A stretch of DNA of 64,000 nucleotides from Streptomyces sp. NBC_01231 (GTDB lineage: Bacteria; Actinomycetota; Actinomycetes; Streptomycetales; Streptomycetaceae): positions 10,974,001-11,038,000 of the forward strand of contig CP108521.1 of assembly GCA_035999765.1 (NCBI GenBank), in the 5' to 3' direction. The translations under genes were made by a program, and so were the position numbers. Shown one piece after another: positions 1 to 64,000 of the stretch. The notes under the pieces are model-generated. The model ran no database searches. It was given only the letters and a program-made list of their open reading frames with translations, and was not told the origin of the DNA. How positions within the stretch are numbered: position 1 is the first letter of the stretch; the number at the start of each line of letters is the position of its first letter.

Positions 1-127
1 TGGCGTAAGTAAACGCCGTGGATTCGAGCTCGCGAGCGACGACGGCCTGGCCGAGAAGTAGACGAGCGATCCCCTGCCGGGCACGTCGCGGCGAGGGCCT
101 CGGTCGTGCACAGCTTAGGGTCCCTAC

Positions 128-364
128 GTGGCACACACCTTCGAAGAACTCGTGGAGAAGCAACGCGCCGCCGACCAGGCGCACGCGACCGTCCAGGCCC
201 TACGCGACCAAGGCGACCCGCCCGCATACGAGACCGCGTGGCAGGCATGGCGCGACCTTGCCCAAGACGTGCAGGCCGCAGTCACCGAGCATGCGAAAGA
301 GCAGGGCGCGATGCGGGCCGGCGTGGAGCTTGAGGTGAAGCAGACGGTCCGGCATAGCGAGTAG
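128..364 (+). CDS. small hypothetical protein
   Basis: A 78-residue, mostly helical and charged protein that starts at GTG (MAHTFEELVEKQ...). It has no signal peptide, membrane segment or catalytic motif. The composition (many Ala, Arg, Glu, Gln; G/C third positions) looks like genuine Streptomyces coding sequence, and I have an impression of similar small proteins in that genus, but I cannot assign a function. It ends 10 bp before the stop of the convergent truncated MFS gene, so it may lie at the recombination point that removed the rest of that gene. Confidence 0.5.
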   Translation: MAHTFEELVEKQRAADQAHATVQALRDQGDPPAYETAWQAWRDLAQDVQAAVTEHAKEQGAMRAGVELEVKQTVRHSE

Positions 365-373
365 CGAGTTCAC

Positions 374-1045
374 TCAGGTGGCGGCGGCGAGAGCGGCGGT
401 CGGGGCGAGGAAGGAGCGGTCGGTCAGGCGGCGGGCGAGGTCGGCGATGGTCTGTCGCTTGTGGGGCAGCGGCGGTACGGCGGGTACGGCGAGTGCGGCC
501 CACAAGGCGACGGCGGCCGCGCACATGGACATCACGGTGAACAGCAGGCGCAGGCTGCCCGCCCAGACCAGAACGCCGCCGAGGAGGGGGCCGAGGGTGT
601 AGCCGATGGACTTGTAGAAGCCGTAACTGCCGAACGCGCGGCCCCGCTTGGCCGCCGGGTTGAGGCGGGCGACCATGGCGGAGGCTGAGGGCGAGAAGGC
701 GGAGGCAGCGGCGCCCTGGCCCAGGCGGGCCGCCCACAGCCAGCCGGGACTGTCCGCGACCGCGTACAGCGTGGAGGCGGCGGCGAAGGCGATCAGACCG
801 CCGAGGAGAACCGGCTTGCCGCCGATCCGGTCAGCGAGCGAGCCGAAGACCGGCTTGAGCACTATCTCGGCGCCGTCGTAGAGGGCGAGCAGACCGCCCA
901 GGACCAGCAGTGAGGTGACCGCGTCCTCGGAGAACCCGCCGAGGTTGGCGGCGTGTGCGCCGAAGGCGGTGGTGAACCCGGCTGCGTACAGCGGCCACAT
1001 GGCCTGCTTCGCGGCGGCGGCCGGACCTATGGGCTGATGGCTCAT
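374..1045 (-). pseudogene. MFS transporter, N-terminal half only
   Basis: About 223 residues on the minus strand, from an ATG preceded by GAGGAC. The sequence matches the first half of a major facilitator transporter: six hydrophobic helices, with the MFS loop signature GSLADRIGGKPVLLGG between helices 2 and 3. It then enters the cytoplasmic linker and stops after FLAPTAALAAAT, where helix 7 should begin. Full MFS proteins have about 400 residues and 12 helices, so the C-terminal half is missing. The sequence beyond the stop belongs to an unrelated small gene, which suggests truncation by rearrangement. The transport substrate cannot be inferred. Confidence 0.75.
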
Positions 1046-1135
1046 CACGCGTCCTCGTCGATCACAACATCAAGGTGCGCGACGTCGGCCAGAAGGTTCG
1101 CGCTGACCGTACTGATCCGGTCTGAGGAAGGAAGT

Positions 1136-1183
1136 GCCCCGGGGCGGGCAGGCGACGGGGGGTGCACCTTCCCGCCCCGGGGC
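1136..1183. terminator. GC-rich hairpin, possible terminator
   Basis: A perfect 13-bp inverted repeat (GCCCCGGGGCGGG at 1136-1148, complement at 1171-1183) with a 22-nt loop. It follows a short plus-strand coding-like tail ending at a TGA near 1125. No T-run follows, as is common in Streptomyces terminators. Confidence 0.4.
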
Positions 1184-1377
1184 GCAATGACCCGCACGGG
1201 GGAAGCGGGTATTGCGCAGCCGTCATGACGGCTTACCGGCTACAGCGTACCGGGCACCGCACGTGTCACCCCGGCAGTCGCCGGCCGTCGGCCCGGGTCA
1301 GGCAGCCTCCGCCACGAGCAGCAGCGGTCCTGGCCCGGCACGTCAAGGGGCCGCCCCACGGAGACCCACCCGGACCT

Positions 1378-1474
1378 GTGCGACGACTGCAAGCAGCGAG
1401 CCATCACCACCGAACGCTAAGCCGAGCTCATCGAGCACGGGCACCAGGAGCAGGACTCGCGCTTCCGTTCCTGA
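1378..1474 (+). pseudogene. C-terminal remnant of a Cys-containing small protein
   Basis: Reading through one in-frame TAA, this stretch encodes ETHPDLCDDCKQRAITTER, then AELIEHGHQEQDSRFRS and a TGA at about 1472-1474. The CxxC pair and charged tail look like the end of a small zinc-binding Streptomyces protein. The nonsense codon and missing upstream frame indicate decay. The hairpin 30 bp downstream would be its terminator. Confidence 0.3.
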
Positions 1475-1502
1475 TCGGGCGTGCCCCCGTCCTGGAGCGC
1501 CT

Positions 1503-1549
1503 GATGCCCGTGGCCCTCTCGAACAACTCCGAGGGGGCCACGGGGCATC
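1503..1549. terminator. strong hairpin terminator
   Basis: A long, nearly perfect stem of about 19 bp: GATGCCCGTGGCC... at 1503-1521 pairs with its complement at 1530-1549. It lies between two converging gene remnants and probably served as a bidirectional terminator. Confidence 0.5.
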
Positions 1550-1573
1550 AAGCTGACGCTGCTGTGGGCAGTG

Positions 1574-1690
1574 TCAGGCCGAGTTGTCAGCCACGAGCAG
1601 CGTCCGTAGCCGGTACCGGCCGTGACGCAGGTGGGCTCGCACGGTTGCCTCGGACAGCTACAACTCCTTGGCGATCTCCCGTGGAGGCCT
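1574..1690 (-). pseudogene. HTH (LuxR/sigma-type) C-terminal remnant
   Basis: On the minus strand the sequence reads REIAKEL, a TAG stop, then LSEATVRAHLRHGRYRLR and a short tail ending at a TGA at 1574-1576. IAKEL-x-LSEATVRAHL is the recognition-helix pattern of LuxR or sigma-70 region 4 HTH domains. Only the last 35-40 codons remain, with an internal stop. The fragment breaks off at about 1688, exactly where the duplicated Ku segment begins, so that boundary is a recombination junction. Confidence 0.45.
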
Positions 1691-1769
1691 CGGACGGCTG
1701 CTGCAGGAGGCCGGGGGAGTGGGCGGGTCTTAGGCTGGAGATGCTCGGGGCTGGCTGCGGAGGTTTCCC

Positions 1770-2681
1770 ATGCCCCGAACCATCTGGTCCGGTGCCATCT
1801 CGTTTGGCCTGGTCACCGTGCCTATCCACGTGCAGTCCGCGACCGAGGACCATTCGATCCGCTTCCACCAGTACCACCTGGAAGACATGGGCCGGGTGCG
1901 TACGCGCAAGGTGTGCGAGGTGGAGGACCGGGAGGTTGCCCAGTCGGAGATCGGCAAGGGCTACGAGCTGACCAAGACGCAGGTCATCCCGATCTCGGAC
2001 GCGGAGCTGCGGGAGCTGCCGCTGCCGACCGCAAAGGCGATCGAGATCGAGGCGTTCGTGCCGCTCGGCAGTATCGACCCGATCCAGATCGGCGAGGGCT
2101 ACTACCTCGCCCCGGACGGGGCCGTCGCGGCGAAGCCCTACAGGCTGCTGGTGCAGGCGCTGGGCAGGTCGTCGAAGGTGGCCGTCGCGAAGTACGCGTG
2201 GAGCGGCAGGGAGAGGCTGGGGCTTTTGCGGGTGCGGGACAACGTCATTGTGCTGCATGCGATGCACTGGCCGGATGAGATCCGCGACCCTGCCGAGCTG
2301 CTGCCGCCGCCGACGGAGGTCTCCGAGGAGGAGATCGAGGGCGCGCTGGCGCTGATGGAGTCGATGACCCGCGACGACCTTGAGGGGCCGGAGTTCGAGG
2401 ACGCTTACACGGACGCCATGGCGAAGATCATCGAGGCGAAGCGGGAGGACCGTGAGCTTCCCGAGGTGCCGGAGCCCGAGAAGCCGGGTGAGGTGCTCGA
2501 TCTGATGGCCGCGCTGACGGAGTCCGTGAACAAGGCCAAGGCTTCCCGCGGCGAGGACAATGAGGCGGCGGTGCACGAGCTGCCGAAGAAGGCCACGGCC
2601 AAGAAGGCGACGGCGAAGAAGCAGCCGGCCAAGAAGGCCACCGCGAAGAAGACCTCGGGTCGCCGCCCGCGCAGCGCCTGA
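1770..2681 (+). CDS. ku: Ku protein, copy A (non-homologous end joining)
   Basis: A 303-residue bacterial Ku homologue. Ku dimers thread onto double-strand DNA ends and recruit LigD in non-homologous end joining. The N-terminus MPRTIWSGAISFGLVTVPI is the family signature, and the core beta-barrel spans about residues 1-250. The C-terminal tail (about 265-303) is a lysine/alanine-rich AKKAT-type repeat ending GRRPRSA, as in actinobacterial Ku proteins with DNA-binding tails. The ATG is preceded by GCGGAGG at good spacing. No ligD is adjacent. A nearly identical paralogue lies at 35194-36123 with a tail six residues longer. Confidence 0.95.
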   Translation: MPRTIWSGAISFGLVTVPIHVQSATEDHSIRFHQYHLEDMGRVRTRKVCEVEDREVAQSEIGKGYELTKTQVIPISDAELRELPLPTAKAIEIEAFVPLGSIDPIQIGEGYYLAPDGAVAAKPYRLLVQALGRSSKVAVAKYAWSGRERLGLLRVRDNVIVLHAMHWPDEIRDPAELLPPPTEVSEEEIEGALALMESMTRDDLEGPEFEDAYTDAMAKIIEAKREDRELPEVPEPEKPGEVLDLMAALTESVNKAKASRGEDNEAAVHELPKKATAKKATAKKQPAKKATAKKTSGRRPRSA

Positions 2682-2716
2682 CCACGGGAGTGGAACGCTG
2701 GCATCTGCCGGCAGAC

Positions 2717-2927
2717 CTACGCGTCGGGTTCCTGGCGCAGGTCCAGGAAGAACCGCAGCCGCACGCCGGGCTCGCCTGGTTCCCAGGTCGTACGCTCCGC
2801 CGGCGCGATGGCACACCGCGCGGCGAGCAGCTCCTGGACCGCGAAAGGCGGTCTCGTCATCCGCGGCCGCGACCTCCACCACGGCCAGGCCCGGCACGGC
2901 CACGTGGGCGTCGTTGATCTGCTTCAT
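2717..2927 (-). pseudogene. DUF6207-like small protein, frameshifted (copy A)
   Basis: The minus strand starts MKQINDAHVAVPGLAVVEVA and continues in frame to DDETAF. One extra T in the TTT CGC run then shifts the frame. Moving by one base restores AVQELLAARCAIAPAERTTW and ends ...FFLDLRQEPDA-stop. The start-to-stop distance is 211 nt, which is 70 codons plus one base. The reconstructed protein resembles the small Streptomyces DUF6207 family of unknown function. The same frameshift is present in copy B, so it predates the duplication. Confidence 0.65.
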
Positions 2928-2997
2928 GCCTGGCACGACGTGCCGACGCCCCGGGAGGTTCCTCCGTCCGGACGGCTTCACCCGGTCGGGGACGCGG

Positions 2998-3198
2998 CTA
3001 GGTGCGGGTGCTGACGTAGCGCACGGCCGTCCCCCACTGCTCCAGCACTGGGGCCATGCACCACTGACACAGGGGACTGCCGCCGCTGCCGTACTTGTGG
3101 GTCTTGCGCTGGCACCTGGCACACAGGCCGACCCGGTCACCGGGGCAGGTCAGTGCGGACGGGTCCGGCTCGGAGACCGGGGGCGCGGGCATCGACAT
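2998..3198 (-). CDS. small zinc-ribbon protein (copy A)
   Basis: About 66 residues if started at MSMPAPPVSEP; an upstream in-frame start at 3225 would give 75. It carries CPGDRVGLCARC and, after a short spacer, CQWC, a Cys pattern suited to a zinc ribbon. The tail WGTAVRYVSTRT completes it. The protein is identical in copy B, which supports it being real and selected while neighbouring genes decayed. No enzymatic motif is visible; a nucleic-acid-binding or structural role is only a guess. Confidence 0.55.
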   Translation of the reverse strand: MSMPAPPVSEPDPSALTCPGDRVGLCARCQRKTHKYGSGGSPLCQWCMAPVLEQWGTAVRYVSTRT

Positions 3199-3491
3199 CT
3201 TGGGTCCTGTTCTGGTGACGACCACCAGTCACCTCACCCGCAGGATATCCGGCGAATGACACGAGTGTTCGAGCCACACCGGGTGTGGTCCGGCATTACG
3301 GAACCGATGGCGTCGTGCTGCTCGTCAGCCGCCGAACAGAGGGACGTCAGCGGTGGGCGCGGTACCAGCGGGCCCAACCATGACCTGGGCACGCCCGACC
3401 AGGGGCCCGACCGCAGCGGGTCAGCATGCTGCCGCACCTCGCCGACCTGGCCGGTAGAGGTGCCTGCCATCTCGTCACTACTATCGAACAC

Positions 3492-3878
3492 ATGCTCGAA
3501 AAACCGGCTCCGCGTGTGACCGTCACCCTTCCCGGGGGTCGTGTCGTCCACGGCCGTCTCCACGCCCGCCGACAGGACACCGACGGCCGCTGGTGGTACG
3601 AGGTCTCGCTGCCCGTGCCCGCCGCAGCCGTCCATCCCCAGGACGGCGAGGAGTACAGTCACGTCCCGACCGAACGCGCCGCCGGGACGCAGTGGGTACT
3701 CCAAGCCCTCCGCCACGACACCCCAGAGCAGCGCGCCCTGATCCTCCACCGGGCCGGCTGCTGGGCCGCCGAAGGACACCTCACCCCCGCCGACGACACG
3801 CAGGCCCGCATTTTCCTCCGCGAGGTGTGGGCCACGGCATGCGACGCCTGCCACCCGGCACCGCAGGCGCAGGGGTAG
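3492..3878 (+). CDS. DUF6233-like hypothetical protein (copy A)
   Basis: 128 residues starting MLEKPAPRVTVTLPGG. The first half predicts as beta strands with the WWYEVSL motif. The second half has the HRAGCW...ARIFLREVWATACDACHP pattern, with a Cys early and CxxC at the end, resembling the tail of the Streptomyces DUF6233 family (short form). The function is unknown. The copy at 37580-37966 differs at about a dozen residues, mostly conservative changes, which suggests both copies have been under selection. Family assignment is from memory of the pattern and is tentative. Confidence 0.6.
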   Translation: MLEKPAPRVTVTLPGGRVVHGRLHARRQDTDGRWWYEVSLPVPAAAVHPQDGEEYSHVPTERAAGTQWVLQALRHDTPEQRALILHRAGCWAAEGHLTPADDTQARIFLREVWATACDACHPAPQAQG

Positions 3879-4077
3879 GAGTCGAGTCACGGCAGATACG
3901 CACTCTGACCTGCGGTGGTCGGGTTCGTGGTTGAAAGCCAGGCGGTAGTCCAGGGCGCGGTCGCGGATCCGCATCGGAGCGCAGCCCGTGCCAACAATGG
4001 GGCAGGTGCGAGCAACTCGACGATCGGTCACTGGCCGGGGGAGTCGCGAACGCGCGGTCGCATGTTGCCCCAGACGA

Positions 4078-4106
4078 AAGCGGCGGGGCATTCGCCCCGC
4101 CGCTTC
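4078..4106. terminator. rho-independent-type hairpin
   Basis: AAGCGGCGGGGC, a 4-nt loop, then GCCCCGCCGCTT: a perfect 12-bp GC-rich stem flanked by A/T bases. It lies 18 bp downstream of the minus-strand small membrane protein gene and probably terminates it. Confidence 0.7.
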
Positions 4107-4123
4107 TGCCGGTTCACCCTGGG

Positions 4124-4282
4124 CTACTGCTTCTTGCTGTCGTCCTCCTTGATGAAGTAGGCCAGGAGGCCGACCACCACCACCGCGACCCCGACCGCAC
4201 TCCCCATTTCGGGGTCGCGGTAGGCGACGTAGCCGACGATCAGGGCCACGATGGTGAGGAGCAGGAGTGTCCGGGTATCCAT
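4124..4282 (-). CDS. small two-helix membrane protein
   Basis: 52 residues starting at MDTRTLLLLTIVALIVGYVA. The ATG is preceded by GAGGTGG at ideal spacing, so I prefer it to the longer frame that opens at 4408. There are two hydrophobic segments (residues about 5-18 and 28-45) and a charged tail EDDSKKQ. Size and topology suggest a small inner-membrane protein of unknown role. It is monocistronic, with a strong terminator hairpin directly downstream. Confidence 0.6.
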   Translation of the reverse strand: MDTRTLLLLTIVALIVGYVAYRDPEMGSAVGVAVVVVGLLAYFIKEDDSKKQ

Positions 4283-5093
4283 ACTTGGACCACCTCTGTG
4301 GTAGTGGGACCCGTCGTATCCGTTCCGTCCAAAGATTGGTCGGCGGGTCCCGCTTCGCTTGCCTTCGTAGAGATAGATACCCATCAGGTCCGTTAAGGAC
4401 TGTGTCATCTATCGGGCATAGCCTGTCAATTGGTGTGACATGGGCGCCCATTTTGGGCATGCCTGTGCCTATATCAGGGCATTTGTCACCCCTTGGAAAG
4501 TTGATGGTTTCCTGCGGAAACGCGGATGATCTTCAGTAGTCCCTGGGCCCGTGTCGGCTCATTCAGGAGCTGCCGACTGTGACTCTGATGGATCGAGGAC
4601 CTAGTGGTGCAACCCCCGGCCGCGGGCCGCTCCGTGCGCACTTACAGGATCCACACGGGGGGTTATGGGCTGGGTGAGCGACTTTTTACGAACAAGGGGT
4701 CGCGCGGGGCTGGTGGAAGCGCGGCAAGATCAGCTCGTGACACGTCGAAGGCTGAGCGCGGGGCCGACCACGCGAATCACGGAGCGGCACAGCGAGTCCC
4801 GCCAGGACCGTAGCCGTGTACGTCCAGTCGGGCAGCGCCAGCTACGGCCGACGCCTGGGCCGGGCTGACCTCGCGCCAGATCAAGGCCCGCCGGGCCGCC
4901 CGCCTCGTCGTCGCGGCCGGCGGGAACGCCGACTACGTCGATGTCGTCTCGCTCAATGACATCGATGCGGCCATGGGCGCCGCGCGGACCAGGGCGGGCG
5001 AGCTGCCCAGGAGACGGCGGAGCTACTTCAGGATCCCTGATCCGTTACGGCCGAGCCAGCAACTGCCCGACGGCACCGGTACGTCCTTGGGGC
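4283..5093. other. intergenic region with inverted repeats and possible debris
   Basis: No convincing gene. The left part (4390-4560) is AT-richer than the surroundings and holds two operator-like inverted repeats: TGTCA-n7-TGACA at about 4425-4441 and GTTTCCTGCGGAAAC at 4507-4521. The right part (about 4838-5209) has an open plus frame reading LTSRQIKARRAARLV and NADYVDVVSLNDIDAAM, which looks like protein but has no clear start and overlaps the next gene in another frame. It may be a gene fragment. Confidence 0.4.
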
Positions 5094-6938
5094 ATGACGT
5101 CTGGTACACCCGAACCGCCATCCAGTACCCCGCCGTCGTGGCCGCACTGCGGCCACGACGCCACCCCGGCCGATCCGGTCGGCTGCCGTGGCATCCACGT
5201 CGGCGGTAATACAGCCTGCCTGGCTCACTTGGACGAGGCCGACCGCACCGCCTACCTCGCGGCTCTGGCACCCGGCGCCGACATCGACCACTGCGGCACC
5301 CCGTTCACCCCGGAACTACTGGACCTGCTGCTCGCCGCCCTACACGAGCCCACCGCGGGTACACCTCACATCGGCGCCGCCGGATTCTACGGGGCGTCCT
5401 TCTCCGGCGACGCCCGGTTCGAGAGAACTTCCTTCTCCGGCTTCGCCCGGTTCGGCCGGGTGTCCTTCTCCGACGCCACATTCGACGGGGCGTCCTTCTC
5501 CAGCGTCGCCGACTTCGGCGGGGCGTCCTTCTCCGGCAACGCCGAGTTCAGCCACGCTTCCTTCTCCACGCTCGCCACGTTCGGCCGGGCGTCCTTCTCC
5601 GGCGACGTCTGGTTCTTAGGAGCGTCCTTCTCCAACGTCGCCCGGTTCGGCCGGGCGTCCTTCTCCGGCGATGCTGGATTCCATGGAGCATCCTTCTCTG
5701 ATGCCGAGTTCGGAGGGGCGTGCTTCTCCAAAGACGCTGCTTTCGACGGGGCGTCCTTCTCCGGCAACGTCTGGTTCGACGGAGCGTCCTTCTCCAGCGA
5801 CGCCGGGTTCCGCGGGGTGCAGTTCGAGATGGCGCTCCACCTGGGGCCGCTGATGTGCGGTAAGCGGGTGGTGTTGGACGGTGCGGTGTTCCAGCAGCCG
5901 GTGACGGTGGAGATCGCCGCCCGCCAGGTGAGCTGTGCGCGCACCAGGTGGGCATCTACCGCCACGCTTCACCTGCGCTACGCCGAGTTGAACCTGAGGG
6001 ACGCGGTCTTCGAGTACCCCGTGGTGGTGGCTGCGCGCCCGGACCCCTTTCTCCGCGTTGGGACAGGTGACCCGCTGCCAGAGACCCAGTTGTCCGGCCA
6101 GGAGCCCGGTGTGCGCCTGGCCGTGGTGGCCGGGGTGGATGCCGCGCACCTGGCGCTGCAGGACATCGACCTGAGCATCTGTCGGTTCGCCGGCGCCGTC
6201 CACCTCGACCAGTTGAAGGTGGACGGCTGGTGCACCTTCGCAGCCGCCCCCACAGGTTGGGGCGGGCGCTTCCCCTTGCGGTGGAGCCGGCGCAACACGC
6301 TGACCGAAGAGCACCACTGGCGTGCGCGCACCGCCCGCGATCTCACTCGGGCCCGGGGGTGGACCGCACCACCTGAGGGAGCACTCAAGCTGCGGCCGGC
6401 AGCGGTGGCGGCGCTGTACCGGCAGTTGCGCAAGTCGCTGGAGGACGGCAAGAACGAGCCGGACGCCGCCGACTTCTACTATGGCGAATGCGAGATGCGC
6501 CGTCACGACACCACCCGGCCCTGGGGGGAGCGGGCGCTGTTGGCCGCCTACTGGGCCCTGTCCGGGTACGGGCTGCGCGCCACCCGCGCACTGACCTGGC
6601 TGGGGGCGGCGATGGCCGCCACGGTCGCGGTGATGGTGTTGTGGGGCCTGCCCGCCGACGACCCGAATCCGACCATCACCGGCCGCCAGACCGGCCAGGC
6701 CATCAGTCTGACTACTGAGACCCCCGACCCGGTCAACCCCACCGGCCCGCTGACTGAACGCGTCACCACCGAACGGGGTGAGAAAGCCCTGCGGGTGGTG
6801 ATCAACTCGGTGATCTTCCGCTCCTCTGGCCAGGACCTCACCACCACCGGCACCTACGCCGAAATGCTGTCCCGGCTGGCCGAACCCGTCCTCCTCGGCC
6901 TGGCCGTCCTCGCCGTCCGCAGCCGCGTCAAACGCTGA
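5094..6938 (+). CDS. pentapeptide-repeat protein with C-terminal membrane segments
   Basis: 614 residues from the ATG of MTSGTPEPPSS; the longer frame from 4941 has atypical composition. The N-terminus holds CGHD and further Cys residues, possibly metal binding. Residues about 95-245 are a very regular run of GASFSGDARF-type units, i.e. double pentapeptides with Phe at the centre, predicted to form a right-handed quadrilateral beta-helix. A middle region without repeats follows, then a membrane helix (LGAAMAATVAVMVLWGLP) and a second hydrophobic C-terminal segment. Related Streptomyces proteins are probably membrane-anchored scaffolds of unknown function. The near-identical 30-bp DNA units should be prone to slippage. 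Confidence 0.8.
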   Translation: MTSGTPEPPSSTPPSWPHCGHDATPADPVGCRGIHVGGNTACLAHLDEADRTAYLAALAPGADIDHCGTPFTPELLDLLLAALHEPTAGTPHIGAAGFYGASFSGDARFERTSFSGFARFGRVSFSDATFDGASFSSVADFGGASFSGNAEFSHASFSTLATFGRASFSGDVWFLGASFSNVARFGRASFSGDAGFHGASFSDAEFGGACFSKDAAFDGASFSGNVWFDGASFSSDAGFRGVQFEMALHLGPLMCGKRVVLDGAVFQQPVTVEIAARQVSCARTRWASTATLHLRYAELNLRDAVFEYPVVVAARPDPFLRVGTGDPLPETQLSGQEPGVRLAVVAGVDAAHLALQDIDLSICRFAGAVHLDQLKVDGWCTFAAAPTGWGGRFPLRWSRRNTLTEEHHWRARTARDLTRARGWTAPPEGALKLRPAAVAALYRQLRKSLEDGKNEPDAADFYYGECEMRRHDTTRPWGERALLAAYWALSGYGLRATRALTWLGAAMAATVAVMVLWGLPADDPNPTITGRQTGQAISLTTETPDPVNPTGPLTERVTTERGEKALRVVINSVIFRSSGQDLTTTGTYAEMLSRLAEPVLLGLAVLAVRSRVKR

Positions 6939-7298
6939 GCACCGCCTACACCGTGTGACGCGGGTCGGAGCCTCAATACGGGCTGCCACCGCCCCTTCCG
7001 ACCTCCCTACCAATCCCCCTACCAAAGCCCCTACCGTCGCCTGCGTTAAGCTGTCCGGTGTTTGCGCAGGCCAGGCCCCTTGTCCAGCCCCAACCACCGG
7101 TCCCGACAACCCTCTTCTCTCTTTCTGTGCGCGCCTGACTGCTGGAGGGGGATTGTCTGTGGTGGGTGGCAGGGTGAGTGGTGGCGAGATCTGAGGGAGG
7201 GGCGGCCGCGTATCCGTGTTGCGGCCCGGCAGCGCCGGTCCGCTGCCCGGGGCCAGGCCCCGGGCAGGGGCGAGCAGGAGTAGGAGGGGCGGGCAGCA
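6939..7298 (+). promoter_or_regulatory. upstream region of replication-relaxation gene
   Basis: About 360 bp without a gene. It contains a pyrimidine-rich run of CCCCTACCAA-type repeats at 7005-7035, and TGTCCGGTG followed by TTTGCGCAGG at 7052-7070. Nearly the same bipartite motif occurs at 10569-10590 upstream of the HTH/membrane regulator. A shared promoter or operator element is plausible but not proven. Confidence 0.35.
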
Positions 7299-8666
7299 GT
7301 GGGCGGTTCGAAGACGTACCCGTACGGATCCACGGCGACAGTCCGCGGCCATGTGCTTGCCGCGCTCGGGGTGTTGAAGGTGGCCAGCGCCGATCAGGTA
7401 CGCCGGCTGATGTGCCCGGGCCACAAAGACAACAAGGCCATCCGCAACGCCTGCCTCGACCTCGCCCGCCATGGGCTGACGGTGTCGGAGGGCAGCGCCC
7501 GCGACGGCAACAAACTGTGGGGCCTCACGCCGCTCGGCCTGGACGCCGCTGCGGAAGTCCTTGGCCGCCCCCTGGGCGAGATGGGCGGCACCGCACGCGG
7601 TGCGGGACGCTCTGGAGCCCCGCACGCAATGGCCGTCAACGAGACCATCATCGCGTTCACCCAGAGCCTGCCGCAGCCCACCCGCCCCCTGCGCCGCCCG
7701 CCCACATCCGCGCCACCGACACCGGCGCCTGCGCCTGGCCCGGCCGGGATCGGCAGCGTCGCCTCCTGGGCCACCGAGGTCTCCCACAACCTTCCCAGCA
7801 CCGGCCGGAACCGGGCGAGCGTGCGGGCCGACGCGGTCCTCCAGGCGCCGGAAGCGGGCCTGCCCGTGCTGCTCATGGAGGTCGACAACTGCACCGAGGC
7901 CGACGAGCTGCTGGCCGGGAAGTTCGACCGCTACCGCCGGTTCTTCCGCTTGAAGGCCAAGGACCACCAGGGCCTCGACCTCCCCATGTGGCGCACCCTC
8001 TACCCGGCCACTGGGCGGGAGGGACACCCGCCCATCGCCGTCGTGTTCAACCCCGGTATCCGCCTCGGCGAGCGCGCCCTGAAAAACCGCATGAACAACG
8101 TCATGCACCTGGCCCGCGAAATCTGGTCCGGCAGCTACCAGCGCATGGGCGCCCTGCAACAGGACGACGAAGACGGCTACTACGACTACACCGACGCCAT
8201 CCCCGTCCTGTTCACCACCCTTGACCGTCTCCAGAAACAGGGCCCCCTCGCTGAGATCTGGTGGCGATGCGGGCACGGCCAATGGGAAGACCTCTCCACC
8301 GCCCTGGCCAACCCCAACGACATCGACGCCTGGCACCAACGCGACGAAGAACGCCAGCGCCGACGCGAGCAACAGCGAGAGGCACAACGCCAGCAGGCAA
8401 CACGGGAAACCACCGCGTGGGGGCAGACTCCGGCACCGGACGGGCGCCAGCAGCTCCGTGAGCACCTGGAGGCGCAGCACAGCCCCAATGGCCCCGCTAC
8501 AGCGCCGGCCTCCTGCGAGCGCTGCGGCCTGGCCCGCGGAGGCCAGCCAGGTGTGAGCTACGACGACGCACCCCCCGAGGACGGCCGCCACTGCCCCGAC
8601 TGCCGAACCGACCTCGCCCATCAACCCTCAGGACTCCTCAAAGCTCTCTTGGGCCGCCGCTCCTGA
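7299..8666 (+). CDS. replication-relaxation family protein
   Basis: 455 residues. The N-terminal half shows the winged-helix-like pattern of the replication-relaxation family: HVLAALGVLKVASADQVRRL, DLARHGLTVSEGS and a LWGLTPLGLDAA segment, followed by a nuclease-like region with a conserved MEVDNC motif and FDRYRRFF. The C-terminus has a CERCGLARGG...CPDC zinc-ribbon-like pair. Members are typical of Streptomyces plasmids and conjugative elements and are linked to plasmid replication or relaxation, although the biochemistry is poorly known. It suggests that this part of the window derives from an integrated plasmid. Confidence 0.75.
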   Translation: MGGSKTYPYGSTATVRGHVLAALGVLKVASADQVRRLMCPGHKDNKAIRNACLDLARHGLTVSEGSARDGNKLWGLTPLGLDAAAEVLGRPLGEMGGTARGAGRSGAPHAMAVNETIIAFTQSLPQPTRPLRRPPTSAPPTPAPAPGPAGIGSVASWATEVSHNLPSTGRNRASVRADAVLQAPEAGLPVLLMEVDNCTEADELLAGKFDRYRRFFRLKAKDHQGLDLPMWRTLYPATGREGHPPIAVVFNPGIRLGERALKNRMNNVMHLAREIWSGSYQRMGALQQDDEDGYYDYTDAIPVLFTTLDRLQKQGPLAEIWWRCGHGQWEDLSTALANPNDIDAWHQRDEERQRRREQQREAQRQQATRETTAWGQTPAPDGRQQLREHLEAQHSPNGPATAPASCERCGLARGGQPGVSYDDAPPEDGRHCPDCRTDLAHQPSGLLKALLGRRS

Positions 8667-9150
8667 CCGGAGACACTCGAACCGCCCCGTGCGCATGCAC
8701 AGCCAGCCCGGCCAGGTGCATGCCCCCAACCTTTGCCTCCAGCTGGCCATTTGCCTGGCAGACTTCCCCCATGCACGCCATGCGCCGTCCACTGAGCACT
8801 GGTCCCCGCCCCGCTGAGGAGCAGTCGCCGTTGGGCGATACACGCAGCGGTACGGCTGCGGAGCGGGCCGCTGCCGAGCCGCCACTCGCCCCGGCTGTGG
8901 AGGGTGAGGTGGTGTCGGCGCTACCGTCCGGCCGCCGCCCGTTGGGCACAGGGGGCGCCCGCTCCTAGACGGTCGCCCGGACCGCCCTGCAGCCCCGCCC
9001 CCTCCTTGCCTCCTGCTCAGCTCAAGGGTGTTGACCGTCGAGGAGGCGGGACAGCCCGGAGAAGCTCCCACAGGGGCGTGAGCCGGACGCCCTGGGCGCC
9101 CGACTCCCCCAGGAGCGGGCGCCCTTCCGCGTACGGGCACGACACACCGG
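8667..9150. other. gene-free stretch
   Basis: Between two convergent genes. Six-frame reading shows only short frames with no recognisable protein pattern, and no strong hairpin or repeat was seen. Confidence 0.4.
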
Positions 9151-10362
9151 TCAGCGCCGCCAGCGGCGCGGTAGCAGATGTCGCAAGCTGAACCGTCGGC
9201 CCTTGGAACGGACGCGGGAGAGGGATGTCGTCGACGGCGGCTGGGTGGGGCGCGGCGGGACCGGTGGGTGCGTGGCGGCCGCCGTGGCCGTGTCGGCCAG
9301 CGGCTCCGTCGGCACCGGGGGCGCCAGCGGGGGCGGTACGTCATCCGTCGACGCTGCGTCGTCTGCCGGCACTTCGAGGGGGAGTAGGTCGGCCGCCGCG
9401 GTGACGGGGTGGTCCTCCTGGCTCTGGGCGTACTCCCGGGCGAGGCGTCGGCGGTGGGCTTCGCGGCCGTGCTGGACGTTCTCCAGAGCGGTCATCAGGC
9501 GGAAGGCAGGGGCCGGGCGGAATCCGGTGTGCTGTCCGAGGGCGAGCAGTTGCTGGGGGACCAGGCCCCACCAGGCGGCGCCGTCGGCGGGGTAAGGGTG
9601 GGAGATCTTCCAATCCTTCGACCAGGACGCCATCTCGCCGCTCCAGTCCTCGCCCTCGAGGACGGGGTAGGTGCCGGGGTGGCCGCCGTAGGGGATGAGG
9701 ACGGTGTCCTTGGCGATCCAGCAGACCGCTGCGCCCGCCTGGATGATCTGCCGTTGGACGGGAGTGGGGCGCACCTTGTGGTGGGTGTCCGGCTTGCCGT
9801 GCGGGCGGACCTTGACAGTGCCGGCCGCGTCGTAGTGCAGGACGTCGTCGCGGTCGAAGAACCACCAGTGCGTTGCGCGCTCGCCGTGCTGGGTGCGCAC
9901 GGTCTTCAGGCGGGTGTCGACGACGGGTGTGGTCAGCAGGCGGCGCGGCCGTTCGATGATGACCACGTCGTCGCCGCGGCGGACGATGAGGGCGGGGGGC
10001 AGTTCCCAGCGCTGCCCGGCGAGTTGGGGGTCGATCTGGAGGCAGATGGTCGCGCCGGGCAGGGCGCGCACCAGCTGGTCGCGCAGGTCGAGGATGACGG
10101 TGAGGTCGGCCTGGACGTCGGCCTGGTGGGGGGCCGGTGCGCCGCACCGGTCGCTGCCGGGGGCGCTGCCGTCGTGGCGGAACCGGGGTGTGAAGCCGGA
10201 GCCGGGGGTGGCCGGGCCGGTGAATATCAGCTTCGCTCCGCAGGAGCAGCAGCGGTAGCGTCCGCCGGCCTTGCCCCGGGGCAGTCGGTCGGCGGCGTCT
10301 CGTTCGCGGCTCAGGTCGATGACGCGGCCGCCGTCGCCGGTGTCGATCGCGAGTTCGCTCAT
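9151..10362 (-). CDS. CoiA-like protein with N-terminal zinc finger
   Basis: 403 residues starting at MSELAIDTGDGGRVIDLSRE; the longer frame from 10500 adds an atypical Arg/Pro-rich leader. An N-terminal YRCCSCGAKLIFTGP...FRHDG pattern with a later Cys resembles the zinc-finger module of competence-protein-CoiA-like proteins. A central segment (WELPPALIVRRGDDVVIIE) could be a nuclease-like core, and the tail is Pro-rich and then basic. Its role is unknown; in actinomycetes such proteins occur near plasmid-transfer genes. It is divergent from the next gene across a 370-bp regulatory region. Confidence 0.5.
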   Translation of the reverse strand: MSELAIDTGDGGRVIDLSRERDAADRLPRGKAGGRYRCCSCGAKLIFTGPATPGSGFTPRFRHDGSAPGSDRCGAPAPHQADVQADLTVILDLRDQLVRALPGATICLQIDPQLAGQRWELPPALIVRRGDDVVIIERPRRLLTTPVVDTRLKTVRTQHGERATHWWFFDRDDVLHYDAAGTVKVRPHGKPDTHHKVRPTPVQRQIIQAGAAVCWIAKDTVLIPYGGHPGTYPVLEGEDWSGEMASWSKDWKISHPYPADGAAWWGLVPQQLLALGQHTGFRPAPAFRLMTALENVQHGREAHRRRLAREYAQSQEDHPVTAAADLLPLEVPADDAASTDDVPPPLAPPVPTEPLADTATAAATHPPVPPRPTQPPSTTSLSRVRSKGRRFSLRHLLPRRWRR

Positions 10363-10732
10363 GCGGGGCAGACTGCTGCGCGAGCGGCCGCAGCGTGATC
10401 GTTTTGTGGGGATCGTCAGCTGTCCGGGCCCTGCGGTGCGGGCCCCGGTGCGGCGGGGGTTGGACGGCGTGGTGCGGGCGGGGGCGACTGAGCGGGGCAT
10501 GAAGAACGACTCCAGGGTTGGGGGACGGCACTGAAACGAGACTTGCCCAGCTGGAGTTGTCCGTCAGTTGTCCGGTCGTGTTTGCGCAGGTGGCGGCCGG
10601 ACATGGCCGGACTGGCCCGGACATACGACTTCGGCCGGACAACCTCTAATCGCGCTCTGTCGCCAGGTTCTGACTGTCCGTACGCTGATCATCGGTGTAC
10701 GGCAGGGGAGAGCCGGGTGGCGGGGAGAGGTC
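10363..10732. promoter_or_regulatory. divergent promoter region with TGTCCGG repeats
   Basis: The sequence at 10555-10643 contains at least six TGTCCG or CCGGACA half-sites, including GTTGTCCGG at 10567-10575 and its inverse CCGGACAAC at 10635-10643, with CCGGACAT/CCGGACT copies between. The clustering between two divergent genes suggests a cooperative operator, perhaps for the HTH protein encoded at 10733. Confidence 0.5.
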
Positions 10733-12715
10733 ATGGCAGAGAAGAAGTCGGGCGGCCGGGGATACGGCGGGTTCCACAAGGACGCGACGCCCGAGAGCGT
10801 CGAGCTGGCGAAGTACCTGCGGGGCCTGGTGAAACGAGCGGGCAAGACGCAGCGGGACCTGGAGGAGCCGACCGGCTACGGAAGGACCACCATCTCCTCG
10901 TTCCTGAACGGCGAGGTCGTGCCTCCTCAGGCATTCGTGAACAAACTGGTCACCTACGTCACCCCTCCCCGCCAGCAACCGGTCTGCATGGGGGAAGCCT
11001 TACGCCTGTTCGTTGCTGCCCAGCGCCCGAAGGCCACCCCAGAGCTTCCCTCCCCGCGGGCGACAGCGGACGCCGATCCATCAGGGACGGCTTTGGCCAG
11101 TGTCGCGGCCACCGCCCAGGACCAGGCTGCCAAAGCCCACGATCAACTCGCGCAGGCCCACGAGCGGAACCAGGAACTGATGGAAGAGCGGGGTCGTACC
11201 CAGCAGCTGGTGCTGAGTCTCAGCCGGTTCACCGCCGATTTGCGACAGCAGGTAACGACTCTCCAAGACCAGTACGACGAGGAGAACGAGGAGAACGAGG
11301 CACGTCTTGGCCAGCTCACCGAACAGTTAGACGCGGCGCAGCGGGAGCTGCGCCGGGCCCGTACCAGCCGGGACGAGACCGAGGTTCTCCTGACTCGACT
11401 GCGCAAGCGAAGTGACGAACTGGAGGAGCAACTCGCCCAGTCGCGCCGGTCCGTCGCCTCGGCCGAAGAGCCCGGGCTGCCGCCGATGCCGGAAGAGCTA
11501 CAGGAGGCATTCTTCCGCGCCGACTTCGACAAGGCTTTGAGCGCCGCACAAGGGTTCCTCAACGACGGCCAGCAGCGGCGGGACGCGGTCAGCGATGAGT
11601 GGAGTTTGGTCAAGCCGAGTCGGTCAGCGGCCCAAAGCATCGATCGACTGCGGACCGGCTGCCATCTGCTGGGACGCGCCTTGGGGTGCCTGGCGATGAT
11701 GTCCGCAGCAGCGCTGCACCTGGCGGCCACCAGGTCCGGAGCGGACGGCTGGACGATCATGATCGACCTGCTGATGCTGGTCGGCATCGGCTTCGTCAGT
11801 GACCCGTGGAGTCCGCTGGCTCAGCTATGGCCGGCGGTCCGCTCCGGCTTCCGCCGTGAGCCGATGCCCCGGCCCATTACGGTCAGCTCGCAGGCCATAG
11901 CTGTACGGGCGGGGCGGTGTCTGGTCGCCGGACTCGCCGCGACCGGCGCCGCGTTGAGCGTGGAATGCTCGGTGGAGTGGAGCGCGTGGTGGCTGTTTCC
12001 GCTGCTGCCGGCGACTGCCGCCTGCGCCATGTACGCGGTCTTCGGTCACGACCGGCGCGTTGTCCTCCTCGTGCAGGAGGCTCTTGGGGAACTGGGCGCG
12101 GACTTCAAGGCTCCGCCCAATACGCATCGCGCGCCGACGGCCGCACTGGGGATGACGTCACCGGTCGTCGTGAGCGATCCGGAATGGCTTGAGGCGCGGC
12201 GCCAGGAAGTCGGGGACTCACTGACGGGCGGCTGGAGCGAGAGCGTCGTCTGGATCAAGCTGGTCGTCCTGCTCTCGGTCAGCCTGGTCGGCATCGCCGC
12301 AGTCGGGGTGTTGACCAGCACTGTGTCGCACACGGCTCGCACGTGGCATACGCCGGCTGGCTGGCACTGGAACGATGTCGTCGCGACGATTGACGACCCG
12401 GTCCACGCCTATCTGACCGAGCACTCCGCCGGGCTGCCCCTACCCGTCACCTCGCTACATCTGCTGTGGGTCGCCAGCGGCGCGGCGTTGCTGCTGATGA
12501 GCTTCCTGTTCGGCGGCTTCGGCGCGCGGACGACCTGGGTCGTGTGGGGTGCCATCACCGTCATCATGGTGTGGTCGGGCACCCCGGGGCCCGCCCGTCA
12601 GGTAGCAGCCGGCCTCGCCACGGTCGCATGGGGGCTGGCGTCGATCCTGGCGATGCGAGGCCTCAACCTGCGATCGATCGCGTCGCAAAGCGTGGTCGTC
12701 TCCAAGGACTCCTAA
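10733..12715 (+). CDS. HTH-coiled-coil-polytopic membrane protein
   Basis: 660 residues from the ATG preceded by GGGGAGAGG. Residues about 20-75 form an XRE-like helix-turn-helix (KTQRDLEEPTGYGRTTISSF). Residues about 125-250 are a long coiled coil rich in Gln/Glu/Arg heptads. The C-terminal half holds about six hydrophobic helices, for example VVLLSVSLVGIAAVGVL and LLWVASGAALLLMSFLFGG. The architecture suggests a membrane-tethered DNA-binding regulator. It is the only gene downstream of the TGTCCGG cluster, so autoregulation is plausible. No ligand or target is evident. Confidence 0.7.
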   Translation: MAEKKSGGRGYGGFHKDATPESVELAKYLRGLVKRAGKTQRDLEEPTGYGRTTISSFLNGEVVPPQAFVNKLVTYVTPPRQQPVCMGEALRLFVAAQRPKATPELPSPRATADADPSGTALASVAATAQDQAAKAHDQLAQAHERNQELMEERGRTQQLVLSLSRFTADLRQQVTTLQDQYDEENEENEARLGQLTEQLDAAQRELRRARTSRDETEVLLTRLRKRSDELEEQLAQSRRSVASAEEPGLPPMPEELQEAFFRADFDKALSAAQGFLNDGQQRRDAVSDEWSLVKPSRSAAQSIDRLRTGCHLLGRALGCLAMMSAAALHLAATRSGADGWTIMIDLLMLVGIGFVSDPWSPLAQLWPAVRSGFRREPMPRPITVSSQAIAVRAGRCLVAGLAATGAALSVECSVEWSAWWLFPLLPATAACAMYAVFGHDRRVVLLVQEALGELGADFKAPPNTHRAPTAALGMTSPVVVSDPEWLEARRQEVGDSLTGGWSESVVWIKLVVLLSVSLVGIAAVGVLTSTVSHTARTWHTPAGWHWNDVVATIDDPVHAYLTEHSAGLPLPVTSLHLLWVASGAALLLMSFLFGGFGARTTWVVWGAITVIMVWSGTPGPARQVAAGLATVAWGLASILAMRGLNLRSIASQSVVVSKDS

Positions 12716-12803
12716 CGTCAGCATGAGGGTGCGCCCTTTCCAGAGCGGACACGGCGGACCCCGCCAGGCGTCCGGCGTGCAGCCCGACGATGCACCGGCC
12801 GGA

Positions 12804-12850
12804 GAGTGGAGTCCACCGTGGTGCGCATCGGGTGGAAGTGGACTCCACTC
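12804..12850. promoter_or_regulatory. paired palindromes, putative operator
   Basis: GAGTGGAGTCCAC at 12804-12816 and GTGGACTCCACTC at 12838-12850 are exact inverse complements. Each contains the 11-bp palindrome GTGGANTCCAC, spaced 34 bp centre to centre, about three helical turns. This suits two dimer sites on one DNA face or a stem-loop near the start of the next small gene. Confidence 0.5.
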
Positions 12851-12852
12851 TG

Positions 12853-13140
12853 GTGAGCACTCGCCGGTGGGGAGTGGAACATCCCGGCATCCACCGCTTC
12901 GGCTTCACTGCCGCTCCCGGCACCACTGATGACGCCCGTATCCGGCACCTGACCATCGCCCTGCCCTCGCAGTATGCGGCCCGCCTCTTCGACGCCCAGG
13001 GCGCCGGCGCGAGCGAGCGGCAGCTGCGTGACATCGCCGCCGAAGGCTTGGGGGAGATGTACTTCCGCGACGGCGGCCGCCGCGCCCAGGGCCTGGAGGT
13101 GGAGTTCACGGACGTCGAGCACGTCGAGATCGACCTGTAA
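12853..13140 (+). CDS. small hypothetical protein
   Basis: About 95 residues from a GTG at 12853; several upstream in-frame starts exist, so the start is uncertain. The C-terminal 65 residues look genuine: HLTIALPSQYAARLFDAQG, then ERQLRDIAAEGLGEMYFRDG and an acidic tail ending VEHVEIDL. It has no membrane segment or catalytic motif, and the function is unknown. The paired GTGGANTCCAC palindromes lie immediately upstream and might control it. Confidence 0.45.
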   Translation: MSTRRWGVEHPGIHRFGFTAAPGTTDDARIRHLTIALPSQYAARLFDAQGAGASERQLRDIAAEGLGEMYFRDGGRRAQGLEVEFTDVEHVEIDL

Positions 13141-13224
13141 TTCGCAGAGACCGCGACGCCGTACCGGAGACCGCAGAGCGGACGCTTGCCGGGGTGGGAT
13201 GTCTGACAGTGGGAAGTGTTGCGC

Positions 13225-15531
13225 CTATCGATCCAGAACGGCCCAGAGCATGACGCCTACCAAACTGGCGATCACCATCGCTACGACCGTGACCATCTGC
13301 CTTTTAGTCTTGCACCGCCACCATCTCGCGTACATCAGGTATAGCAGGATCAAGGGCCTGAGCAGATAGCGGCGGCGGCCCAGCGGGCGCAGCAGATGCC
13401 GTGTCTTTCCACGCAGGCCCTGGACCAGGATCTCGTCGTCTGTCAATGCATCGAGTGTTTTTAGGCGGTCTCTCATGCGCTCGGTGGGGTTGCCCTTCCC
13501 GGGCAGGTTCTCCGCCAGCAAGATCGCCTCGTGCAGTTTTCGTTCCGTGCTCTCGTCGCCTTCTTGCTCTGACAGGAGGCCCAGTAGGTGATGGGCGGCA
13601 TCGAGTCGCCCCCATGTGAAGTCGTGTCGGCGCCATTCCTCGCTCATGAACGCGGCGAAGTGGTAGCAGCGCAGCCCGTAAAGTTTCCTCTCACCCAGGT
13701 CTACCGACCAGTCCTCGTTGAACAGGGGCCCCATGTGGTCCGGGCCGAGCCGCAGGAACCGGAACTCGGGGGTGAGTTTTTCCATTGCCTGCGAGGGCGG
13801 CGCAAAGCTTTGTGTGAGTACCTCTACCAGGAGCATGGCGGCTACTACGTCCTTCGGTCGCCTCCAATGCTCGAAGCGGCCGCAGGAGTGCACTGTGTGC
13901 AGGAAGCAGCGCGCGGCCTTGTGCACCAGGTTGCCGATCATGGAGGGCACTGACAGATTGTCGAACACCTCGTTGAGCTTCCATGCCTCCTCCCACGGGC
14001 CCGGAGGGCACTCGTCCCACTCCGTCTTCTCGCGTACGGCCTTATTGATTGCGAGGACCTTGAGCAGGCTGTCGTTGACGAGTCGGATTGCTTCGGAGAT
14101 TGCTCGCAACTGCGTCCGGTTCTCGTCCTTGCGTGCTTCGTTTAGTAGCCGATGGAGCTGGTACAGCAGGTTTTGCAGAAGACGTCCCGTAGGGGTGATG
14201 CCCCAACGCCACTCCTCCAGGCCGGGCTCGGTGAGGGTTTGCACGTCTGAGGGCGGGAGCCACAACAAGTCCTTCTGCTCGAGAACCTGCCGCAAGGCAC
14301 GCTCCGGCGGCTCTTCGGCGGTTCTCAGCGAGGTGACCCGCGCATTGGTGACGGTGAGACGTTTCCGTACGGCCAGGATTCGGCCCCTGCGGTACTCGGG
14401 ATACAGGGCCTTCGCCGTCGTGCGCATGTCGCGCTCCTCCTCATGGCCCCGCTCGGGGTCGAGGAGCCGTTTGAGTAGTTCGTCCCGGGATCTCGGGCCG
14501 CTGATCTCCAGGCGGAACTGCACGTCATCGATCCCGGATCGGAAGTCGACCTCCGTGGGATAGTTGAGCGCACTCCAGGCAGCGGTCTCGATGCTGATGC
14601 CATCGCACCGCTGGTTCTTGACCGCCTCGTCGACTACGACTCCGCCGGAAGGCACGACGTACATGACGACGCGCTCGGCTGGCCCACCGCGGCGTTTGGT
14701 GATCTCTTCGAGGACAGGAGCGAAAGGCGCGTTGTTGAGAACTCCACCGTCCATCACACAACTCGCGGGGACATTGCGCGCTCTCTCGGGGTAGACCCGG
14801 TAGTCAAGAAGGGGATGTTCGCTGACCGGCTGGAACGCCACCGGATAGCTGGCCGTGGCTCGTGCTGCCCTGGCCAGAACCTCCATGTTGGTGTCCTTGA
14901 AGTCATTGAACTCGTGCTTATTGAGCTTCCACTGAATTCCTTCTTTGCAATAGCGGAAGGTTTCGGGGTCGTTGCGGAACCGGTACCTACGGCGGTGGTC
15001 GCGCACGCTGAAGGCACTGCCGATGCTGTCCTCGTATTCGCGGTGACGGCCGTCCAGCGCGGTGGCGGTGACGAAGAGGGTGACGCGTTCCGAACGCGGC
15101 TGTGTTCCCGGAAGCATGTTGGAGAGGGAATCCTGCACCTTTTTCTCAAAGAATCGCCCGTCGAGCAGGGTCTTCCGGCGTTCCGGGCGTTCCTTAGGGC
15201 TCAACTTGTCCAGCGAGGCGACGTTGAGCCACAGGTCACGGAGCTCCGCGAGCGGGGAGCCACGGGCGATGGTCGTGGCCAGCAGCAAGCCGTTGAGACC
15301 GCCTGCGGACGTGCCTGAGATGATGTCGATCTTCACCTCGATCCTTGCTTTGTCCGCCACCTCTTTCCAGATCTTGAAGACCTCGCGCTCCTCCTTCGGA
15401 ACGCTGTCGGGCGGGTCTCCGCGTGACGCCCTCCGGAGCAGGTCGAGTTCATGGGTAACGCCACCCATCCACACGGCGAGACTGACGCCGCCGTTCATCA
15501 CGAGGGCGATACGGTGCTCGGCCTTCGGCAT
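13225..15531 (-). CDS. patatin-like phospholipase with C-terminal membrane anchor
   Basis: 768 residues from MPKAEHRIALVMNGGVSLAV; an upstream ATG at 15669, with GGAG before it, is an alternative start. Patatin signatures are present: the Gly-rich oxyanion loop (NGGVSLAVWMGGV), the nucleophile elbow GTSAGGLNG at about residue 70, and the catalytic Asp in MDGGVLNNAP at about 280. The long C-terminal extension resembles the DUF3376-type tail of actinobacterial patatin proteins and ends with one membrane helix (VTVVAMVIASLVGVMLWAVL). It probably cleaves membrane phospholipids. Patatin effectors occur in CBASS, but no cyclase gene is adjacent, so a defence role is speculative. Confidence 0.8.
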   Translation of the reverse strand: MPKAEHRIALVMNGGVSLAVWMGGVTHELDLLRRASRGDPPDSVPKEEREVFKIWKEVADKARIEVKIDIISGTSAGGLNGLLLATTIARGSPLAELRDLWLNVASLDKLSPKERPERRKTLLDGRFFEKKVQDSLSNMLPGTQPRSERVTLFVTATALDGRHREYEDSIGSAFSVRDHRRRYRFRNDPETFRYCKEGIQWKLNKHEFNDFKDTNMEVLARAARATASYPVAFQPVSEHPLLDYRVYPERARNVPASCVMDGGVLNNAPFAPVLEEITKRRGGPAERVVMYVVPSGGVVVDEAVKNQRCDGISIETAAWSALNYPTEVDFRSGIDDVQFRLEISGPRSRDELLKRLLDPERGHEEERDMRTTAKALYPEYRRGRILAVRKRLTVTNARVTSLRTAEEPPERALRQVLEQKDLLWLPPSDVQTLTEPGLEEWRWGITPTGRLLQNLLYQLHRLLNEARKDENRTQLRAISEAIRLVNDSLLKVLAINKAVREKTEWDECPPGPWEEAWKLNEVFDNLSVPSMIGNLVHKAARCFLHTVHSCGRFEHWRRPKDVVAAMLLVEVLTQSFAPPSQAMEKLTPEFRFLRLGPDHMGPLFNEDWSVDLGERKLYGLRCYHFAAFMSEEWRRHDFTWGRLDAAHHLLGLLSEQEGDESTERKLHEAILLAENLPGKGNPTERMRDRLKTLDALTDDEILVQGLRGKTRHLLRPLGRRRYLLRPLILLYLMYARWWRCKTKRQMVTVVAMVIASLVGVMLWAVLDR

Positions 15532-15988
15532 GGGCCCATTCTCGTCCGGGAGATCGCAAGGTGCGGCTGAGGCGTCTGTGCTGGTCGGACAGGAACAGAC
15601 GTGCCGACACGCCGCGGCATGACCGCGTCGCAACCTTTTGAAGATCGCCGTGCTCTTCCGGTCGGGCATGCAAACGTACTCCAGCGTGGCCGGACACTCA
15701 GACCAAGCCGAGCCCCGTGCGGATTGCGAACGCCCCCAACTTCGCTTCCTCACAGATCAGGCGCCACCGGGCCGTGCCGCTCGGGTGACGCCTTGCACCG
15801 TTGGCGCCCACAGAACGACTCCGAGCCCTGTCGCTCCATCGCTCGGGGTGCCGCGGGAAGGTGCATGCTCCGGGCTCGGTGCCAGCCATGGGCTGGGTTC
15901 CTGCTGGGGCGGACCGAAGAGTCGCACGCGAGTGGATGGACATCGAGAGGACATCCTTCCGAGCCGCGTAAATGATCAGGGATAGCCT
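15532..15988. other. gene-free stretch
   Basis: Upstream of the patatin gene and downstream of a truncated minus-strand gene. It probably contains the patatin promoter. Open frames here have no recognisable protein features. Confidence 0.4.
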
Positions 15989-16390
15989 TCAGAGCGTCCC
16001 GGGAGGGTGCGGGACCACCGAGTCGTTCTGGCTGTCCCACACCCAGATCTCCGAATCCCGCCACAGCTTCGGATAGTCCTTGCGAGGGAGGGCCCCCGGT
16101 TTCTCCGGCTTGCTCGTCTCCACCAGGGATGGCCGCCACTTCTCGTCGCCGATCAGAATGGCGCGCACTGCGCCAAGTTTGACGGTGCCTTTCTGGGAAG
16201 GCAGGCGCCACTCCCTCTCATGCATCCACGTCGAGCCCGCTCCGACACGTACGGCCCAGTGCGCCATCCCAACGTTCTTGAAGTACTCATATACCTGGTC
16301 TGGTACGTACGCGCCCTCACCGCTGTGGCGTAGCTGGTGGTGCTGCTTAATGATCTTGATTTTGGCCTGCTGTTGTTCAGCTGTACTGAG
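15989..16390 (-). pseudogene. C-terminal part of an unidentified protein
   Basis: The open minus-strand frame ends GTL-stop at 15989. It reads upstream through HEREWRLPSQKGTVKLGAV, then VPDQVYEYFKNVGMAHWAV, to at least ANTPLSTAEQQQAKIKIIK near 16390. The EREWR-x-P motif followed by strands and a WRDSEIWVWD tail is typical of full-length proteins of unknown function, yet no start codon or N-terminal domain is evident. The upstream end lies next to the tniQ-side boundary of the CRISPR/transposition region, so insertion may have cut this gene. Confidence 0.45.
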
Positions 16391-16587
16391 CGGTGTGTTC
16401 GCCCTGTCGGGGCAGCCGGTGTGGGGCTGGTGGGTCGGTGACGCGTGGTATGTGGGCTGAGCTGGCTGTTTGTGCTGCGCAGTGATGCTGGGTGTGGTGG
16501 CGGTTTTTGCGCAGGGTAGTTGGCGCGCCTATAGGTGCCGGTGTTGTCGGCCGGTCTTGTGCGGGTCGGGGCGGCGTGTGGGTTGGT

Positions 16588-17520
16588 TCAGTGGGTGGTG
16601 AGGCGTTTCCAGAGCAGGTCGTGGTCGGCGGGTGCGAGGTGGGGGAGTTGGAGGCGGCCGGCGAGTTGGTGGAGGAAGGCGGTCTGCTGTGTGCGTGTCA
16701 GGGGGTTGGGGGGCAGGCGGTCGAGGGCCGCGGCGAGGGTGAGGGTTTCGGGATAGGTGATCAGTTCGCGGCAGGTCAGGGTGGGAGAGGCCGGGCCTGG
16801 CGACGTGCGGGGGTTGGCGGCGGTGAGCCGGTGCAGGCGTGTGTGCCAGCGTTCGTGTACGTGCTGTTGGTGGTCGTACCAGCGTGTCGTGATCGTCGAT
16901 GCCCAGCTCAGGGAGGTCGGTGTCGCCGGGCGGCGTGCGCGAAGGTGGGCTTGGGTGAGTTCGGGGACGGCTCGGATGTCGAGGGGCGCGGGATGCCGGG
17001 GGTCGCTGGAGGCCTGCTGGTGGCGGGTGCAGATCATGATCCGGGGCAGGCCCGGCGGCGGGTGGATCCACGCGGAGGCTGCCGTGTGCGGGCTGCGGCG
17101 GATGGTGCATGCGGTGCACGCCGGCAGCGGCTGCAGGGCGGTCTCGACCGCGTGCCATTGGGCGGTGGCCGTGCCGTGCGCGCCGGTGTTGGCCGACGAG
17201 GGTGCGGGCGGGCGCAGGTGGGGCAGGGCGCGGGTGAGGTGCGTGAGGGGGATGCGTGTGAAGCCGGACAGGCGGCGGGCGGCTTCGGCGCTGAGGCGGA
17301 TCTCGGCGGCGGGCGTGGCGTTCTCGGTGCCGGTGACGGTGATGCAGAGACCGTCGAGGAGCTGGGCGGGGCTGAGGCGGTAGGCGGCGGCGAGACGGGT
17401 GAGGTAGGAGGCGGTGGCCTCGCCGGGCAGCGGCCGTACGCGTAGCGGGCCGGGCACGGATGGCCACATGGTGGCGGCCCGCACCGGGGGCGATGGCCTG
17501 GTTGTGGGCGGGGAGGTCAC
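16588..17520 (-). CDS. tniQ: TniQ-family transposition target-selection protein
   Basis: 310 residues from the GTG that overlaps the tniB stop as GTGA; the in-frame ATG at 17469 would give 293. The TniQ hallmark PLPGEATASYLTRLAAAYRL lies near the N-terminus, and a CTACTIRRS...CTRHQQA segment follows, the zinc-binding region of TniQ/TnsD proteins. TniQ/TnsD proteins choose insertion sites, and in CRISPR-associated transposons TniQ binds Cascade to direct the transposase. It is last in a leftward run with tniB. Whether this short TniQ serves Cascade or a fixed attachment site cannot be read from sequence. Confidence 0.85.
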   Translation of the reverse strand: MTSPPTTRPSPPVRAATMWPSVPGPLRVRPLPGEATASYLTRLAAAYRLSPAQLLDGLCITVTGTENATPAAEIRLSAEAARRLSGFTRIPLTHLTRALPHLRPPAPSSANTGAHGTATAQWHAVETALQPLPACTACTIRRSPHTAASAWIHPPPGLPRIMICTRHQQASSDPRHPAPLDIRAVPELTQAHLRARRPATPTSLSWASTITTRWYDHQQHVHERWHTRLHRLTAANPRTSPGPASPTLTCRELITYPETLTLAAALDRLPPNPLTRTQQTAFLHQLAGRLQLPHLAPADHDLLWKRLTTH

Positions 17521-18551
17521 CGGCTGCTGGTGCGGGTGCGTCGGCGGGTGGGGTTGCGGGGCCGGTAGTGCTCTTCGGCGAGGTGGTCGAGCGCGATGCC
17601 GTCCAGGAGTGTCTTGGTGATGCGTTCGCTGCTGTCGAGGATGGCTTCGATGGCGGCTTGGCGGATCAGGCGGGAGAGGCTGCCGATCCGTCCGGCGGTC
17701 CGCTCGTGCAGGTAGGGGGCCAGCTTCGGCAGGCTGCCCGCGCGGTGGGCGTGCAGGTCGAGGGCCTGCTCGAGGGAGGCGATCAGTTCCCGGAACGGTT
17801 CCCGCTTGCCGGCGCGTGCGGGCAGCGCCCCGCAGTCGATCAGGGAGGCGCGCCCGGCCAGCTGCGCGCCGCGCACCCCGGTGAACACGGCGCTGCCGGT
17901 GACGTCGATGCCCGCGTAGACGAACGTGGCCCGCACGCGCTCGGTGAGGTCTTTGAGCCAGTCGGCAGCCTCGGCGCCGCTGGAGGTGCGCGGGTTGAGC
18001 CGGTGGATCTCGTCGATCAGCACCAGCTTGACCCCGGCCGCGGCGTAGGTGTGGCAGACGGCGGTGGTGATCTGCGTGGTGGTCATGCGGGTGGTGACGG
18101 GGATGCCGAGGTAGCGGGCGAACTCCCCGGCCAGTGTCTTGGCGGTGGCGCCGGGCGGCACCAGCACGTAGGCGACGGGCACGCTGTCGTCGCCGGGTTG
18201 GGCGCGGCGGGTGTGGGCGAGGTGGCAGGTTCGGCCGACTTCGAGCAGTGCGGTCGTTTTGCCGGTTGTGGCCGGCCCGGTGACGATCAGGGACGGGCGT
18301 GCCGTGACGCTCTGGTGGCGGCCGAGGATCATCAGGGTGCGCACACTGCGCGAGAGGGTTTCGATGGCCGGGGTGCGCACGGTGACGAACTGTGAGTGGT
18401 AGGCCAGGCGTTCCTCCGGCGAGCGGGGTGCCTGGCCCGGCTGCGGCGGTGTGGGCGGTGCGGCGTGGGCGAACCGGGCGAAGGCGTCGAAGGTGGTGAC
18501 TGCCCCTGCGGATGTCTCCTCGGCGGGGGGCGTGGTGTCGGGGCTTCTCAC
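17517..18551 (-). CDS. tniB: TniB/TnsC-like AAA+ ATPase (left copy)
   Basis: 344 residues. The P-loop is GPATTGKTTALLEVG, Walker B is LVLIDEIHRLNP, and downstream GIDVTGSAVFTGVRGAQLAG and RIGSLSRLIRQAA match sensor and lid regions of TniB ATPases. This regulator bridges target selector and transposase and forms ATP-dependent filaments on DNA. Its GTG start overlaps the stop of the upstream small ORF by GTGA, and its stop overlaps tniQ in the same way, so the three frames appear translationally coupled. It is clearly different from the second ATPase at 30288-31097. Confidence 0.88.
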   Translation of the reverse strand: MRSPDTTPPAEETSAGAVTTFDAFARFAHAAPPTPPQPGQAPRSPEERLAYHSQFVTVRTPAIETLSRSVRTLMILGRHQSVTARPSLIVTGPATTGKTTALLEVGRTCHLAHTRRAQPGDDSVPVAYVLVPPGATAKTLAGEFARYLGIPVTTRMTTTQITTAVCHTYAAAGVKLVLIDEIHRLNPRTSSGAEAADWLKDLTERVRATFVYAGIDVTGSAVFTGVRGAQLAGRASLIDCGALPARAGKREPFRELIASLEQALDLHAHRAGSLPKLAPYLHERTAGRIGSLSRLIRQAAIEAILDSSERITKTLLDGIALDHLAEEHYRPRNPTRRRTRTSSR

Positions 18552-18823
18552 CAGTGTTCGGCCTCCTCGAAGGCGTTGTACAGCGCGTATCGGCCCGCGG
18601 GCGGGGAGAGTTCATCGCTGTCGGCAAGATTGCCGTCAGCGTCAGGGGCGTGGGTGTCGACGGCGTCGGGACTGTCCTTGGCCTCCGCGTCGTCATCCGC
18701 CGTCTGTGGGCTCGCCGCTCCCGCCGCCGCTGGGGCGGGTGTGCCGTGGCCGGTCAGGGGGCGGCTGCGGCGCAGGACCTGGTCGGTGCTGACTCTCACG
18801 GTCCTGTCTCGTGAAGTTCTCAC
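18548..18823 (-). pseudogene. tniA: ORF coupled to tniB, possible tniA C-terminal remnant
   Basis: A frame ending ...YALYNAFEEAEHW-stop, whose TGA overlaps the tniB start. It contains RTSRDRTVRVSTDQVLRRS and an Ala/Asp-rich linker. The position directly before tniB with a GTGA overlap is where tniA normally sits in tniA-tniB-tniQ transposons, and the low-complexity end is compatible with a transposase tail. The DDE core is absent; the open frame extends upstream only to about 18930. I infer a truncated tniA mainly from position, so this remains tentative. Confidence 0.4.
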
Positions 18824-19177
18824 CCAGCTGTCATTCTCGATGAGTACCAGGAGCGTCTGTATGCAGGGGAAGTGGGGGAGTTGCTCCTGACATTGGACGA
18901 GAATGACTGACGCATGGCTATGAGAATTGCCTGTTCAGCTCCAGGAGAATCACAATACGAGGGCGGCTGTGACCTGCGTCTTTGCTCTATAGGTGGTCCC
19001 CAAGTATGGCCTCCACTCGATTTCGCGCCGGGTTGTGGGTGCCGCCCCGCCATGACGGCTCCCTATCGGTCGGCATGCTGAGCTGGCGGATAGGGATGGC
19101 CTCGGCGAACTTGGCCAGGTTGTTGCCGAACCCGCGTCAGCCTCGCGCGCTAGTCCTGCGACGACGAAGATTGAAGT
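18824..19177. other. gene-free stretch left of the CRISPR array
   Basis: No convincing gene. The minus strand at about 18990-19150 reads NNLAKFAEAIPIRQLSM, which could be a fragment of another protein. If the array is transcribed leftward, this is its trailer end; an isolated atypical repeat or guide, as some CRISPR-associated transposons carry, was not recognisable here. Confidence 0.35.
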
Positions 19178-20291
19178 TCCGTGTCCCCCGCTCGCGCGGG
19201 CTTACCTCAAGTGTGAACCGATGCTGGCGTCACGGATCGAGTCACTCCCGCTCGCGCGGGCTCTACCGCGGCGGCTGCGGTGCGGACGCTCTTGAATCCG
19301 GTCCACTTCCGAGCACGGGCGCTGCCTGCACCCCGACTCCGAGGTCTGGCTCACCGGCGAGTCACTCCCGCTCGCGCGGGCTCTCCAGGAACGTGCGGGG
19401 CCGTTCGGCCAGGGCGGTCGAGTCACTCCCGCTCACGCGGGCTCCAACTTCACCTCGACTCAGGGGACCTTGCCCCGGTTAGTTACTCCTGCTTGCGCGG
19501 GCTCTGCAACGCGGCGGTCACCGTCCTGGACAGGAAGTCTGGGTCACTCCCGCTCGTGTAGGCGCTACCGGAATGTCGGGCGGATCGTACGCCCGGATGG
19601 CGCGTCACTCCCGCTCGCGCGGGCTCTACGTCCTCGAACACACCACCGAGGACTGGTACCACGCGTCACTCCTGCTCGCAGAGGCTCCACGGCGGGCTGC
19701 GCTGCCGGCCGGATCTCGGCCTTCGAAAGCACTCCAGCCCAGCGCGGGCCGTACCCCTGCGTCTAGAGGGTCAGAAGGCCGAGTCCCTCTCGCGCGGGCT
19801 CTACGTCCACCTCAACCCCCACGAGGTCCGCCAGATCGAGTCATCCCCGCTCGCGCGGGCTCTAACGGAAGCCGATTGCCTCCCAGAGGGCGGCGATCGA
19901 GTCATCCCCGCTTGCGCGGGCTTGACGTGGTGGTGTTGCCAACCGAGTCCCGGCTTCGAGCCTACTCCAGCCGTGTGCGGGCTGTGCCCTTGTGTCTGGA
20001 GACAGAGGCGAGGGAGCGGAGTTGCTCCCGCTCGCGCGGGATTTACCCCAAGTTCGCCCGGCGCGACGGCTTCGGTCTATGGGCCAGGCCCGCCCCTGCG
20101 GGCTCTACCGCCGTGCGTTACCGCCTGAGCTGCGCGACCGCGCGTCATTCCCGCTCGCGCAGGCTCTACGTGAGCGCGGAGTACTGAACCTCGAAGGCCA
20201 CCGAGTCACTCCCGCTCGCGCGGGCTCTACCTGGAGCTGGCCACCGCCACCCGGGCAGCGGGCGCGTCACTCCCGCTCGCGCGGGCTCTAC
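19178..20291 (-). CRISPR. type I-E-like CRISPR array, about 19 repeats, several degenerate
   Basis: Repeats recur every 60-61 bp. In plus orientation the core is GTCACTCCCGCTCGCGCGGG followed by CTCTAC; on the minus strand the 29-nt unit has the I-E layout with a CCCGC-GCGA-GCGGG stem and an 8-9 nt 3' handle ending GTGACTCG. That suggests leftward transcription from a leader at 20292-20480. Cores start near 19181, 19241, 19301, 19361, 19422, 19482, 19543, 19604, 19665, 19728, 19783, 19840, 19901, 19961, 20021, 20083, 20144, 20205 and 20266. Units at 19301, 19728, 19783, 19961 and 20083 are heavily degenerate or shortened. Spacers are about 32 nt and all different. The two repeats next to cas3 are perfect. 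Confidence 0.95.
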
Positions 20292-20480
20292 CCTTCTTGA
20301 CCTGGGCGCTCTGGGGAATTTTGCCAGTCATTTGCTCGCGACCGGCTACGAAAATGATGCCACATCAGAGGTTGAGTCCGTAGGAGATGTACGGGTAGAG
20401 CGTGGATTTTAGCGGGCGCGAGGCTGATTGCTCTGTTTTTGGGTGATCATGTTATCGCGGGTTCCAGGAGGTGGCAGCGT
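20292..20480. promoter_or_regulatory. probable CRISPR leader and cas operon promoter
   Basis: This 189-bp spacer lies between the best-preserved end of the array and cas3 and is AT-richer than its surroundings, with runs such as GGGGAATTTTGCC and GAAAATGATGCC. It should hold the divergent promoters for pre-crRNA (minus) and the cas operon (plus). AGGAGG at 20466-20471 is the cas3 ribosome-binding site. I could not fix -10/-35 boxes with confidence. Confidence 0.5.
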
Positions 20481-23357
20481 GTGGAGATGGGAGCTGTTGA
20501 GGACGCCCGGTACGACGGTGTTAACCGTCGTCCCTGCGGGAAGTTCGATCGTGCAACGCGGAGGGTGTATTCGCTGCTGTTCCACTTGATCGATGTGGGT
20601 GCGGTGGCGGCGGTGCTGTGGGACCGGTTCCTGACCCCGAGCCAACGTCAGGTCATCAGCGCCGGGCTCAACGTCTCGCAGGAGCACGCGCGTTCGCTGG
20701 TGTCTTTCCTGGCTGCCATGCATGACATCGGAAAGCTGATTCCGAGTTGGCAGTCCTTTGAGTCCTTAGTACGCATACGGCTGGGGGAGGACCTGCTGGC
20801 GGACATGGGGCTGGTGGTGCACGTGCCGCACGCGCGCGCGTCGATGCATGCGGGACTTCATCTGCTGGGCGAGCTGGGATTCGCCGTTGGCGGTAACGAC
20901 AGTCCCGCCGTCCGTGCTGCTCAGTCTTTGGGCGGGCACCACGGCCGGTTCCTGCAACTCGACGTGGAGGGGGCAGCATCCGCTCACCGGGTGCAGGCCA
21001 CCCTGGGCGGGCCTGTGTGGCAGGACCTGCGCCGCCGCTACACCCGGCTGCTGTGGCACCTGTTCGGTGTCGACGAGGCTCCGGATCGGATGTCGGTCGA
21101 GGCTGCGGTGCTGATCACGGGTTTGACGATGGTTGCCGACCGTGTCGCGAGCCAGCGCCGGTACTGGGTGCCCAACGCGGACACTCCGTCCTTCGGGGCT
21201 GCCGAGCACTACAGTCACGCCCGCAGGCAGGCCGAGGATGAGGTCGAGCGGCTCGGCCTTACGCGCTTCGCTTTGGACCGGGTCCCGTTCACTACCGCCC
21301 ACCCGGGGCTAGAGGAACCCAACGCTTTTCAGGCTTCCGTGATGGAGGAGTTGCCGCGGCTGGTCGCCGAGCGGGGGAGTGGCATCGCGGTGGTCACGGA
21401 TGCCATGGGGGCGGGAAAGAGCGTGACCGCCCTGGAGATGGCGCGGATCTTCAACGAGCACTGTGGCACTCAGGGGGTGATGTGGCTGCTCCCGGCCACC
21501 GCCGCCGCCGACCAGGCCTACGAGGTCCTGGACCGGTACGTGCGCGCCCACCGGCCCGAGTACGCCCCCGTGACGCTGGTGCGCCACCACAGCGACCTCA
21601 ACGAGGCCTACACCGGCCGAAGTCTGTCCCCGGCGGACATGTCCGTTCTGGACGGACCATCCGACGACCCGTTCACCGACGACCCGGACGATCTTGCGGC
21701 CGGCGACGAGACGGAGTCCGGCCCGGGCGCTGCCGGCCCTGACCGATGGCTGCGCGGAGGGGACAACGCGCTCCTGGCCCAGTACACCGTCTCCACCACC
21801 GACCAGGCACAGATGGCTGTCCTCCCCGTCCGCTACAGCGCGCTGCGCCTGCTGGCCCTGTCGGGCAAGACAGTCGTGGTCGACGAAGCCCACGCGCTGG
21901 ACCCGTTCAGCCAGATCCAGTTGCTGCGCCTGCTGCACTGGCTGGGAGCCCTGAACTGCCCGGTTGTCCTGCTGTCGGCGACGATGCCTGCGTCCACCGC
22001 CACCGAGCTGGTACGGGCCTACCTGTCCGGAGCCGGCCAAACTGGTCTCCACGGTGCCTCGTTCGCCCCCCGCTACCCCGGGTGGCTGTTCGCGGACGCG
22101 GCAACCGCCACCGCCCACCGCGTGTCCGAACCGGCCCAGGACCGGCAAAGGGCCGCCCAGCGCAGGACCGCTCACACCCGCATCCGCCCGGTCACTTACC
22201 GGCGCCTCGAACAGCCCGACCGCACCGTCGACCCGGGAGAGCGCCTGGCCATGATCGCCGACACGCTCCAGCCGGTGGTCCGTCACGGCGGATGCGCGGC
22301 CGTGGTGTGCGCGACCGTCGCCGACGCGCAGGACACTTACCAGTACTTGCGCCGCACATGGACCGGCCCACCGCACGATCTGGTCCTCGTCCACGCCCGG
22401 GTCCGGGGGTGGCGGCGGCAGAGCACGCTGCGAGACCTCCGCCACCGGCTGGGGCCCACCGGCACGCGCCCGGCACGCCTCGTCTTCGTCACCACCAGCC
22501 TCCTCGACATGAGCCTGGACATTGATGTCGACCTGATGGTCAGCGATCTCGCTTCTCTGGCACGCCTGCTGCAGCGCCTGGGGCGCCTGGGCCGCTTCTC
22601 CCGTCTGTGGGCCGGGCAGGACCGCCGCCCCGCCTGGTGGGACCGTGACAACAGCCCGACGTTGACGGTGCTGAACCCAGTCAACTCCCGCGGCGCGACC
22701 GCTCTGCCGCCCGGGTGGGGCACGGTCGAGCCCGCCGTCACCCTCCACGAAACCGCCCGGCTCCTCCTCACCCTGGAGAAGGAAACCCTTGTTGTACCCG
22801 ACGATGTCCAGGCCCTCGTCGAACAGGTCCACGGTGTCACCTCCGGTTTCGCGGGGGAAACGACGCGTCTGCAGCAGATGGCAGCCACCCACCAGACCCG
22901 CACCAGTCGCCAGCAGCAGCTCAGCGCGATCCACCTGGCACCCCCGGCGATACGGGTCTCTTCCCTGGCGGACCTGCACCGTCAGCACCTCACCACCGCC
23001 CAGGCGGCCACCCGGCCCGGCGTCCTGCCCCGCCGCCTGCTGCCCTGCTACCGCGGCCCCGAGGGCACCCTGACCCTCGACGCAGCCGGCCTTCTCCCGC
23101 TCCCGGACCAGGAACACCTCAGCCGACGCCACCTGCGCAGCATCCTGGAACACACACTGCCTGTCCCGGCCGCCTGGGTCACCCGCGCTTCCGACCAGCA
23201 TCAGCCGCCCGAAAGCTGGAAGCAGCATCCTCTTCTCGCCGACACCGTGCTGCTGCCCACTGATTCTTCAACACGGGAGAGTGAACAGCGTTTCGGCCAT
23301 CACTGGCTCCGCATGGACGAAGAACTCGGCCTCCTGCACCGCAAAGACCATCAATGA
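20481..23357 (+). CDS. cas3: Cas3 nuclease-helicase (type I-E)
   Basis: 958 residues from the GTG set by AGGAGG nine bases upstream. The HD nuclease residues are all present: His in LLFHLIDVG, HD in AAMHDIGKLIPSWQ, His in SMHAGLHLLGEL and HH in LGGHHGRF. The SF2 helicase follows with motif I DAMGAGKSVTALEMA, DEAH in VVVDEAHALDP, SAT in LLSATMPA, and QRLGRLGR for motif VI. Motif V reads TSLLDMSLDID where EQSLDID is usual. Length and motif order fit a functional Cas3, which degrades DNA opened by Cascade. CRISPR-guided transposons usually lack Cas3, so its presence beside transposition genes is unusual. First gene of the operon. Confidence 0.95.
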   Translation: MEMGAVEDARYDGVNRRPCGKFDRATRRVYSLLFHLIDVGAVAAVLWDRFLTPSQRQVISAGLNVSQEHARSLVSFLAAMHDIGKLIPSWQSFESLVRIRLGEDLLADMGLVVHVPHARASMHAGLHLLGELGFAVGGNDSPAVRAAQSLGGHHGRFLQLDVEGAASAHRVQATLGGPVWQDLRRRYTRLLWHLFGVDEAPDRMSVEAAVLITGLTMVADRVASQRRYWVPNADTPSFGAAEHYSHARRQAEDEVERLGLTRFALDRVPFTTAHPGLEEPNAFQASVMEELPRLVAERGSGIAVVTDAMGAGKSVTALEMARIFNEHCGTQGVMWLLPATAAADQAYEVLDRYVRAHRPEYAPVTLVRHHSDLNEAYTGRSLSPADMSVLDGPSDDPFTDDPDDLAAGDETESGPGAAGPDRWLRGGDNALLAQYTVSTTDQAQMAVLPVRYSALRLLALSGKTVVVDEAHALDPFSQIQLLRLLHWLGALNCPVVLLSATMPASTATELVRAYLSGAGQTGLHGASFAPRYPGWLFADAATATAHRVSEPAQDRQRAAQRRTAHTRIRPVTYRRLEQPDRTVDPGERLAMIADTLQPVVRHGGCAAVVCATVADAQDTYQYLRRTWTGPPHDLVLVHARVRGWRRQSTLRDLRHRLGPTGTRPARLVFVTTSLLDMSLDIDVDLMVSDLASLARLLQRLGRLGRFSRLWAGQDRRPAWWDRDNSPTLTVLNPVNSRGATALPPGWGTVEPAVTLHETARLLLTLEKETLVVPDDVQALVEQVHGVTSGFAGETTRLQQMAATHQTRTSRQQQLSAIHLAPPAIRVSSLADLHRQHLTTAQAATRPGVLPRRLLPCYRGPEGTLTLDAAGLLPLPDQEHLSRRHLRSILEHTLPVPAAWVTRASDQHQPPESWKQHPLLADTVLLPTDSSTRESEQRFGHHWLRMDEELGLLHRKDHQ

Positions 23358-23519
23358 TCACTGCACGTAATACTGAGGGCCGAAAGCATCACGCCACCCT
23401 TCGATAGTCGGACTTTCTCACCGGTCGCGAAGCGCTGTGGCGACATGATTCGCTGTGCCGCACACCACCGAACGCCCGGTCGTACATCGCACACCACTGC
23501 GCCCCACAAGGGCGCTGCG

Positions 23520-25196
23520 ATGTCCCCTGCACAGCACCGGCCGCGCTCGGCCCGGCCGCCGCGTTACCCCACAGCAGCAAACCACCCGAGAACATGCCCT
23601 GGTCCCGGCTGCCCGCACCCCGCCTCCTCACGTTCCTCCCTATTTCCGGAAGACACCCCCTTGCCCTCGTTATCCCCGCCAGCCACGTTCAGCGCAGCCG
23701 ACAGCCCCTGGATCGACGTCCGCTTAGGTCACCAGTACGACCAAGTGGGCCTGCGGACCCTGCTCCTGGATGCCCACCGCATCGACGATCTCGCCCTGCC
23801 CCACCCGCCGGCAGCCTCAGCACTGCTGCGGGTCGCGGTCGCCATCACCGCCCGGATCACCGGCCTGGACGACCCCGAACTCACAGCCTCCCAGTGGAAC
23901 GCTCTGCGCCGCCGCTGCCTGGCTAAGGGCCGCTTCGACCCGGACGCCGTCCACGCCTACTTCGACCAGCACGGCTGGGACGTCTTCGACCCGGTCCGGC
24001 CCTGGCTGCAGGACCCCTCGCTGCGCACCCAGTGCCCCCACAGCACCGGCATCAACGTCTTCGTGCCCGGGCGCCCCGCCGGCAACAACCTGACCTGGTT
24101 CAGCCCGCACAGCCACCACACCGCCGAACCCGTTCCCACCGCCGAGGCCCTGCAGATCCTGCTCATCCACCACTACTACGGGCGTTCCGGTAAAGGCACC
24201 CCCCGCACCCTGGACGGTGCCACCAGCATGAAGCAGACCAGCGGGCCCCTGCGCTCCAGCGTCTCCTTCCACCCTCTGGGCCGCACCCTGCACGAAACGC
24301 TCCTCACCGGTGTCCCCGCCTTCACCGGCGACGAGCAGCCACCTGGCGCCGACGCCTGCCCGTGGGAAGAACCCGCGCCGCCCGACCCGCAGGCCCCGCC
24401 CCGCCCGCCGACCTGGCCCGGTCGGCAACTGACCGGACTGAGCCGGCACGCGATCCTCCTCGTGCCGGGCCAGGGCGGCACCATCGTCACCGACGCCTAC
24501 ATCACTTGGGCCACCCAGCAGCCCAAGCAGATCACCACCGACCCTTACCTCGCCTACCGATTCACCCCCGAACGCAAGAACGTTGCCCGGCGCCGCACCA
24601 TCCGCCGCGCCGACGCGTCCCGCGCCTGGTGGCGCGACCTGGAGACACTGCTCCTGGCTCCGGATGAGCACGGCACGCACCGCCGGCCAGCCATCTTCGA
24701 TACCCTCAACGACCTTCCCGAATCCGTGCGGCGCAGCCTGCGGATCCGCGTCCACGGATTCGACCAGGACGGCAAGGCCATCGACCGGCAGTGGTACACC
24801 GCCCTTACCCCGCCCCTGCTGAACTGGACCCAAGAACACGACCCGGTCAAAGCCCAGCGCATCGCCGAGTGCTGCCGGGAAGCCGAACAAGCCGCACACC
24901 GGCTGGCGACCGTCGCCAAACAGGCCTGGGACACCGTCACCCGCAGCCGCACCACGCAGCCCCCCTGGACAGGCAGGGCTCTGACCCGATACTGGCCAAG
25001 GGCCGAGACGGTGTTCTGGCGGCTTCTGGACGAGCCCGACACCGGGGCACCCACCGCCTTCGCGGCCGCAGCCGCGGCCGCTCTGCGCGAGGTCACCGAA
25101 GCCGCCCGGATCCGTCACCCCTCCGCGGGCCGCGCCGTTGCCCATGCAGTCAGGGACCTCTACCGCCAGCCCTCAACACCCCGGAAGGCTGCCTGA
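23520..25196 (+). CDS. cas8e: Cas8e (Cse1/CasA), Cascade large subunit
   Basis: About 558 residues from the ATG at 23520; a TTG near 23660 with GGAAG upstream would start closer to the family norm, so the start is uncertain. The Cse1 N-terminal pattern is present as SPWIDVRLGHQYDQVGLRTL, followed by LLLDAHRIDDL. GINVFVPGRPAGNNLTW and TSGPLRSSVSFHPLGRTLHE resemble the Streptomyces Cse1 core, and a C-terminal helical bundle with an Ala-rich stretch completes it. Cse1 recognises the PAM and recruits Cas3 in type I-E. Its stop overlaps the cas11 start as TGATG. Confidence 0.92.
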   Translation: MSPAQHRPRSARPPRYPTAANHPRTCPGPGCPHPASSRSSLFPEDTPLPSLSPPATFSAADSPWIDVRLGHQYDQVGLRTLLLDAHRIDDLALPHPPAASALLRVAVAITARITGLDDPELTASQWNALRRRCLAKGRFDPDAVHAYFDQHGWDVFDPVRPWLQDPSLRTQCPHSTGINVFVPGRPAGNNLTWFSPHSHHTAEPVPTAEALQILLIHHYYGRSGKGTPRTLDGATSMKQTSGPLRSSVSFHPLGRTLHETLLTGVPAFTGDEQPPGADACPWEEPAPPDPQAPPRPPTWPGRQLTGLSRHAILLVPGQGGTIVTDAYITWATQQPKQITTDPYLAYRFTPERKNVARRRTIRRADASRAWWRDLETLLLAPDEHGTHRRPAIFDTLNDLPESVRRSLRIRVHGFDQDGKAIDRQWYTALTPPLLNWTQEHDPVKAQRIAECCREAEQAAHRLATVAKQAWDTVTRSRTTQPPWTGRALTRYWPRAETVFWRLLDEPDTGAPTAFAAAAAAALREVTEAARIRHPSAGRAVAHAVRDLYRQPSTPRKAA

Positions 25197-25840
25197 TGCC
25201 CACCGCAGCCGAACACCGCGCCTCCTGCGACGCGTTCGTCGCCCACGTCCACCTCCTATGCGCTGAGCCCGGCGTCCGCGTCCGCCTCAGCAGAGGCAGG
25301 GGCCGGCCCGTCGAGGAATGCGCCCCCATGGACCGCTACCTGGCCCGGCGCACCGCACACCGCGCCGGACGCCGCGCCTACTACACCGTCGCGAGCCTCA
25401 TCGCGACAGCCGGGCCCCAGGCCCACACCCCGGGCGTGCGCCCCGACCCGGACGACGACGCCGGCCTCATGACCCTGGGAGACGATCCCGGAGTCCGCCT
25501 CGTCGCCCCCGTCGAACCGGCCCCCGCGCCATCGCCGCCGGATCCGGCGGCCTGGTTCGCCAGGCCGAACTTCGGCGCCACCCTCGCCACCGCCGTACAC
25601 CAAGCCGGCCACGGAGCGGAGCGCACCGAGGATCTCCTGAGCGTCCTGACCCGCCTCAGCGACGACCAGTTGCACCGCCGCCTGCCTGCACCTGTCACAC
25701 AGCTGCTGAAGGACGGCATCACCCCCGACTGGGGTGTTCTCCTCCACGACCTGGTGCAACGCCCTCACCAGCGTGACCAGGTCGGATTGCGCTGGCGCGA
25801 CGCCTTCTACCTCGCCACCCCCGAACCTCGGCGCTTCTGA
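25196..25840 (+). CDS. cas11: Cas11 (Cse2/CasB), Cascade small subunit
   Basis: 214 residues starting MPTAAEHRASCDAFVAHVHL. It is helical throughout with the Cse2 signature features: an early MDRYLARRTAHRAGRRAYYT basic helix, a central disordered linker rich in Pro, and a C-terminal bundle including TEDLLSVLTRLSDDQL and GVLLHDLVQ. Small-subunit dimers stabilise the R-loop. The usual Cse2 length is 160-220 residues. ATG overlaps the cas8e stop by one base, indicating coupling. A 256-bp gap with no gene separates it from cas7, wider than the other operon junctions. Confidence 0.88.
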   Translation: MPTAAEHRASCDAFVAHVHLLCAEPGVRVRLSRGRGRPVEECAPMDRYLARRTAHRAGRRAYYTVASLIATAGPQAHTPGVRPDPDDDAGLMTLGDDPGVRLVAPVEPAPAPSPPDPAAWFARPNFGATLATAVHQAGHGAERTEDLLSVLTRLSDDQLHRRLPAPVTQLLKDGITPDWGVLLHDLVQRPHQRDQVGLRWRDAFYLATPEPRRF

Positions 25841-26096
25841 CACCCCCGCACCAACCGGCCCCGCCCCTCCCTGCCGGCGCTCCCCACCGGGAACCATCCC
25901 GGTGCAGGCCGCCCGGCGGCCCCCGCCCCGGAGCCGTCCGGTGCCCCTCGGACAACGCCCGACCGCCCAGGCCGCCCGACTCCCAGACTGGCCGGCGGCA
26001 CACAGACCGGTCCCGGGCCTTTCACGCAGCCCACGGCACCCCGTACCCCGCGGGCCGTATCAGCGCCATGCCCGCCCCAGTGAAAGAAGCACACCC

Positions 26097-27260
26097 ATGC
26101 ACACCCCGGCACGATTTCTCGACCTGCACATCCTCCACCCTGTGACCGCGGCGAACCTCAACCGCGACGCGGACGGCGATCCCAAGACCATCTCCTTCGG
26201 GAACGCGATCCGGGCCCTCGTCTCGCCCCAGGCATGGAAGCGCCCCATCCGCCTCAACGTCGAACAGGACCTGGGCGAGCACGCCGCCCGCACCCGCATG
26301 GTGCCGCCCCTCGTCGCCCGGATACTGCAGGAAGCCCAGTGGCCCGAGGACCTCGCCGCGTTCGCCTCGGCACAGATCGTCCACTCGGCCAAGAAGGGCG
26401 GCCTGAAGCACAACGACAAGGAGGGCTACCGCACCCAGGCCATGCTCTTCCTCCCCACGGACGTCATCGACGACATTGTCGCCCTGTGCGAAAAGCACCG
26501 CACCGAACTAGAAGAAGCTTTCGCCGCCCACACACCCAAGAAGAAGATCGACGCGGTCCTGCCCGCCAAGGACCTCGCCGCGCACCTGACCCGCCGCACC
26601 GCGAGTATCAACCTGTTCGGGCGGATGCTCGCCGAACTGTCCGCCGGCCACGTCGAAGCAGCCGTTCAGATGGCCCCCGCCTTCTCCGTGCATCAAAGTG
26701 ATCCGCAGCCAGACTTCTTCACGACAGTGGAGGACCTGCCCCAGGACGGAGACCCTGGCAGCGCCCATCTCCAGACCGCGTTCCTGACCACCAGCCTCTT
26801 CTACCGCTTCGCGACCATCAACATCACTGACCTCCACCACAACCTCGGATCCGGCGCTCCCGCCGACACGGTCAACGACCTCGTCGAGCTCTTCGTCCGG
26901 CACTTCATCCTGAGCATGCCGGGCGGCAAGAAGACGTCCACCGCACCGCACACCGTCCCCGACCTCGTCCACTACGCCGTCCGCGACCGCCGCTCCGTGT
27001 CCTACGGCGCCGCCTTCGAACAGCCAGTCAAAGCCGCCCCTCAAGGCGGCTACACCGCACCCGCCCGCCAAGCGCTCGCCGACTACGCCGCCACCATCAC
27101 CCGCCTGCTCGGCACCCGCCACCTTGTCGCCCATGGACATACCGGGACCTCCGCCAAGCCCGTCAAGGACCTCGGCACCCGCCACACGTCCTTCGACGAC
27201 CTCGCCGCCGCCTGCGCCACCGCCGCGACCGCCGCTCTCACCCCCGCAGGCCGGCCGTGA
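26097..27260 (+). CDS. cas7e: Cas7e (Cse4/CasC), Cascade backbone
   Basis: 387 residues from the ATG preceded by GAAAGAAG. The start FLDLHILHPVTAANLNRDAD and the SFGNAIRALVSPQAWKRPIR segment (equivalent to SSQC/K and R-x-R patterns in CasC) are diagnostic of Cas7e. NLFGRMLAEL and QTAFLTTSLFYRFATINI follow, then a Gly/Lys-rich segment and a C-terminal RRM-like portion. Six copies of this subunit normally coat crRNA. Its stop overlaps the cas5e GTG by four bases. No truncation is seen. Confidence 0.93.
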   Translation: MHTPARFLDLHILHPVTAANLNRDADGDPKTISFGNAIRALVSPQAWKRPIRLNVEQDLGEHAARTRMVPPLVARILQEAQWPEDLAAFASAQIVHSAKKGGLKHNDKEGYRTQAMLFLPTDVIDDIVALCEKHRTELEEAFAAHTPKKKIDAVLPAKDLAAHLTRRTASINLFGRMLAELSAGHVEAAVQMAPAFSVHQSDPQPDFFTTVEDLPQDGDPGSAHLQTAFLTTSLFYRFATINITDLHHNLGSGAPADTVNDLVELFVRHFILSMPGGKKTSTAPHTVPDLVHYAVRDRRSVSYGAAFEQPVKAAPQGGYTAPARQALADYAATITRLLGTRHLVAHGHTGTSAKPVKDLGTRHTSFDDLAAACATAATAALTPAGRP

Positions 27261-28066
27261 CCGGCCTTGTCCTGCGCCTGGCAGGCCTGCTGCAGTCCTT
27301 CGGAGAACGCGGCGTCTTCCACTACCGCGACACGTGCGCCTTCCCCACCCGCTCCTCACTCATCGGCATGTTCGCCGCGGCCCAGGGCCGCCCCCGCGAA
27401 CACGCCCTCGCCCCCTACCCCCACCTGCAGGCACCGGGCGACGCCACCTCCCCGAGCCACCGCGACCTGACCCTCACCATCCGCGTCGACCAGCCCGGCA
27501 CCCTGTACCGCGACTTCCACACCGTCGGCGGCGGCCACCCCAAAGACCAGAGCCTCCCTACCGGTGACGGCACCCGGCGAAAGCTCTCCGCCTCCACGCT
27601 CGTCTCTCACCGCGACTACCTCACCGGCGCCGTCTTCACCGTCGCCGTCGAAGGACCCGAACTCCTCATCAGCCACATCGCCGAAACCCTCGAACGGCCC
27701 CGCTTCGGACTGTTCCTCGGCCGCCGCGTCTGCCTGCCCGACGAACCCCTCGTCCTCAACGCAGGCACCCCCGACCCCGTCGACGAACTCCTCACCCGCA
27801 CCCCCCTCACCCGTAACCCGCCCCCCGGCTCCACCGACACCCATGTGCCCACCACGTTCGTCTGGGAACACCCGCCCCCCGGAACCGACCCCACCACCCC
27901 ACCCGACCGGGAAAGTACCAGCGAACCCACCAACCTCGCCCGCCACGCCCGACGCCACCTGCCACGCCCCCTGTGGATGACCACCGAGCACCTGCCCGCC
28001 CACCTTTGCGCAGGACCCCGACCGATCGACGCCCTCACCATGTACGTGCACGGAGAACCCGCATGA
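27257..28066 (+). CDS. cas5e: Cas5e (CasD)
   Basis: 269 residues from the GTG overlapping the cas7e stop. The Cas5e signature is LVLRLAGLLQSFGERGVFHY with PTRSSLIGMFAAAQGR, followed by a beta-rich body with DFHTVGGGHPKDQ and RFGLFLGRRVCLPDEPL. Cas5e caps the 5' handle of crRNA in Cascade and contacts Cas8e. A Pro/Thr-rich insertion lies at about residues 190-225. The stop overlaps the cas6e ATG (ATGA). Confidence 0.92.
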   Translation: MTGLVLRLAGLLQSFGERGVFHYRDTCAFPTRSSLIGMFAAAQGRPREHALAPYPHLQAPGDATSPSHRDLTLTIRVDQPGTLYRDFHTVGGGHPKDQSLPTGDGTRRKLSASTLVSHRDYLTGAVFTVAVEGPELLISHIAETLERPRFGLFLGRRVCLPDEPLVLNAGTPDPVDELLTRTPLTRNPPPGSTDTHVPTTFVWEHPPPGTDPTTPPDRESTSEPTNLARHARRHLPRPLWMTTEHLPAHLCAGPRPIDALTMYVHGEPA

Positions 28067-28707
28067 CCAGCCTCACCCGCATCACCATCGACCCCCACCA
28101 CTCAGCGGCCAGAGCCGACCTCGCCGACGTCAACAGCCTCCACAAGACCCTCATGCGCCTGGTCCCCGACCAGGCCGGTCCCACCCCCCGGGCCACAGCC
28201 GGCCTGCTTTTCCGCACAGAACCCGGACCCGGACCCGTCCTTCTCGTGCAAACAGCCCACACACCCGACCTCACCGCCCTGCCCACCAGCTACGGCACAG
28301 CCCGCACCCTCGACCTCACCCCCCTGCTGAACACCCTCATCCCCGGGCGCACCATGCGCTACCGCATCACCGCCGCCCCCACCACGGCACTCTCCGCAGG
28401 CAATCCCACCCGCCACCCCGTCACCGGGAAACGCCGCGGCAAAATCACCCACCTCACCGGCGACGACGCCATCGCCTGGTGGCAACGCCGCGCCACAGAC
28501 GCCGGACTCGAACCCCTCACCATCTCCTCCCTCCCCAGGCCCTTCCCCCGCACCCACCTCGCACGCTCGGCCCCCTACTTCAGGCTGACCCAGTTCGACG
28601 GCTTCGCCCGCATCACCGACACCGGCCTCCTCACCCACGCACTGAAGAACGGCATCGGCAGGGCAAAGACCTACGGAGCCGGCCTTCTCTCACTCGCCCC
28701 CGCCTGA
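28063..28707 (+). CDS. cas6e: Cas6e (CasE) crRNA-processing nuclease
   Basis: 214 residues from the ATG in the ATGA overlap with cas5e. An N-terminal DVNSLHKTLMRLVPD helix carries the His expected for the Cas6e active site. The C-terminal Gly-rich loop is NGIGRAKTYGAGLLSLAP, the hallmark of Cas6 proteins, and FARITDTGLLTHALKNGIG precedes it. It cuts pre-crRNA at the base of the repeat stem; the CCCGC-GCGGG stem in the array is a suitable substrate. The transposase gene starts only 24 bp downstream, in the place where cas1 follows cas6e in ordinary type I-E loci. Confidence 0.92.
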   Translation: MTSLTRITIDPHHSAARADLADVNSLHKTLMRLVPDQAGPTPRATAGLLFRTEPGPGPVLLVQTAHTPDLTALPTSYGTARTLDLTPLLNTLIPGRTMRYRITAAPTTALSAGNPTRHPVTGKRRGKITHLTGDDAIAWWQRRATDAGLEPLTISSLPRPFPRTHLARSAPYFRLTQFDGFARITDTGLLTHALKNGIGRAKTYGAGLLSLAPA

Positions 28708-28731
28708 CCCCAACCAGAAAACACATCCGTC

Positions 28732-30291
28732 ATGCCACAAATCCCTGACCAGAACGCCCTGCGCGCTGCCGCCATCCACCGCCTCTACACCCTTGAGCAG
28801 TCAGAACGGCTCACTCGCTCCCGGCTCATCGGCGTTGCCGACGCCTTCGGCGTCGCCCCCCGCACCGTCGACCGCTGGCTCGCCAACGCCCGCGCCAACA
28901 ACGGCACCTACCAACCCCGAAGCCGACCCTGCTTCATCCTCACCCCGCTCATGCTCGACGCGGTTGCCCGCTGGCGCGGCAACGCCACCGCCGCATGGAG
29001 GGAACTACGCGCCGACGGCCACCCCGTCCCGTCCCTGCCCACCTTCCACCGCGCCGCGAACAGAGCCCTCACACCCGGAGTACGGGCCGGCCTCCGCGGC
29101 GGCGAGAAGGCCCGCCGACGCTATGACGTGTCCGGTGAACGCGACCGCCACCACCGCAACTACGCCTGGGAAACCGACCACGTCGAAGCCAGCGTCAAAG
29201 TCCGCATCGACGGCCACATCCGCAAACCATGGATCACCTTCTTCGTCGACTGCGCCACCTCAGCCATCTGCGGCCTCGCCATCAGCCCGCAACGCCCCAG
29301 CCGCGAAGGCGTCCTCGTCGCCATCCGCGACGCCGTCCTCATCGACGAACACCACGGGCCGTTCGGCGGCATCCCCACGTACGTGCGCGTCGACGGCGGC
29401 AAAGAGTTCCTGTGCGCCACAGTCAAGGAAGCACTCGGCGTCCTGGGATCCGAAATCATCGAACTGCCCCCCTTCAACCCCGAGGGCAAAGGCAACGTCG
29501 AAGCAGTCAACGGAGCCATCAAAAAGACACTGTTCGCCGGCATGCCCGGCTACACCCACGCACCCACCCTCCTCGGCGGTAAACCCGTCGACCCCGACCA
29601 ACCACTGCTCCACTTCGAAGCGTTCGTCGGCCGGGTCCTCGAATGGGTCCACTACTGGAACCACGAGAACACACCCAGGGGCCTGAAAGGCAAGACTCCC
29701 CGCCAAGCGTGGGACGCCGACCCCGCACTCATCGACACCGTCACCGCCGAAGACCTCCACACCTACACCCTCGAACGCCACGGCAAGCCCCTGGTCATCA
29801 ACAACGGTGGCGTCCGCTGGCACCAGCGCAACTACATCGCCGACTGGATGCACGGCCGCGTCGGCGAAAAGGTAGACCTGCGCTACCTCCCCCACCACGA
29901 CCACCGCGTCGAGCTCTACGACCCACAAACCGGCCGCCACCTCGGCGCCGCCGTCATGGCCGGACAAGCGACCCGTGAACAGACACTCAGCCTCAAACGA
30001 GCCAGGCGACGCGAAGCCGACCGCCTGCGCGCCCAGCTGAAGAAGGCCGAGAAGAACCGCAACACCCGCTACGCCGCCGCAACCCGCCCTGCCCCGCCCG
30101 TGCCCCTGGACGTGATGCCCGAGGAAGAGGCCATCGAGCACCTGCGGGCCCTCGACGGCTTCGACCCGGCAGCAGAGGCACTGCCCGACCTCATCCAACT
30201 ACCCGAACCCGACGCCGAATGGACCCTTCCCCTCAACCCCAACACCGCACCCCCACCCCAGCCGCAGACACCCCCCGAGGACCAGCCGTGA
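28732..30291 (+). CDS. tniA: TniA/TnsB-like DDE transposase in the cas operon
   Basis: 519 residues. An N-terminal HTH (LIGVADAFGVAPRTVDRWLA) is followed by an rve/DDE integrase core: WETDHVEASV (first Asp), YVRVDGGKEFL (second Asp) and GKGNVEAVNGAIKK (Glu). Exactly 35 residues separate the second Asp from the Glu, so the triad looks intact. A Mu-type C-terminal beta-barrel region (YIADWMHGRVGEKVDLRYL) and a Lys/Arg coiled segment follow. Strand-transfer activity is expected. It lies 24 bp after cas6e with no terminator between, and its stop overlaps the next ATPase start as GTGA, so cas genes and transposase are probably one transcript. Confidence 0.9.
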   Translation: MPQIPDQNALRAAAIHRLYTLEQSERLTRSRLIGVADAFGVAPRTVDRWLANARANNGTYQPRSRPCFILTPLMLDAVARWRGNATAAWRELRADGHPVPSLPTFHRAANRALTPGVRAGLRGGEKARRRYDVSGERDRHHRNYAWETDHVEASVKVRIDGHIRKPWITFFVDCATSAICGLAISPQRPSREGVLVAIRDAVLIDEHHGPFGGIPTYVRVDGGKEFLCATVKEALGVLGSEIIELPPFNPEGKGNVEAVNGAIKKTLFAGMPGYTHAPTLLGGKPVDPDQPLLHFEAFVGRVLEWVHYWNHENTPRGLKGKTPRQAWDADPALIDTVTAEDLHTYTLERHGKPLVINNGGVRWHQRNYIADWMHGRVGEKVDLRYLPHHDHRVELYDPQTGRHLGAAVMAGQATREQTLSLKRARRREADRLRAQLKKAEKNRNTRYAAATRPAPPVPLDVMPEEEAIEHLRALDGFDPAAEALPDLIQLPEPDAEWTLPLNPNTAPPPQPQTPPEDQP

Positions 30292-31097
30292 GCACCCCCA
30301 CCACCTCGCCCCGCCCCAGCCAGCTCCCGCCACCCAGCCAGGACCACTACCTGGGTCTCACCGGAGCCAACGCCATGGCCACCAAAGCCGTAGCCGAAAC
30401 CGAAGCCCGCATCCTCAAAGCCATCAAGCACAACGCCATGGTCTGCATCCACGGACACGTTGGCCTCGGCAAAACCTTCGCCGTCCACACCGTCCTACGC
30501 CGCCGCGCCCCCGAAACCACCGTCCGGCTGCGCTACAACAACGGCGCCAACATGAACGAAATCCGAACCCAGCTCTGGCGCCGCCTCGACCTGCCGGGAG
30601 AACCACCGCAGTCCGTCGGTCCCTGCGACCAGCAGATCCAAGACGCACTCGAAGCAGAGCCACGCATCCTGCTCATCGATGAAGTGCAAGGACTCGGGAC
30701 GAAGGCCCTGGAATACTTCCGCAACCTGTGGGGCGACGACGCACGCCGAGCAGCCATCATCTTCGTCGGCAGCGGCAACGCCCGGCAGAAGATCCTCAAC
30801 AACCCCGCCCTGCACTCCCGAATCCTCGACTGGTACCAGTTCAGCCCCCTCACACCGACCGAAGTCCAGGCCATCATCCCCGCCTACCAGCAGACCTGGG
30901 CCGGCACGCAGCCCGAACTGATCCTCTACGCCGATGACATGGCCGGCCACGGATCGTTCCGAAACTGGGCAAGAATCACCCTCCTCCTCCACGACGCACT
31001 CGAGGAGAACCCCGACCTCGCCCTCAGCAAGAACCTCATCCGCTGGGTACTCAGCCGCATCGACCCCACCACCCGCCACACCCCGCAACGCAGCTGA
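30288..31097 (+). CDS. tniB: TnsC/TniB-like AAA+ ATPase (right copy)
   Basis: 269 residues from the GTG overlapping the transposase stop. Walker A is GHVGLGKTFAVHTVL, Walker B is RILLIDEVQGLG, the sensor-1 region is AIIFVGSGNARQKI, and LHSRILDWYQFSPLTPTEVQ resembles MuB/TnsC-type transposition ATPases. It is shorter than, and unlike, the left TniB at 17517, so the locus has two ATPases of different lineage. It presumably activates the adjacent transposase and recruits it to targets. It is the last gene of the operon; no terminator hairpin was seen before the next gene fragment. Confidence 0.85.
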   Translation: MSTPTTSPRPSQLPPPSQDHYLGLTGANAMATKAVAETEARILKAIKHNAMVCIHGHVGLGKTFAVHTVLRRRAPETTVRLRYNNGANMNEIRTQLWRRLDLPGEPPQSVGPCDQQIQDALEAEPRILLIDEVQGLGTKALEYFRNLWGDDARRAAIIFVGSGNARQKILNNPALHSRILDWYQFSPLTPTEVQAIIPAYQQTWAGTQPELILYADDMAGHGSFRNWARITLLLHDALEENPDLALSKNLIRWVLSRIDPTTRHTPQRS

Positions 31098-31148
31098 CCG
31101 CACCGCCCTCAGACGGAGCGAAACCCGCCTGTGGGTGGCCCAGTACGG

Positions 31149-31357
31149 ATGAACGGGGAGGCGCCGACGGAGGTCTGGAGTCGCCTCAAGAACGACTCCG
31201 CGGAGGCGAGCGCCCAGGAGCGGTTGGGTGAGTCCCTGCTCAGAGCGGGACGTCCTGCGGACCACATCGGCCCGCTCCGCCGCTCCGCAGACCTCTTCCG
31301 GCGCAACGGCGACCAGGCCGCCGAAGCCCGTGCGCGGAACATGCTTGCGTTCCCCTT
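31149..31357 (+). pseudogene. TPR-like gene fragment cut by the ISL3 element
   Basis: The frame reads MNGEAPTEVWSRLKND, then RLGESLLRAGRPADHIGPLR and DLFRRNGDQAAEARARNMLA before running into the IS end at 31358. The alternating small/large pattern with LGE-LL-AGR and R-GD--AEARA is a tetratricopeptide-like repeat, as at the C-termini of Streptomyces NB-ARC/SARP regulators. Both ends are missing. The fragment begins about 50 bp after the right ATPase, so the right boundary of the transposition region should lie in 31098-31148. Confidence 0.5.
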
Positions 31358-31495
31358 GGCTCTGTTCACGGAATGGGTTCTGGCTCAAGTTCCGTGACCT
31401 GCGCACACTGAGTCACGGTTGGTGGTCGTGTTGGGCTCCTGAAAGTCGCCCGAAAATGATCAGTGGTGACCTCGGGTACCTGACAGTTCGGGACC

Positions 31496-33097
31496 GTGGA
31501 AGAAGTGGTCCTCCGGCTGGAGGAGTTGCTGTTCCCGTCGATCGCGGACGTGTCGGTGGTGTCGGTGGACGTGAGCAACGAGACGATACGAGTCGAGGCC
31601 CGCAGCACAACGGCCGGTTCGGCGTGTTCGGGCTGCGGGAACTGGTCGATCCGGGTTCATAGCTCCTACCTGCGATTTCCTGCGGATGTTCCCAGCGCGG
31701 GGCGCCGGGTGGTGCTCTGTCTGCGGGTCCGCCGCTTCGCCTGCCCGGTCGCTTCGTGCGGGCGACGGACGTTCGTTGAGCAGGTGCCGGGATTGACCCG
31801 GAGGTACGGCCGGTGGACCGAGCGTCTGCGTTCGACGCTCGCGGCGGTCGGCCTGGCCCTGGCCGGCCGGGCGGGAGCTCGGATGGCTGGCGTCTTTGGG
31901 GTGTCCGTCAGCCGCAGCACGGTGCTGCGGCTCGTCGAGGCGCTGCCCGAACCGGATCTGCCAGCTCCGAGGGTGGTCGGCGTCGATGAGTACGCGACGC
32001 GCAAAGGCCGGCACTACGGCACGGTGCTGGTCGACGTCGAAACGCGACGGCCGGTGGACCTGCTGCCGGACCGGGAGGCATCCAGCCTGGCAGCCTGGCT
32101 GGCCAAGAGGCCAGGGATCGAGGTCGTCTGCCGGGACCGGGCTCCGTTCTTCGCCGAAGGCGCCACCGTCGGGGCACCGCAGGCAGTGCAGGTCGCGGAC
32201 CGCTGGCACCTGTGGCACAACCTCAGCGAAGCCGCCGAACGGTGCGTCGCCGACCATCGGGGCTGCCTGCGAGGCACCGCACTTGAGGCATCCCAACAGG
32301 TCAAGGAACCAGAAGAACCAGCTGACCCCTCTGGCTCGCCGTGGCCCACCGGCCACCGGTTCGCCGACAGAACCCGGGCCAACCATGCCGCCGTACACGC
32401 CCTGCTGGCTGCCGGCCACAGCCGCCGCGCGATCCAACGCCAGCTCGGGATGACCTACCGCACGGTCAAGCTCCTCGCCGACGCCACCACCCCGGAAGGC
32501 CTCTTCCACGGCCAGTGGCAGGGCCGCCCCTCCGTCCTCGACGAGTACAAGCCCTACCTGGACGACCGCTGGAACCAGGGCTGCACCAACGCATGGAAGG
32601 CATGGGAGGAGATCGTGCCACTCGGCTACAGAGGCAGCTACCAGCGAGTTCGCGCCTACTTCCGCACCAAACGCCTTTCGGCCGATCCGGTCACCGCACC
32701 CCCGCCCTCACCCCGAACCGTCGCCAGTTGGATCCTGCGCCACCCCGACTCCCTCTCCGAGGTAGAACAGCTCCGACTCAAGGCCGTCCTGGCCCACTGC
32801 CCCGAACTGGAAGCCCTCACCGGACATGTCCGCTCCTTCGCCCAGATCCTCACCGAGCGACAGGGCCAACAGCTGCCCGAGTGGCTCGACGCAGTCCGCC
32901 AGGACGACCTGCCTGGCCTCCATACCCTCGCCGCCGGCATCGATCGCGATCGGGCCGCGGTCATCGCCGGGCTCACGCTGCCCTGGAGCTCGGGCGTCGT
33001 GGAAGGGCACGTCAACCGCATCAAGATGCTCAAACGCCAGATGTTCGGCCGAGCCGGCTTCGCACTCCTGAGGAAACGAGTGCTCCTCGCTCCATGA
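31496..33097 (+). CDS. ISL3-family transposase
   Basis: 533 residues from GTG. The N-terminal zinc finger is SACSGCGNWSIRVHSS with a later RRFACPVASCGRRTF pair. An HTH follows (VSRSTVLRLVEAL), then the DDE core beginning VVGVDEYATRKGRHYGTVL, with VVCRDRAPFFAEGA and VADRWHLWHNL. The acidic catalytic residue lies in SSGVVEGHVNRIKMLKRQMF near the C-terminus. All landmarks of a full-length ISL3 transposase are present, so it may be active. It mobilises the element bounded at 31358 and 33727. Confidence 0.93.
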   Translation: MEEVVLRLEELLFPSIADVSVVSVDVSNETIRVEARSTTAGSACSGCGNWSIRVHSSYLRFPADVPSAGRRVVLCLRVRRFACPVASCGRRTFVEQVPGLTRRYGRWTERLRSTLAAVGLALAGRAGARMAGVFGVSVSRSTVLRLVEALPEPDLPAPRVVGVDEYATRKGRHYGTVLVDVETRRPVDLLPDREASSLAAWLAKRPGIEVVCRDRAPFFAEGATVGAPQAVQVADRWHLWHNLSEAAERCVADHRGCLRGTALEASQQVKEPEEPADPSGSPWPTGHRFADRTRANHAAVHALLAAGHSRRAIQRQLGMTYRTVKLLADATTPEGLFHGQWQGRPSVLDEYKPYLDDRWNQGCTNAWKAWEEIVPLGYRGSYQRVRAYFRTKRLSADPVTAPPPSPRTVASWILRHPDSLSEVEQLRLKAVLAHCPELEALTGHVRSFAQILTERQGQQLPEWLDAVRQDDLPGLHTLAAGIDRDRAAVIAGLTLPWSSGVVEGHVNRIKMLKRQMFGRAGFALLRKRVLLAP

Positions 33098-33155
33098 CCG
33101 ATGCCAACACGTGAAACGCTTCCGGCATCGATCAACCCCACCGCAGGAGCCGCGA

Positions 33156-33590
33156 ATGTCCAGGACCGCCGAAATCGATCTCATGTTCGTACGTGCCGTC
33201 ACCGTAGACGCCGTGGTGCGAGCTCTGGCCGGTACGGGGTGGTCGCTGCAGGAACCGCTTGGTATCTCCTACATGGTCAACAACGACGACCTGTTCGACT
33301 GGCAGTCGGCTTCAACCGACCAGGCAGCTGAGGTCCTGACCGTGGTGGATTCACCGGACAACATCGACTACCACGTCGGCGTCTGCATCTATCACTCAAC
33401 TGCGGGAACCGGTGGCCAGTTACTTTTTCGTGCTGGCCGATCGCACTGTTCCTTCATCCCGACGATCGACCGGCGAAGGCTCTCCGGAGCACCAGCCCTG
33501 ACTGACATGGCGTGGTATCTGAACGCACTGGTACCGCCCCTGCTTGCCATGGGGCTGGCCAGCTACGAAGCGAGAGACCTTGTCGACTGA
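33156..33590 (+). CDS. passenger protein inside the ISL3 element
   Basis: 144 residues from an ATG with AGGAG nine bases upstream (start MSRTAEIDLMFVRAV). It shows alternating strands and helices, with GTGWSLQEPLGISYMVNNDD, DYHVGVCIYHSTAG and a C-terminal hydrophobic helix ALVPPLLAMGLASYEA. There is no signal peptide or known catalytic motif. It resembles small immunity-type or SUKH-like folds in length and pattern, but I do not recognise the family. It lies downstream of the transposase in the same direction and within the IS ends, so it travels with the element. Confidence 0.65.
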   Translation: MSRTAEIDLMFVRAVTVDAVVRALAGTGWSLQEPLGISYMVNNDDLFDWQSASTDQAAEVLTVVDSPDNIDYHVGVCIYHSTAGTGGQLLFRAGRSHCSFIPTIDRRRLSGAPALTDMAWYLNALVPPLLAMGLASYEARDLVD

Positions 33591-33856
33591 GACTCGTTCG
33601 TCGCAGCTCGGTCGACATGCGGGCGGCACGGGTACTCGGATCGGTCCCCGCTGCCTGCCCAGCCGGTGTCACTATCGGCTACGCGATCACGGAAATTGAG
33701 CCAGAGCCCGTTCTCGCGGACAGAGCCACAACGTGGAACGGCACCCGCCAGGTCGTTCACCAGATGTGTATGCAACTGGTGCACCCTGCTGTGCCCATGC
33801 TTGTTGAGGGGGTAGGCAAGCCGTCCAGGGACTGGTGAGACGACGAGGAGGGGGAC

Positions 33857-34858
33857 ATGCTGAGCGAGACGGTGTTCCGGAGTGAGGATCTGCCGACGGC
33901 GGACCGGTTCGACTGCTGGCGCGAACTGGTCGGTCAAACCCATTCTCCGCTGGAACTGCGCAGTGACCATCGGGAGGATTTCCGGGCTGCTCAACGCGTG
34001 CTGGACCTCGGTGCCGTATCGGTGTGGCCGACAACGTTCCAACCGGTGTGCTTTCGGCGGACGCCGAAACTGATCCGACAGTCCGACCCCGAGGGGCTTC
34101 ACCTCTCTCTACCGTTGAGCGGGGCGCTCCGCACAATCCGGGGCGAGGAGGAGGCCGTGTACGGCCCGGACAGCCTGTGCGTCGTCGACACTTCCCGTCC
34201 CGTCGACGTTCACGGGGGTGATGACTCCAGCCCGCACACCGGAGTGGGGCTTGAGGTTCCCAAAGCGCTGCTGGCACTGCCCAGGAAAAAGGTCGACCAG
34301 GCTGCCAGGCTGCGGCTATCAACGCAGGAGGGATTCGGCGCCCTGCTGGCACAACTGCTCACCCAGCTGGCGAACGGCACCGATTCCTACCAGCCTGCCG
34401 ACGGACCCCGGCTCGGGGCAGTGGTGGTCGACCTGTTGTCCGCGCTGATTGCCCACGCCTTCGAAGCGGACAACTCACTCCCACCGGAAACCCACCGACA
34501 GCCCCTCGTACTGCGCATCCGGGCCTTCATCCAGCAACATCTGCACGACCCGCAATTGACGCCGCGCACCATCGCGGCCGCGCACCACATCTCCCGCAGC
34601 TACCTGTACCGCCTCTTTGAGCACGAAGAGGAGTCAGTCGCTGCCTGGATCCGCCGCCAGCGCTTGGAACACGCTCGCCGGGACCTCGCAGAGCCCGCCA
34701 TGCGCAGCACCCCCATCCACGCCGTCGCTGCCCGCTGAGGCTTCTCTCACGCCGCCGACTTCACCCGCGCCTTCCGCACGGCCTACGGCATGTCACCCAG
34801 GGACTACCGCGGCCTGGCCCATCGGCCTGCTCGATCTGCGTCTTTTCTTCAGAGCTGA
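33857..34858 (+). pseudogene. AraC-family regulator interrupted by an in-frame stop
   Basis: The open part (33857-34738) has an AraC_binding_2-like N-terminal domain (SDPEGLHLSLPLSGALRTI) and the first AraC HTH (LTPRTIAAAHHISRSYLYRL). In the second HTH the frame hits TGA at 34736-34738 after AVAAR, then continues in the same frame with GFSHAADFTRAFRTAYGMS and PRDYRG to a TGA at 34858. AraC proteins have Trp at that position (R-W-GF), so TGG to TGA is the likely mutation. The truncated product lacks the second recognition helix and is probably inactive. Confidence 0.85.
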
Positions 34859-35111
34859 GGTGCTGTCGAGGGCCGCTCTGGCACGTCCGATCACGCCGAG
34901 GAGGGCCAGTCCCGGTCATCCATCAGCGTGCCGGTGGTGGCGTGGCCAGTGCCGTCCTCACAGCAGGGCGCGCCGGGTTCATGAGGCGCGGCGAAGGGCA
35001 GCGGCGGGGCCGATGATGCCGGGCCCGTGCCGACCAGGATTCCTGATCAAACTGATCTTGATCTCTGTAGGCCGCTCCCGGACGCGCCCATTACACAGAT
35101 CTCGGTCTGCC
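34859..35111. other. gene-free junction sequence before copy B
   Basis: Between the broken AraC gene and the start of duplication copy B. There is no recognisable protein; TGATCAAACTGATCTTGATC at 35045-35064 is a small AT-rich palindrome-like block near the junction. Confidence 0.35.
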
Positions 35112-35193
35112 CCTCGGACGGCTGCTGCAGGAGGCTGGGGGAGTGGGCGGGTCTTAGGCTGGAGATGCTCGGGGCTGGCTGCGGAGGTTTCCT

Positions 35194-36123
35194 ATGCCCC
35201 GAACCATCTGGTCCGGTGCCATCTCGTTCGGTCTTGTGACGGTACCGATCCATGTCCAGTCGGCGACCGAGGACCATTCGATCCGCTTCCATCAGTACCA
35301 CCTGGAGGACATGGGCCGGGTGCGTACGCGCAAGGTGTGCGAGGTGGAGGACCGGGAGGTTGCCCAGTCGGAGATCGGCAAGGGGTACGAGCTGACCAAG
35401 ACGCAGGTCATCCCGATCTCGGACACGGAGCTTCGGGAGTTGCCGCTGCCGACCGCGAAGGCGATCGAGATCGAGGCGTTCGTGCCGCTCGGCAGTATCG
35501 ACCCGATCCAGATCGGCGAGGGCTACTACCTCGCCCCGGACGGGGCCGTCGCGGCGAAGCCCTACAGGCTGCTGGTGCAGGCGCTGGGCAGGTCGTCGAA
35601 GGTGGCCGTCGCGAAGTACGCGTGGAGCGGCAGGGAGAGGCTGGGGCTTTTGCGGGTGCGGGACAACGTCATTGTGCTGCATGCGATGCACTGGCCGGAC
35701 GAGATCCGCGACCCTGCCGAGCTGCTGCCGCCGCCGACGGAGGTCTCCGAGGAGGAGATCGAGGGCGCGCTGGCGCTGATGGAGTCGATGACCCGCGACG
35801 ACCTTGAGGGGCCGGAGTTCGAGGACGCCTACACGGACGCCATAGCGAAGATCATCGAGGCGAAGCGGGAGGACCGTGAGCTTCCCGAGGTGCCGGAGCC
35901 CGAGAAGCCGGGTGAGGTGCTCGATCTGATGGCCGCGCTGACGGAGTCCGTGAACAAGGCCAAGGCTTCCCGCGGCGAGGACACCGAGGCGGCGGTGCAC
36001 GAGCTGCCGAAGAAGAAGGCCACAGCCAAGAAGGCGACGGCCAAGAAGCAGCCGGCCAAGAAGGCCACCGCGAAGAAGACAACGGCGAAGAAGACTTCGG
36101 GTCGCCGCCCGCGCAGCGCCTGA
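35194..36123 (+). CDS. ku: Ku protein, copy B
   Basis: 309 residues, nearly identical to copy A (for example Ala to Thr in SDTEL, Met to Ile in YTDAIAK, Asn to Thr in EDTEAAV). The tail has two extra lysine-containing units (KKKATAKKATAKKQPAKK and AKKTTAKKTSG), consistent with repeat slippage. Codons 10-27 differ from copy A at about ten synonymous positions while the rest of the gene is almost identical, a mosaic suggesting gene conversion. Start context GCGGAGG is shared. Having two Ku genes may give different DNA-end-binding tails, but redundancy is equally likely. Confidence 0.95.
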   Translation: MPRTIWSGAISFGLVTVPIHVQSATEDHSIRFHQYHLEDMGRVRTRKVCEVEDREVAQSEIGKGYELTKTQVIPISDTELRELPLPTAKAIEIEAFVPLGSIDPIQIGEGYYLAPDGAVAAKPYRLLVQALGRSSKVAVAKYAWSGRERLGLLRVRDNVIVLHAMHWPDEIRDPAELLPPPTEVSEEEIEGALALMESMTRDDLEGPEFEDAYTDAIAKIIEAKREDRELPEVPEPEKPGEVLDLMAALTESVNKAKASRGEDTEAAVHELPKKKATAKKATAKKQPAKKATAKKTTAKKTSGRRPRSA

Positions 36124-36157
36124 CCACGGGAGCGGGACGCTGGCATCTGCGGCAGAT

Positions 36158-36368
36158 CTATGCGTCGGGTTCCTGGCGCAGGTCCAGGAAGAACCTCAGC
36201 CGCGCGCCGGGCTCGCCTGGTTCCCGGGTCGTGCGCTCCGCCGGAGCGATGGCGCACCGCGCGGCGAGCAGCTCCTGGACCGCGAAAGGCGGTCTCGTCA
36301 TCTGCGGCCGCGACTTCCACCACGGCCAGGCCCGGCACGGCCACGTGGGCGTCGTTGATCTGCTTCAT
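36158..36368 (-). pseudogene. DUF6207-like small protein, frameshifted (copy B)
   Basis: Same 211-nt layout as copy A: start MKQINDAHVAVPG, the identical extra base after DDETAF, then the shifted frame ending at a TAG. Minor substitutions separate it from copy A. Sharing of the exact lesion shows that the frame was already broken when the segment duplicated, or that frameshifting is tolerated. Confidence 0.65.
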
Positions 36369-36438
36369 GCCTGGCACGACGTGCCGACGCCCCGGGAGGT
36401 TCCTCCGTCCGGACGGCTTCACCCGGTCGGGGACGCGG

Positions 36439-36639
36439 CTAGGTGCGGGTGCTGACGTAGCGCACGGCCGTCCCCCACTGCTCCAGCACTGGGGCCATGC
36501 ACCACTGACACAGGGGACTGCCGCCGCTGCCGTACTTGTGGGTCTTGCGCTGGCACCTGGCACACAGGCCGACCCGGTCACCGGGGCAGGTCAGTGCGGA
36601 CGGGTCCGGCTCGGAGACCGGGGGCGCGGGCATCGACAT
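36439..36639 (-). CDS. small zinc-ribbon protein (copy B)
   Basis: Protein identical to copy A at 2998-3198 (start MSMPAPPVSEP; longer alternative from 36666), with CPGDRVGLCARC and CQWC Cys pairs. Complete identity in a duplicated segment whose other parts have diverged suggests recent duplication, conversion or constraint. Confidence 0.55.
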   Translation of the reverse strand: MSMPAPPVSEPDPSALTCPGDRVGLCARCQRKTHKYGSGGSPLCQWCMAPVLEQWGTAVRYVSTRT

Positions 36640-36888
36640 CTTGGGTCCTGTTCTGGTGACGACCACCAGTCACCTCACCCGCAGGATATCCGGCGAATGA
36701 CACGAATGTTCGAGCCGCACCGGGCGTGATCCGGCATACGGAAACGATGGCGTCGTGCTGCTCGTCAGCCGACAGACAGAGGGGCGTCGTCGGTGGGTGC
36801 GGTACCAGTGGGCCCAATCATGACCTGGGCACCCCGACCAGGGGTCCGACCATGGCAGGTTGGCGCGCTGCCGCACCTCGCCGGCTGT

Positions 36889-37534
36889 CCTCTGGCAGGT
36901 GTCTTGACCGTTTGCCAGGTGCGTGTGACTGGCTCCGAGTGCTGCAGATTTCTGAGTCCTGGTGCCACGACGAAGCGACCGGCGCTCCTCTGGCGGCACC
37001 GGGGGCTTCGTCACGGTTGGCTCAGGCTTTGACCTCGCGAGTCAGCTCCGACGCCCACGGGCACCAGTAGGCGCCGGGGAGGAACGCTCCGCCGGCCTCG
37101 TCCAAATGGTCCTCGACATAGCCCGCGGAGGCGTCGGCACTCTCGCGTGTGTCCGTCCCCACGTCGAAGAAGCTGATGGTGGCTGGGTCGAGGTGGTAGC
37201 TGAAGTCCGGGTTGTAGGACGCCTTCTTCTTCACGATCCTGCCCGCGACGTGGGGCTTGCTTCTCTCCGCACCGCTCAGGACCTTACGGGCGTGGGCGAT
37301 CAGAGTGTCATTGGTCAGTTCGAAGATGAACTCCTTGCCCTGGCCGGGGGGCGTCTGGAACGCGAAACGAGCGGTTGCCATGGTGATGCCCTTCATCGTC
37401 GACGGGGGTGCCGGGTTCGAGCACGCCAGGCAATCTTGACGCTAAGTATGTAAATAATCACTTTGAGCACTCATTCGTCGGTGGGTCGGGCGGCCAAACC
37501 CACCTGGCAAACGGTCAAGATCACGTGCCAGAGG
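36889..37534. mobile_element. 646-bp TIR-bounded cassette without transposase
   Basis: The left end is CCTCTGGCAGGTGTCTTGAC at 36889-36908, continuing CGTTTGCCAGGTG to 36921. The right end (37501-37534) is its inverse complement with only a short mismatch (CAGGTG versus CACGTGA). A 20-bp core CTTGACCGTTTGCCAGGTG-type block is perfect. Copy A of the segment lacks the sequence at the corresponding site (about 3450), so this is an insertion or clean excision. The only gene inside is the BP74-like protein. It behaves like a non-autonomous MITE-type element or cassette with cargo. Confidence 0.75.
37022..37381 (-). CDS. BP74-like small protein
   Basis: 119 residues from MATARFAFQTPPGQGKEFIF; this ATG has AAGGG at good spacing and is preferred over the ATG at 37396. 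The pattern ELTNDTLIAHARKVLSGAE, HVAGRIVKKKASYNPDFSYH, LDPATISFFDVG, YVEDHLDEAGGAFLPGAYWC and PW matches, from memory, the BP74-type domain first described in a Dictyostelium calmodulin-binding protein and common in Streptomyces. No bacterial function is established. It is the sole cargo of the TIR-bounded insertion. Confidence 0.7.
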   Translation of the reverse strand: MATARFAFQTPPGQGKEFIFELTNDTLIAHARKVLSGAERSKPHVAGRIVKKKASYNPDFSYHLDPATISFFDVGTDTRESADASAGYVEDHLDEAGGAFLPGAYWCPWASELTREVKA

Positions 37535-37579
37535 CCAGCCGGTAGAGGTGTCTGCCATCTCGTCACTAATATCGAACAC

Positions 37580-37966
37580 ATGATCGAAGATCCGGCTCCG
37601 CGTGTGACCGTCACCCTCCCCGGGGGCCGTGTCGTCCACGGCCGTCTCCTCGCCCGCCGTCAGGACACCGACGGTCGCTGGTGGTACGAGGTCTCGCTGT
37701 CGATGCCCGCCGCAGCTGTCCATCCCCATGACGGCGAGGACTACAGTCACATCCCCACCGAACGCGCCGCCGGGCCGCAGTGGGTGCTCCAAGCCCTCCG
37801 CCACGACACCCCAGAGCAGCGCGCCCTGATCCTCCACCGGGCCGGCTGCTGGGCCGCCGAAGGACACCTCACCCCCGCCGACGACACGCAGGCCCGCATT
37901 TTCCTCCGCGAGGTGTGGGCCACGGCATGCGATGCCTGCCACCCGGCACCGCAGGCGCCGGGGTAG
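37580..37966 (+). CDS. DUF6233-like hypothetical protein (copy B)
   Basis: 128 residues starting MIEDPAPRVTVTLPGG, paralogous to 3492-3878. Differences cluster in the first two thirds (MPAAAVHPHDGEDYSHIP versus VPAAAVHPQDGEEYSHVP); the last 60 residues are almost identical, including HRAGCW and ATACDACHP. The inserted cassette ends about 45 bp upstream of the start, so its promoter context differs from copy A. Confidence 0.6.
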   Translation: MIEDPAPRVTVTLPGGRVVHGRLLARRQDTDGRWWYEVSLSMPAAAVHPHDGEDYSHIPTERAAGPQWVLQALRHDTPEQRALILHRAGCWAAEGHLTPADDTQARIFLREVWATACDACHPAPQAPG

Positions 37967-38580
37967 GGATCAGGGCACGGCAGCTGCGGGAGCCTGCCTC
38001 CACCTGACCTGCTGTGGTCGGGGCCGGTTGCGCCAGACGTTGCGCCAGGACGTTGCGGCGGATGTTGCGCCGGCCTTCACAGCGCCCTGGAGTCTGCCCA
38101 GGTCACCACCGGCGCACGGCGTGGTCGGGCCGCTGACATCCCCGTTGCGACCCCCTTCGCCCCTGTCTTTGGCTGGAGTTGAGGAGTGGGGGGGCGGGCT
38201 GGGCGGCGCGGACGCAGCCGGGCATCGGGGCGCGCTCAGTCGGTTGCGCGTCGGCCGGTGCCGCCGCGCCCGGCCGCCGTCAGCGCGGCGGCGGCGTCCT
38301 GCGGGGGACGTCGGCGGTGGAGAGGTCAGGGCGGGCACGGTGCCGGCGTGCGGGGTGGCGCCACCGGCCGGCCGCGTCGCGGGCGACGTCGACGCCGACG
38401 TCCACCACCAGCCCGGGTTCCCCCCAGCGTGACGACCAGCGTCTCTCTCTGCTGCCTCACCTGGCGGAGAACGACCAGCCCGTCCACGGGTGACCGTGCC
38501 GCGCCGGGGCGAGCAGCCCGGCGACCGTGCTGCTCGCCGCCTGGGCGAGGGTGGTGGTGCCGCCGGCGCCTCTGGCGCAT
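37967..38580. other. gene-free GC-rich stretch with short tandem repeats
   Basis: No supportable gene. At 38027-38073 a degenerate 12-13 bp unit (GTTGCGCCAGAC, GTTGCGCCAGGAC, GTTGCGGCGGAT, GTTGCGCCGG) is repeated four times. The rest is extremely GC-rich with long but patternless frames. Confidence 0.4.
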
Positions 38581-38919
38581 CTACTGCTTGGCGAGCACGA
38601 TCAAGTCGGCGAATTTTTCCCCTGCCATCTGGTTGCCAACCAGATTGATCTTGCCGGCGAAAAACCCGTTCATAAGGGATTGGCGCGGGTTGTCATAGAA
38701 CTCGGCGAAGGTCGAGGAGTCCATCGTGATCGTGAGGTCGGCACCGCCCAGGTCTCCTTGCACGACCTTCCCGGCCGACGGATCGACCGACCAGTCCCCG
38801 CCGCGCTGGCCATTGATGACGACACGGAACTTGTAGTCGACCTTGCGTGCTTCCGCCGCGTGGCGTCCAAGACCAGAACCGAAGTCTTCGTTGAACCACT
38901 TCTGCACGTCGACAGCCAT
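38581..38919 (-). CDS. SCP2 sterol-binding-domain protein
   Basis: 112 residues, start MAVDVQKWFNEDFGSGLGRH with GAGGAG well placed upstream. The SCP2 fold pattern is clear: FRVVINGQRGGDWSVD, ADLTITMDSSTFAEFYDN and FFAGKINLVGNQMAGEKFAD. SCP2 domains bind lipids or hydrophobic ligands. As a stand-alone single domain it is probably cytoplasmic. It is monocistronic. Confidence 0.85.
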   Translation of the reverse strand: MAVDVQKWFNEDFGSGLGRHAAEARKVDYKFRVVINGQRGGDWSVDPSAGKVVQGDLGGADLTITMDSSTFAEFYDNPRQSLMNGFFAGKINLVGNQMAGEKFADLIVLAKQ

Positions 38920-39159
38920 CAGTTCTCCTCTGAGTGATCGGGCATAGCCGGACGATTCACCCTGTCACGCTGGGTGTCCGCCTGCATGCGGGCAGGCGGG
39001 TGATCACCCTTCGGAGGGAGCGAAGGGGTCCCGCCCGGCGGGCAGCTCGGCACAAAACGTGCGCGTGCGGCCGCAAAGAGGTTGACGGCGCCGCGTCGGG
39101 CTGGACAGCTCTGGCAGTGCGGCTGGGCCGACGGGCGTTCTGGTCCGTGCGCGGGTAGG

Positions 39160-39807
39160 TCAGGCCACTTCTGCGGGGCACTGGCTGGCGAGTTCAATGA
39201 GAGTCTGGCGTTCGCTCTCATCGACGCTGAGTTGGTTGTCGCGTTTCACTGCGACCCATTCGGTGACGTACCGGCAGCGTGCCGGCTCGATGGGAAGCCA
39301 CTGGGCGACGTCCTTGTCGGCCTTTTGCCGGTTGGACCGCGGGGTGACGGCGATCAGGTGATGCTCGACGTCGAGGTTGTTGGCATACGCGACGCGTTCG
39401 GCCTTGGTCCACCGCCAGGCACCGGAGTCCCACGCTTCGGCGAGCGGGACCAGGTGGTCGATGTCGACCTTGTCGGTGATCTGGTCGTCGTAGTAGCTGT
39501 ACCAGCGGCCTCCGGTCAGCGTGCACCGCCCCGACACCACGGGTGCCTCCACGGCCTCGGCGAGCATTACCTCCGACCTGGTGTCGCAGCCGTCCCGGTC
39601 CGCGTCGATCCATCCCCCGAACTCCCGCTGCCGGTCGTAGCCTTCACGCCGTTCCGCCTCCAGCGGCAGCTCCATCACCGCCTGCAGCAGCGGAATGCCC
39701 GCCACACGCTTCTCGCCGGCCTGCGCTCCGGCCGCCGGAACCGCCCCCAGCAGCGCCGCAGCAGCAGCGGCCGCCGCGAGCATCCGAAGCCGTACCTGTC
39801 CCACCAC
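39160..39807 (-). CDS. secreted HNH endonuclease (DUF1524/GmrSD-C type)
   Basis: 215 residues with a signal peptide (LRMLAAAAAAAALLGAVPAA, cleavage near GAQA). The catalytic region is KVDIDHLVPLAEAWDSGAW, followed by HHLIAVTPRSNRQKADKDVA and WLPIEPARCRYVTEWV, the pattern of Streptomyces secreted HNH nucleases. Asp-His supplies the metal/His site. It probably degrades extracellular DNA. A decayed relative is found at 45041-45260. Confidence 0.88.
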   Translation of the reverse strand: MVGQVRLRMLAAAAAAAALLGAVPAAGAQAGEKRVAGIPLLQAVMELPLEAERREGYDRQREFGGWIDADRDGCDTRSEVMLAEAVEAPVVSGRCTLTGGRWYSYYDDQITDKVDIDHLVPLAEAWDSGAWRWTKAERVAYANNLDVEHHLIAVTPRSNRQKADKDVAQWLPIEPARCRYVTEWVAVKRDNQLSVDESERQTLIELASQCPAEVA

Positions 39808-39963
39808 GCCCGTACCGCCCTTCGCGACCTTCTGCTGTCACGTGGATAGCGCAGGCAGGGATCTCACCGCACGGATACCGCATCCGGCTCACCTGTGTGA
39901 GTGGCGCCGTTCACCCACTCGCTTCTGATCAACCCCGCTGGCGGGTAGCCAGCAAATACGACA

Positions 39964-40004
39964 ACGCCCCGTCCCCGGCATTGCAGCTGCCGGGGACGGG
40001 GCGT
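39964..40004. terminator. strong hairpin terminator
   Basis: ACGCCCCGTCCCCGGC at 39964-39979 pairs perfectly (16 bp) with 39989-40004 across a 9-nt loop, followed by TTTC. It lies downstream of the minus-strand hydrolase gene and upstream of the HNH gene, insulating them. Confidence 0.8.
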
Positions 40005-40214
40005 TTCGCTTCGTATCCACGGCCATATCCAGCAGCACCCACCCGGGAGGCCATGCATGGCGAACCGGGTGGCTGCTGCTCACCAGTTGCCGCGGGGCCG
40101 TTCGGCACCGAGCTGGACCTCACGGAGGCACTCGCGGCAGTCCGGCAAGCCGCTCACGATTCGGCCCTCGATGTGGCGAGGGGCGGCGTCCATTGTTCCG
40201 GGGCGGGCCAGGGG

Positions 40215-41438
40215 TCAGCGGTCGAACTCCCCGATCAGCCAGGTGCACAGCTCCTCGGTCGGGAGGGTGTGCGGGGTCGTCGTGGACGAGCAGTGGAACG
40301 CGTCCACGCTGCTCTGGGAGGGGTCCAGGCTGTCGACCCTGGTGTACAGGTCTTCCTGGCGCTCGAAGTCCAGGATGTCTACCGCGCTGACCGAGGGGAC
40401 GAAGCACACCTTCGGGTGCCGCAGGTCCGCCTCGCCGCCTGCTTCGATCATGGAGTTGGCGAGGATCTGGTACGTCGCAAGCGTCCCGCCGGGTGCGCCG
40501 TCCAGTTCCGGGAAGCCGCTGGTCGTGATGGTCTGCTCGGTCTCCGGGAACTTCCGGTACAGGTAGGCGACCGTCACGTCGTCGCCCTGTGCCTGGGCGT
40601 AGAAGGTGGTGCCGGGGTAGCGGACGTCGACCCGCAGGGCGACCTCGCCGGGCCCTACGTCGGGCAGCCCGATGGCGTCGCCGCGGCCGTTGGCGACGGC
40701 CAGCTTGCGCGGGATCTGCGGCCACTGGCCGACCCGCTCCAGCTCGTTCAGCAGCGCCGTGCGCTCGGGGGCCACCCCGGTCTTCTTGGTCGCCTCGTCG
40801 TAGTGCTGCCACAGCATCTGACGGGCCGCCGGGCTGTTCATCTGCTGCCTGAAGGGGTGGGGCTTGAAGTTCACCGGCGGGAGCAGGTACGCGAACGCCT
40901 GGACGCCGATGGGGATGGTGGCGCCGCGGTGCGGGGTGTCGAACGAGAAGTACACGCCCGTCTGGTGCTCGTCCTCGGTGAAGTCGGTCTCCATCCGAGC
41001 GAGGGTGTAACGGGTGATCAGCCCGCCCATGCTGAAGCCGCCGACGATCAGCCGTTCGGAGCCCTCTCGGAGCTGGATGGTCTTGCGGATGGTGGCCTCG
41101 GCCGCCTTCGAGTTCTCCAGGATGGACGCGGTGCGGTTGTCGAAGCCGAGCAGGATCACGTCCCGTCCGCTTCGGCGGAGTTCGGTGAGGAAGGGATAGT
41201 CCTCACCGTCCAGGAACTGGTAGAGCTTGTCGAGTTCGCTCTTGCCGGGGTTGAAGCCGTCGGCGATGATCACCGGCCGGGTGAGGCGGTGGTCGTCACC
41301 GGCGTGGAAGACCCAGGCGAAGCCCTTGTCGATGTCGTCCCACACCTCGTGATCGGGGACGTCGATCGGATGGGTGGGTGCGTCGAACGGGTCGCCGATC
41401 CTGATCGGGCCGATCTCGGGCTCGGTGGTCTCGGACAT
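40215..41438 (-). CDS. alpha/beta-hydrolase (lipase/esterase-like)
   Basis: 407 residues from the ATG preceded by GAGGAGACACG. The nucleophile elbow is RLIVGGFSMGGLITRY (GFSMGG) at about residue 135; DTPHRGATIPIG is typical of lipase/PGAP1-like hydrolases that act on lipids. Asp and His of the triad are likely in the C-terminal third. No signal peptide is evident, so it may be cytoplasmic. The substrate is unknown. A possible C-terminal remnant (LPDCRECLREVQLG) lies just downstream at about 40085-40193. Confidence 0.8.
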   Translation of the reverse strand: MSETTEPEIGPIRIGDPFDAPTHPIDVPDHEVWDDIDKGFAWVFHAGDDHRLTRPVIIADGFNPGKSELDKLYQFLDGEDYPFLTELRRSGRDVILLGFDNRTASILENSKAAEATIRKTIQLREGSERLIVGGFSMGGLITRYTLARMETDFTEDEHQTGVYFSFDTPHRGATIPIGVQAFAYLLPPVNFKPHPFRQQMNSPAARQMLWQHYDEATKKTGVAPERTALLNELERVGQWPQIPRKLAVANGRGDAIGLPDVGPGEVALRVDVRYPGTTFYAQAQGDDVTVAYLYRKFPETEQTITTSGFPELDGAPGGTLATYQILANSMIEAGGEADLRHPKVCFVPSVSAVDILDFERQEDLYTRVDSLDPSQSSVDAFHCSSTTTPHTLPTEELCTWLIGEFDR

Positions 41439-41670
41439 GGCCGTGTCTCCTCGCAGGAGGGGTGGGGGAACGACCACATCATGAGGGGTGAAATGCCTGC
41501 ACCACCCGTTTGACCTGCGGAGTTCATTACAAATGATGCAATGCCCTGCAGGAAGTGTTTAGCCCGGGGACATCGGAGCCACCACTCGGCCGGCGAGGAA
41601 CCTGGGGTCTGGCCAGAGGACACTTCCGTACGCCCTGGTCCGGCCCGTCGGCGCGGAGCACGATGGAGTC

Positions 41671-42062
41671 GTGGGCGAGCACGACCAGGACCAGGACGAC
41701 GTCGCCGAACCGGCGTGGCCGCCGTTGAGCGCGGCGCTGGCCCGGGAGATGACGGCCGGGCTGCGTGAGGCGATGGACGACGTCCGGCGCTCCGTGGCGG
41801 TGCTCGCCGCCCGGGCCGGGACGCGCACGCCGCCCGCGTCTGGGCACCCCTTGGTTCACCGAGCTGGGAGGCGTACTGCGCTGCGGAGTTCGGCATCAGC
41901 CGCGCCCAGGCGTACCGGCTCCTTGAACTCGCCCGCGCCCTCGCCGCGATCCACGGCGCCGTCGCCGCCAGCACCGAGACGTCTCGCACGCGAGACACCG
42001 ACCCCGACACCGCGGCAGCGCTCGACTACGGCTGTCCCAACGCGCCCTGATCGCCGTCTCTC
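41671..42062 (+). pseudogene. HTH-like Streptomyces hypothetical protein, frameshifted
   Basis: Starts GTG (MGEHDQDQDDVAEPAWPPLS) with a helical AREMTAGLREAMDDVRRSV segment. After VLAARAG the reading moves to the next frame (DAHAARVWAPLGSPSWEAYC, EFGISRAQAYRLLELARALA), and near 42035 it moves again to LSQRALIAVS. ISRAQAYRLLELARAL is an HTH-like recognition motif of a family I have seen in Streptomyces. Two frame breaks and an abrupt end at about 42060 indicate a decayed gene. Confidence 0.6.
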
Positions 42063-42158
42063 AGGGTTCCTGTGCCGGGCCAGGGCCGGGCGGATCGGTG
42101 ATGACGTCCGCGAGCCGTCTGGGGCTGGCTCCCGGATGCTCGGCCGGCTGCGGGCGGT

Positions 42159-42928
42159 TCAGACGACGTCGACGTAGTCGCCAGCGGCAGTGGCGGCGGG
42201 GGTGGTGGAGGTTCCGGCGAAGGCGTAGCGGTAGTAGCCATCGGCGGTGGCCTTGACGGTGGTGCTCAGCTTGCCGGTGCTCGAGGTGGTCAGTGTCTTG
42301 AGCGTGGTGTAACTGCTGCTGTTCTTGGGCCGGTACTGCAGTTTGACCGTCTGGCCGCTGTAGCCGGCCCAGGTGCGCGTGTTCCAGTTCGCGCGGGTGA
42401 GCTTGCCAGTGACGGTGACCGTCTTGCCCTTCCTGACGGGCTCGGGCGAGGCGTTGGCGGTGAGCTTGGAAGCGCGCTGAACTTTGGTGGTGGCGTAATT
42501 CTCGATCACGGTCTCGGTGCCGTCCTTGCCGTAGGCGTAGACGGCGATGTGCCAGGTGCCCGCCTGGGTGTTGGACACCACGTTGGTCATGTCGCGGGTG
42601 TCGGCCTTCACCTGAAAGTTCATGGTGCACGTGGTGGTCGTGCCGCTGGCCGTGCACTGCGGTGCGTCGTAGGACAGTTGCCGGTCGGCGCTCGCATGGC
42701 TGGTGCCGTGCCACAGGTTGACCTCGGCGACGGAGACCCAGTCGGATGGGTTGCGGTGATCTGGGCACTGAACTTGGTGACCGAGGCGGGGCCGACCACG
42801 ATGTTCTTGCCCTTGTTGACGACGACCTTGGTGATGACCGGCGTGCCCTCGGCGTGTGCGACGGGGGAGAGGGACAGCAGGAGGGCGGCGGACGCTGTTC
42901 CAGCGGCAGCCGCGGCACGTGTTCGCAT
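42159..42928 (-). pseudogene. secreted beta-sandwich protein, single frameshift
   Basis: N-terminal signal peptide (MRTRAAAAAGTASAALLLSL, SPVAHAEG), then VITKVVVNKGKNIVVGPASV. Near 42752 a one-base loss shifts the frame; the other frame continues WVSVAEVNLWHGTSHASADR and QCTASGTTTTCTMNFQVKAD to a well-formed C-terminus with KGKTVTVTGKLTRANW and an Ig-like repeat ending YVDVV. The whole resembles a Streptomyces secreted repeat protein sometimes annotated as calcium-binding. One indel separates it from a full gene, so a sequencing error cannot be excluded. Confidence 0.7.
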
Positions 42929-43588
42929 AGAAGTCCGTATCAGGTGAAATACGGCACCGGCATGGCAGCCGAAGCCGTGCGGATCATGAGGCCGGATTCT
43001 CAGACCGGCGTGGTGGCACGAAGGTTGCACGGCGCCCGCAGGGTGCTGCCCGGGGACTGTCGTCTGGCCGGCCCGGCACACCGCTCATCAACTGCAAAGA
43101 TGATCAGGGCAAACAAGTGGACAACGCCGATTCTGACGAGGACGGTGCACGGGGATGGCACGGCCACGCCTGTCACCACGGACCGGGACAGGGCCGGTGG
43201 ACGTGCCGGACGCGATCCGCGCGCACCAGACCGACCTGGATTGCCCGAGCCCGGAGGACAGGGAAGCGCCGACTCGTGCAGGCCCTTGGAGACCAGAGCC
43301 TGCCGACCTTCGAAGCCACCTGGCTGCATGAGGAAGCGGCCGACGGCTAGGTGGAGGCGTCGGCCGGCGTGGATGGCAGCGTAGGCGCAGTCGGCGGTGG
43401 AGGGTCTCGACGAACAGGTCTCCGCTCGGAGGCGCCGGTCCTCCGGGTGTCCACGACGAAGGGGACAGTGCCGCCCGCCGGCATGATCCACCTGTGACAG
43501 AACGAAGACGTCACGGAGGAGTGCCTGTAACTCGGTGCGAGATACAAATAGTTCAGACCACATGCACCGCGCTACCTGGGGGAACACC
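42929..43588. other. gene-free stretch
   Basis: No supportable gene. A frame ending TAG at about 43350 reads PDAIRAHQTDLDCPSPED, which might be the end of a lost gene. The right part should carry the promoter of the lipoprotein gene. Confidence 0.35.
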
Positions 43589-44248
43589 GTGAAGTACACC
43601 CGCATCGCCACTCTCGCCGCCATCGGCGTCGCCGCCACCCTCTCGCTCACCGCCTGTGGCAGCGACGGCTCCGGGAAGGACTCGTCCTCCAAGAACTCCT
43701 CGTCGTCCGCTTCGTCCTCGGGCGGTGGCTCGAAGTCGGAGGGCGACTCGGGCTCCGCCGGCTCGAAGGCCGGCAACACGAAGTCGGGCTCCGCCGAGGA
43801 CACCGCCAACACCGAGAGGGTTGCGACGAAGACCGGCGGCAAGGTCACGTTCTGCAAGACGGAGGACCTGGCCATCGACGCCAGGAACGCCGCGCCCGAC
43901 GAGGTCTCCGGCAGGATCGACATCACCATGATCAACCGAGGTTCGACCACCTGCTCTGCGACAGGCTTCGCGGGCGTCGACATCAAGGACGCCGACAACA
44001 CCTCGAGCCCCATCGAGCGCGGCCAGGCCCAGCCGCGTATCACCACCCTGAAGCCGGGCGACGCCGCTGTCTTCAACCTCGCCTACGACATCGACAACAC
44101 CGGCGACAGCCTCGCGCACCCGACCAGCATTCAGGTGACGCCCCCGAACGAGACCCACTCCGTGAGCCTGGAATGGCCCGCGGCCGCGGGGGACATCAAG
44201 GGCGCCTACACCGACGTTCAGGTCTACCCCACGCACACGACCAAGTAG
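43589..44248 (+). CDS. DUF4232 lipoprotein
   Basis: 219 residues from the GTG of VKYTRIATLAAIGVAATLSL, with GGGGGAAC upstream. A lipobox LTAC follows the signal peptide, then a long Ser/Gly/Lys-rich linker (residues about 25-85) suited to spanning the cell wall. The DUF4232 domain begins CKTEDLAIDARNAAPDE and has paired Cys and ITTLKPGDAAVFNLAYD. It is probably attached to the outer face of the membrane. The function of DUF4232 is unknown. Confidence 0.88.
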   Translation: MKYTRIATLAAIGVAATLSLTACGSDGSGKDSSSKNSSSSASSSGGGSKSEGDSGSAGSKAGNTKSGSAEDTANTERVATKTGGKVTFCKTEDLAIDARNAAPDEVSGRIDITMINRGSTTCSATGFAGVDIKDADNTSSPIERGQAQPRITTLKPGDAAVFNLAYDIDNTGDSLAHPTSIQVTPPNETHSVSLEWPAAAGDIKGAYTDVQVYPTHTTK

Positions 44249-44371
44249 GGGCGGCGCGCGCGGCCAGGATCTTGGCCGTCCAGTGTGCAGCTAGTCCGCG
44301 TCACGCTCGCTGGTGTTGCGCGCCGGGCGGGGCCGCCGCGCCAGGGCCGCCGACGGTGCGGCGGCCAGGGG

Positions 44372-44524
44372 TCAGGAGTCGTCGGGGGCGGAGTCGGTGA
44401 TGTGGTCGAAGCCGCGCAGTAAAGGTGTCAGCTCCTGCGCGGCTCCGCACGGCGTGCACAGCCGGGTGCCCGAGTGCTCTGCCGCGTCCAGGGCGCGGTC
44501 CACATCGAGCAGCGGCCGCGGCAT
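44372..44524 (-). CDS. small hypothetical protein with CxxC
   Basis: 50 residues, MPRPLLDVDRALDAAEHSGT then RLCTPCGAAQELTPLLRGFD and an acidic end. The CTPCGAAQEL-x-PLLRGFDH pattern recurs, to my recollection, in short Streptomyces proteins. It may bind a metal. The start is uncertain; the frame opens at 44581. Confidence 0.45.
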   Translation of the reverse strand: MPRPLLDVDRALDAAEHSGTRLCTPCGAAQELTPLLRGFDHITDSAPDDS

Positions 44525-44559
44525 CGACGGCGTTTTACGCATTCTGCCCGGGCGGCTGA

Positions 44560-44704
44560 TCCGAGCAGGATCGGCCAGCACGGCCTGGAGATCGTCAAGG
44601 CCCTCACCGAGGACCTCTTCACCGACCAGGAACCGGTCGGCAAGCGCATCACGGCCCGCATCGCCCTGTCCGACACACCCAGCACCGGCACTGCCCGTCG
44701 CTGA
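44560..44704 (+). pseudogene. C-terminal remnant of RsbW-like ATP-binding protein
   Basis: The last 47 codons of a histidine-kinase-like ATPase: RIGQHGLEIVKALTEDLF, then EPVGKRITARIAL and a short tail. GQHGLEIV-AL and GKRI-ARI-L are the G2 box and last strand of the anti-sigma/ATP-binding proteins abundant in Streptomyces. The rest of the domain is missing upstream. Confidence 0.6.
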
Positions 44705-45040
44705 GCTGAACAGTCCTGCGGCACGGCGGCTCGTTGCACGGGCCTGCCGACCAGCCGAGCGCTGGGTCGGCCCGCGTAATCAGACGTGCCCGGCTTCCTG
44801 CCGGCCACGCCATTACTGACGGTCTGTACGCGCACCCGCCTGGTCGGCGGAGGTAGTGCTGCCGATCTGGGGGACGCTCCTTGCCCCGGCCGCTGAGGCG
44901 AGGTGACGGCGGGTCACCCTGATGACCTCGTGCCAGAAGGGCTTGGCGCTCAGATAGGTGCCGAGCGCGGACAGAATGCCCAGGGAGACGTCGACACTGA
45001 CGCGTCCTTGTCTGGCCGTCTTGAAGGTCCAGCAGCAGGG
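44705..45040. other. gene-free stretch between remnants
   Basis: Short patternless frames only; flanked by the ATPase remnant and the HNH remnant. No hairpin or repeat of note. Confidence 0.35.
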
Positions 45041-45260
45041 CGAATTCATCCGCGATCAGTGCAACCGCTCGAAGGCCGACCAGGACCCGGCCCAGTGGCT
45101 GCCGCCAGCCGTCGAGCAGCACTGACGCTACGTCTCCGAGTGGGTCGGCACGAAGCTTCGCTGGAATCTGGCGGCCGACCCGGCCGAGTTGGAGGCGCTG
45201 CAGGTGTTCGCCGACGGACCGTGCGCGGAGACGATCGTCGTCGTCACCGCGGCCGCCTGA
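45041..45260 (+). pseudogene. HNH nuclease C-terminal remnant with in-frame stop
   Basis: Reads EFIRDQCNRSKADQDPAQWL, PPAVEQH, a TGA, then RYVSEWVGTKLRWNLAADPA and an end at 45258-45260. NRSKADQDPAQWLPP-x-CRYVSEWV is the tail of the same secreted HNH family as 39160-39807; the TGA replaces the usual Cys codon. Only the C-terminal third survives. Confidence 0.6.
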
Positions 45261-45422
45261 CCCCCTGCAGCCCGCTGCGGCAGAGGGCTGGCGGAGCGAG
45301 TTGCAGGGTTCACGGGTCGGAGCGTCGGCGGGGCTGGCCGATCAGCGAGCGCATCACGGGCACCGTGTAGCCGGCCACGCTCAGCCCGGCCAGCACGGCG
45401 CCCGCTACGGGTACGCCGCCCG

Positions 45423-46622
45423 TCAGCGGATGGTCTTTGGCAGGCCTTTGGCGCCGTTGAACTTCGCGCCGTTGTGCCTTACTCCGGTGAGGCGTGCGCC
45501 GGTGAGGTTGGCGTTTGAAAGATCCGCGCCAGTCAGGTTTGCATTCGTGAGGTTGGCTTTCGAGAGATCTGTGCCGGTCAGATCTGCGCCGTTGAGCTTC
45601 GCGCCGGAGAGATTGATGTGGGCGAGTCGCATGCCCGATAGATTCGCGCCTGATAGGTCCGCGCGCGTCAGCGTGGCGCATTCCCACTCTGTCGTCTCGG
45701 ACTCTTCTCCCGTCTCTTCGTCGAAGGCGAACCCGTGGATGGTGCCGCACAGCTCGGCTTTGGTGAGGTTCGCGCCGTTTAGATAAGCGTGCTTCAGGTC
45801 CGCGCCGGTAAAGACTGCCGCCGTCATGTCCGGGCACGGGGACGATTCGCCCGCGCTCAGGTCATAGCAGAAGAATGCACCGCTGGCGCGCACGCCGTAC
45901 ATTTCTACCTCACGCAGATTTGACTCGAACAGGCTCACGTCACGAAGATCCGCACCGGAAAGGCTGGCGCCGCGGAGATCTGCTTTGTCCAGGGTTGCTG
46001 TCCGTAGGTTGGTGGAATTGAGGTCGGTTTTGATGAGGTTCGAGCCGGTCAGATTCGCGTTTTCAAGCTGGACGGAATGGACGGGTTTCCATCCACTCAG
46101 ATCAGTTTTGCTCAAGTCGAGCATGAGATCCTGGTCGCGGTCCAGACGGCGCTCGGTCAGTACGTTCATGACCGCCTCGATGTCGGCATGAGGCCTCTCG
46201 ATGCCGGCGACATCGACCTTGGCCCGTGCGGGCGCGTGCTGGCGTACGAATGCTGCCAGCACTGAGACGACTGTCGGGTGATCGCGCTCGGAGTCAACCA
46301 TCAGGCGCTCGAGCGCGTAGATGCCGCCCAGGCGCACATCAGCCGAGCTCGATCCGAGGTTATTGATGGCAGCGTTATACCTGCTGGTGATCTGTCCCTG
46401 TTCCACGATGCTCAGTTCCTGGCGTGTCTGGCTCACCTGTATCCACGTGAAGAGCAGCGCGGCCAGCGCCGCGAGGCCCGGCAGGCTGAGGATCACCAGG
46501 GTCACCAGCGGGCCTGGTTGCTTGCTACCGGCCCCTGCGCCGGTACGTCGCCCACGAAGCCGTCGACGGGGCGCGGCCTGTCGACCGACGATGCGGCGAA
46601 GCCGAGAGTGGTGATTGGTCAC
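45423..46622 (-). CDS. membrane-anchored pentapeptide-repeat protein
   Basis: About 399 residues from the GTG of VTNHHSRLRR; the frame opens at 46667. A basic N-terminus precedes one membrane helix (VTLVILSLPGLAALAALLF). A conserved segment follows (GQITSRYNAAINNLGSSSAD, RLGGIYALERLM) that is common in membrane-linked pentapeptide proteins. Repeats of the A(D/N)LSG type run from about residue 185 to the end, broken by short insertions. It probably forms a cytoplasmic beta-helix tethered to the membrane; function unknown. It differs in repeat type (A-D-L) from the 5094-6938 protein (Phe/Ser). Confidence 0.8.
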   Translation of the reverse strand: MTNHHSRLRRIVGRQAAPRRRLRGRRTGAGAGSKQPGPLVTLVILSLPGLAALAALLFTWIQVSQTRQELSIVEQGQITSRYNAAINNLGSSSADVRLGGIYALERLMVDSERDHPTVVSVLAAFVRQHAPARAKVDVAGIERPHADIEAVMNVLTERRLDRDQDLMLDLSKTDLSGWKPVHSVQLENANLTGSNLIKTDLNSTNLRTATLDKADLRGASLSGADLRDVSLFESNLREVEMYGVRASGAFFCYDLSAGESSPCPDMTAAVFTGADLKHAYLNGANLTKAELCGTIHGFAFDEETGEESETTEWECATLTRADLSGANLSGMRLAHINLSGAKLNGADLTGTDLSKANLTNANLTGADLSNANLTGARLTGVRHNGAKFNGAKGLPKTIR

Positions 46623-46757
46623 ACGCTTAGGGCACACCCCTGGCCACGTACGGCTAAGCCGCCACACCGAACGACCATCCGCATGGGTGGGAGCAAACGG
46701 TAAAGCGCGGAAGTGTGACTCCTGTCAGGATGGGAGGTGATGCTGAGGCGCAAAGAC

Positions 46758-49083
46758 TTAACCCCACTGCATGCCCAGCTTCCGCAGTGCGTCGAGCTGT
46801 TCCTGGGTGAGTTTGTCGCGCCTCGATTTGGTGTTGGAGACCCATACGCCCAGCTTGATGACCACAGGCGCTGGCTCGCCGTCGACCGCGATCTCTTCAG
46901 CGTGGCCTCGCGGGACAGGCCGGTGAGCGCCTTCCCGCTCCACCCACTGGGCGAGGGCCGCAAGTCCGCGCTGGAACGCCTGCTGCGCCTTGCCCGGGCC
47001 CTTCGTTGCACGCGTAGCCGCAGGGGCGGGAGACGGCGCCTGGACGGGCTTCACGCCCAGCTGGGACAGTCGTTCTTGCTGCTCTCCCGACAGCAGTTTC
47101 CAGGTGGCCGGCTGTTTCTGTCGTTGGAGCCATCGTCCGAGGTCGTCGCCGTCCATGAGTACGCCGGGTGCGATGTCGGGCAGGACACCGCCGGGTTCGT
47201 CCTCGGCGAGGTGGGCGAGGACGCGGTGGTGGCGTTGCCAGTCGAGCGGCCAGGGGCAGTTCCAGTCCGGGTCGATCGCCGTCAGCTGCTGCGCGCTCCG
47301 CCGTCCGCTCTGCGTCCTTTCCGAGGCCGCCTTTCCGGCGGAGGTTGGCCATGTGCTGCCCGACCGGCACCATCGCCTCGCCCTCGCCCCAGACCTGGTC
47401 CTGGCGGGGTGCGAGGTGGCCCGTGGCGCGCCGGTAGGACCGGAGCGCGGCGAGCTTGGACTCCCAGGCCTCTTCGCCGGGTTCCCAGACCATGCCGGCC
47501 TCAGGGGCGTCCAGCAGGGTCTTGCGCCGCTCCTCGAGCTCGCCGGCCCGTAGCGCCTTCCGCTGCTGGTGCACCCACCGCCCGAGCGGGAAGTCCTTGG
47601 TGACGCCCACCGTCGTCTCGGTGTCGTAGGGGACGGCGTAGAGGCCGGTGATGTGGTGCTTCTTCCGCCAGCGGAGCAGGGCCTGGTAGCCCTCGAGCCA
47701 GACCAGGGATTCGGGCCGGTAGACCCGGGTGCGCAGGAAGGCCGCGATGGTCGCGGCGTCGCGCGGGGTGGAGAAGTGCAGCAGCGCCGAATCGGCGGCG
47801 GCCTGCGCGTCGTCCTGGTCCCGGTCCTCGCCGTCGCCCTCGCCGCCGGTTCCGACGATCTGGCCGTCCTCATCGCGTCGGATGTGCACTGTGCGCTGTC
47901 CGTGGGTGAGGGCGCGGGAGGCGAGCTGCTCGACGAGGCGTTCATCGTGCGAGCGCAGGCCCTGAAGGACGGCTACGAGGGGGCGGAACGAGGCGGAGGC
48001 GACCATGTCGGTGGGGTCCTCGCCGGGCTCTAGGAAGACCGGCACGATGATGCGGGCGACCTTGGTGGTGCCGTCGCGGTTGAGCCGGAGGGCGCGGCCG
48101 ATGTTCTGGACGATCTCGACCTGGGAGCCGCGGGTGTCGGCGAAGCAGACGGCTTCCACGCCCCGTTCGCCGGTGATGTCGACGCCTTCCCCGAGGACGC
48201 GGCAGCTTGCGAGGAAGGCGCGGTGGACTCGGCGGCCGGCAGCGTCGATGCCGCCTGCGAACTGCCGCAGGGCTTCCCGCCGTTCACTGACGAGGTGGTC
48301 GCCGCACAGCCACGCCGACCACACGCGGTCCGGGGGTACGTGGCGGCCGACCTCGAGCTCGTAGAACTCGGCGTCGATCGACGACTTCGGGAGCCGGTCC
48401 GCGGCTGCCAGGTCGTCGTCGGAGGCGTCGTTGATGTACAGCTGCCCGGCGGTCTCCGGCATCTTCTCCGCGAAGGCTGCGGCCTCTTCCACCTTCTGAT
48501 GGAAGGTCATCACCGTACGCAGGTTGTACGCGGCGGCGTGCTCCAGGAGCGCGGTCTGCAGGAGCGCCAGGCGCCGGCCGCGCTGGGCCTCCTCCGATTC
48601 CCCGAGGGCGGGGGAGGGGTCGTGGATCTCCAGGACGTCGATCTCGAATCCGGCGAGGATCTTGCGCTCGATCGCCTCCGAGAGTCCCAACTCCGCTAGC
48701 CACGCGCCGTACGTCCCGTCTGGGTCGTCGGTCATGCTCGCGATCTCCGCCTCTTGGCCGTTCGCGCCCTTGTGCGGCCGGGGGGAGGCGAGGATGCGCG
48801 GGGTGGCGGTGAGGTAGAGGCGGAAGTCGGCGGGGATGCGGGCGTTGTCGTGAATCACCGCCCACGGCCGGCCGAGATCACCGGCGGTTCCGTGGGCCTC
48901 ATCCACGATCGCGAGGTCGAATCCTGCCATCTGCTGTCCGTAGAGCCGTTCTCCGCCCGCCAGAGCGGCCTCCAGCGGCCCACGAACCTTCCGCTGGCCC
49001 TCCGGTGCGTCGACGTCCTCGCGGTCCACGAGAGAGGCGTAGGTGGCGAATGTGAGGTCGCACCGTTGTTGCGGTGACCACAT
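46758..49083 (-). pseudogene. DEAD/DEAH helicase with helicase-associated domains, truncated and frameshifted
   Basis: Begins at about 49083 within the helicase core: DLTFATYASLVDRED, LAIVDEAHGTAG (DEAH), LYLTATPRIL (SAT motif), then the second RecA domain with GEGVDITGERG and QNIGRALRLN. Motif I and the N-terminus are missing. Helicase-associated WL-type repeats follow. Near 47310 the frame shifts (DAERTAERA in one frame, AQQLTAIDPDWNCPW in the other) and continues to a TAA at 46758. Without Walker A and with a frame break it is a pseudogene of the large Streptomyces helicase family. Confidence 0.85.
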
Positions 49084-49179
49084 GCCGTTGACCTGCGGTG
49101 CCGCAGATGGATTGCGGCGGGTTCTGGCCCCCGCTCGGGCTGTCTGACCTGCGGTCCTGCTGGTTGGATGAGACTGCCG

Positions 49180-49562
49180 CAGTTGCGGTGAGAACGCCTA
49201 CTGCGGGGTGCTGGGTGAGTGCGCCGAAAGAAGACCATGGCCGCAGCTCGGGGAATGCCTCCTCCCAGACGTCCTTGATGGCCCTGCTGATGAGCTTGTG
49301 GAGTACTGGCCAAAGTTCAAGCAGGACATCCCGGTTGAGGAAGCGGCGCAGGTCGTCACGCATGCCTTCGGCGAGGACTGTTCTGTACAGGCTCATGCGC
49401 TGGCGTGGCAGGTCCAGATCGAGGACGGGCAGTCCGGACCACGCGATGAGCAGCAGCTCGACCAACCCGTGCTCGGGTCCAGCCAGCTCGTCGAGGCGGG
49501 AGGGCAGACGTTGCTTTGTATCTCGCTCGCAGCTAACGATGCGATGGAGATGGGGTCGTCGT
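49180..49562 (-). pseudogene. hypothetical protein fragment
   Basis: A coding-like minus-strand stretch: VHDDPISIASLAASEI in one frame, then RLDELAGPEHGLVELLLIAW and QRMSLYRTVLAEGMRDDLRR, RFLNRDVLLELWPVLHKLIS, AIKDVWEEAFPELR in the next. The helical pattern looks like a real Streptomyces protein of unknown function. It lacks a proper stop and abuts the truncated helicase, and a frame break separates its start from its body, so both genes were probably cut at the same junction (49084-49200). Confidence 0.45.
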
Positions 49563-49778
49563 GCACGCCAAGGGGCCGACATCCGGGAAGCCACACGGCG
49601 GCGGACACCGTTTCCTGAGGAGGGCCCGTGGATGCGAGGCCGGTCCGTGCCGGGGAGGCTGGCGAGGCGGGCACCCCGCTGACCACCACCGAGGCCCGGG
49701 GTGTCGAACCGAGAACCGGGCTTCTTCCACTGGGCGTCATATTGAGCCGGGCGCGGCGTTCGCGGAACTGGCGAGATA

Positions 49779-52605
49779 TCAGAGGCTGGTTGAGAGCTCG
49801 TCGATGATCTGCTGGCCACGCGGGTCGCCCAGATCGGCCAGTGCCTGGGCGGCGTCCTTGCACCAGTCGAGCCAGTCCGGGTCGCCCCGGTAGTCCTCGA
49901 TCAATCTGTGCAGCGAGTGAACTGCCGCGTCAAGGTCCAGGGGTGCGAGGCGGTTCGCCGCGTCGAGGCGGTCGTCGAAATGGATGTCCGCTCCGGCGAG
50001 GTACTCCAGGGCGGGGCGGGCGCGTTCGTCCCCGGCAGTCAGGAGTACTTCAGCGGCTCGTACCCGGACGGAGTCGTACAGGTGGGAGTCGCGGACGAGC
50101 CGGTGGCAGGCATCTTTCCCACGAACCGGGTCCAGCTCCAGCAAGGAGCGGGCTGCCAGGAGACGGTCGCTGAAGTCCGGACTGTGAGGGTCCTCGTTGA
50201 ACTCCTCGTCCAGGAGCCGATCGTCCACCAGTGTCTCGAGCGCGGTGGTGCCCTCCTGGAGGTCCAGTTCCGCCAGCACACTCGCCGCCCAGACGCGCGA
50301 GGTGGCGTCGCTGCCGGGATCTGCGCTCGCTGTTGCCATGGCCTGTGCGGCCGTCTGGACCAGCGGTTGCCACGTGTCGGCGAGCAGGGTGCCCAAGGAC
50401 AGCTGGGTGGCGATCAGCAGGCACCCGCGGATGTTGTCGGGCACCGCCAGCGCCTCAAGGGAGGTGGCGGGATCGGTGGGCGGGGCGGTCCCGGGGTCGA
50501 TGAGGAAGCCGATGTAGGAGGCGGTGTCCAACGGCGCACCCCATGGGGTCGACCCCCAGTCCTCCTCCCACGGGCCGAGCAGCCGCTCGAGCTCACGGGC
50601 ATGAGCAGAAGGGGTGCGCGCGAGGTGGCGGGCAGCGCAGTACTCCTGAAGGGTCTGGTGGAGGAAGGCGAAACCGTCCCCGGAGCGAGTGAGCAGCCCG
50701 CTGCGCCCCAGGACCGAGGCCAGGAAACCGTTCCAGTCGTCCTCCGGCACGGCGCGGGGGCGCCGCGCACTGTCCAGGGCGGCCAGCGCGCCTATCCAGG
50801 ACGTTATGCCATCGCTGTGGTGGCCATACGCCAGGCTGTCGATCATGTCCGGCAGTTGATCGAGTAGGTCATGGGCCCGTGACACGGCCGCGGGGCCGAA
50901 ACGCGCAAGGGCGGCTTCGGCCTGGCTCCGCACCCCCGACAGGCCCCTGCCGCTCATCCGGCGGTACAGCAGGTCGGTGAATCTCGCATACAGGGCCCCC
51001 CGGGTGGCCGGCAGTGACTGCCCGGGATCTGCGGCGTACAGCTGGCACAGCATCGTCGCCATGAGCGGAGTACGGGCGAATCCGGTTAGGCGCGCGTCGT
51101 CCAGCACGCGGATGAAGCGGCCCGCCGCCTCCCGGGAGCCGGGCATACCCAGGCCGTCCAGGACGCGCTGGGCCGCGCTGGACAGTTCGCTGCGGGAGAA
51201 GGGCACCAACTGGTAGCGGGGCACGTCGTGGCCCAGGATGCGTAGATCTTTCCCCGGAAGCGGCCGGGTGGCCACGACGAACCGGTACAGGGGGTCGGGC
51301 CCGGCGAAGGTGGCCAGGGTGCGCAGGAGGTTCTGCCGGTCGTCCCGGTCGGTGATCTCATCGAGTCCGTCGACCAGCACGAGCCAGCAGGCGCCCGGGG
51401 CTGGCCTGCTGAGGAAGAGCTCGTCGGACAGCGTCCGCTGCAGTGCGAAAGCGGCCAGCTGTGTGGTTGCCGCTGCCGCCAAAGCAATTGGCAGGGGAGA
51501 GCCGAGCAGCGCTGTGGCCGGCACGGTCACCCCGAGCAGCCGCTGGTCCTCGCGGGTCAGCCAGCGTTCGGCCGAGTCCGCCTGCACCGCGCGCAGGAGG
51601 CTGGACTTCCCGCCGCCCGGGCCAGCGAACACCAGGCACACGGGTGCACGTCCCAAGAGCGCGGAGGCGTCGGCAACACCGCCGGGAGACTGAGCTGCCG
51701 GTCTGTCGTGCCGTCGCCCGCTCTCCGAGGCGACCCGGTGCAGGCGCTGCGGCACGTAGACGGAACCCAGCGATGGCACGGCCGACTGCCCGGCCTCGGG
51801 ATAGGGATGCGTCTGTGCTGCGAGCCGGCTGGCGTGCACGTAGTCGGCCAGGTCCGGACGGGTCAGACGCAGCGCGACGTCGCAGAGCTTCTGCGGCGTC
51901 AGGCGCTTGCGCAGGACCGCCTCTGGTACATCGGGCTGTGTCACCAGCGCCTGCCAACGCGGTCCCAAGCGCCCGCCCATCGCGAGCCCTGACCCGGTTG
52001 AGGAGATCCGCGTGCAGTACCTCGACTTCACCGACCCGCAGATGCGGAGCCAGCTCGAAGAGCACATCGCGGTTGCGGCGCTCCAGCTCATAACGGTCCG
52101 GCAGTTCCTCGATGCGTACCAGCCGCAGGAACTCCGCAGTCTCGGCAGTGTCGGCATCGAGATACCTGGCGATCCGGCCCAGCCGCTCCGTGCTGTCGCC
52201 TCCCCGTCCCCGCGCGACGGCCCGCACATCCGCCTCGGCGCTCAGCGGCCCCTCCACGCCGACCGTCAGGACGTACGGCAGGTCCCTGTGCTCCCGCACG
52301 GCCCGATGGGTGCGCAGAAGGCTTGCCAGAGCCTTGCTCCGGAGCACCTTGGACAAGGTCCAACTGTCCTGCTTCTCCCGGGACTTGATCTGCTGGAAGT
52401 CCCACAGCGCCACGTCGCCCGCCGCCGTGCCGTCGGCCCGGGCGACCAGGACGTCCTCGAAATGCTCGCACGTCACGTGGACCACTCCGCCACCCGTCAG
52501 CATCTCCAACACCCCACGGAGCGCGGCCTGTGCCTGGTAGGTGAAACGCTCCTCGGTCGCCGAGCCCGTGTCGTCTGGCGCCGGAAGACGGCCTGGATCC
52601 TGCAT
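49779..52605 (-). pseudogene. DUF4297 nuclease-NACHT STAND protein (Avs-like), one frameshift
   Basis: The N-terminus (MQDPGRLPAPDDTGS) enters a DUF4297/Cap4-like nuclease domain: FTYQAQAALRGVLEMLTGGG, EHFEDVLVARADG and ALWDFQQIKSREK (the D..Q-x-K metal site). After LLNRVRARDGR, near 51990, a single frame change is needed to enter GGRLGPRWQALVTQPDVPEA and the NACHT module: GPGGGKSSLLRAV (P-loop, about residue 325), WLVLVDGLDEITDRDD (Walker B), and helical repeats to the C-terminus. The architecture matches antiviral STAND proteins in which phage-protein sensing triggers an N-terminal nuclease. The frame break makes it inactive unless it is a sequencing error or programmed. Confidence 0.75.
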
Positions 52606-52893
52606 CCCCCGATGATCCCCTCTGCGGGCCGGTCCCCTCCGGCTGCAGCATAAGTGACAAACCGTCACGCGGGTGCAGGCCGCGCAACCGGCGCCAGACG
52701 ACGGCCGGTACCGGCTGGCGCTGGGACGGCGGTCGGCGCGCGGGGCCCGTTGGCGGGGAGGGCGATGCACTCCGTGTGGGCGCGCGTGCTGTGACTCCTC
52801 GTCCGGAAGGGGTTGGTGCTCCGGTTGGGGTGCGGCCGCCCCCGTAGAGTGTTCTCCCAGCACGGCAGGTCAAGGGGACAGGGCGGGTAGCGG

Positions 52894-53781
52894 GTGGGGC
52901 AGCAGCATGTGCTCGGGGTGCACGGAATCGGGCAGGGCAAGACGTCGCAGCACGAGCTGACGAAGAGCTGGCGTGATGCCCTCGACCGCGGTGTGAAACT
53001 GCTCCGCGGAGGCGCAACGCCCATGGCGGAGGACATGCCCGCCCCAGCGCTGAAGGTGCCGCACTGGTCGGCCCTCCTGGTCGATGACGGGGGCGGGCTG
53101 AGCACGAGGGCGGCATTCCCTGATGACGCGACACCGTTCACCGCGGACGAGGAGGCTTTCATCGTCCAGGCGCTGGACGACCTGCTCACCCCGCAGGAAC
53201 GCGACTACGCCGCGCAGATCGACCCCACGACGCTCGGACTGGTCAAGGTGCCGCCGAGCATCACCCGGCGTGCGATCGCCTACGACCGGCGCAAGCCTGG
53301 CGGCCGGGCCAGCAAGATCATTCACTCTCTGCGCGAGGTCCACACCTACCTGACCGAACCGGACCTGGCCGACCAGGTCCGCCAGTACGTCCTGGAGAGC
53401 GCCGACGCGCACACCACGGTCCTGATCGGCCACTCGTTGGGCAGCGTGATCGCCTACGACCTCCTCCGTCGCGAGGAGATCGCCGCGCCCGGCACGGCGG
53501 GTGCGGCCGTGCACACGTTCGTCACCTGCGGTTCGCCCCTGGCCATCCCCACCGTCCAGCGGGGCATGGGCATCGCCGACGGGCGGCTGACCCAGATCGC
53601 ACCCCACCTGCGGTGGATCAACGTGTTCGACCCGGACGATGCCGTCACCGGCGCCGCGGGCCTGGCCCTGGCGGCGGACCAGGTCAGGGACATCGAGGTC
53701 GACAACGGCCGCCTCGATCCGCATGCCGCCGTCAAGTACCTGCGCACCCTCCCCGTCGCCCGCGCCGTCACCGCCACCTGA
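52894..53781 (+). CDS. PGAP1-like alpha/beta-hydrolase, partner of the caspase gene
   Basis: 295 residues from GTG. The start VLGVHGIGQGKTSQHEL resembles the HG-x-x oxyanion strand of lipases; the nucleophile elbow is TVLIGHSLGSVIAYDLLRRE (Ser at about residue 180); TCGSPLAIPTVQRGMG and RWINVFDPDDAVTG (Asp) follow, and the C-terminal LDPHAAVKYL contains a likely catalytic His. Only two bases separate its stop from the next start, so the two genes are almost certainly cotranscribed. It could act on lipids or proteins when triggered by the downstream STAND protein. Confidence 0.8.
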   Translation: MGQQHVLGVHGIGQGKTSQHELTKSWRDALDRGVKLLRGGATPMAEDMPAPALKVPHWSALLVDDGGGLSTRAAFPDDATPFTADEEAFIVQALDDLLTPQERDYAAQIDPTTLGLVKVPPSITRRAIAYDRRKPGGRASKIIHSLREVHTYLTEPDLADQVRQYVLESADAHTTVLIGHSLGSVIAYDLLRREEIAAPGTAGAAVHTFVTCGSPLAIPTVQRGMGIADGRLTQIAPHLRWINVFDPDDAVTGAAGLALAADQVRDIEVDNGRLDPHAAVKYLRTLPVARAVTAT

Positions 53782-53783
53782 TC

Positions 53784-56700
53784 ATGACCGACGAGCACGC
53801 CCCCGCCACCTCCGAGCGCCGCCTCCTCGTGATCGCCGTCAGCGACTACGACGATGGCACCCCGGCCAAACGCAGGGCCTTCCGCGAGGGGATCGACGCC
53901 CAGGTCGCCATCGTCGAGGACTGGTGGAACAGCTCTCGCCTCGACGACCAGCGCCGCTTCACACCCTCCCACCCGCCCAAACCACTGCAAAGCGTTCATG
54001 ACCTGAGAACGTTCCTCATCGACAAGGACCTCATCGGCGCATCCGACGACGAAGCCCTCGTCATCTACCTCACCGGCCACGGCCTGGCCCCTGCGGGACC
54101 GCAGCACTTCCTCCGTCTGCCCGACACCCACACCGACCGGCCCCTGGCTACCGCATTCCCTACAGCCGAACTCATCGCCGCGGCCCTCGACTCTCCGGCC
54201 GAGCACGTGCTGGTCATGGTCGACTCCTGCTTCTCCGGTCGCCTCGCCGAAGAACTCGACCGCACCCTCAAGGCCCTGCACCCCGACCGGCACGCCCTGA
54301 GCTCGCTGGTCGTCCTGGCCGCAGGCAACGAAGACAGCACACCCCGCCTGCGCGCCTTCGCCTCAGCCCTGGCGGCCGTCCACGCCCACTGCGCCGACGA
54401 GGCCAACGGCTACGCCCGCTCCCATCTGAGCTGGGAAGACTTCCACACCATCCTGGACACGGTGTGGGATCCAGCGCAGATGGCCGACATTCACGTCCTG
54501 TGGCCGCCTCGCAGCGTCAGCCGCCGTCTCGCCGCCCGTGAGCTGAGCCCCTGCCTGCCCAACCCCGGCCACACCGACACCACCCTGCTGGAGGACGCCC
54601 GCAGCCAACTGGGATGGACACGGCCCGACGTCGACGACTACTGGATCACCAGGGCCAGCGGTCAGATGTCCGGCGATGCGGGCTGGTACTTCACCGGCCG
54701 CACCGCACTCGTCACCCGCATGAACGCCTTCCTCGCCGGCAGCGGCAGCACGCTCATCGTCACCGGGCAGGCCGGCTCCGGCAAAAGTGCGCTGCTGGCC
54801 CGCCTGGTCACCCTCAGCGACCCGCGTTTCTGCGACAACCCCATCTACCGCCCCTACCTGGAGGCGATCCCAGAAGAACTGCGGGTGCCCATCGGCGCCA
54901 TCGACGCCGCGGTGCTGGCCCGCAACACCGACCCGCAGGAACTGTCCGTCGCGCTCTACCGGGCACTCACCGGCCGGCCCGTGCCGGCCGGCGCAGACGC
55001 CTCCGAGCTGCTGCGCGACCATGCCCGCACCACCCTGGCCCGCACCGGCCGGCCGCTCACCGTGGTCGTCGACGGCATCGACGAAGCGAAGACCCCCCGC
55101 CGCATCATCACCGACGTCCTGGGCCCCCTGGCCGCCGCCCTGCGCAGCGACGGCCGGAACACGGTCCGGCTCATCCTCGGCATCCGCAGCTCACCACCCC
55201 CCTCCCGCCAGACCCTGCCGGTCAGGGACACGCACGCCGAACGGGGCCTCCTCGACCTGCTCAGACAGGCCACCCACGCAACCGCCCCACTGCGCACCGA
55301 CGATGACAGTGCACAAGAGGACATCGCCGCCTACACCGCAGCCCTGCTGCACGCCGAACCAGCCACAGGATCCCGGCTGGCCCACCGCAGTGACCAGCCC
55401 ATTGCCGCCGTCGCCGCCGCCATCGCACAAGAAGTCGCCCCTTCCTTCCTGGACGCCCGGCTGGCCGCCCAGCAACTGCACGCCCGCACCTTCCTGCCCG
55501 CGCCGTCCGACGCGTCATGGCGCCGCCAACTGCGCGAGGGCACCCAGGAACTGCTGCGGCAGGACCTCGCAGACGTCGCCCAGCACACCCGCACCAGGCC
55601 CGAGGACCTCCTGGCCGTCCTGCGCGCCACGGCGTTCGCACTGGGCGCCGGACTGCCCTGGGCAACAGTGTGGCCGGCCGCCGTCCGCGGCCTCGAACCC
55701 GGCTGCGACACCCCGGAAGCGACGATCCGGCTGGTGCGCAACAGCCGCCTCACCGGATACCTGACGACCGCCGTCGAAGACGGCCGAACCGTCTACCGGC
55801 CCATCCACGAACGCGTCAGCGAAACCCTGCGCACCGCCCCCCAGACCCTGCTCATCGAGCAGACCCTGCCCGGTTTCGACGACACCCCTGACACCGGCAG
55901 CGCCCAGGTACACGCCCATCTGACCCAGGCCTTTGCCCACCTGCTCACCGCCGCACCCCAGCAGCCGCCGCATCCCTACCTGCGCCGTTACCTGATCGCC
56001 CACGCCGAGGCGGGCGGTGTTCTCGACGACGCGCACATCCCCGCATCGTTCCTGCCCTTCGAAACCCACGGCCGCATCCGCGGCGCCCTGGGACTTCCTG
56101 TCACCGCTCAGACAGGCACCCGGCGCCTGACGGCCTGGTCCAACATCGAGCCGTTCCTGGCCGACGCCCCGCCCGCCGCACGGGCCGACAGCCTGGCACT
56201 GGCCGAACAGGCCGACAGCGCTCAACCCGTGCCGCGCCCCGACACCCTGCCCCGGCCGCCGTCACTGGTGCCCCGCTGGAACCGGCTCCGCCTGCCCAAC
56301 AACATCCTCGCGGGCACCCCCAGCGGCGTCTGCCAGCTCGTCACCTTCCGCAGCGCGGACCGATCGACCATCGTGGCCGCCGGTCACGTCGACGGCTCCG
56401 TCACCATGTGGGATGCCCGCACCGGAGTCCCCTTCGGCGCGCCCTTCACCAACCTCGGCCCCTATGTCCGCGCCATGACTGTCCTGAGCACACGCCGGAG
56501 GAAAACCACCCCGCTCCTTGTGGTGGGCAGCGATGCCGGCCTGTGGCGGTGCGACCCGGAGACCGGAGGCATCTGGAGCCTGCTGGACGGCCGCATCAGA
56601 GCCATCGCATCCTTCACCGGACTGGACGGGGACACCGTGCTGGCCGTTGCGACGCCGCAGGGCGTGCTCACGATGAACCCCTACACCGGAGCCATCGTGC

Positions 56701-58232
56701 GCGAACGTCCGCACACGCTTGAACGCCGTCCCACCACAGTCCACGCCCTGGAAACCATCACGCTGCCCGATGGCCAGACGCTGCTGGCCATCGGAGAAGA
56801 CGGCTCACACATCCCGCTGCTGGACGCACACACCCTCGAGAGCGCCGGCCAACTGCCCGGCATGGGCATGGGCACCTCGGCCCTGCAGGCATTCACCGAC
56901 CGGCACGGCCAGCCTCGTCTTGCCATCGCCTCCCGCTCGGGCAAAGGCGTGCGGATCTTCGACCCCGTCACCAGACGACCACAACCCCACGCCCCCATCC
57001 GCCGGTCCGTGGCCTCGATGGCCCACTTCCCCGACCTCGCCTACAACGGGCTGCTGGTCCTCGGCAGCGGTGTCGACGGAAGCATCACCCTGGTCGACCC
57101 CGACGACGGAGAACAGCTCTACACACTGCCCGCCGAACACACCAAGGCCATCCGCGGCCTGGCCGTCCTGCGGGCGGGCAGGGAACCAATCGTCGTATCC
57201 GGTTCCATGGACGGAACCATCCGGCTCTGGGATCCCGCCCGCGACGACACCCACGACAACCGGAGCGCCGACCGGCACGCAGACCATGTCGCCCTCCTCC
57301 CGCAACAGACCGGCCCGCCCCGCCTCATCACCGGCTACGACGCGAACACCCTCACAGAGCTCTCTCCCACAACCGGGCGCACGACCTCCTACCCGCACGA
57401 CGGCCCCGACCGACCCGGCCACCACATCACCACCCTGGCCGCCCCGGAGAACGCCTCCCGCCACCGCCCCACCCCCCTTGCCGTCGGCTACAGCGACGGA
57501 AGCCTTCGCATCCTCACCGAAGAAGGCGACCACCATGTCCTGCAGACACCGTTCGACCCCACCCGCCGCGGCCATGCACGTACCCTGCTGTTCCTACCGA
57601 CCGCACCGTCCCAACCCCCTGTCCTGGCCGCGGGGTTCAGCAACTCCTGTCTCGTCTACTACACCCTCGACGACGAGTACGCCCCATACAGGGACACACT
57701 GCACACCGACGGCACCATCCGTGCCCTGGCCGCAGCACCCGCCGGCGAATCACCCCTGCTGGCGGTGGCCACCCGCACCGTCCGCCTGCTGCACCCCGGC
57801 CAACCGGCCCATGCCCGCCTGCCCCAGCGCATCGGCAGCGCGCACAGCCTGGCCTTCATCACACTCCCCGCCGCACCAGACCCGTTGCTCGCAACCGGCG
57901 GCGCCGACGGCGTCATCAGACTGTGGAACCCCACCGCACCGCGCAGGGAAGCCCTGCCTGTCCTGCAAGGCCACCGAGGGAAAGTGACCGCCCTGACCGT
58001 CCTGCACCACCCGGCCCACTCCCAACCCCTGCTGCTCAGCGCCAGCACGGACGACACCACCATCCGGGCATGGGACTGCCAGACCGGCGAAGAGATACTG
58101 CGGCTAATCACCGCTGCCCCCATCACTGCACTCGCGGTGCTCCCACCCGACACCCACCATGGCCAGGACAGCCAGCCAACCATCGTCTTCGGCAGCCCCC
58201 GAGGGATCGCAGCGTCGACCGTCCACCTCTGA
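53784..58232 (+). CDS. caspase-like peptidase-NTPase-WD40 STAND protein
   Basis: 1482 residues. The N-terminal peptidase C14-like domain starts RRLLVIAVSDYDDG and has the His in VIYLTGHGLA (about residue 98) and the Cys in LVMVDSCFSGR (about 148). A NACHT/AAA-type NTPase follows: LIVTGQAGSGKSALLARL (P-loop at about 330) and LTVVVDGIDEAKTPRR (Walker B at about 430). From about residue 830 to the end there are many WD40-like blades, e.g. VVSGSMDGTIRLWDPARD and LSASTDDTTIRAWDCQTG. Caspase-STAND-WD40 proteins are predicted conflict or programmed-death effectors in multicellular bacteria. No frame damage is seen. Confidence 0.9.
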   Translation: MTDEHAPATSERRLLVIAVSDYDDGTPAKRRAFREGIDAQVAIVEDWWNSSRLDDQRRFTPSHPPKPLQSVHDLRTFLIDKDLIGASDDEALVIYLTGHGLAPAGPQHFLRLPDTHTDRPLATAFPTAELIAAALDSPAEHVLVMVDSCFSGRLAEELDRTLKALHPDRHALSSLVVLAAGNEDSTPRLRAFASALAAVHAHCADEANGYARSHLSWEDFHTILDTVWDPAQMADIHVLWPPRSVSRRLAARELSPCLPNPGHTDTTLLEDARSQLGWTRPDVDDYWITRASGQMSGDAGWYFTGRTALVTRMNAFLAGSGSTLIVTGQAGSGKSALLARLVTLSDPRFCDNPIYRPYLEAIPEELRVPIGAIDAAVLARNTDPQELSVALYRALTGRPVPAGADASELLRDHARTTLARTGRPLTVVVDGIDEAKTPRRIITDVLGPLAAALRSDGRNTVRLILGIRSSPPPSRQTLPVRDTHAERGLLDLLRQATHATAPLRTDDDSAQEDIAAYTAALLHAEPATGSRLAHRSDQPIAAVAAAIAQEVAPSFLDARLAAQQLHARTFLPAPSDASWRRQLREGTQELLRQDLADVAQHTRTRPEDLLAVLRATAFALGAGLPWATVWPAAVRGLEPGCDTPEATIRLVRNSRLTGYLTTAVEDGRTVYRPIHERVSETLRTAPQTLLIEQTLPGFDDTPDTGSAQVHAHLTQAFAHLLTAAPQQPPHPYLRRYLIAHAEAGGVLDDAHIPASFLPFETHGRIRGALGLPVTAQTGTRRLTAWSNIEPFLADAPPAARADSLALAEQADSAQPVPRPDTLPRPPSLVPRWNRLRLPNNILAGTPSGVCQLVTFRSADRSTIVAAGHVDGSVTMWDARTGVPFGAPFTNLGPYVRAMTVLSTRRRKTTPLLVVGSDAGLWRCDPETGGIWSLLDGRIRAIASFTGLDGDTVLAVATPQGVLTMNPYTGAIVRERPHTLERRPTTVHALETITLPDGQTLLAIGEDGSHIPLLDAHTLESAGQLPGMGMGTSALQAFTDRHGQPRLAIASRSGKGVRIFDPVTRRPQPHAPIRRSVASMAHFPDLAYNGLLVLGSGVDGSITLVDPDDGEQLYTLPAEHTKAIRGLAVLRAGREPIVVSGSMDGTIRLWDPARDDTHDNRSADRHADHVALLPQQTGPPRLITGYDANTLTELSPTTGRTTSYPHDGPDRPGHHITTLAAPENASRHRPTPLAVGYSDGSLRILTEEGDHHVLQTPFDPTRRGHARTLLFLPTAPSQPPVLAAGFSNSCLVYYTLDDEYAPYRDTLHTDGTIRALAAAPAGESPLLAVATRTVRLLHPGQPAHARLPQRIGSAHSLAFITLPAAPDPLLATGGADGVIRLWNPTAPRREALPVLQGHRGKVTALTVLHHPAHSQPLLLSASTDDTTIRAWDCQTGEEILRLITAAPITALAVLPPDTHHGQDSQPTIVFGSPRGIAASTVHL

Positions 58233-58440
58233 TCCCTCATCCAACCAGAAGCCGACAGCCTGGCCCCAGCCCCGTGCCTCGTGAACGGGGAAGGCCCCGG
58301 ATTGGGCAACACGCCCGGCGCACCCCACGGCTCCTCCGAAGTTTCTTCAGACACGGGCAGGCGCAGGACGTTGCGTGGGGTACCGGACACCGACGGACGT
58401 AGGAGCGGTCTGCCGGATGCCAACACACAGGAGAACAAGG

Positions 58441-58651
58441 TGAGTTCCGCTCCCTCCTCACGACCCGAGCCGCCTGACCCAAAGCCGTTCCTGACCTTGC
58501 ATACCGTTGTCGTGCTCCTCGTGGCCTTCGCCATCGGCTCGACCGTCGGGGCCTTGACGTACCTCAACGGGACGCCGGTGCCTGGGGCAACCCTTGCAGG
58601 TCTTGTGAGCGCAGGGGCAGCGTCCCAGTGCCGCGTCACCTCATCCAGTGA
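58441..58651 (+). pseudogene. small single-helix membrane protein, probable frameshift near its end
   Basis: Starts at GTG with AGGAGAACAAG just upstream (VSSAPSSRPEPPDPKPFLTL). One long hydrophobic stretch (HTVVVLLVAFAIGSTVGALT, then PGATLAGLVSAGA) follows. In the native frame it runs on into atypical sequence to 58829. One frame change at about 58615 gives SVPVPRHLIQ and a TGA at 58649-58651, the expected end of this common Streptomyces small membrane family. Its function is unknown. Confidence 0.5.
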
Positions 58652-58862
58652 GGGGAGCCACGCAGGGCAGCCGGAAGGAGACCCGGACGCATGCCGTGAC
58701 CGGTTCGGAGTGGGGGCGTCAGCGGCAACGCCGTTCAACTCGCGTCTCTCAGCCGGCCTCCGGGCCGTCAGCCCGGCCCTTGACCGCCACACGCTCTCTA
58801 TACGGCTCCAGGGGGAGTTGGGAGCATAGGGAGATATGCCGGGCAGGTGGGGGAGTGGTGTC

Positions 58863-61073
58863 ATGGGTTCGGACGAGATCAGGTCCCAGGGCTTCAGCCT
58901 GAAGGAACTGTTCCGTGAGGTGACCTATGAGATCGACTACTACCAGCGTGAGTACACCTGGGGCGAGGACGAAGTCCGCATGCTGTTGCGGGATCTGTGC
59001 GGATCGTTTCGCAACTGGTCGCTCAACCCGTCCTACCTGCGCCGCCCGCAGACTGCACCGCAGTACTTCATGGGGCCGTTCGTCTACTACGAGCCCGCCA
59101 AGAACCGGCGCTACCTCGTCGACGGGCAGCAGCGGTTCGTCACGCTGCACCTGCTCTTCCTGCAACTGCGCCTGGCGGCGCAGGAACGCGCCGACTTTCG
59201 GGCCGTCGATCGGCTCAACCGGGTCATCACCACGGACGGCGAGCACTTCTCGCTCGGCATCACCGATCACGAACCGGTCCTGCGAGCGGTAACCCAGGCC
59301 CGCCGCTACGAGACCGGCCTCGGGGACTCGCTCTCCCGCCGCAACCTGTGGGCCCGCAGCCAGCAGATCGAATCCCAGCTCGCCGAAGAACTCGACGCGG
59401 AAAACCTGACCCGCTTCACCGAATGGCTGCTCGACCGGGTCGTCCTCGTCGGCATCCGCGCGGCCAGCCCCGACCACGGCTACCGGATGTTCGAAACCAT
59501 GAACGACCGCGGCGCCCGCCTGACCGCGGTGGACCTCCTCAAGAGCCACCTGCTCTCCCACGTCGGAGCTGGCGAAGACCAGCTCAACACCCAGTGGCAC
59601 GAAATGCTGCGGGAACTGGCCACCGACCGGGAGGACACCACAGCAGCGTCCCGCTTCATCAAGGCCTTCCTGCTGGCCCGCTGCGCCCGCGAGGGCCTCG
59701 CCGAGGACCGCCGGCAGATCGACAGCAACCTCAATGTCTGGGTCCGTCAGAACGCCGAGCACCTCCAACTGGTCCCCGAATACCCGGACAACTTCCTCAC
59801 CTTCGTGCAGGACCTCCTCAAAACCGCCAGGCTGTACAGGCCCTTCCTCGCGGCCGGCCGCGCGCTCAAGAAGGACGACCGCCTGGAGGCGGTCCTCTTC
59901 AACGAACGCAACGGGCTGACCTGCCAGGCAGTCGCCATCCTCGCCGCCATCGACCCCGACGACCTGCCGTCCGATGCCAAGGACAAGGGCCGCCTCGTCG
60001 CCGACTACCTGGACCGCTGGTACACCCTGAGGGTTTTGCAGGACCTGCCCGTGCAGTCGGCCGACGCCGAAACCCTGGCCCACGACACCCTCGTCCCCCT
60101 GCTGCGCCAGTGCCGCACGGTCGCCGACGTCGCCACCGCGCTCGGCGACCTCGTCACCCAGGACACCGGCTCGATCCGCGACGCGATCACACTCGGCCTG
60201 CGCGGCAACAACGCCCACCAGATCCGCTACCTGCTGGCCCGCGCCACCGCCTACGTCGAAGACGCCTGCCAACGCGAGAACGACATCCTCGCCTACCTCG
60301 ACCGGGACCGCTTCCACATCGAGCACCTGTGGGCCAACCACCACCACCGCGTGCAGCAGGAAATACCCGACCCCGTCGTCTTCCGCAGCCGCCGCAACCA
60401 ACTCGGCGGCCTGGGCCTGCTCAGGGGACGAGAGAACTCATCCATCAACGACCTGCCCCTGCACGACAAAGCCGGCTACTACGCCCGCAGCAACGTCCTG
60501 CTGGGCAGCATCGCCCCCGGCTACAACCAGCGAAACCCGCTGCTGCGCGAGTTCATCAAAACCCACAAGCTCGACAAACTCCTCAGGCCGTTCAGCCCCC
60601 GGGAGACGATGACCTCCGTCGTCCAGGCCCGCCAGGAACTGTATCTGTGCCTGTTCGAACACATCTGGAACCCCGAGCGCCTCGGATTGCCCGCCGCCCT
60701 GCCCAGCGATCCAGGCGGAGCCGACGAGCCGCCGGACCAGACACCTGCGGCCACCGCACGGCGCAGGCCGGCAGCCGGGCGCCGACGCACCGACGTCGCC
60801 CGCATGGTTGCAGCCCAAGTCCTCACCCCCGGCACACGGATCGTGCTCACCTACCGCTCCACCGATCACTGGGCCACCATCGACGAAGACGGCGGCATCA
60901 TCCTCACCGCGACCGGCGGCACCCCCTACGGCCGCGTCGACGAAGCCGGCGCTGTCGCCCGCGGCACCAAAACCTGCCAAGGCATGAACGAATGGCACAT
61001 CGAGGACGAGACCGGAGCACGCGTCAGCCTGCGAACACTGCGCGATCGCGCAGCGGCCTCCGGCGCCCTGTAG
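58863..61073 (+). CDS. GmrSD-like DUF262/DUF1524 protein with C-terminal RAMA domain
   Basis: 736 residues from MGSDEIRSQGFSLKELF, an ATG with GGGGGAG upstream. The DUF262 ParB-like domain has YQREYTWGEDEVRMLL and the signature YLVDGQQRFVTLHLLFL (about residue 87). The DUF1524 HNH-type nuclease region has RFHIEHLWANHHHRV (about 485) and SRRNQLGGLGLLRG. A Pro/Arg linker leads to a C-terminal domain, LTPGTRIVLTYRSTDHWATI then DEDGGIILTATGGTPYGRVD and GMNEWHIEDETGARVSLRTL, which matches the RAMA pattern. GmrSD enzymes are type IV restriction systems for modified phage DNA; RAMA may help sense modified bases. Intact. Confidence 0.85.
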   Translation: MGSDEIRSQGFSLKELFREVTYEIDYYQREYTWGEDEVRMLLRDLCGSFRNWSLNPSYLRRPQTAPQYFMGPFVYYEPAKNRRYLVDGQQRFVTLHLLFLQLRLAAQERADFRAVDRLNRVITTDGEHFSLGITDHEPVLRAVTQARRYETGLGDSLSRRNLWARSQQIESQLAEELDAENLTRFTEWLLDRVVLVGIRAASPDHGYRMFETMNDRGARLTAVDLLKSHLLSHVGAGEDQLNTQWHEMLRELATDREDTTAASRFIKAFLLARCAREGLAEDRRQIDSNLNVWVRQNAEHLQLVPEYPDNFLTFVQDLLKTARLYRPFLAAGRALKKDDRLEAVLFNERNGLTCQAVAILAAIDPDDLPSDAKDKGRLVADYLDRWYTLRVLQDLPVQSADAETLAHDTLVPLLRQCRTVADVATALGDLVTQDTGSIRDAITLGLRGNNAHQIRYLLARATAYVEDACQRENDILAYLDRDRFHIEHLWANHHHRVQQEIPDPVVFRSRRNQLGGLGLLRGRENSSINDLPLHDKAGYYARSNVLLGSIAPGYNQRNPLLREFIKTHKLDKLLRPFSPRETMTSVVQARQELYLCLFEHIWNPERLGLPAALPSDPGGADEPPDQTPAATARRRPAAGRRRTDVARMVAAQVLTPGTRIVLTYRSTDHWATIDEDGGIILTATGGTPYGRVDEAGAVARGTKTCQGMNEWHIEDETGARVSLRTLRDRAAASGAL

Positions 61074-61305
61074 CCCTCTGTCGTGCTACCGACGACATAC
61101 GACAGTTTTTGCCGGGCACGTTTCACGTGCGAGATCCTGGCGCAGCTGGCGACTTGGGCGGAGGTCGGAGAGATGCCAGGCGGTTTGTTCGCGCAGGTCC
61201 GGACACCGAGTCGTCGGCCTGATCGAACGTGACCATGCGCCCAACGCCGGGGCCGGTCTGCTCGGAGCACAGTTCAGCCGCCACAACCGTCAGGAGGCGT
61301 AGAGA

Positions 61306-62054
61306 TCACGGTCCGTCATCGTCAAGGCCGTCGCTCAGGCCGAGTTCCGCGTCGGTGAAGGGTTCACCGAGGTCGGGCATCGCGAACAGGCCTATGCGGG
61401 CGCTGATCTCGACGAAGCGGACGAACCGATCGACAGGCCGGTGGACTTGTTCTCGCTCCAGCAGCGCGTGGCAGGCGCGGCAGCGCCACGGGCGCCGGAG
61501 GGTGATCCACTGCGCCCGTGTGCACGCGGGGCAGGTCACGAAGTACGCGGCCGGCCCCGCGGCACGGCCGGCCCCGCGGCAGCGGCCCAGTTCGCGTAGC
61601 CGCTGCGGGGACGGTGGCCGGGCTCGTTCCAGTCGGAGGCCAGGGACGGCTTGCCGAAAAGGACGAACTCGCCACCGGGCCACCGGCAGGTGCAGGAAGT
61701 TTCGCACAGGCAGGCGCGGGTGCGGGCCAGTTCCAGCGTCTTCTCGCTACGCGGTATACCGGGGCCTTTCACCTCAATCCAGGTGCCGAGTTCGGGCAGC
61801 CAGAAGTCGGGGAGGTAGAAGGTGCCGGAGTCCAGGATGATCGTCTCGGGCTCGTACTCCCACCGGATGCCGTTGCCGTCGAGGGTGGCGGCCCAGTCGG
61901 CTTCGAGCCGGGAGCGGAACGTGGTGTCGCCGTAGCAGGTCGGGACAGCCTCTATCGAGGCATCGGGGACGTCGGGCGTGCTGACCAAACCGAGCTCCTG
62001 TCCTGCTGTTGCGGCCGCGTCGATTATGCCGGTGACGGCAAGCAGACGGCCCAT
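61306..62054 (-). pseudogene. PD-(D/E)XK nuclease with zinc ribbon, broken by a 17-bp tandem duplication
   Basis: Starts MGRLLAVTGIIDAA. The nuclease core is TFRSRLEADWAATLDGNGIR, then FYLPDFWLPELGTWIEVKG (D...E-V-K). At 61548-61581 the unit CGGCCGGCCCCGCGGCA is present twice in tandem; the extra 17 bp shifts the frame and ends the protein early. Removing one copy joins NWAAAAGPA to AYFVTCPACTRAQWITLRR and WRCRACHALLE, a zinc ribbon, and gives exactly 244 codons to the TGA at 61306. The intact form would be a 243-residue nuclease of unknown target in the defence cluster. Confidence 0.8.
61548..61581. repeat. exact 17-bp tandem duplication
   Basis: CGGCCGGCCCCGCGGCA at 61548-61564 is followed immediately by an identical copy at 61565-61581. 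It lies inside the nuclease gene and accounts for its frame break; loss of one unit restores the frame, so it could act as an on/off switch through slippage. Confidence 0.9.
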
Positions 62055-62209
62055 CTGGCTTGAGCATCAGAGACACCGGGCCGGCAGCCAGAGCTCCCAG
62101 AAGCGCGTCGATCGCTGGATCCGAAGTCCGCCCCGGCCAAGAGCGTGCCCAGGTGGCCTGGGGCCAGCGCAGGGCGCCGCGCCGGAATCAGAACGGGGAG
62201 AATAGACCA

Positions 62210-64000
62210 ATGCGATATGCGTTGCGACGGTCCCTGCGCCCGCTCGCCGTCCACATAGACAGCGAGCCTGATCCGCTTGAGGACCGTCTCGAAGCCCACG
62301 ATGCGGTGGGTTTGGACGAACTTCGGGGCGTGCCGGTCGTTGTGATGCTGGGGGAGCGCGGCGCAGGCAAGTCCGTGGCCCTGGAACAGGAATATGCCCT
62401 GCTGGGTGAGGAGGGCATACAGGCCGCACCGTTGCTGCACTTGGGCCGGGAGGTCTTCGACTCGCCGTCCGCGCGCACCGCCGTCGACGAGCGCCTGCGT
62501 CCGTGGCACGGGCAGATGCGGCATGTGCTGCTGGATGGGCTGGACGAGGGCATGAGTGACATCCCCGGTCTCGACAAAGTCCTCCTGCACCGGCTGCGGG
62601 ACATGGAGCCGTCGCAGCGTGAGGGGTTGCGGCTTCGAATCGCCTGCCGTACCAGCCGCTGGTCCGAGATGCTGGAGGTCGGACTGCGGGAGCTGTGGCC
62701 GCAGCCCGGCCAGGTGGTGTTGATGACGCTCGCTCCGCTCAGTCGGAACGACATGCACCGTGCGGCGGAGCAACGGGGCTTGGACGCGTCCGCCTTCGTC
62801 GAGCAGATCACCGGCCGCGGCCTGCAGGCCCTGGCCCAGCAGCCGGTCACCCTCCATCCGCTGCTGGAGGCCCAGGCACGAGGGGAAAAGCTCCCCGAGA
62901 CAGTGGCCGAAGCCTACGACCAGGCGTGCCGCACGTTGTGCACCGAGACCTGGTCCCTGGACTTTGCCCGGCGTCAGACACGGCCAGCGGTGGATCACTT
63001 GCTGGAGGTGGCCCGCTGGGCCGCCGCAGCCCTCCAGTTCAGCCGTAGCCCTGCCCTGACGGACGGTGAGCCGACAGCGGGGGAGGAACTGCATCTCGAC
63101 AGCCTGTCCGGCCCAGGCGTTCCCGGCCTTGTCCCCGAACCGGCGTGCCAGCGCCACGAACTGCTGCACTTGACCGAGTCCGCTTTGCTGACGCCCGTGG
63201 GCCGACGCCGCTGGGTCTTCGCCCACCGCAGCTACCAGGAACACCTGGCGGCACAGTACCTCCACGCCCGGATCACCCCCGCCGTACGGGCCCAGTTGCT
63301 GTGGACGGGCAGCGGCCCCGCACGCCATGTACGGCCGGAGCACCAGGAGATCGCCGCCCGCCTCGCGGTCATCGACACGGATCTCTTCGAAGACCTGCTT
63401 GCCCATGAGCCTGTGGTGCTGCTGCTCGCCGATCTTCCTGTCCTGCCGGACGCACAGCGTCAGCGGGTCACCCAGACCCTTCTCGACGAGGTCGTCCGCG
63501 ACGGCTTCGAGCGCCTCGACTACGCGCTGCTGCAGAAGCTCGATAATCCCGCTCTCGCCGTACAACTCAGGCCCTTCCTCGCACCGGGGACACCCCCTGA
63601 GCAGATGTACCTGGCTTTGTGGATCGCCACGCAGTGCCACCCAGCGGGTTTGACACCCGATCTGCTCTCGGTCGCGCAGGACACCGCATTGCCCGTGCGG
63701 CTCAGGTCCTTCGCCCTGCGCGCGCTGGGCGAGGAGTACCCGAAGGACGACGAGACGGTCGCACGGCTGCGCCTGCTGGCCGCCGACGCGAAACCAGACA
63801 TCGTCGAGGCAGCGTTGCAGCAGCTATGGCCGCACCATCTGACGATCACCGAGTACGCCGACCTGCTGCCCCTCCGGCAGACGCTGACCTACAAGCTGCG
63901 GTTCACGTACGTCGAAATACTCACCGACAACAATCTCAAAGACGCCCTGACCTGGTCGGTCACGACCCTCAGTGAACGCCGCCCCAAAGCACTGATCGCT
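62210..64000 (+). CDS. NACHT-type STAND NTPase, 3' end beyond the window
   Basis: An open frame of 597 codons from an ATG with GGGGAG upstream, still open at 64000. The P-loop is VVVMLGERGAGKSVALEQEY (about residue 50), Walker B is RHVLLDGLDEGMSDIPG (about 105), and RLRIACRTSRWSEML is the sensor strand. WVFAHRSYQEHLAAQYLHA is the hallmark winged-helix/NACHT-associated motif (about 345). Helical repeats follow (LRSFALRALGEEYPKDDETV), typical of a sensor region. There is no N-terminal effector domain, so an effector may be C-terminal or in a neighbouring gene. The setting suggests an antiphage STAND protein. Confidence 0.85.
   Translation, partial: MRYALRRSLRPLAVHIDSEPDPLEDRLEAHDAVGLDELRGVPVVVMLGERGAGKSVALEQEYALLGEEGIQAAPLLHLGREVFDSPSARTAVDERLRPWHGQMRHVLLDGLDEGMSDIPGLDKVLLHRLRDMEPSQREGLRLRIACRTSRWSEMLEVGLRELWPQPGQVVLMTLAPLSRNDMHRAAEQRGLDASAFVEQITGRGLQALAQQPVTLHPLLEAQARGEKLPETVAEAYDQACRTLCTETWSLDFARRQTRPAVDHLLEVARWAAAALQFSRSPALTDGEPTAGEELHLDSLSGPGVPGLVPEPACQRHELLHLTESALLTPVGRRRWVFAHRSYQEHLAAQYLHARITPAVRAQLLWTGSGPARHVRPEHQEIAARLAVIDTDLFEDLLAHEPVVLLLADLPVLPDAQRQRVTQTLLDEVVRDGFERLDYALLQKLDNPALAVQLRPFLAPGTPPEQMYLALWIATQCHPAGLTPDLLSVAQDTALPVRLRSFALRALGEEYPKDDETVARLRLLAADAKPDIVEAALQQLWPHHLTITEYADLLPLRQTLTYKLRFTYVEILTDNNLKDALTWSVTTLSERRPKALIA

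Follow-up and report, generated by a model that had tools for sequence, protein, structure and literature searches.

A type I-E Cascade-Cas3 operon that runs into transposase genes raises the question of whether the CRISPR guides serve the transposase, whether a transposon carries a defence module, or whether the two came together by chance. The window analysed here, a 64,000-nucleotide stretch of Streptomyces sp. NBC_01231 (contig CP108521.1), contains such a locus.

An operon of cas and transposase genes

Behind a CRISPR array, cas3-cas8e-cas11-cas7e-cas5e-cas6e-tniA-tniB form a single tight operon on the plus strand, with a complete type I-E effector set. The cas3 gene (20487..23357) encodes Pfam HD, helicase, and Cas3_C domains, and HD and helicase residues are present in the motif columns. 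It is followed by cas8e (cse1, 23445..25196; PF09481, E 2e-63, with Cse1 matches in the PDB and an uncertain true start) and cas11 (cse2, 25196..25840), which is conserved in position across loci and scores 22.3 bits against PF09485, below the cut-off of 24.6. The genes for cas7e (26097..27260; PF09344, CT1975, E 3e-87), cas5e (27257..28066; PF09704), and cas6e (28063..28707; PF08798) complete the set. From the sequence, start positions were corrected to 25196 for cas11, 26097 for cas7e, and probably 20487 for cas3. No cas1-cas2 adaptation genes lie within the locus.

The tniA gene (28732..30291) begins 24 bp after cas6e and encodes a TnsB-like DDE transposase (PF09299, Mu-transpos_C; TnsB structures 8rdu/7svw, E 2e-14) with catalytic residues D149, D221, and E257, the last two separated by 35 residues. 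The corrected GTG start of tniB (30288..31097) overlaps the tniA stop as GTGA. Its product is a MuB/TnsC-like AAA+ ATPase (Pfam AAA_22; PDB ‘ATP-dependent target DNA activator B’, E 5e-4) with Walker A and Walker B motifs. The gene order, the 24-bp gap to the DDE transposase, the intact D-D-35-E triad, and the overlapping TnsC/TniB-like ATPase gene are all as an earlier note on this DNA had described them. Decay was seen elsewhere in the family, in the right-hand copy of genome G383, where TniA E257 is replaced by R and the frames are broken.

The cas-tniA-tniB junction recurs at 18 loci in 17 genomes, the window included. In a tree of 80 TniA proteins, built from tblastn segments with stops written as X, the 19 cas-linked TniA proteins form one clade with support of 100/100. 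Distances between TniA proteins correlate with those of the Cas proteins (Mantel r of 0.93 for tniA-cas7e and 0.92 for tniA-cas8e, with 0 of 2000 permutations as high). Because the junction is kept at 18 loci, within one TniA clade that codiverged with Cas, the idea that a transposon landed beside cas genes by chance, in favour of which we found no point, is ruled out for practical purposes. The earlier note had asked for a search of this junction and named homologous loci with tniA and tniB apart from the cas genes as what would refute it; the outcome is in the note’s favour, since the junction holds at all 18 loci and the cas-linked TniA proteins stand as a clade of their own. The same tniAB family does also occur without cas genes. 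Its suggestion of an element carrying a complete I-E module is upheld, as the Cascade-Cas3 genes and tniA-tniB are supported as one co-inherited, transposon-linked I-E unit.

The element end and its surroundings

The interior end of the element (18787..19174, plus strand) begins TGCTGACTCTCA and is 98% identical to the S. dysideae locus over 388 bp, while the flanks differ. It likely holds candidate TniA-binding repeats. The terminal motif TGCTGACTCTC, which starts at 18787 in the window, recurs beyond the array at 11 junctions, with no more than one mismatch. The search returned four further matches that we did not place as ends (window 11211, G068 14700, G118 3169, and G034 8787 reverse), and with the motifs used no end was found for G091, G300, G068, or G161.

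Directly outside this end are the remains of another transposon. On the minus strand lie tniQ (about 16588..17524; PF06527, E 7e-8), where a 702-residue open reading frame is mostly antisense readthrough of the adjoining tniB2, then tniB2 itself (17517..18551; TniB PF05621, E 4e-16) and a C-terminal tniA remnant (18551..18786) that aligns to residues 624-704 of the 704-residue TniA of locus L078. The stretch 16320-18786, which spans tniQ and tniB2, has 83.5% DNA identity to L078, and this homology ends at 18786, directly before the element begins. The earlier note was right to place TniB and TniQ beside the array but not to count them in the system, as they belong to a TniABQ transposon that was cut by the I-E element. 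For nine other loci 1.2-20 kb of outside flank could be examined, and of these S. dysideae alone showed a tniQ, some 8.5 kb away from the end. In none of the loci searched does the interval from that end to tniB contain a TniQ match. We therefore rejected TniQ as a component, and the arrangement first proposed, a TniQ-dependent Tn7-like CAST using the adjacent TniB-TniQ, for which that adjacency is the argument, is very improbable and, as a conserved feature, refuted.

The interrupted gene was recognised at five of the 11 junctions: the TniABQ tniA in the window, tap in S. dysideae, a TtrA-like helicase gene in G118, a rival tniB in the left copy of G383, and an ISL3 transposase in the right copy. 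It was not recognised in sindenensis, tauricus, tanashiensis, NBC_01446 (two junctions), or G034. The other boundary of the window copy was not found; its present distance to the contig end is about 346 kb, against 22.7 kb for the G383 right copy. A remnant of a TtrA-like terminal helicase (46764..49056, minus strand; Helicase associated domains, 77-89% protein identity to the L106 helicase) likely belongs to a former chromosome end. The terminal 20 kb on each side of the window’s contig yielded no tni, tap, tpg, or TtrA-like gene.

Spacer targets and the Cas3 nuclease

The array (19179..20292, minus strand) has 16 recognisable, degenerate 29-nt repeats with a period of about 61 and three wide gaps. 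A probable leader occupies the interval to cas3 (20293..20486, minus strand). This role is suggested by a block, judged similar by eye, next to the cas3-side repeat of several arrays, and so the array is probably transcribed from the minus strand, pointing away from cas3. Distal spacers are common to the window and S. dysideae arrays, and leader-side spacers differ between them. In tanashiensis no recognisable array was found in 1.75 kb.

This arrangement of Streptomycetaceae I-E genes with tnsB-tnsC comes from Faure 2019, according to PMC12231136, whose summary attributes to that work the view that TnsB-TnsC, here TniA-TniB, replace Cas1-Cas2 in spacer acquisition. We consider this improbable. 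Cas1 had no match in 15 of 17 genomes (one partial match in the window’s own genome and two pieces in G394), yet the leader-side spacers differ, which speaks for some such module; however, Cas1-Cas2 could act in other hosts, the tniAB family also exists free of cas genes, and mobility is indicated by the transposon end next to the array, which loci with unlike flanks have in common. The loci summarised there have the same gene order and no cas1-cas2, but the summary states that flanking cis-acting ends are lacking, whereas here an end motif is present at 11 junctions.

The 18 window spacers, six of them taken beside gaps, match 69 of 392 Streptomyces genomes, the matches in the window’s own genome and in G118 being to arrays. 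Within its own genome, at E ≤ 1e-3, all 18 matches are the array itself. Ten of the 18 matched outside arrays, one weakly. Reversed spacers matched 0 of 392 genomes; this control was made by hand with 659 of 660 letters, and an empty result carries no weight unless a known match is included; the control was repeated by script in the test below. On contigs above 5 Mb of known length, 20 of 28 matches are no more than 100 kb from a contig end, against 0.65 expected if uniform, in a tally taken by hand from the matches listed that counts both copies of the terminal repeat and leaves out G118, where the site is inside an array. The eight more distant matches include weak ones (G368, 26/32, PAM AGC).

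We then compared 175 spacers, those between repeats 55-67 bp apart with wider-gap spacers dropped (12 from the window, some common to related arrays), with 64 TniA loci lacking cas genes. At 84% identity or more, 41 matched and 134 did not, while reversed and shuffled spacers gave 0. Of 32 distinct matched spacers, 27 have AA at positions -2 and -1 (background 2.2%), an AAG-type PAM as for type I-E. Likewise 27 of 32 distinct matches fall in tniA/B, TtrA-like, tap, tpg, or TniABQ genes, which make up 26% of bases in these loci, themselves fetched around TniA hits and so enriched for tniA/tniB. The cas-free Streptomyces tniA-tniB elements, many near chromosome ends, encode homologs of the window’s TniA and TniB, have no cas genes in the fetched stretches, and are among the spacer targets. 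Matches were also present in 23 plasmid records, all from Streptomyces, three at 32/32, and no spacer matched a phage. At the level of sequence, the predicted guides match the tniA, tniB, TtrA-like helicase, tap, and tpg genes of rival elements, with an AA(G) PAM.

Of the 17 Cas3 proteins that could be read, 13 keep the HD positions, among them that of the window, whose HD domain is predicted from its residues to be active. In G028, G263, and both G383 copies, four or five of the six HD positions checked are replaced and the helicase motifs are kept. The arrays of this sublineage hold 11 distinct rival-matching spacers, nine with AA, and its 34 spacers match at least 224 of 392 genomes, array matches included, at E ≤ 0.01, a looser threshold than in the window-spacer scan and one without a genome-wide control. 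By its residues, Cas3 in this sublineage would be nuclease-dead, with helicase and rival-directed guides retained.

Guided insertion or interference

A set insertion distance is typical of the known CASTs. The earlier note had proposed comparing insertion sites with spacers, and this comparison, measured on homologs rather than true empty sites, gave no constant distance or orientation to the element’s own protospacers. The distance is +157 in the window (PAM GTA), +764 and about -1090/-1019 in S. dysideae (with none in its closest homolog, L093), +468, +896, and -321 in G118, and +875 to +904 in the G383 left copy; no own protospacer was present in the sindenensis or G383 right homologs. Own spacers had no match of at least 25 identities in the retained 3-kb flank at any of 10 loci (1.2 kb for tanashiensis). 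The element shares with the Tn7-like CASTs (I-F3, I-B, I-D, and V-K) a CRISPR effector joined to TnsB/TnsC-like proteins, and differs from them in having no TniQ/TnsD adaptor, in retaining Cas3, and in showing no fixed insertion distance.

The gene arrangement itself is not new and is already covered by PMC12231136 and PMC12669027. The latter names variant I-E5 and links it to telomeric transposons without TniQ. Its account of the variant, whose primary paper is Hsieh 2025 Science, matches the window in the full I-E effector genes and Cas3 beside tniA-tniB, in the lack of TniQ/TnsD (the window TniQ being beyond the element end), in the HD residues, and in the telomeric-transposon association. 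Of the two limits expected for such an element, one specific end and a telomere opposite it, the specific end was located, and the window copy is now well inside the chromosome. What we add is the end motif, the rival-gene spacers with their PAM, the five recognised insertion genes, and the HD-dead sublineage. The targets are informative. Some of this, including the HD-dead Cas3 and the guides at rival telomere genes, may already be in the primary I-E5 paper.

A serious rival to guided insertion, with a tentative but substantial claim, is that an ordinary I-E nuclease serves the transposon as a weapon, destroying rival telomeric transposons and linear plasmids as they enter, and that TniAB insertion is unguided. 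The intact HD positions in most Cas3 proteins fit plain interference, as do the canonical PAM, the own-genome matches confined to the array, and the variable insertion distance. Pure cutting fails to explain the HD-dead sublineage, which keeps a long Cas3 with its helicase and rival spacers, and it leaves aside the shared operon and joint divergence of cas and tniAB. Insertion near an end could also be favoured simply by loss of distal DNA, and the variable distances and the lack of TniQ count against guidance. So do the 134 unmatched spacers, the six junctions with no recognised interrupted gene, the four unplaced motif matches, and the interior position of the window copy on a contig whose outermost stretches gave no telomeric-element genes.

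We give about an even chance to the reading that the window element is a telomeric-type transposon of variant I-E5 whose guides likely steer both TniAB insertion and Cas3 attack on rival telomeres, taking the chromosome end. What can be read directly are the end-array-cas-tniA-tniB unit, its co-inheritance, the end motif, the matched genes and PAM, the five interrupted genes, and the HD loss; guided insertion is what we infer. In this proposal crRNA-Cascade would bind the rival’s tniA, tniB, TtrA-like helicase, tap, tpg, or TniABQ genes, and Cas3 would be recruited to cut or, in HD-dead members, only to unwind. TniB-TniA, coupled to Cascade without TniQ, would insert the one specific end of the element at the rival, whose distal end would be lost as the element provides a new one. 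Somewhat more speculatively, the whole family may consist of telomere-hunting RNA-guided transposons in which crRNA-Cascade finds the rival, TniAB insert without TniQ, and the nuclease-dead Cas3 of one sublineage has become a helicase subunit of the integration machine, so that guides would mark ends to capture and not to destroy.

The disagreement over whether TnsB-TnsC of Streptomyces I-E loci act in spacer acquisition or as a transposase becomes testable. The analysis also provides a candidate end for the transposon, together with candidate guides and their PAM. A TniQ-free guided transposase that keeps the Cas3 helicase would, if true, represent a design new to the RNA-guided transposons known so far. 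The element is likely an RNA-guided weapon that cuts, or inserts into, rival telomeres, which suggests that the ends of linear bacterial chromosomes are fought over with CRISPR.

The cas-tni operon and its inheritance

The source genome of the window is a single 11.34-Mb contig, of which the window covers bases 10,974,001-11,038,000. Domain searches recovered every gene that the earlier note had named from the sequence, and the plus-strand operon runs cas3-cas8e-cas11-cas7e-cas5e-cas6e-tniA-tniB. The overlapping starts and stops noted before lie at cas8e-cas11, cas7e-cas5e, cas5e-cas6e and tniA-tniB, and 24 bp does separate cas6e from tniA. The window TniA, whose named relatives are nearly all from Streptomyces, matched TnsB structures and carries the intact catalytic triad ascribed to it (D149, D221 and E257). 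This triad is conserved across 19 cas-linked TniA rows, the exception being an R at E257 in the decayed right-hand copy of genome G383. The window TniB gave a weak match to a MuB-type structure.

TniA matches were present in 114 of the 392 Streptomyces genomes scanned, counting the window's own, and 17 TniA loci turned up among the named genomes that were scanned. When the window proteins were mapped onto the fetched loci, the order cas3 through cas6e-tniA-tniB, whose junction the earlier note had proposed to seek elsewhere, was found in 18 loci from 17 genomes, a count that takes in the window and both G383 copies; genome G097 has an additional cas6e-tniA-tniB fragment at a contig edge. The 19 cas-linked TniA proteins form a single clade in a tree of 80 (support 100/100, 200 of 200 bootstrap trees), and TniA distances correlate with those of Cas7e (0.93) and Cas8e (0.92). 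The shared order, single clade and correlated distances are most simply explained by one capture of CRISPR genes by a TniAB element family, kept since. The accessible part of PMC12669027 names this variant I-E5, citing Hsieh 2025, and the accessible parts of PMC10293859, PMC13228271 and PMC11656645 say nothing of a type I-E telomeric system apart from a citation.

The window also encodes a Patatin-like phospholipase with DUF3376 (13225-15753) and a large AAA/NACHT-type ATPase with WD40 repeats (53613-58232). Elsewhere in the genome, at 3336178-3336474, there is a partial Cas1 match (27.9 bits, profile 6-105).

The element end and insertion sites

The stretch at 16320-18786, holding tniB2-tniQ and a tniA tail, is 83.5% identical to a TniABQ element in fetched locus L078, whose TniA has 704 aa, and this identity breaks off at 18786. 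From 18787 the window is instead 98% identical to S. dysideae over 388 bp, where the flank at the same boundary is the telomere gene tap in place of TniABQ (Tap family NF047542 was confirmed on fetched locus L065). The shared stretch starts with TGCTGACTCTC. With up to one mismatch allowed, this motif is found at 11 junctions, all on the array's far side, whereas the accessible part of PMC12231136 reports flanking ends as absent for the Streptomycetaceae I-E loci with tnsB-tnsC and without cas1-cas2, which it credits to Faure 2019. Four more matches of the motif were not placed as ends. On this comparison, position 18787 is the predicted interior end of the I-E element. The window TniQ, which the earlier note had drawn into the I-E system together with TniB, thus lies outside the element in a TniABQ-type flank; among nine other loci with 1.2-20 kb of flank beyond the end, tniQ is present only in S. 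dysideae, ~8.5 kb out.

The junction cuts the TniABQ tniA in the window, tap in S. dysideae, a TtrA-like terminal helicase gene in genome G118, and, in G383, a rival tniB on the left and an ISL3 transposase gene on the right, rivals being other chromosome-end (telomeric) elements. No interrupted gene was recognised at the remaining six of the 11 junctions. The element ends of the G383 copies lie ~92.2 kb and ~22.7 kb from contig ends.

The ISL3 gene carrying the right-hand G383 insertion has 77% DNA identity to the ISL3-family transposase just downstream of the window tniB (31496-33097). A tpg-like remnant (12895-13134, plus strand) and a TtrA-like helicase remnant (46764-49056, minus strand) flank the element, one on each side, which suggests that the region was once a chromosome end, now ~346 kb inside. 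In NBC_01446 (locus L141, reverse complement), element ends at 3099 and 3958 lie 859 bp apart in the same orientation, as if one copy had landed in or beside another.

Spacer targets

We compared 175 spacers from 14 arrays with 64 fetched cas-free TniA loci (1.17 Mb). Matches at ≥84% identity were found for 41 spacers, and for none when spacers were reversed or shuffled. Because AA stands immediately upstream in 27 of 32 distinct matched spacers (background 2.2%) and 114 of the 175 spacers begin with G, the putative PAM reads AA(G), the same as that of E. coli type I-E. The distinct matched spacers fall in genes for the TtrA-like helicase (nine), tniA/tniB (eight), TniABQ (five), tap (three), tpg (two) and others (five), where TtrA and Tpg are presumptive names and the Tap assignment rests on NF047542. 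The accessible part of PMC12231136 cites an AAN PAM for S. avermitilis.

The window's 18 spacers matched 69 of the 392 genomes, of which its own and G118 are array hits; reversed spacers matched none of the 392. On large contigs of known length, 20 of 28 window-spacer matches lie within 100 kb of a contig end, and CoiA-like nuclease genes are further targets. The 18 own-genome matches at E ≤ 1e-3 are all the array itself. Public records held no phage match and 23 Streptomyces plasmid matches, of which three are perfect, in genes annotated as helicase-associated-domain proteins on linear records, with flanks GTA, GAA and GTA. The literature searched gives no account of the spacer targets, which says little, as the primary papers, Hsieh 2025 and Faure 2019, lay outside the search.

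In G118 (loci L147 and L034), 22 kb with 56 repeats runs from the element end to cas3, and leader-like blocks recur inside this array, which looks as though entire leader-array units had been duplicated. Among the matches listed, one spacer of genome G263 has a 94% match at both chromosome ends of G091 (113393 and 10153225); since the right-hand match falls inside the G091 array, there may be another copy of the array close to the left end.

Cas3 and the role of the guides

Six HD-domain positions, which we take to be metal ligands, were checked, and 13 of 17 readable Cas3 proteins have them intact; G068 gave a partial Cas3 match. In G028 and G263 five of the six are replaced (R, RE, MG), and in both G383 copies four are (G, Q before a retained D, CR). 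All four proteins retain H137 and the helicase motifs Walker A, DEAH, SAT and QRxGR, and the Cas3 reading frame is long and open in G028, G263 and the left G383 copy. Since the four TniA rows are sisters (100/98), one loss of HD residues would be enough to explain them. This sublineage is an exception to the active HD domain that PMC12669027, in its accessible part, gives I-E5 Cas3. It still carries rival-directed guides: of its 34 spacers, 11 distinct ones match rival loci, nine with AA, and the 34 matched at least 224 of 392 genomes at the looser E ≤ 0.01, array hits included.

Our preferred reading, at about even odds, is that the element takes over rival ends by guided insertion. Most of the genes matched by guides belong to the families that are cut at the recognised junctions, and cas and tni genes share one operon. 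One sublineage can do without the nuclease residues, and this too argues for guided insertion, and against guides that serve interference only, a reading we consider possible but somewhat doubtful. What favours interference is that, measured on homologs, junctions lie at varying distances from protospacers of the element's own spacers, with mixed orientation: +157 for the window, +764 and about -1090 for S. dysideae, +468, +896 and -321 for G118, and +875 to +904 for the left G383 copy, with no own protospacer in homologs of two other junctions. Guided insertion and interference may also operate side by side in this element family.
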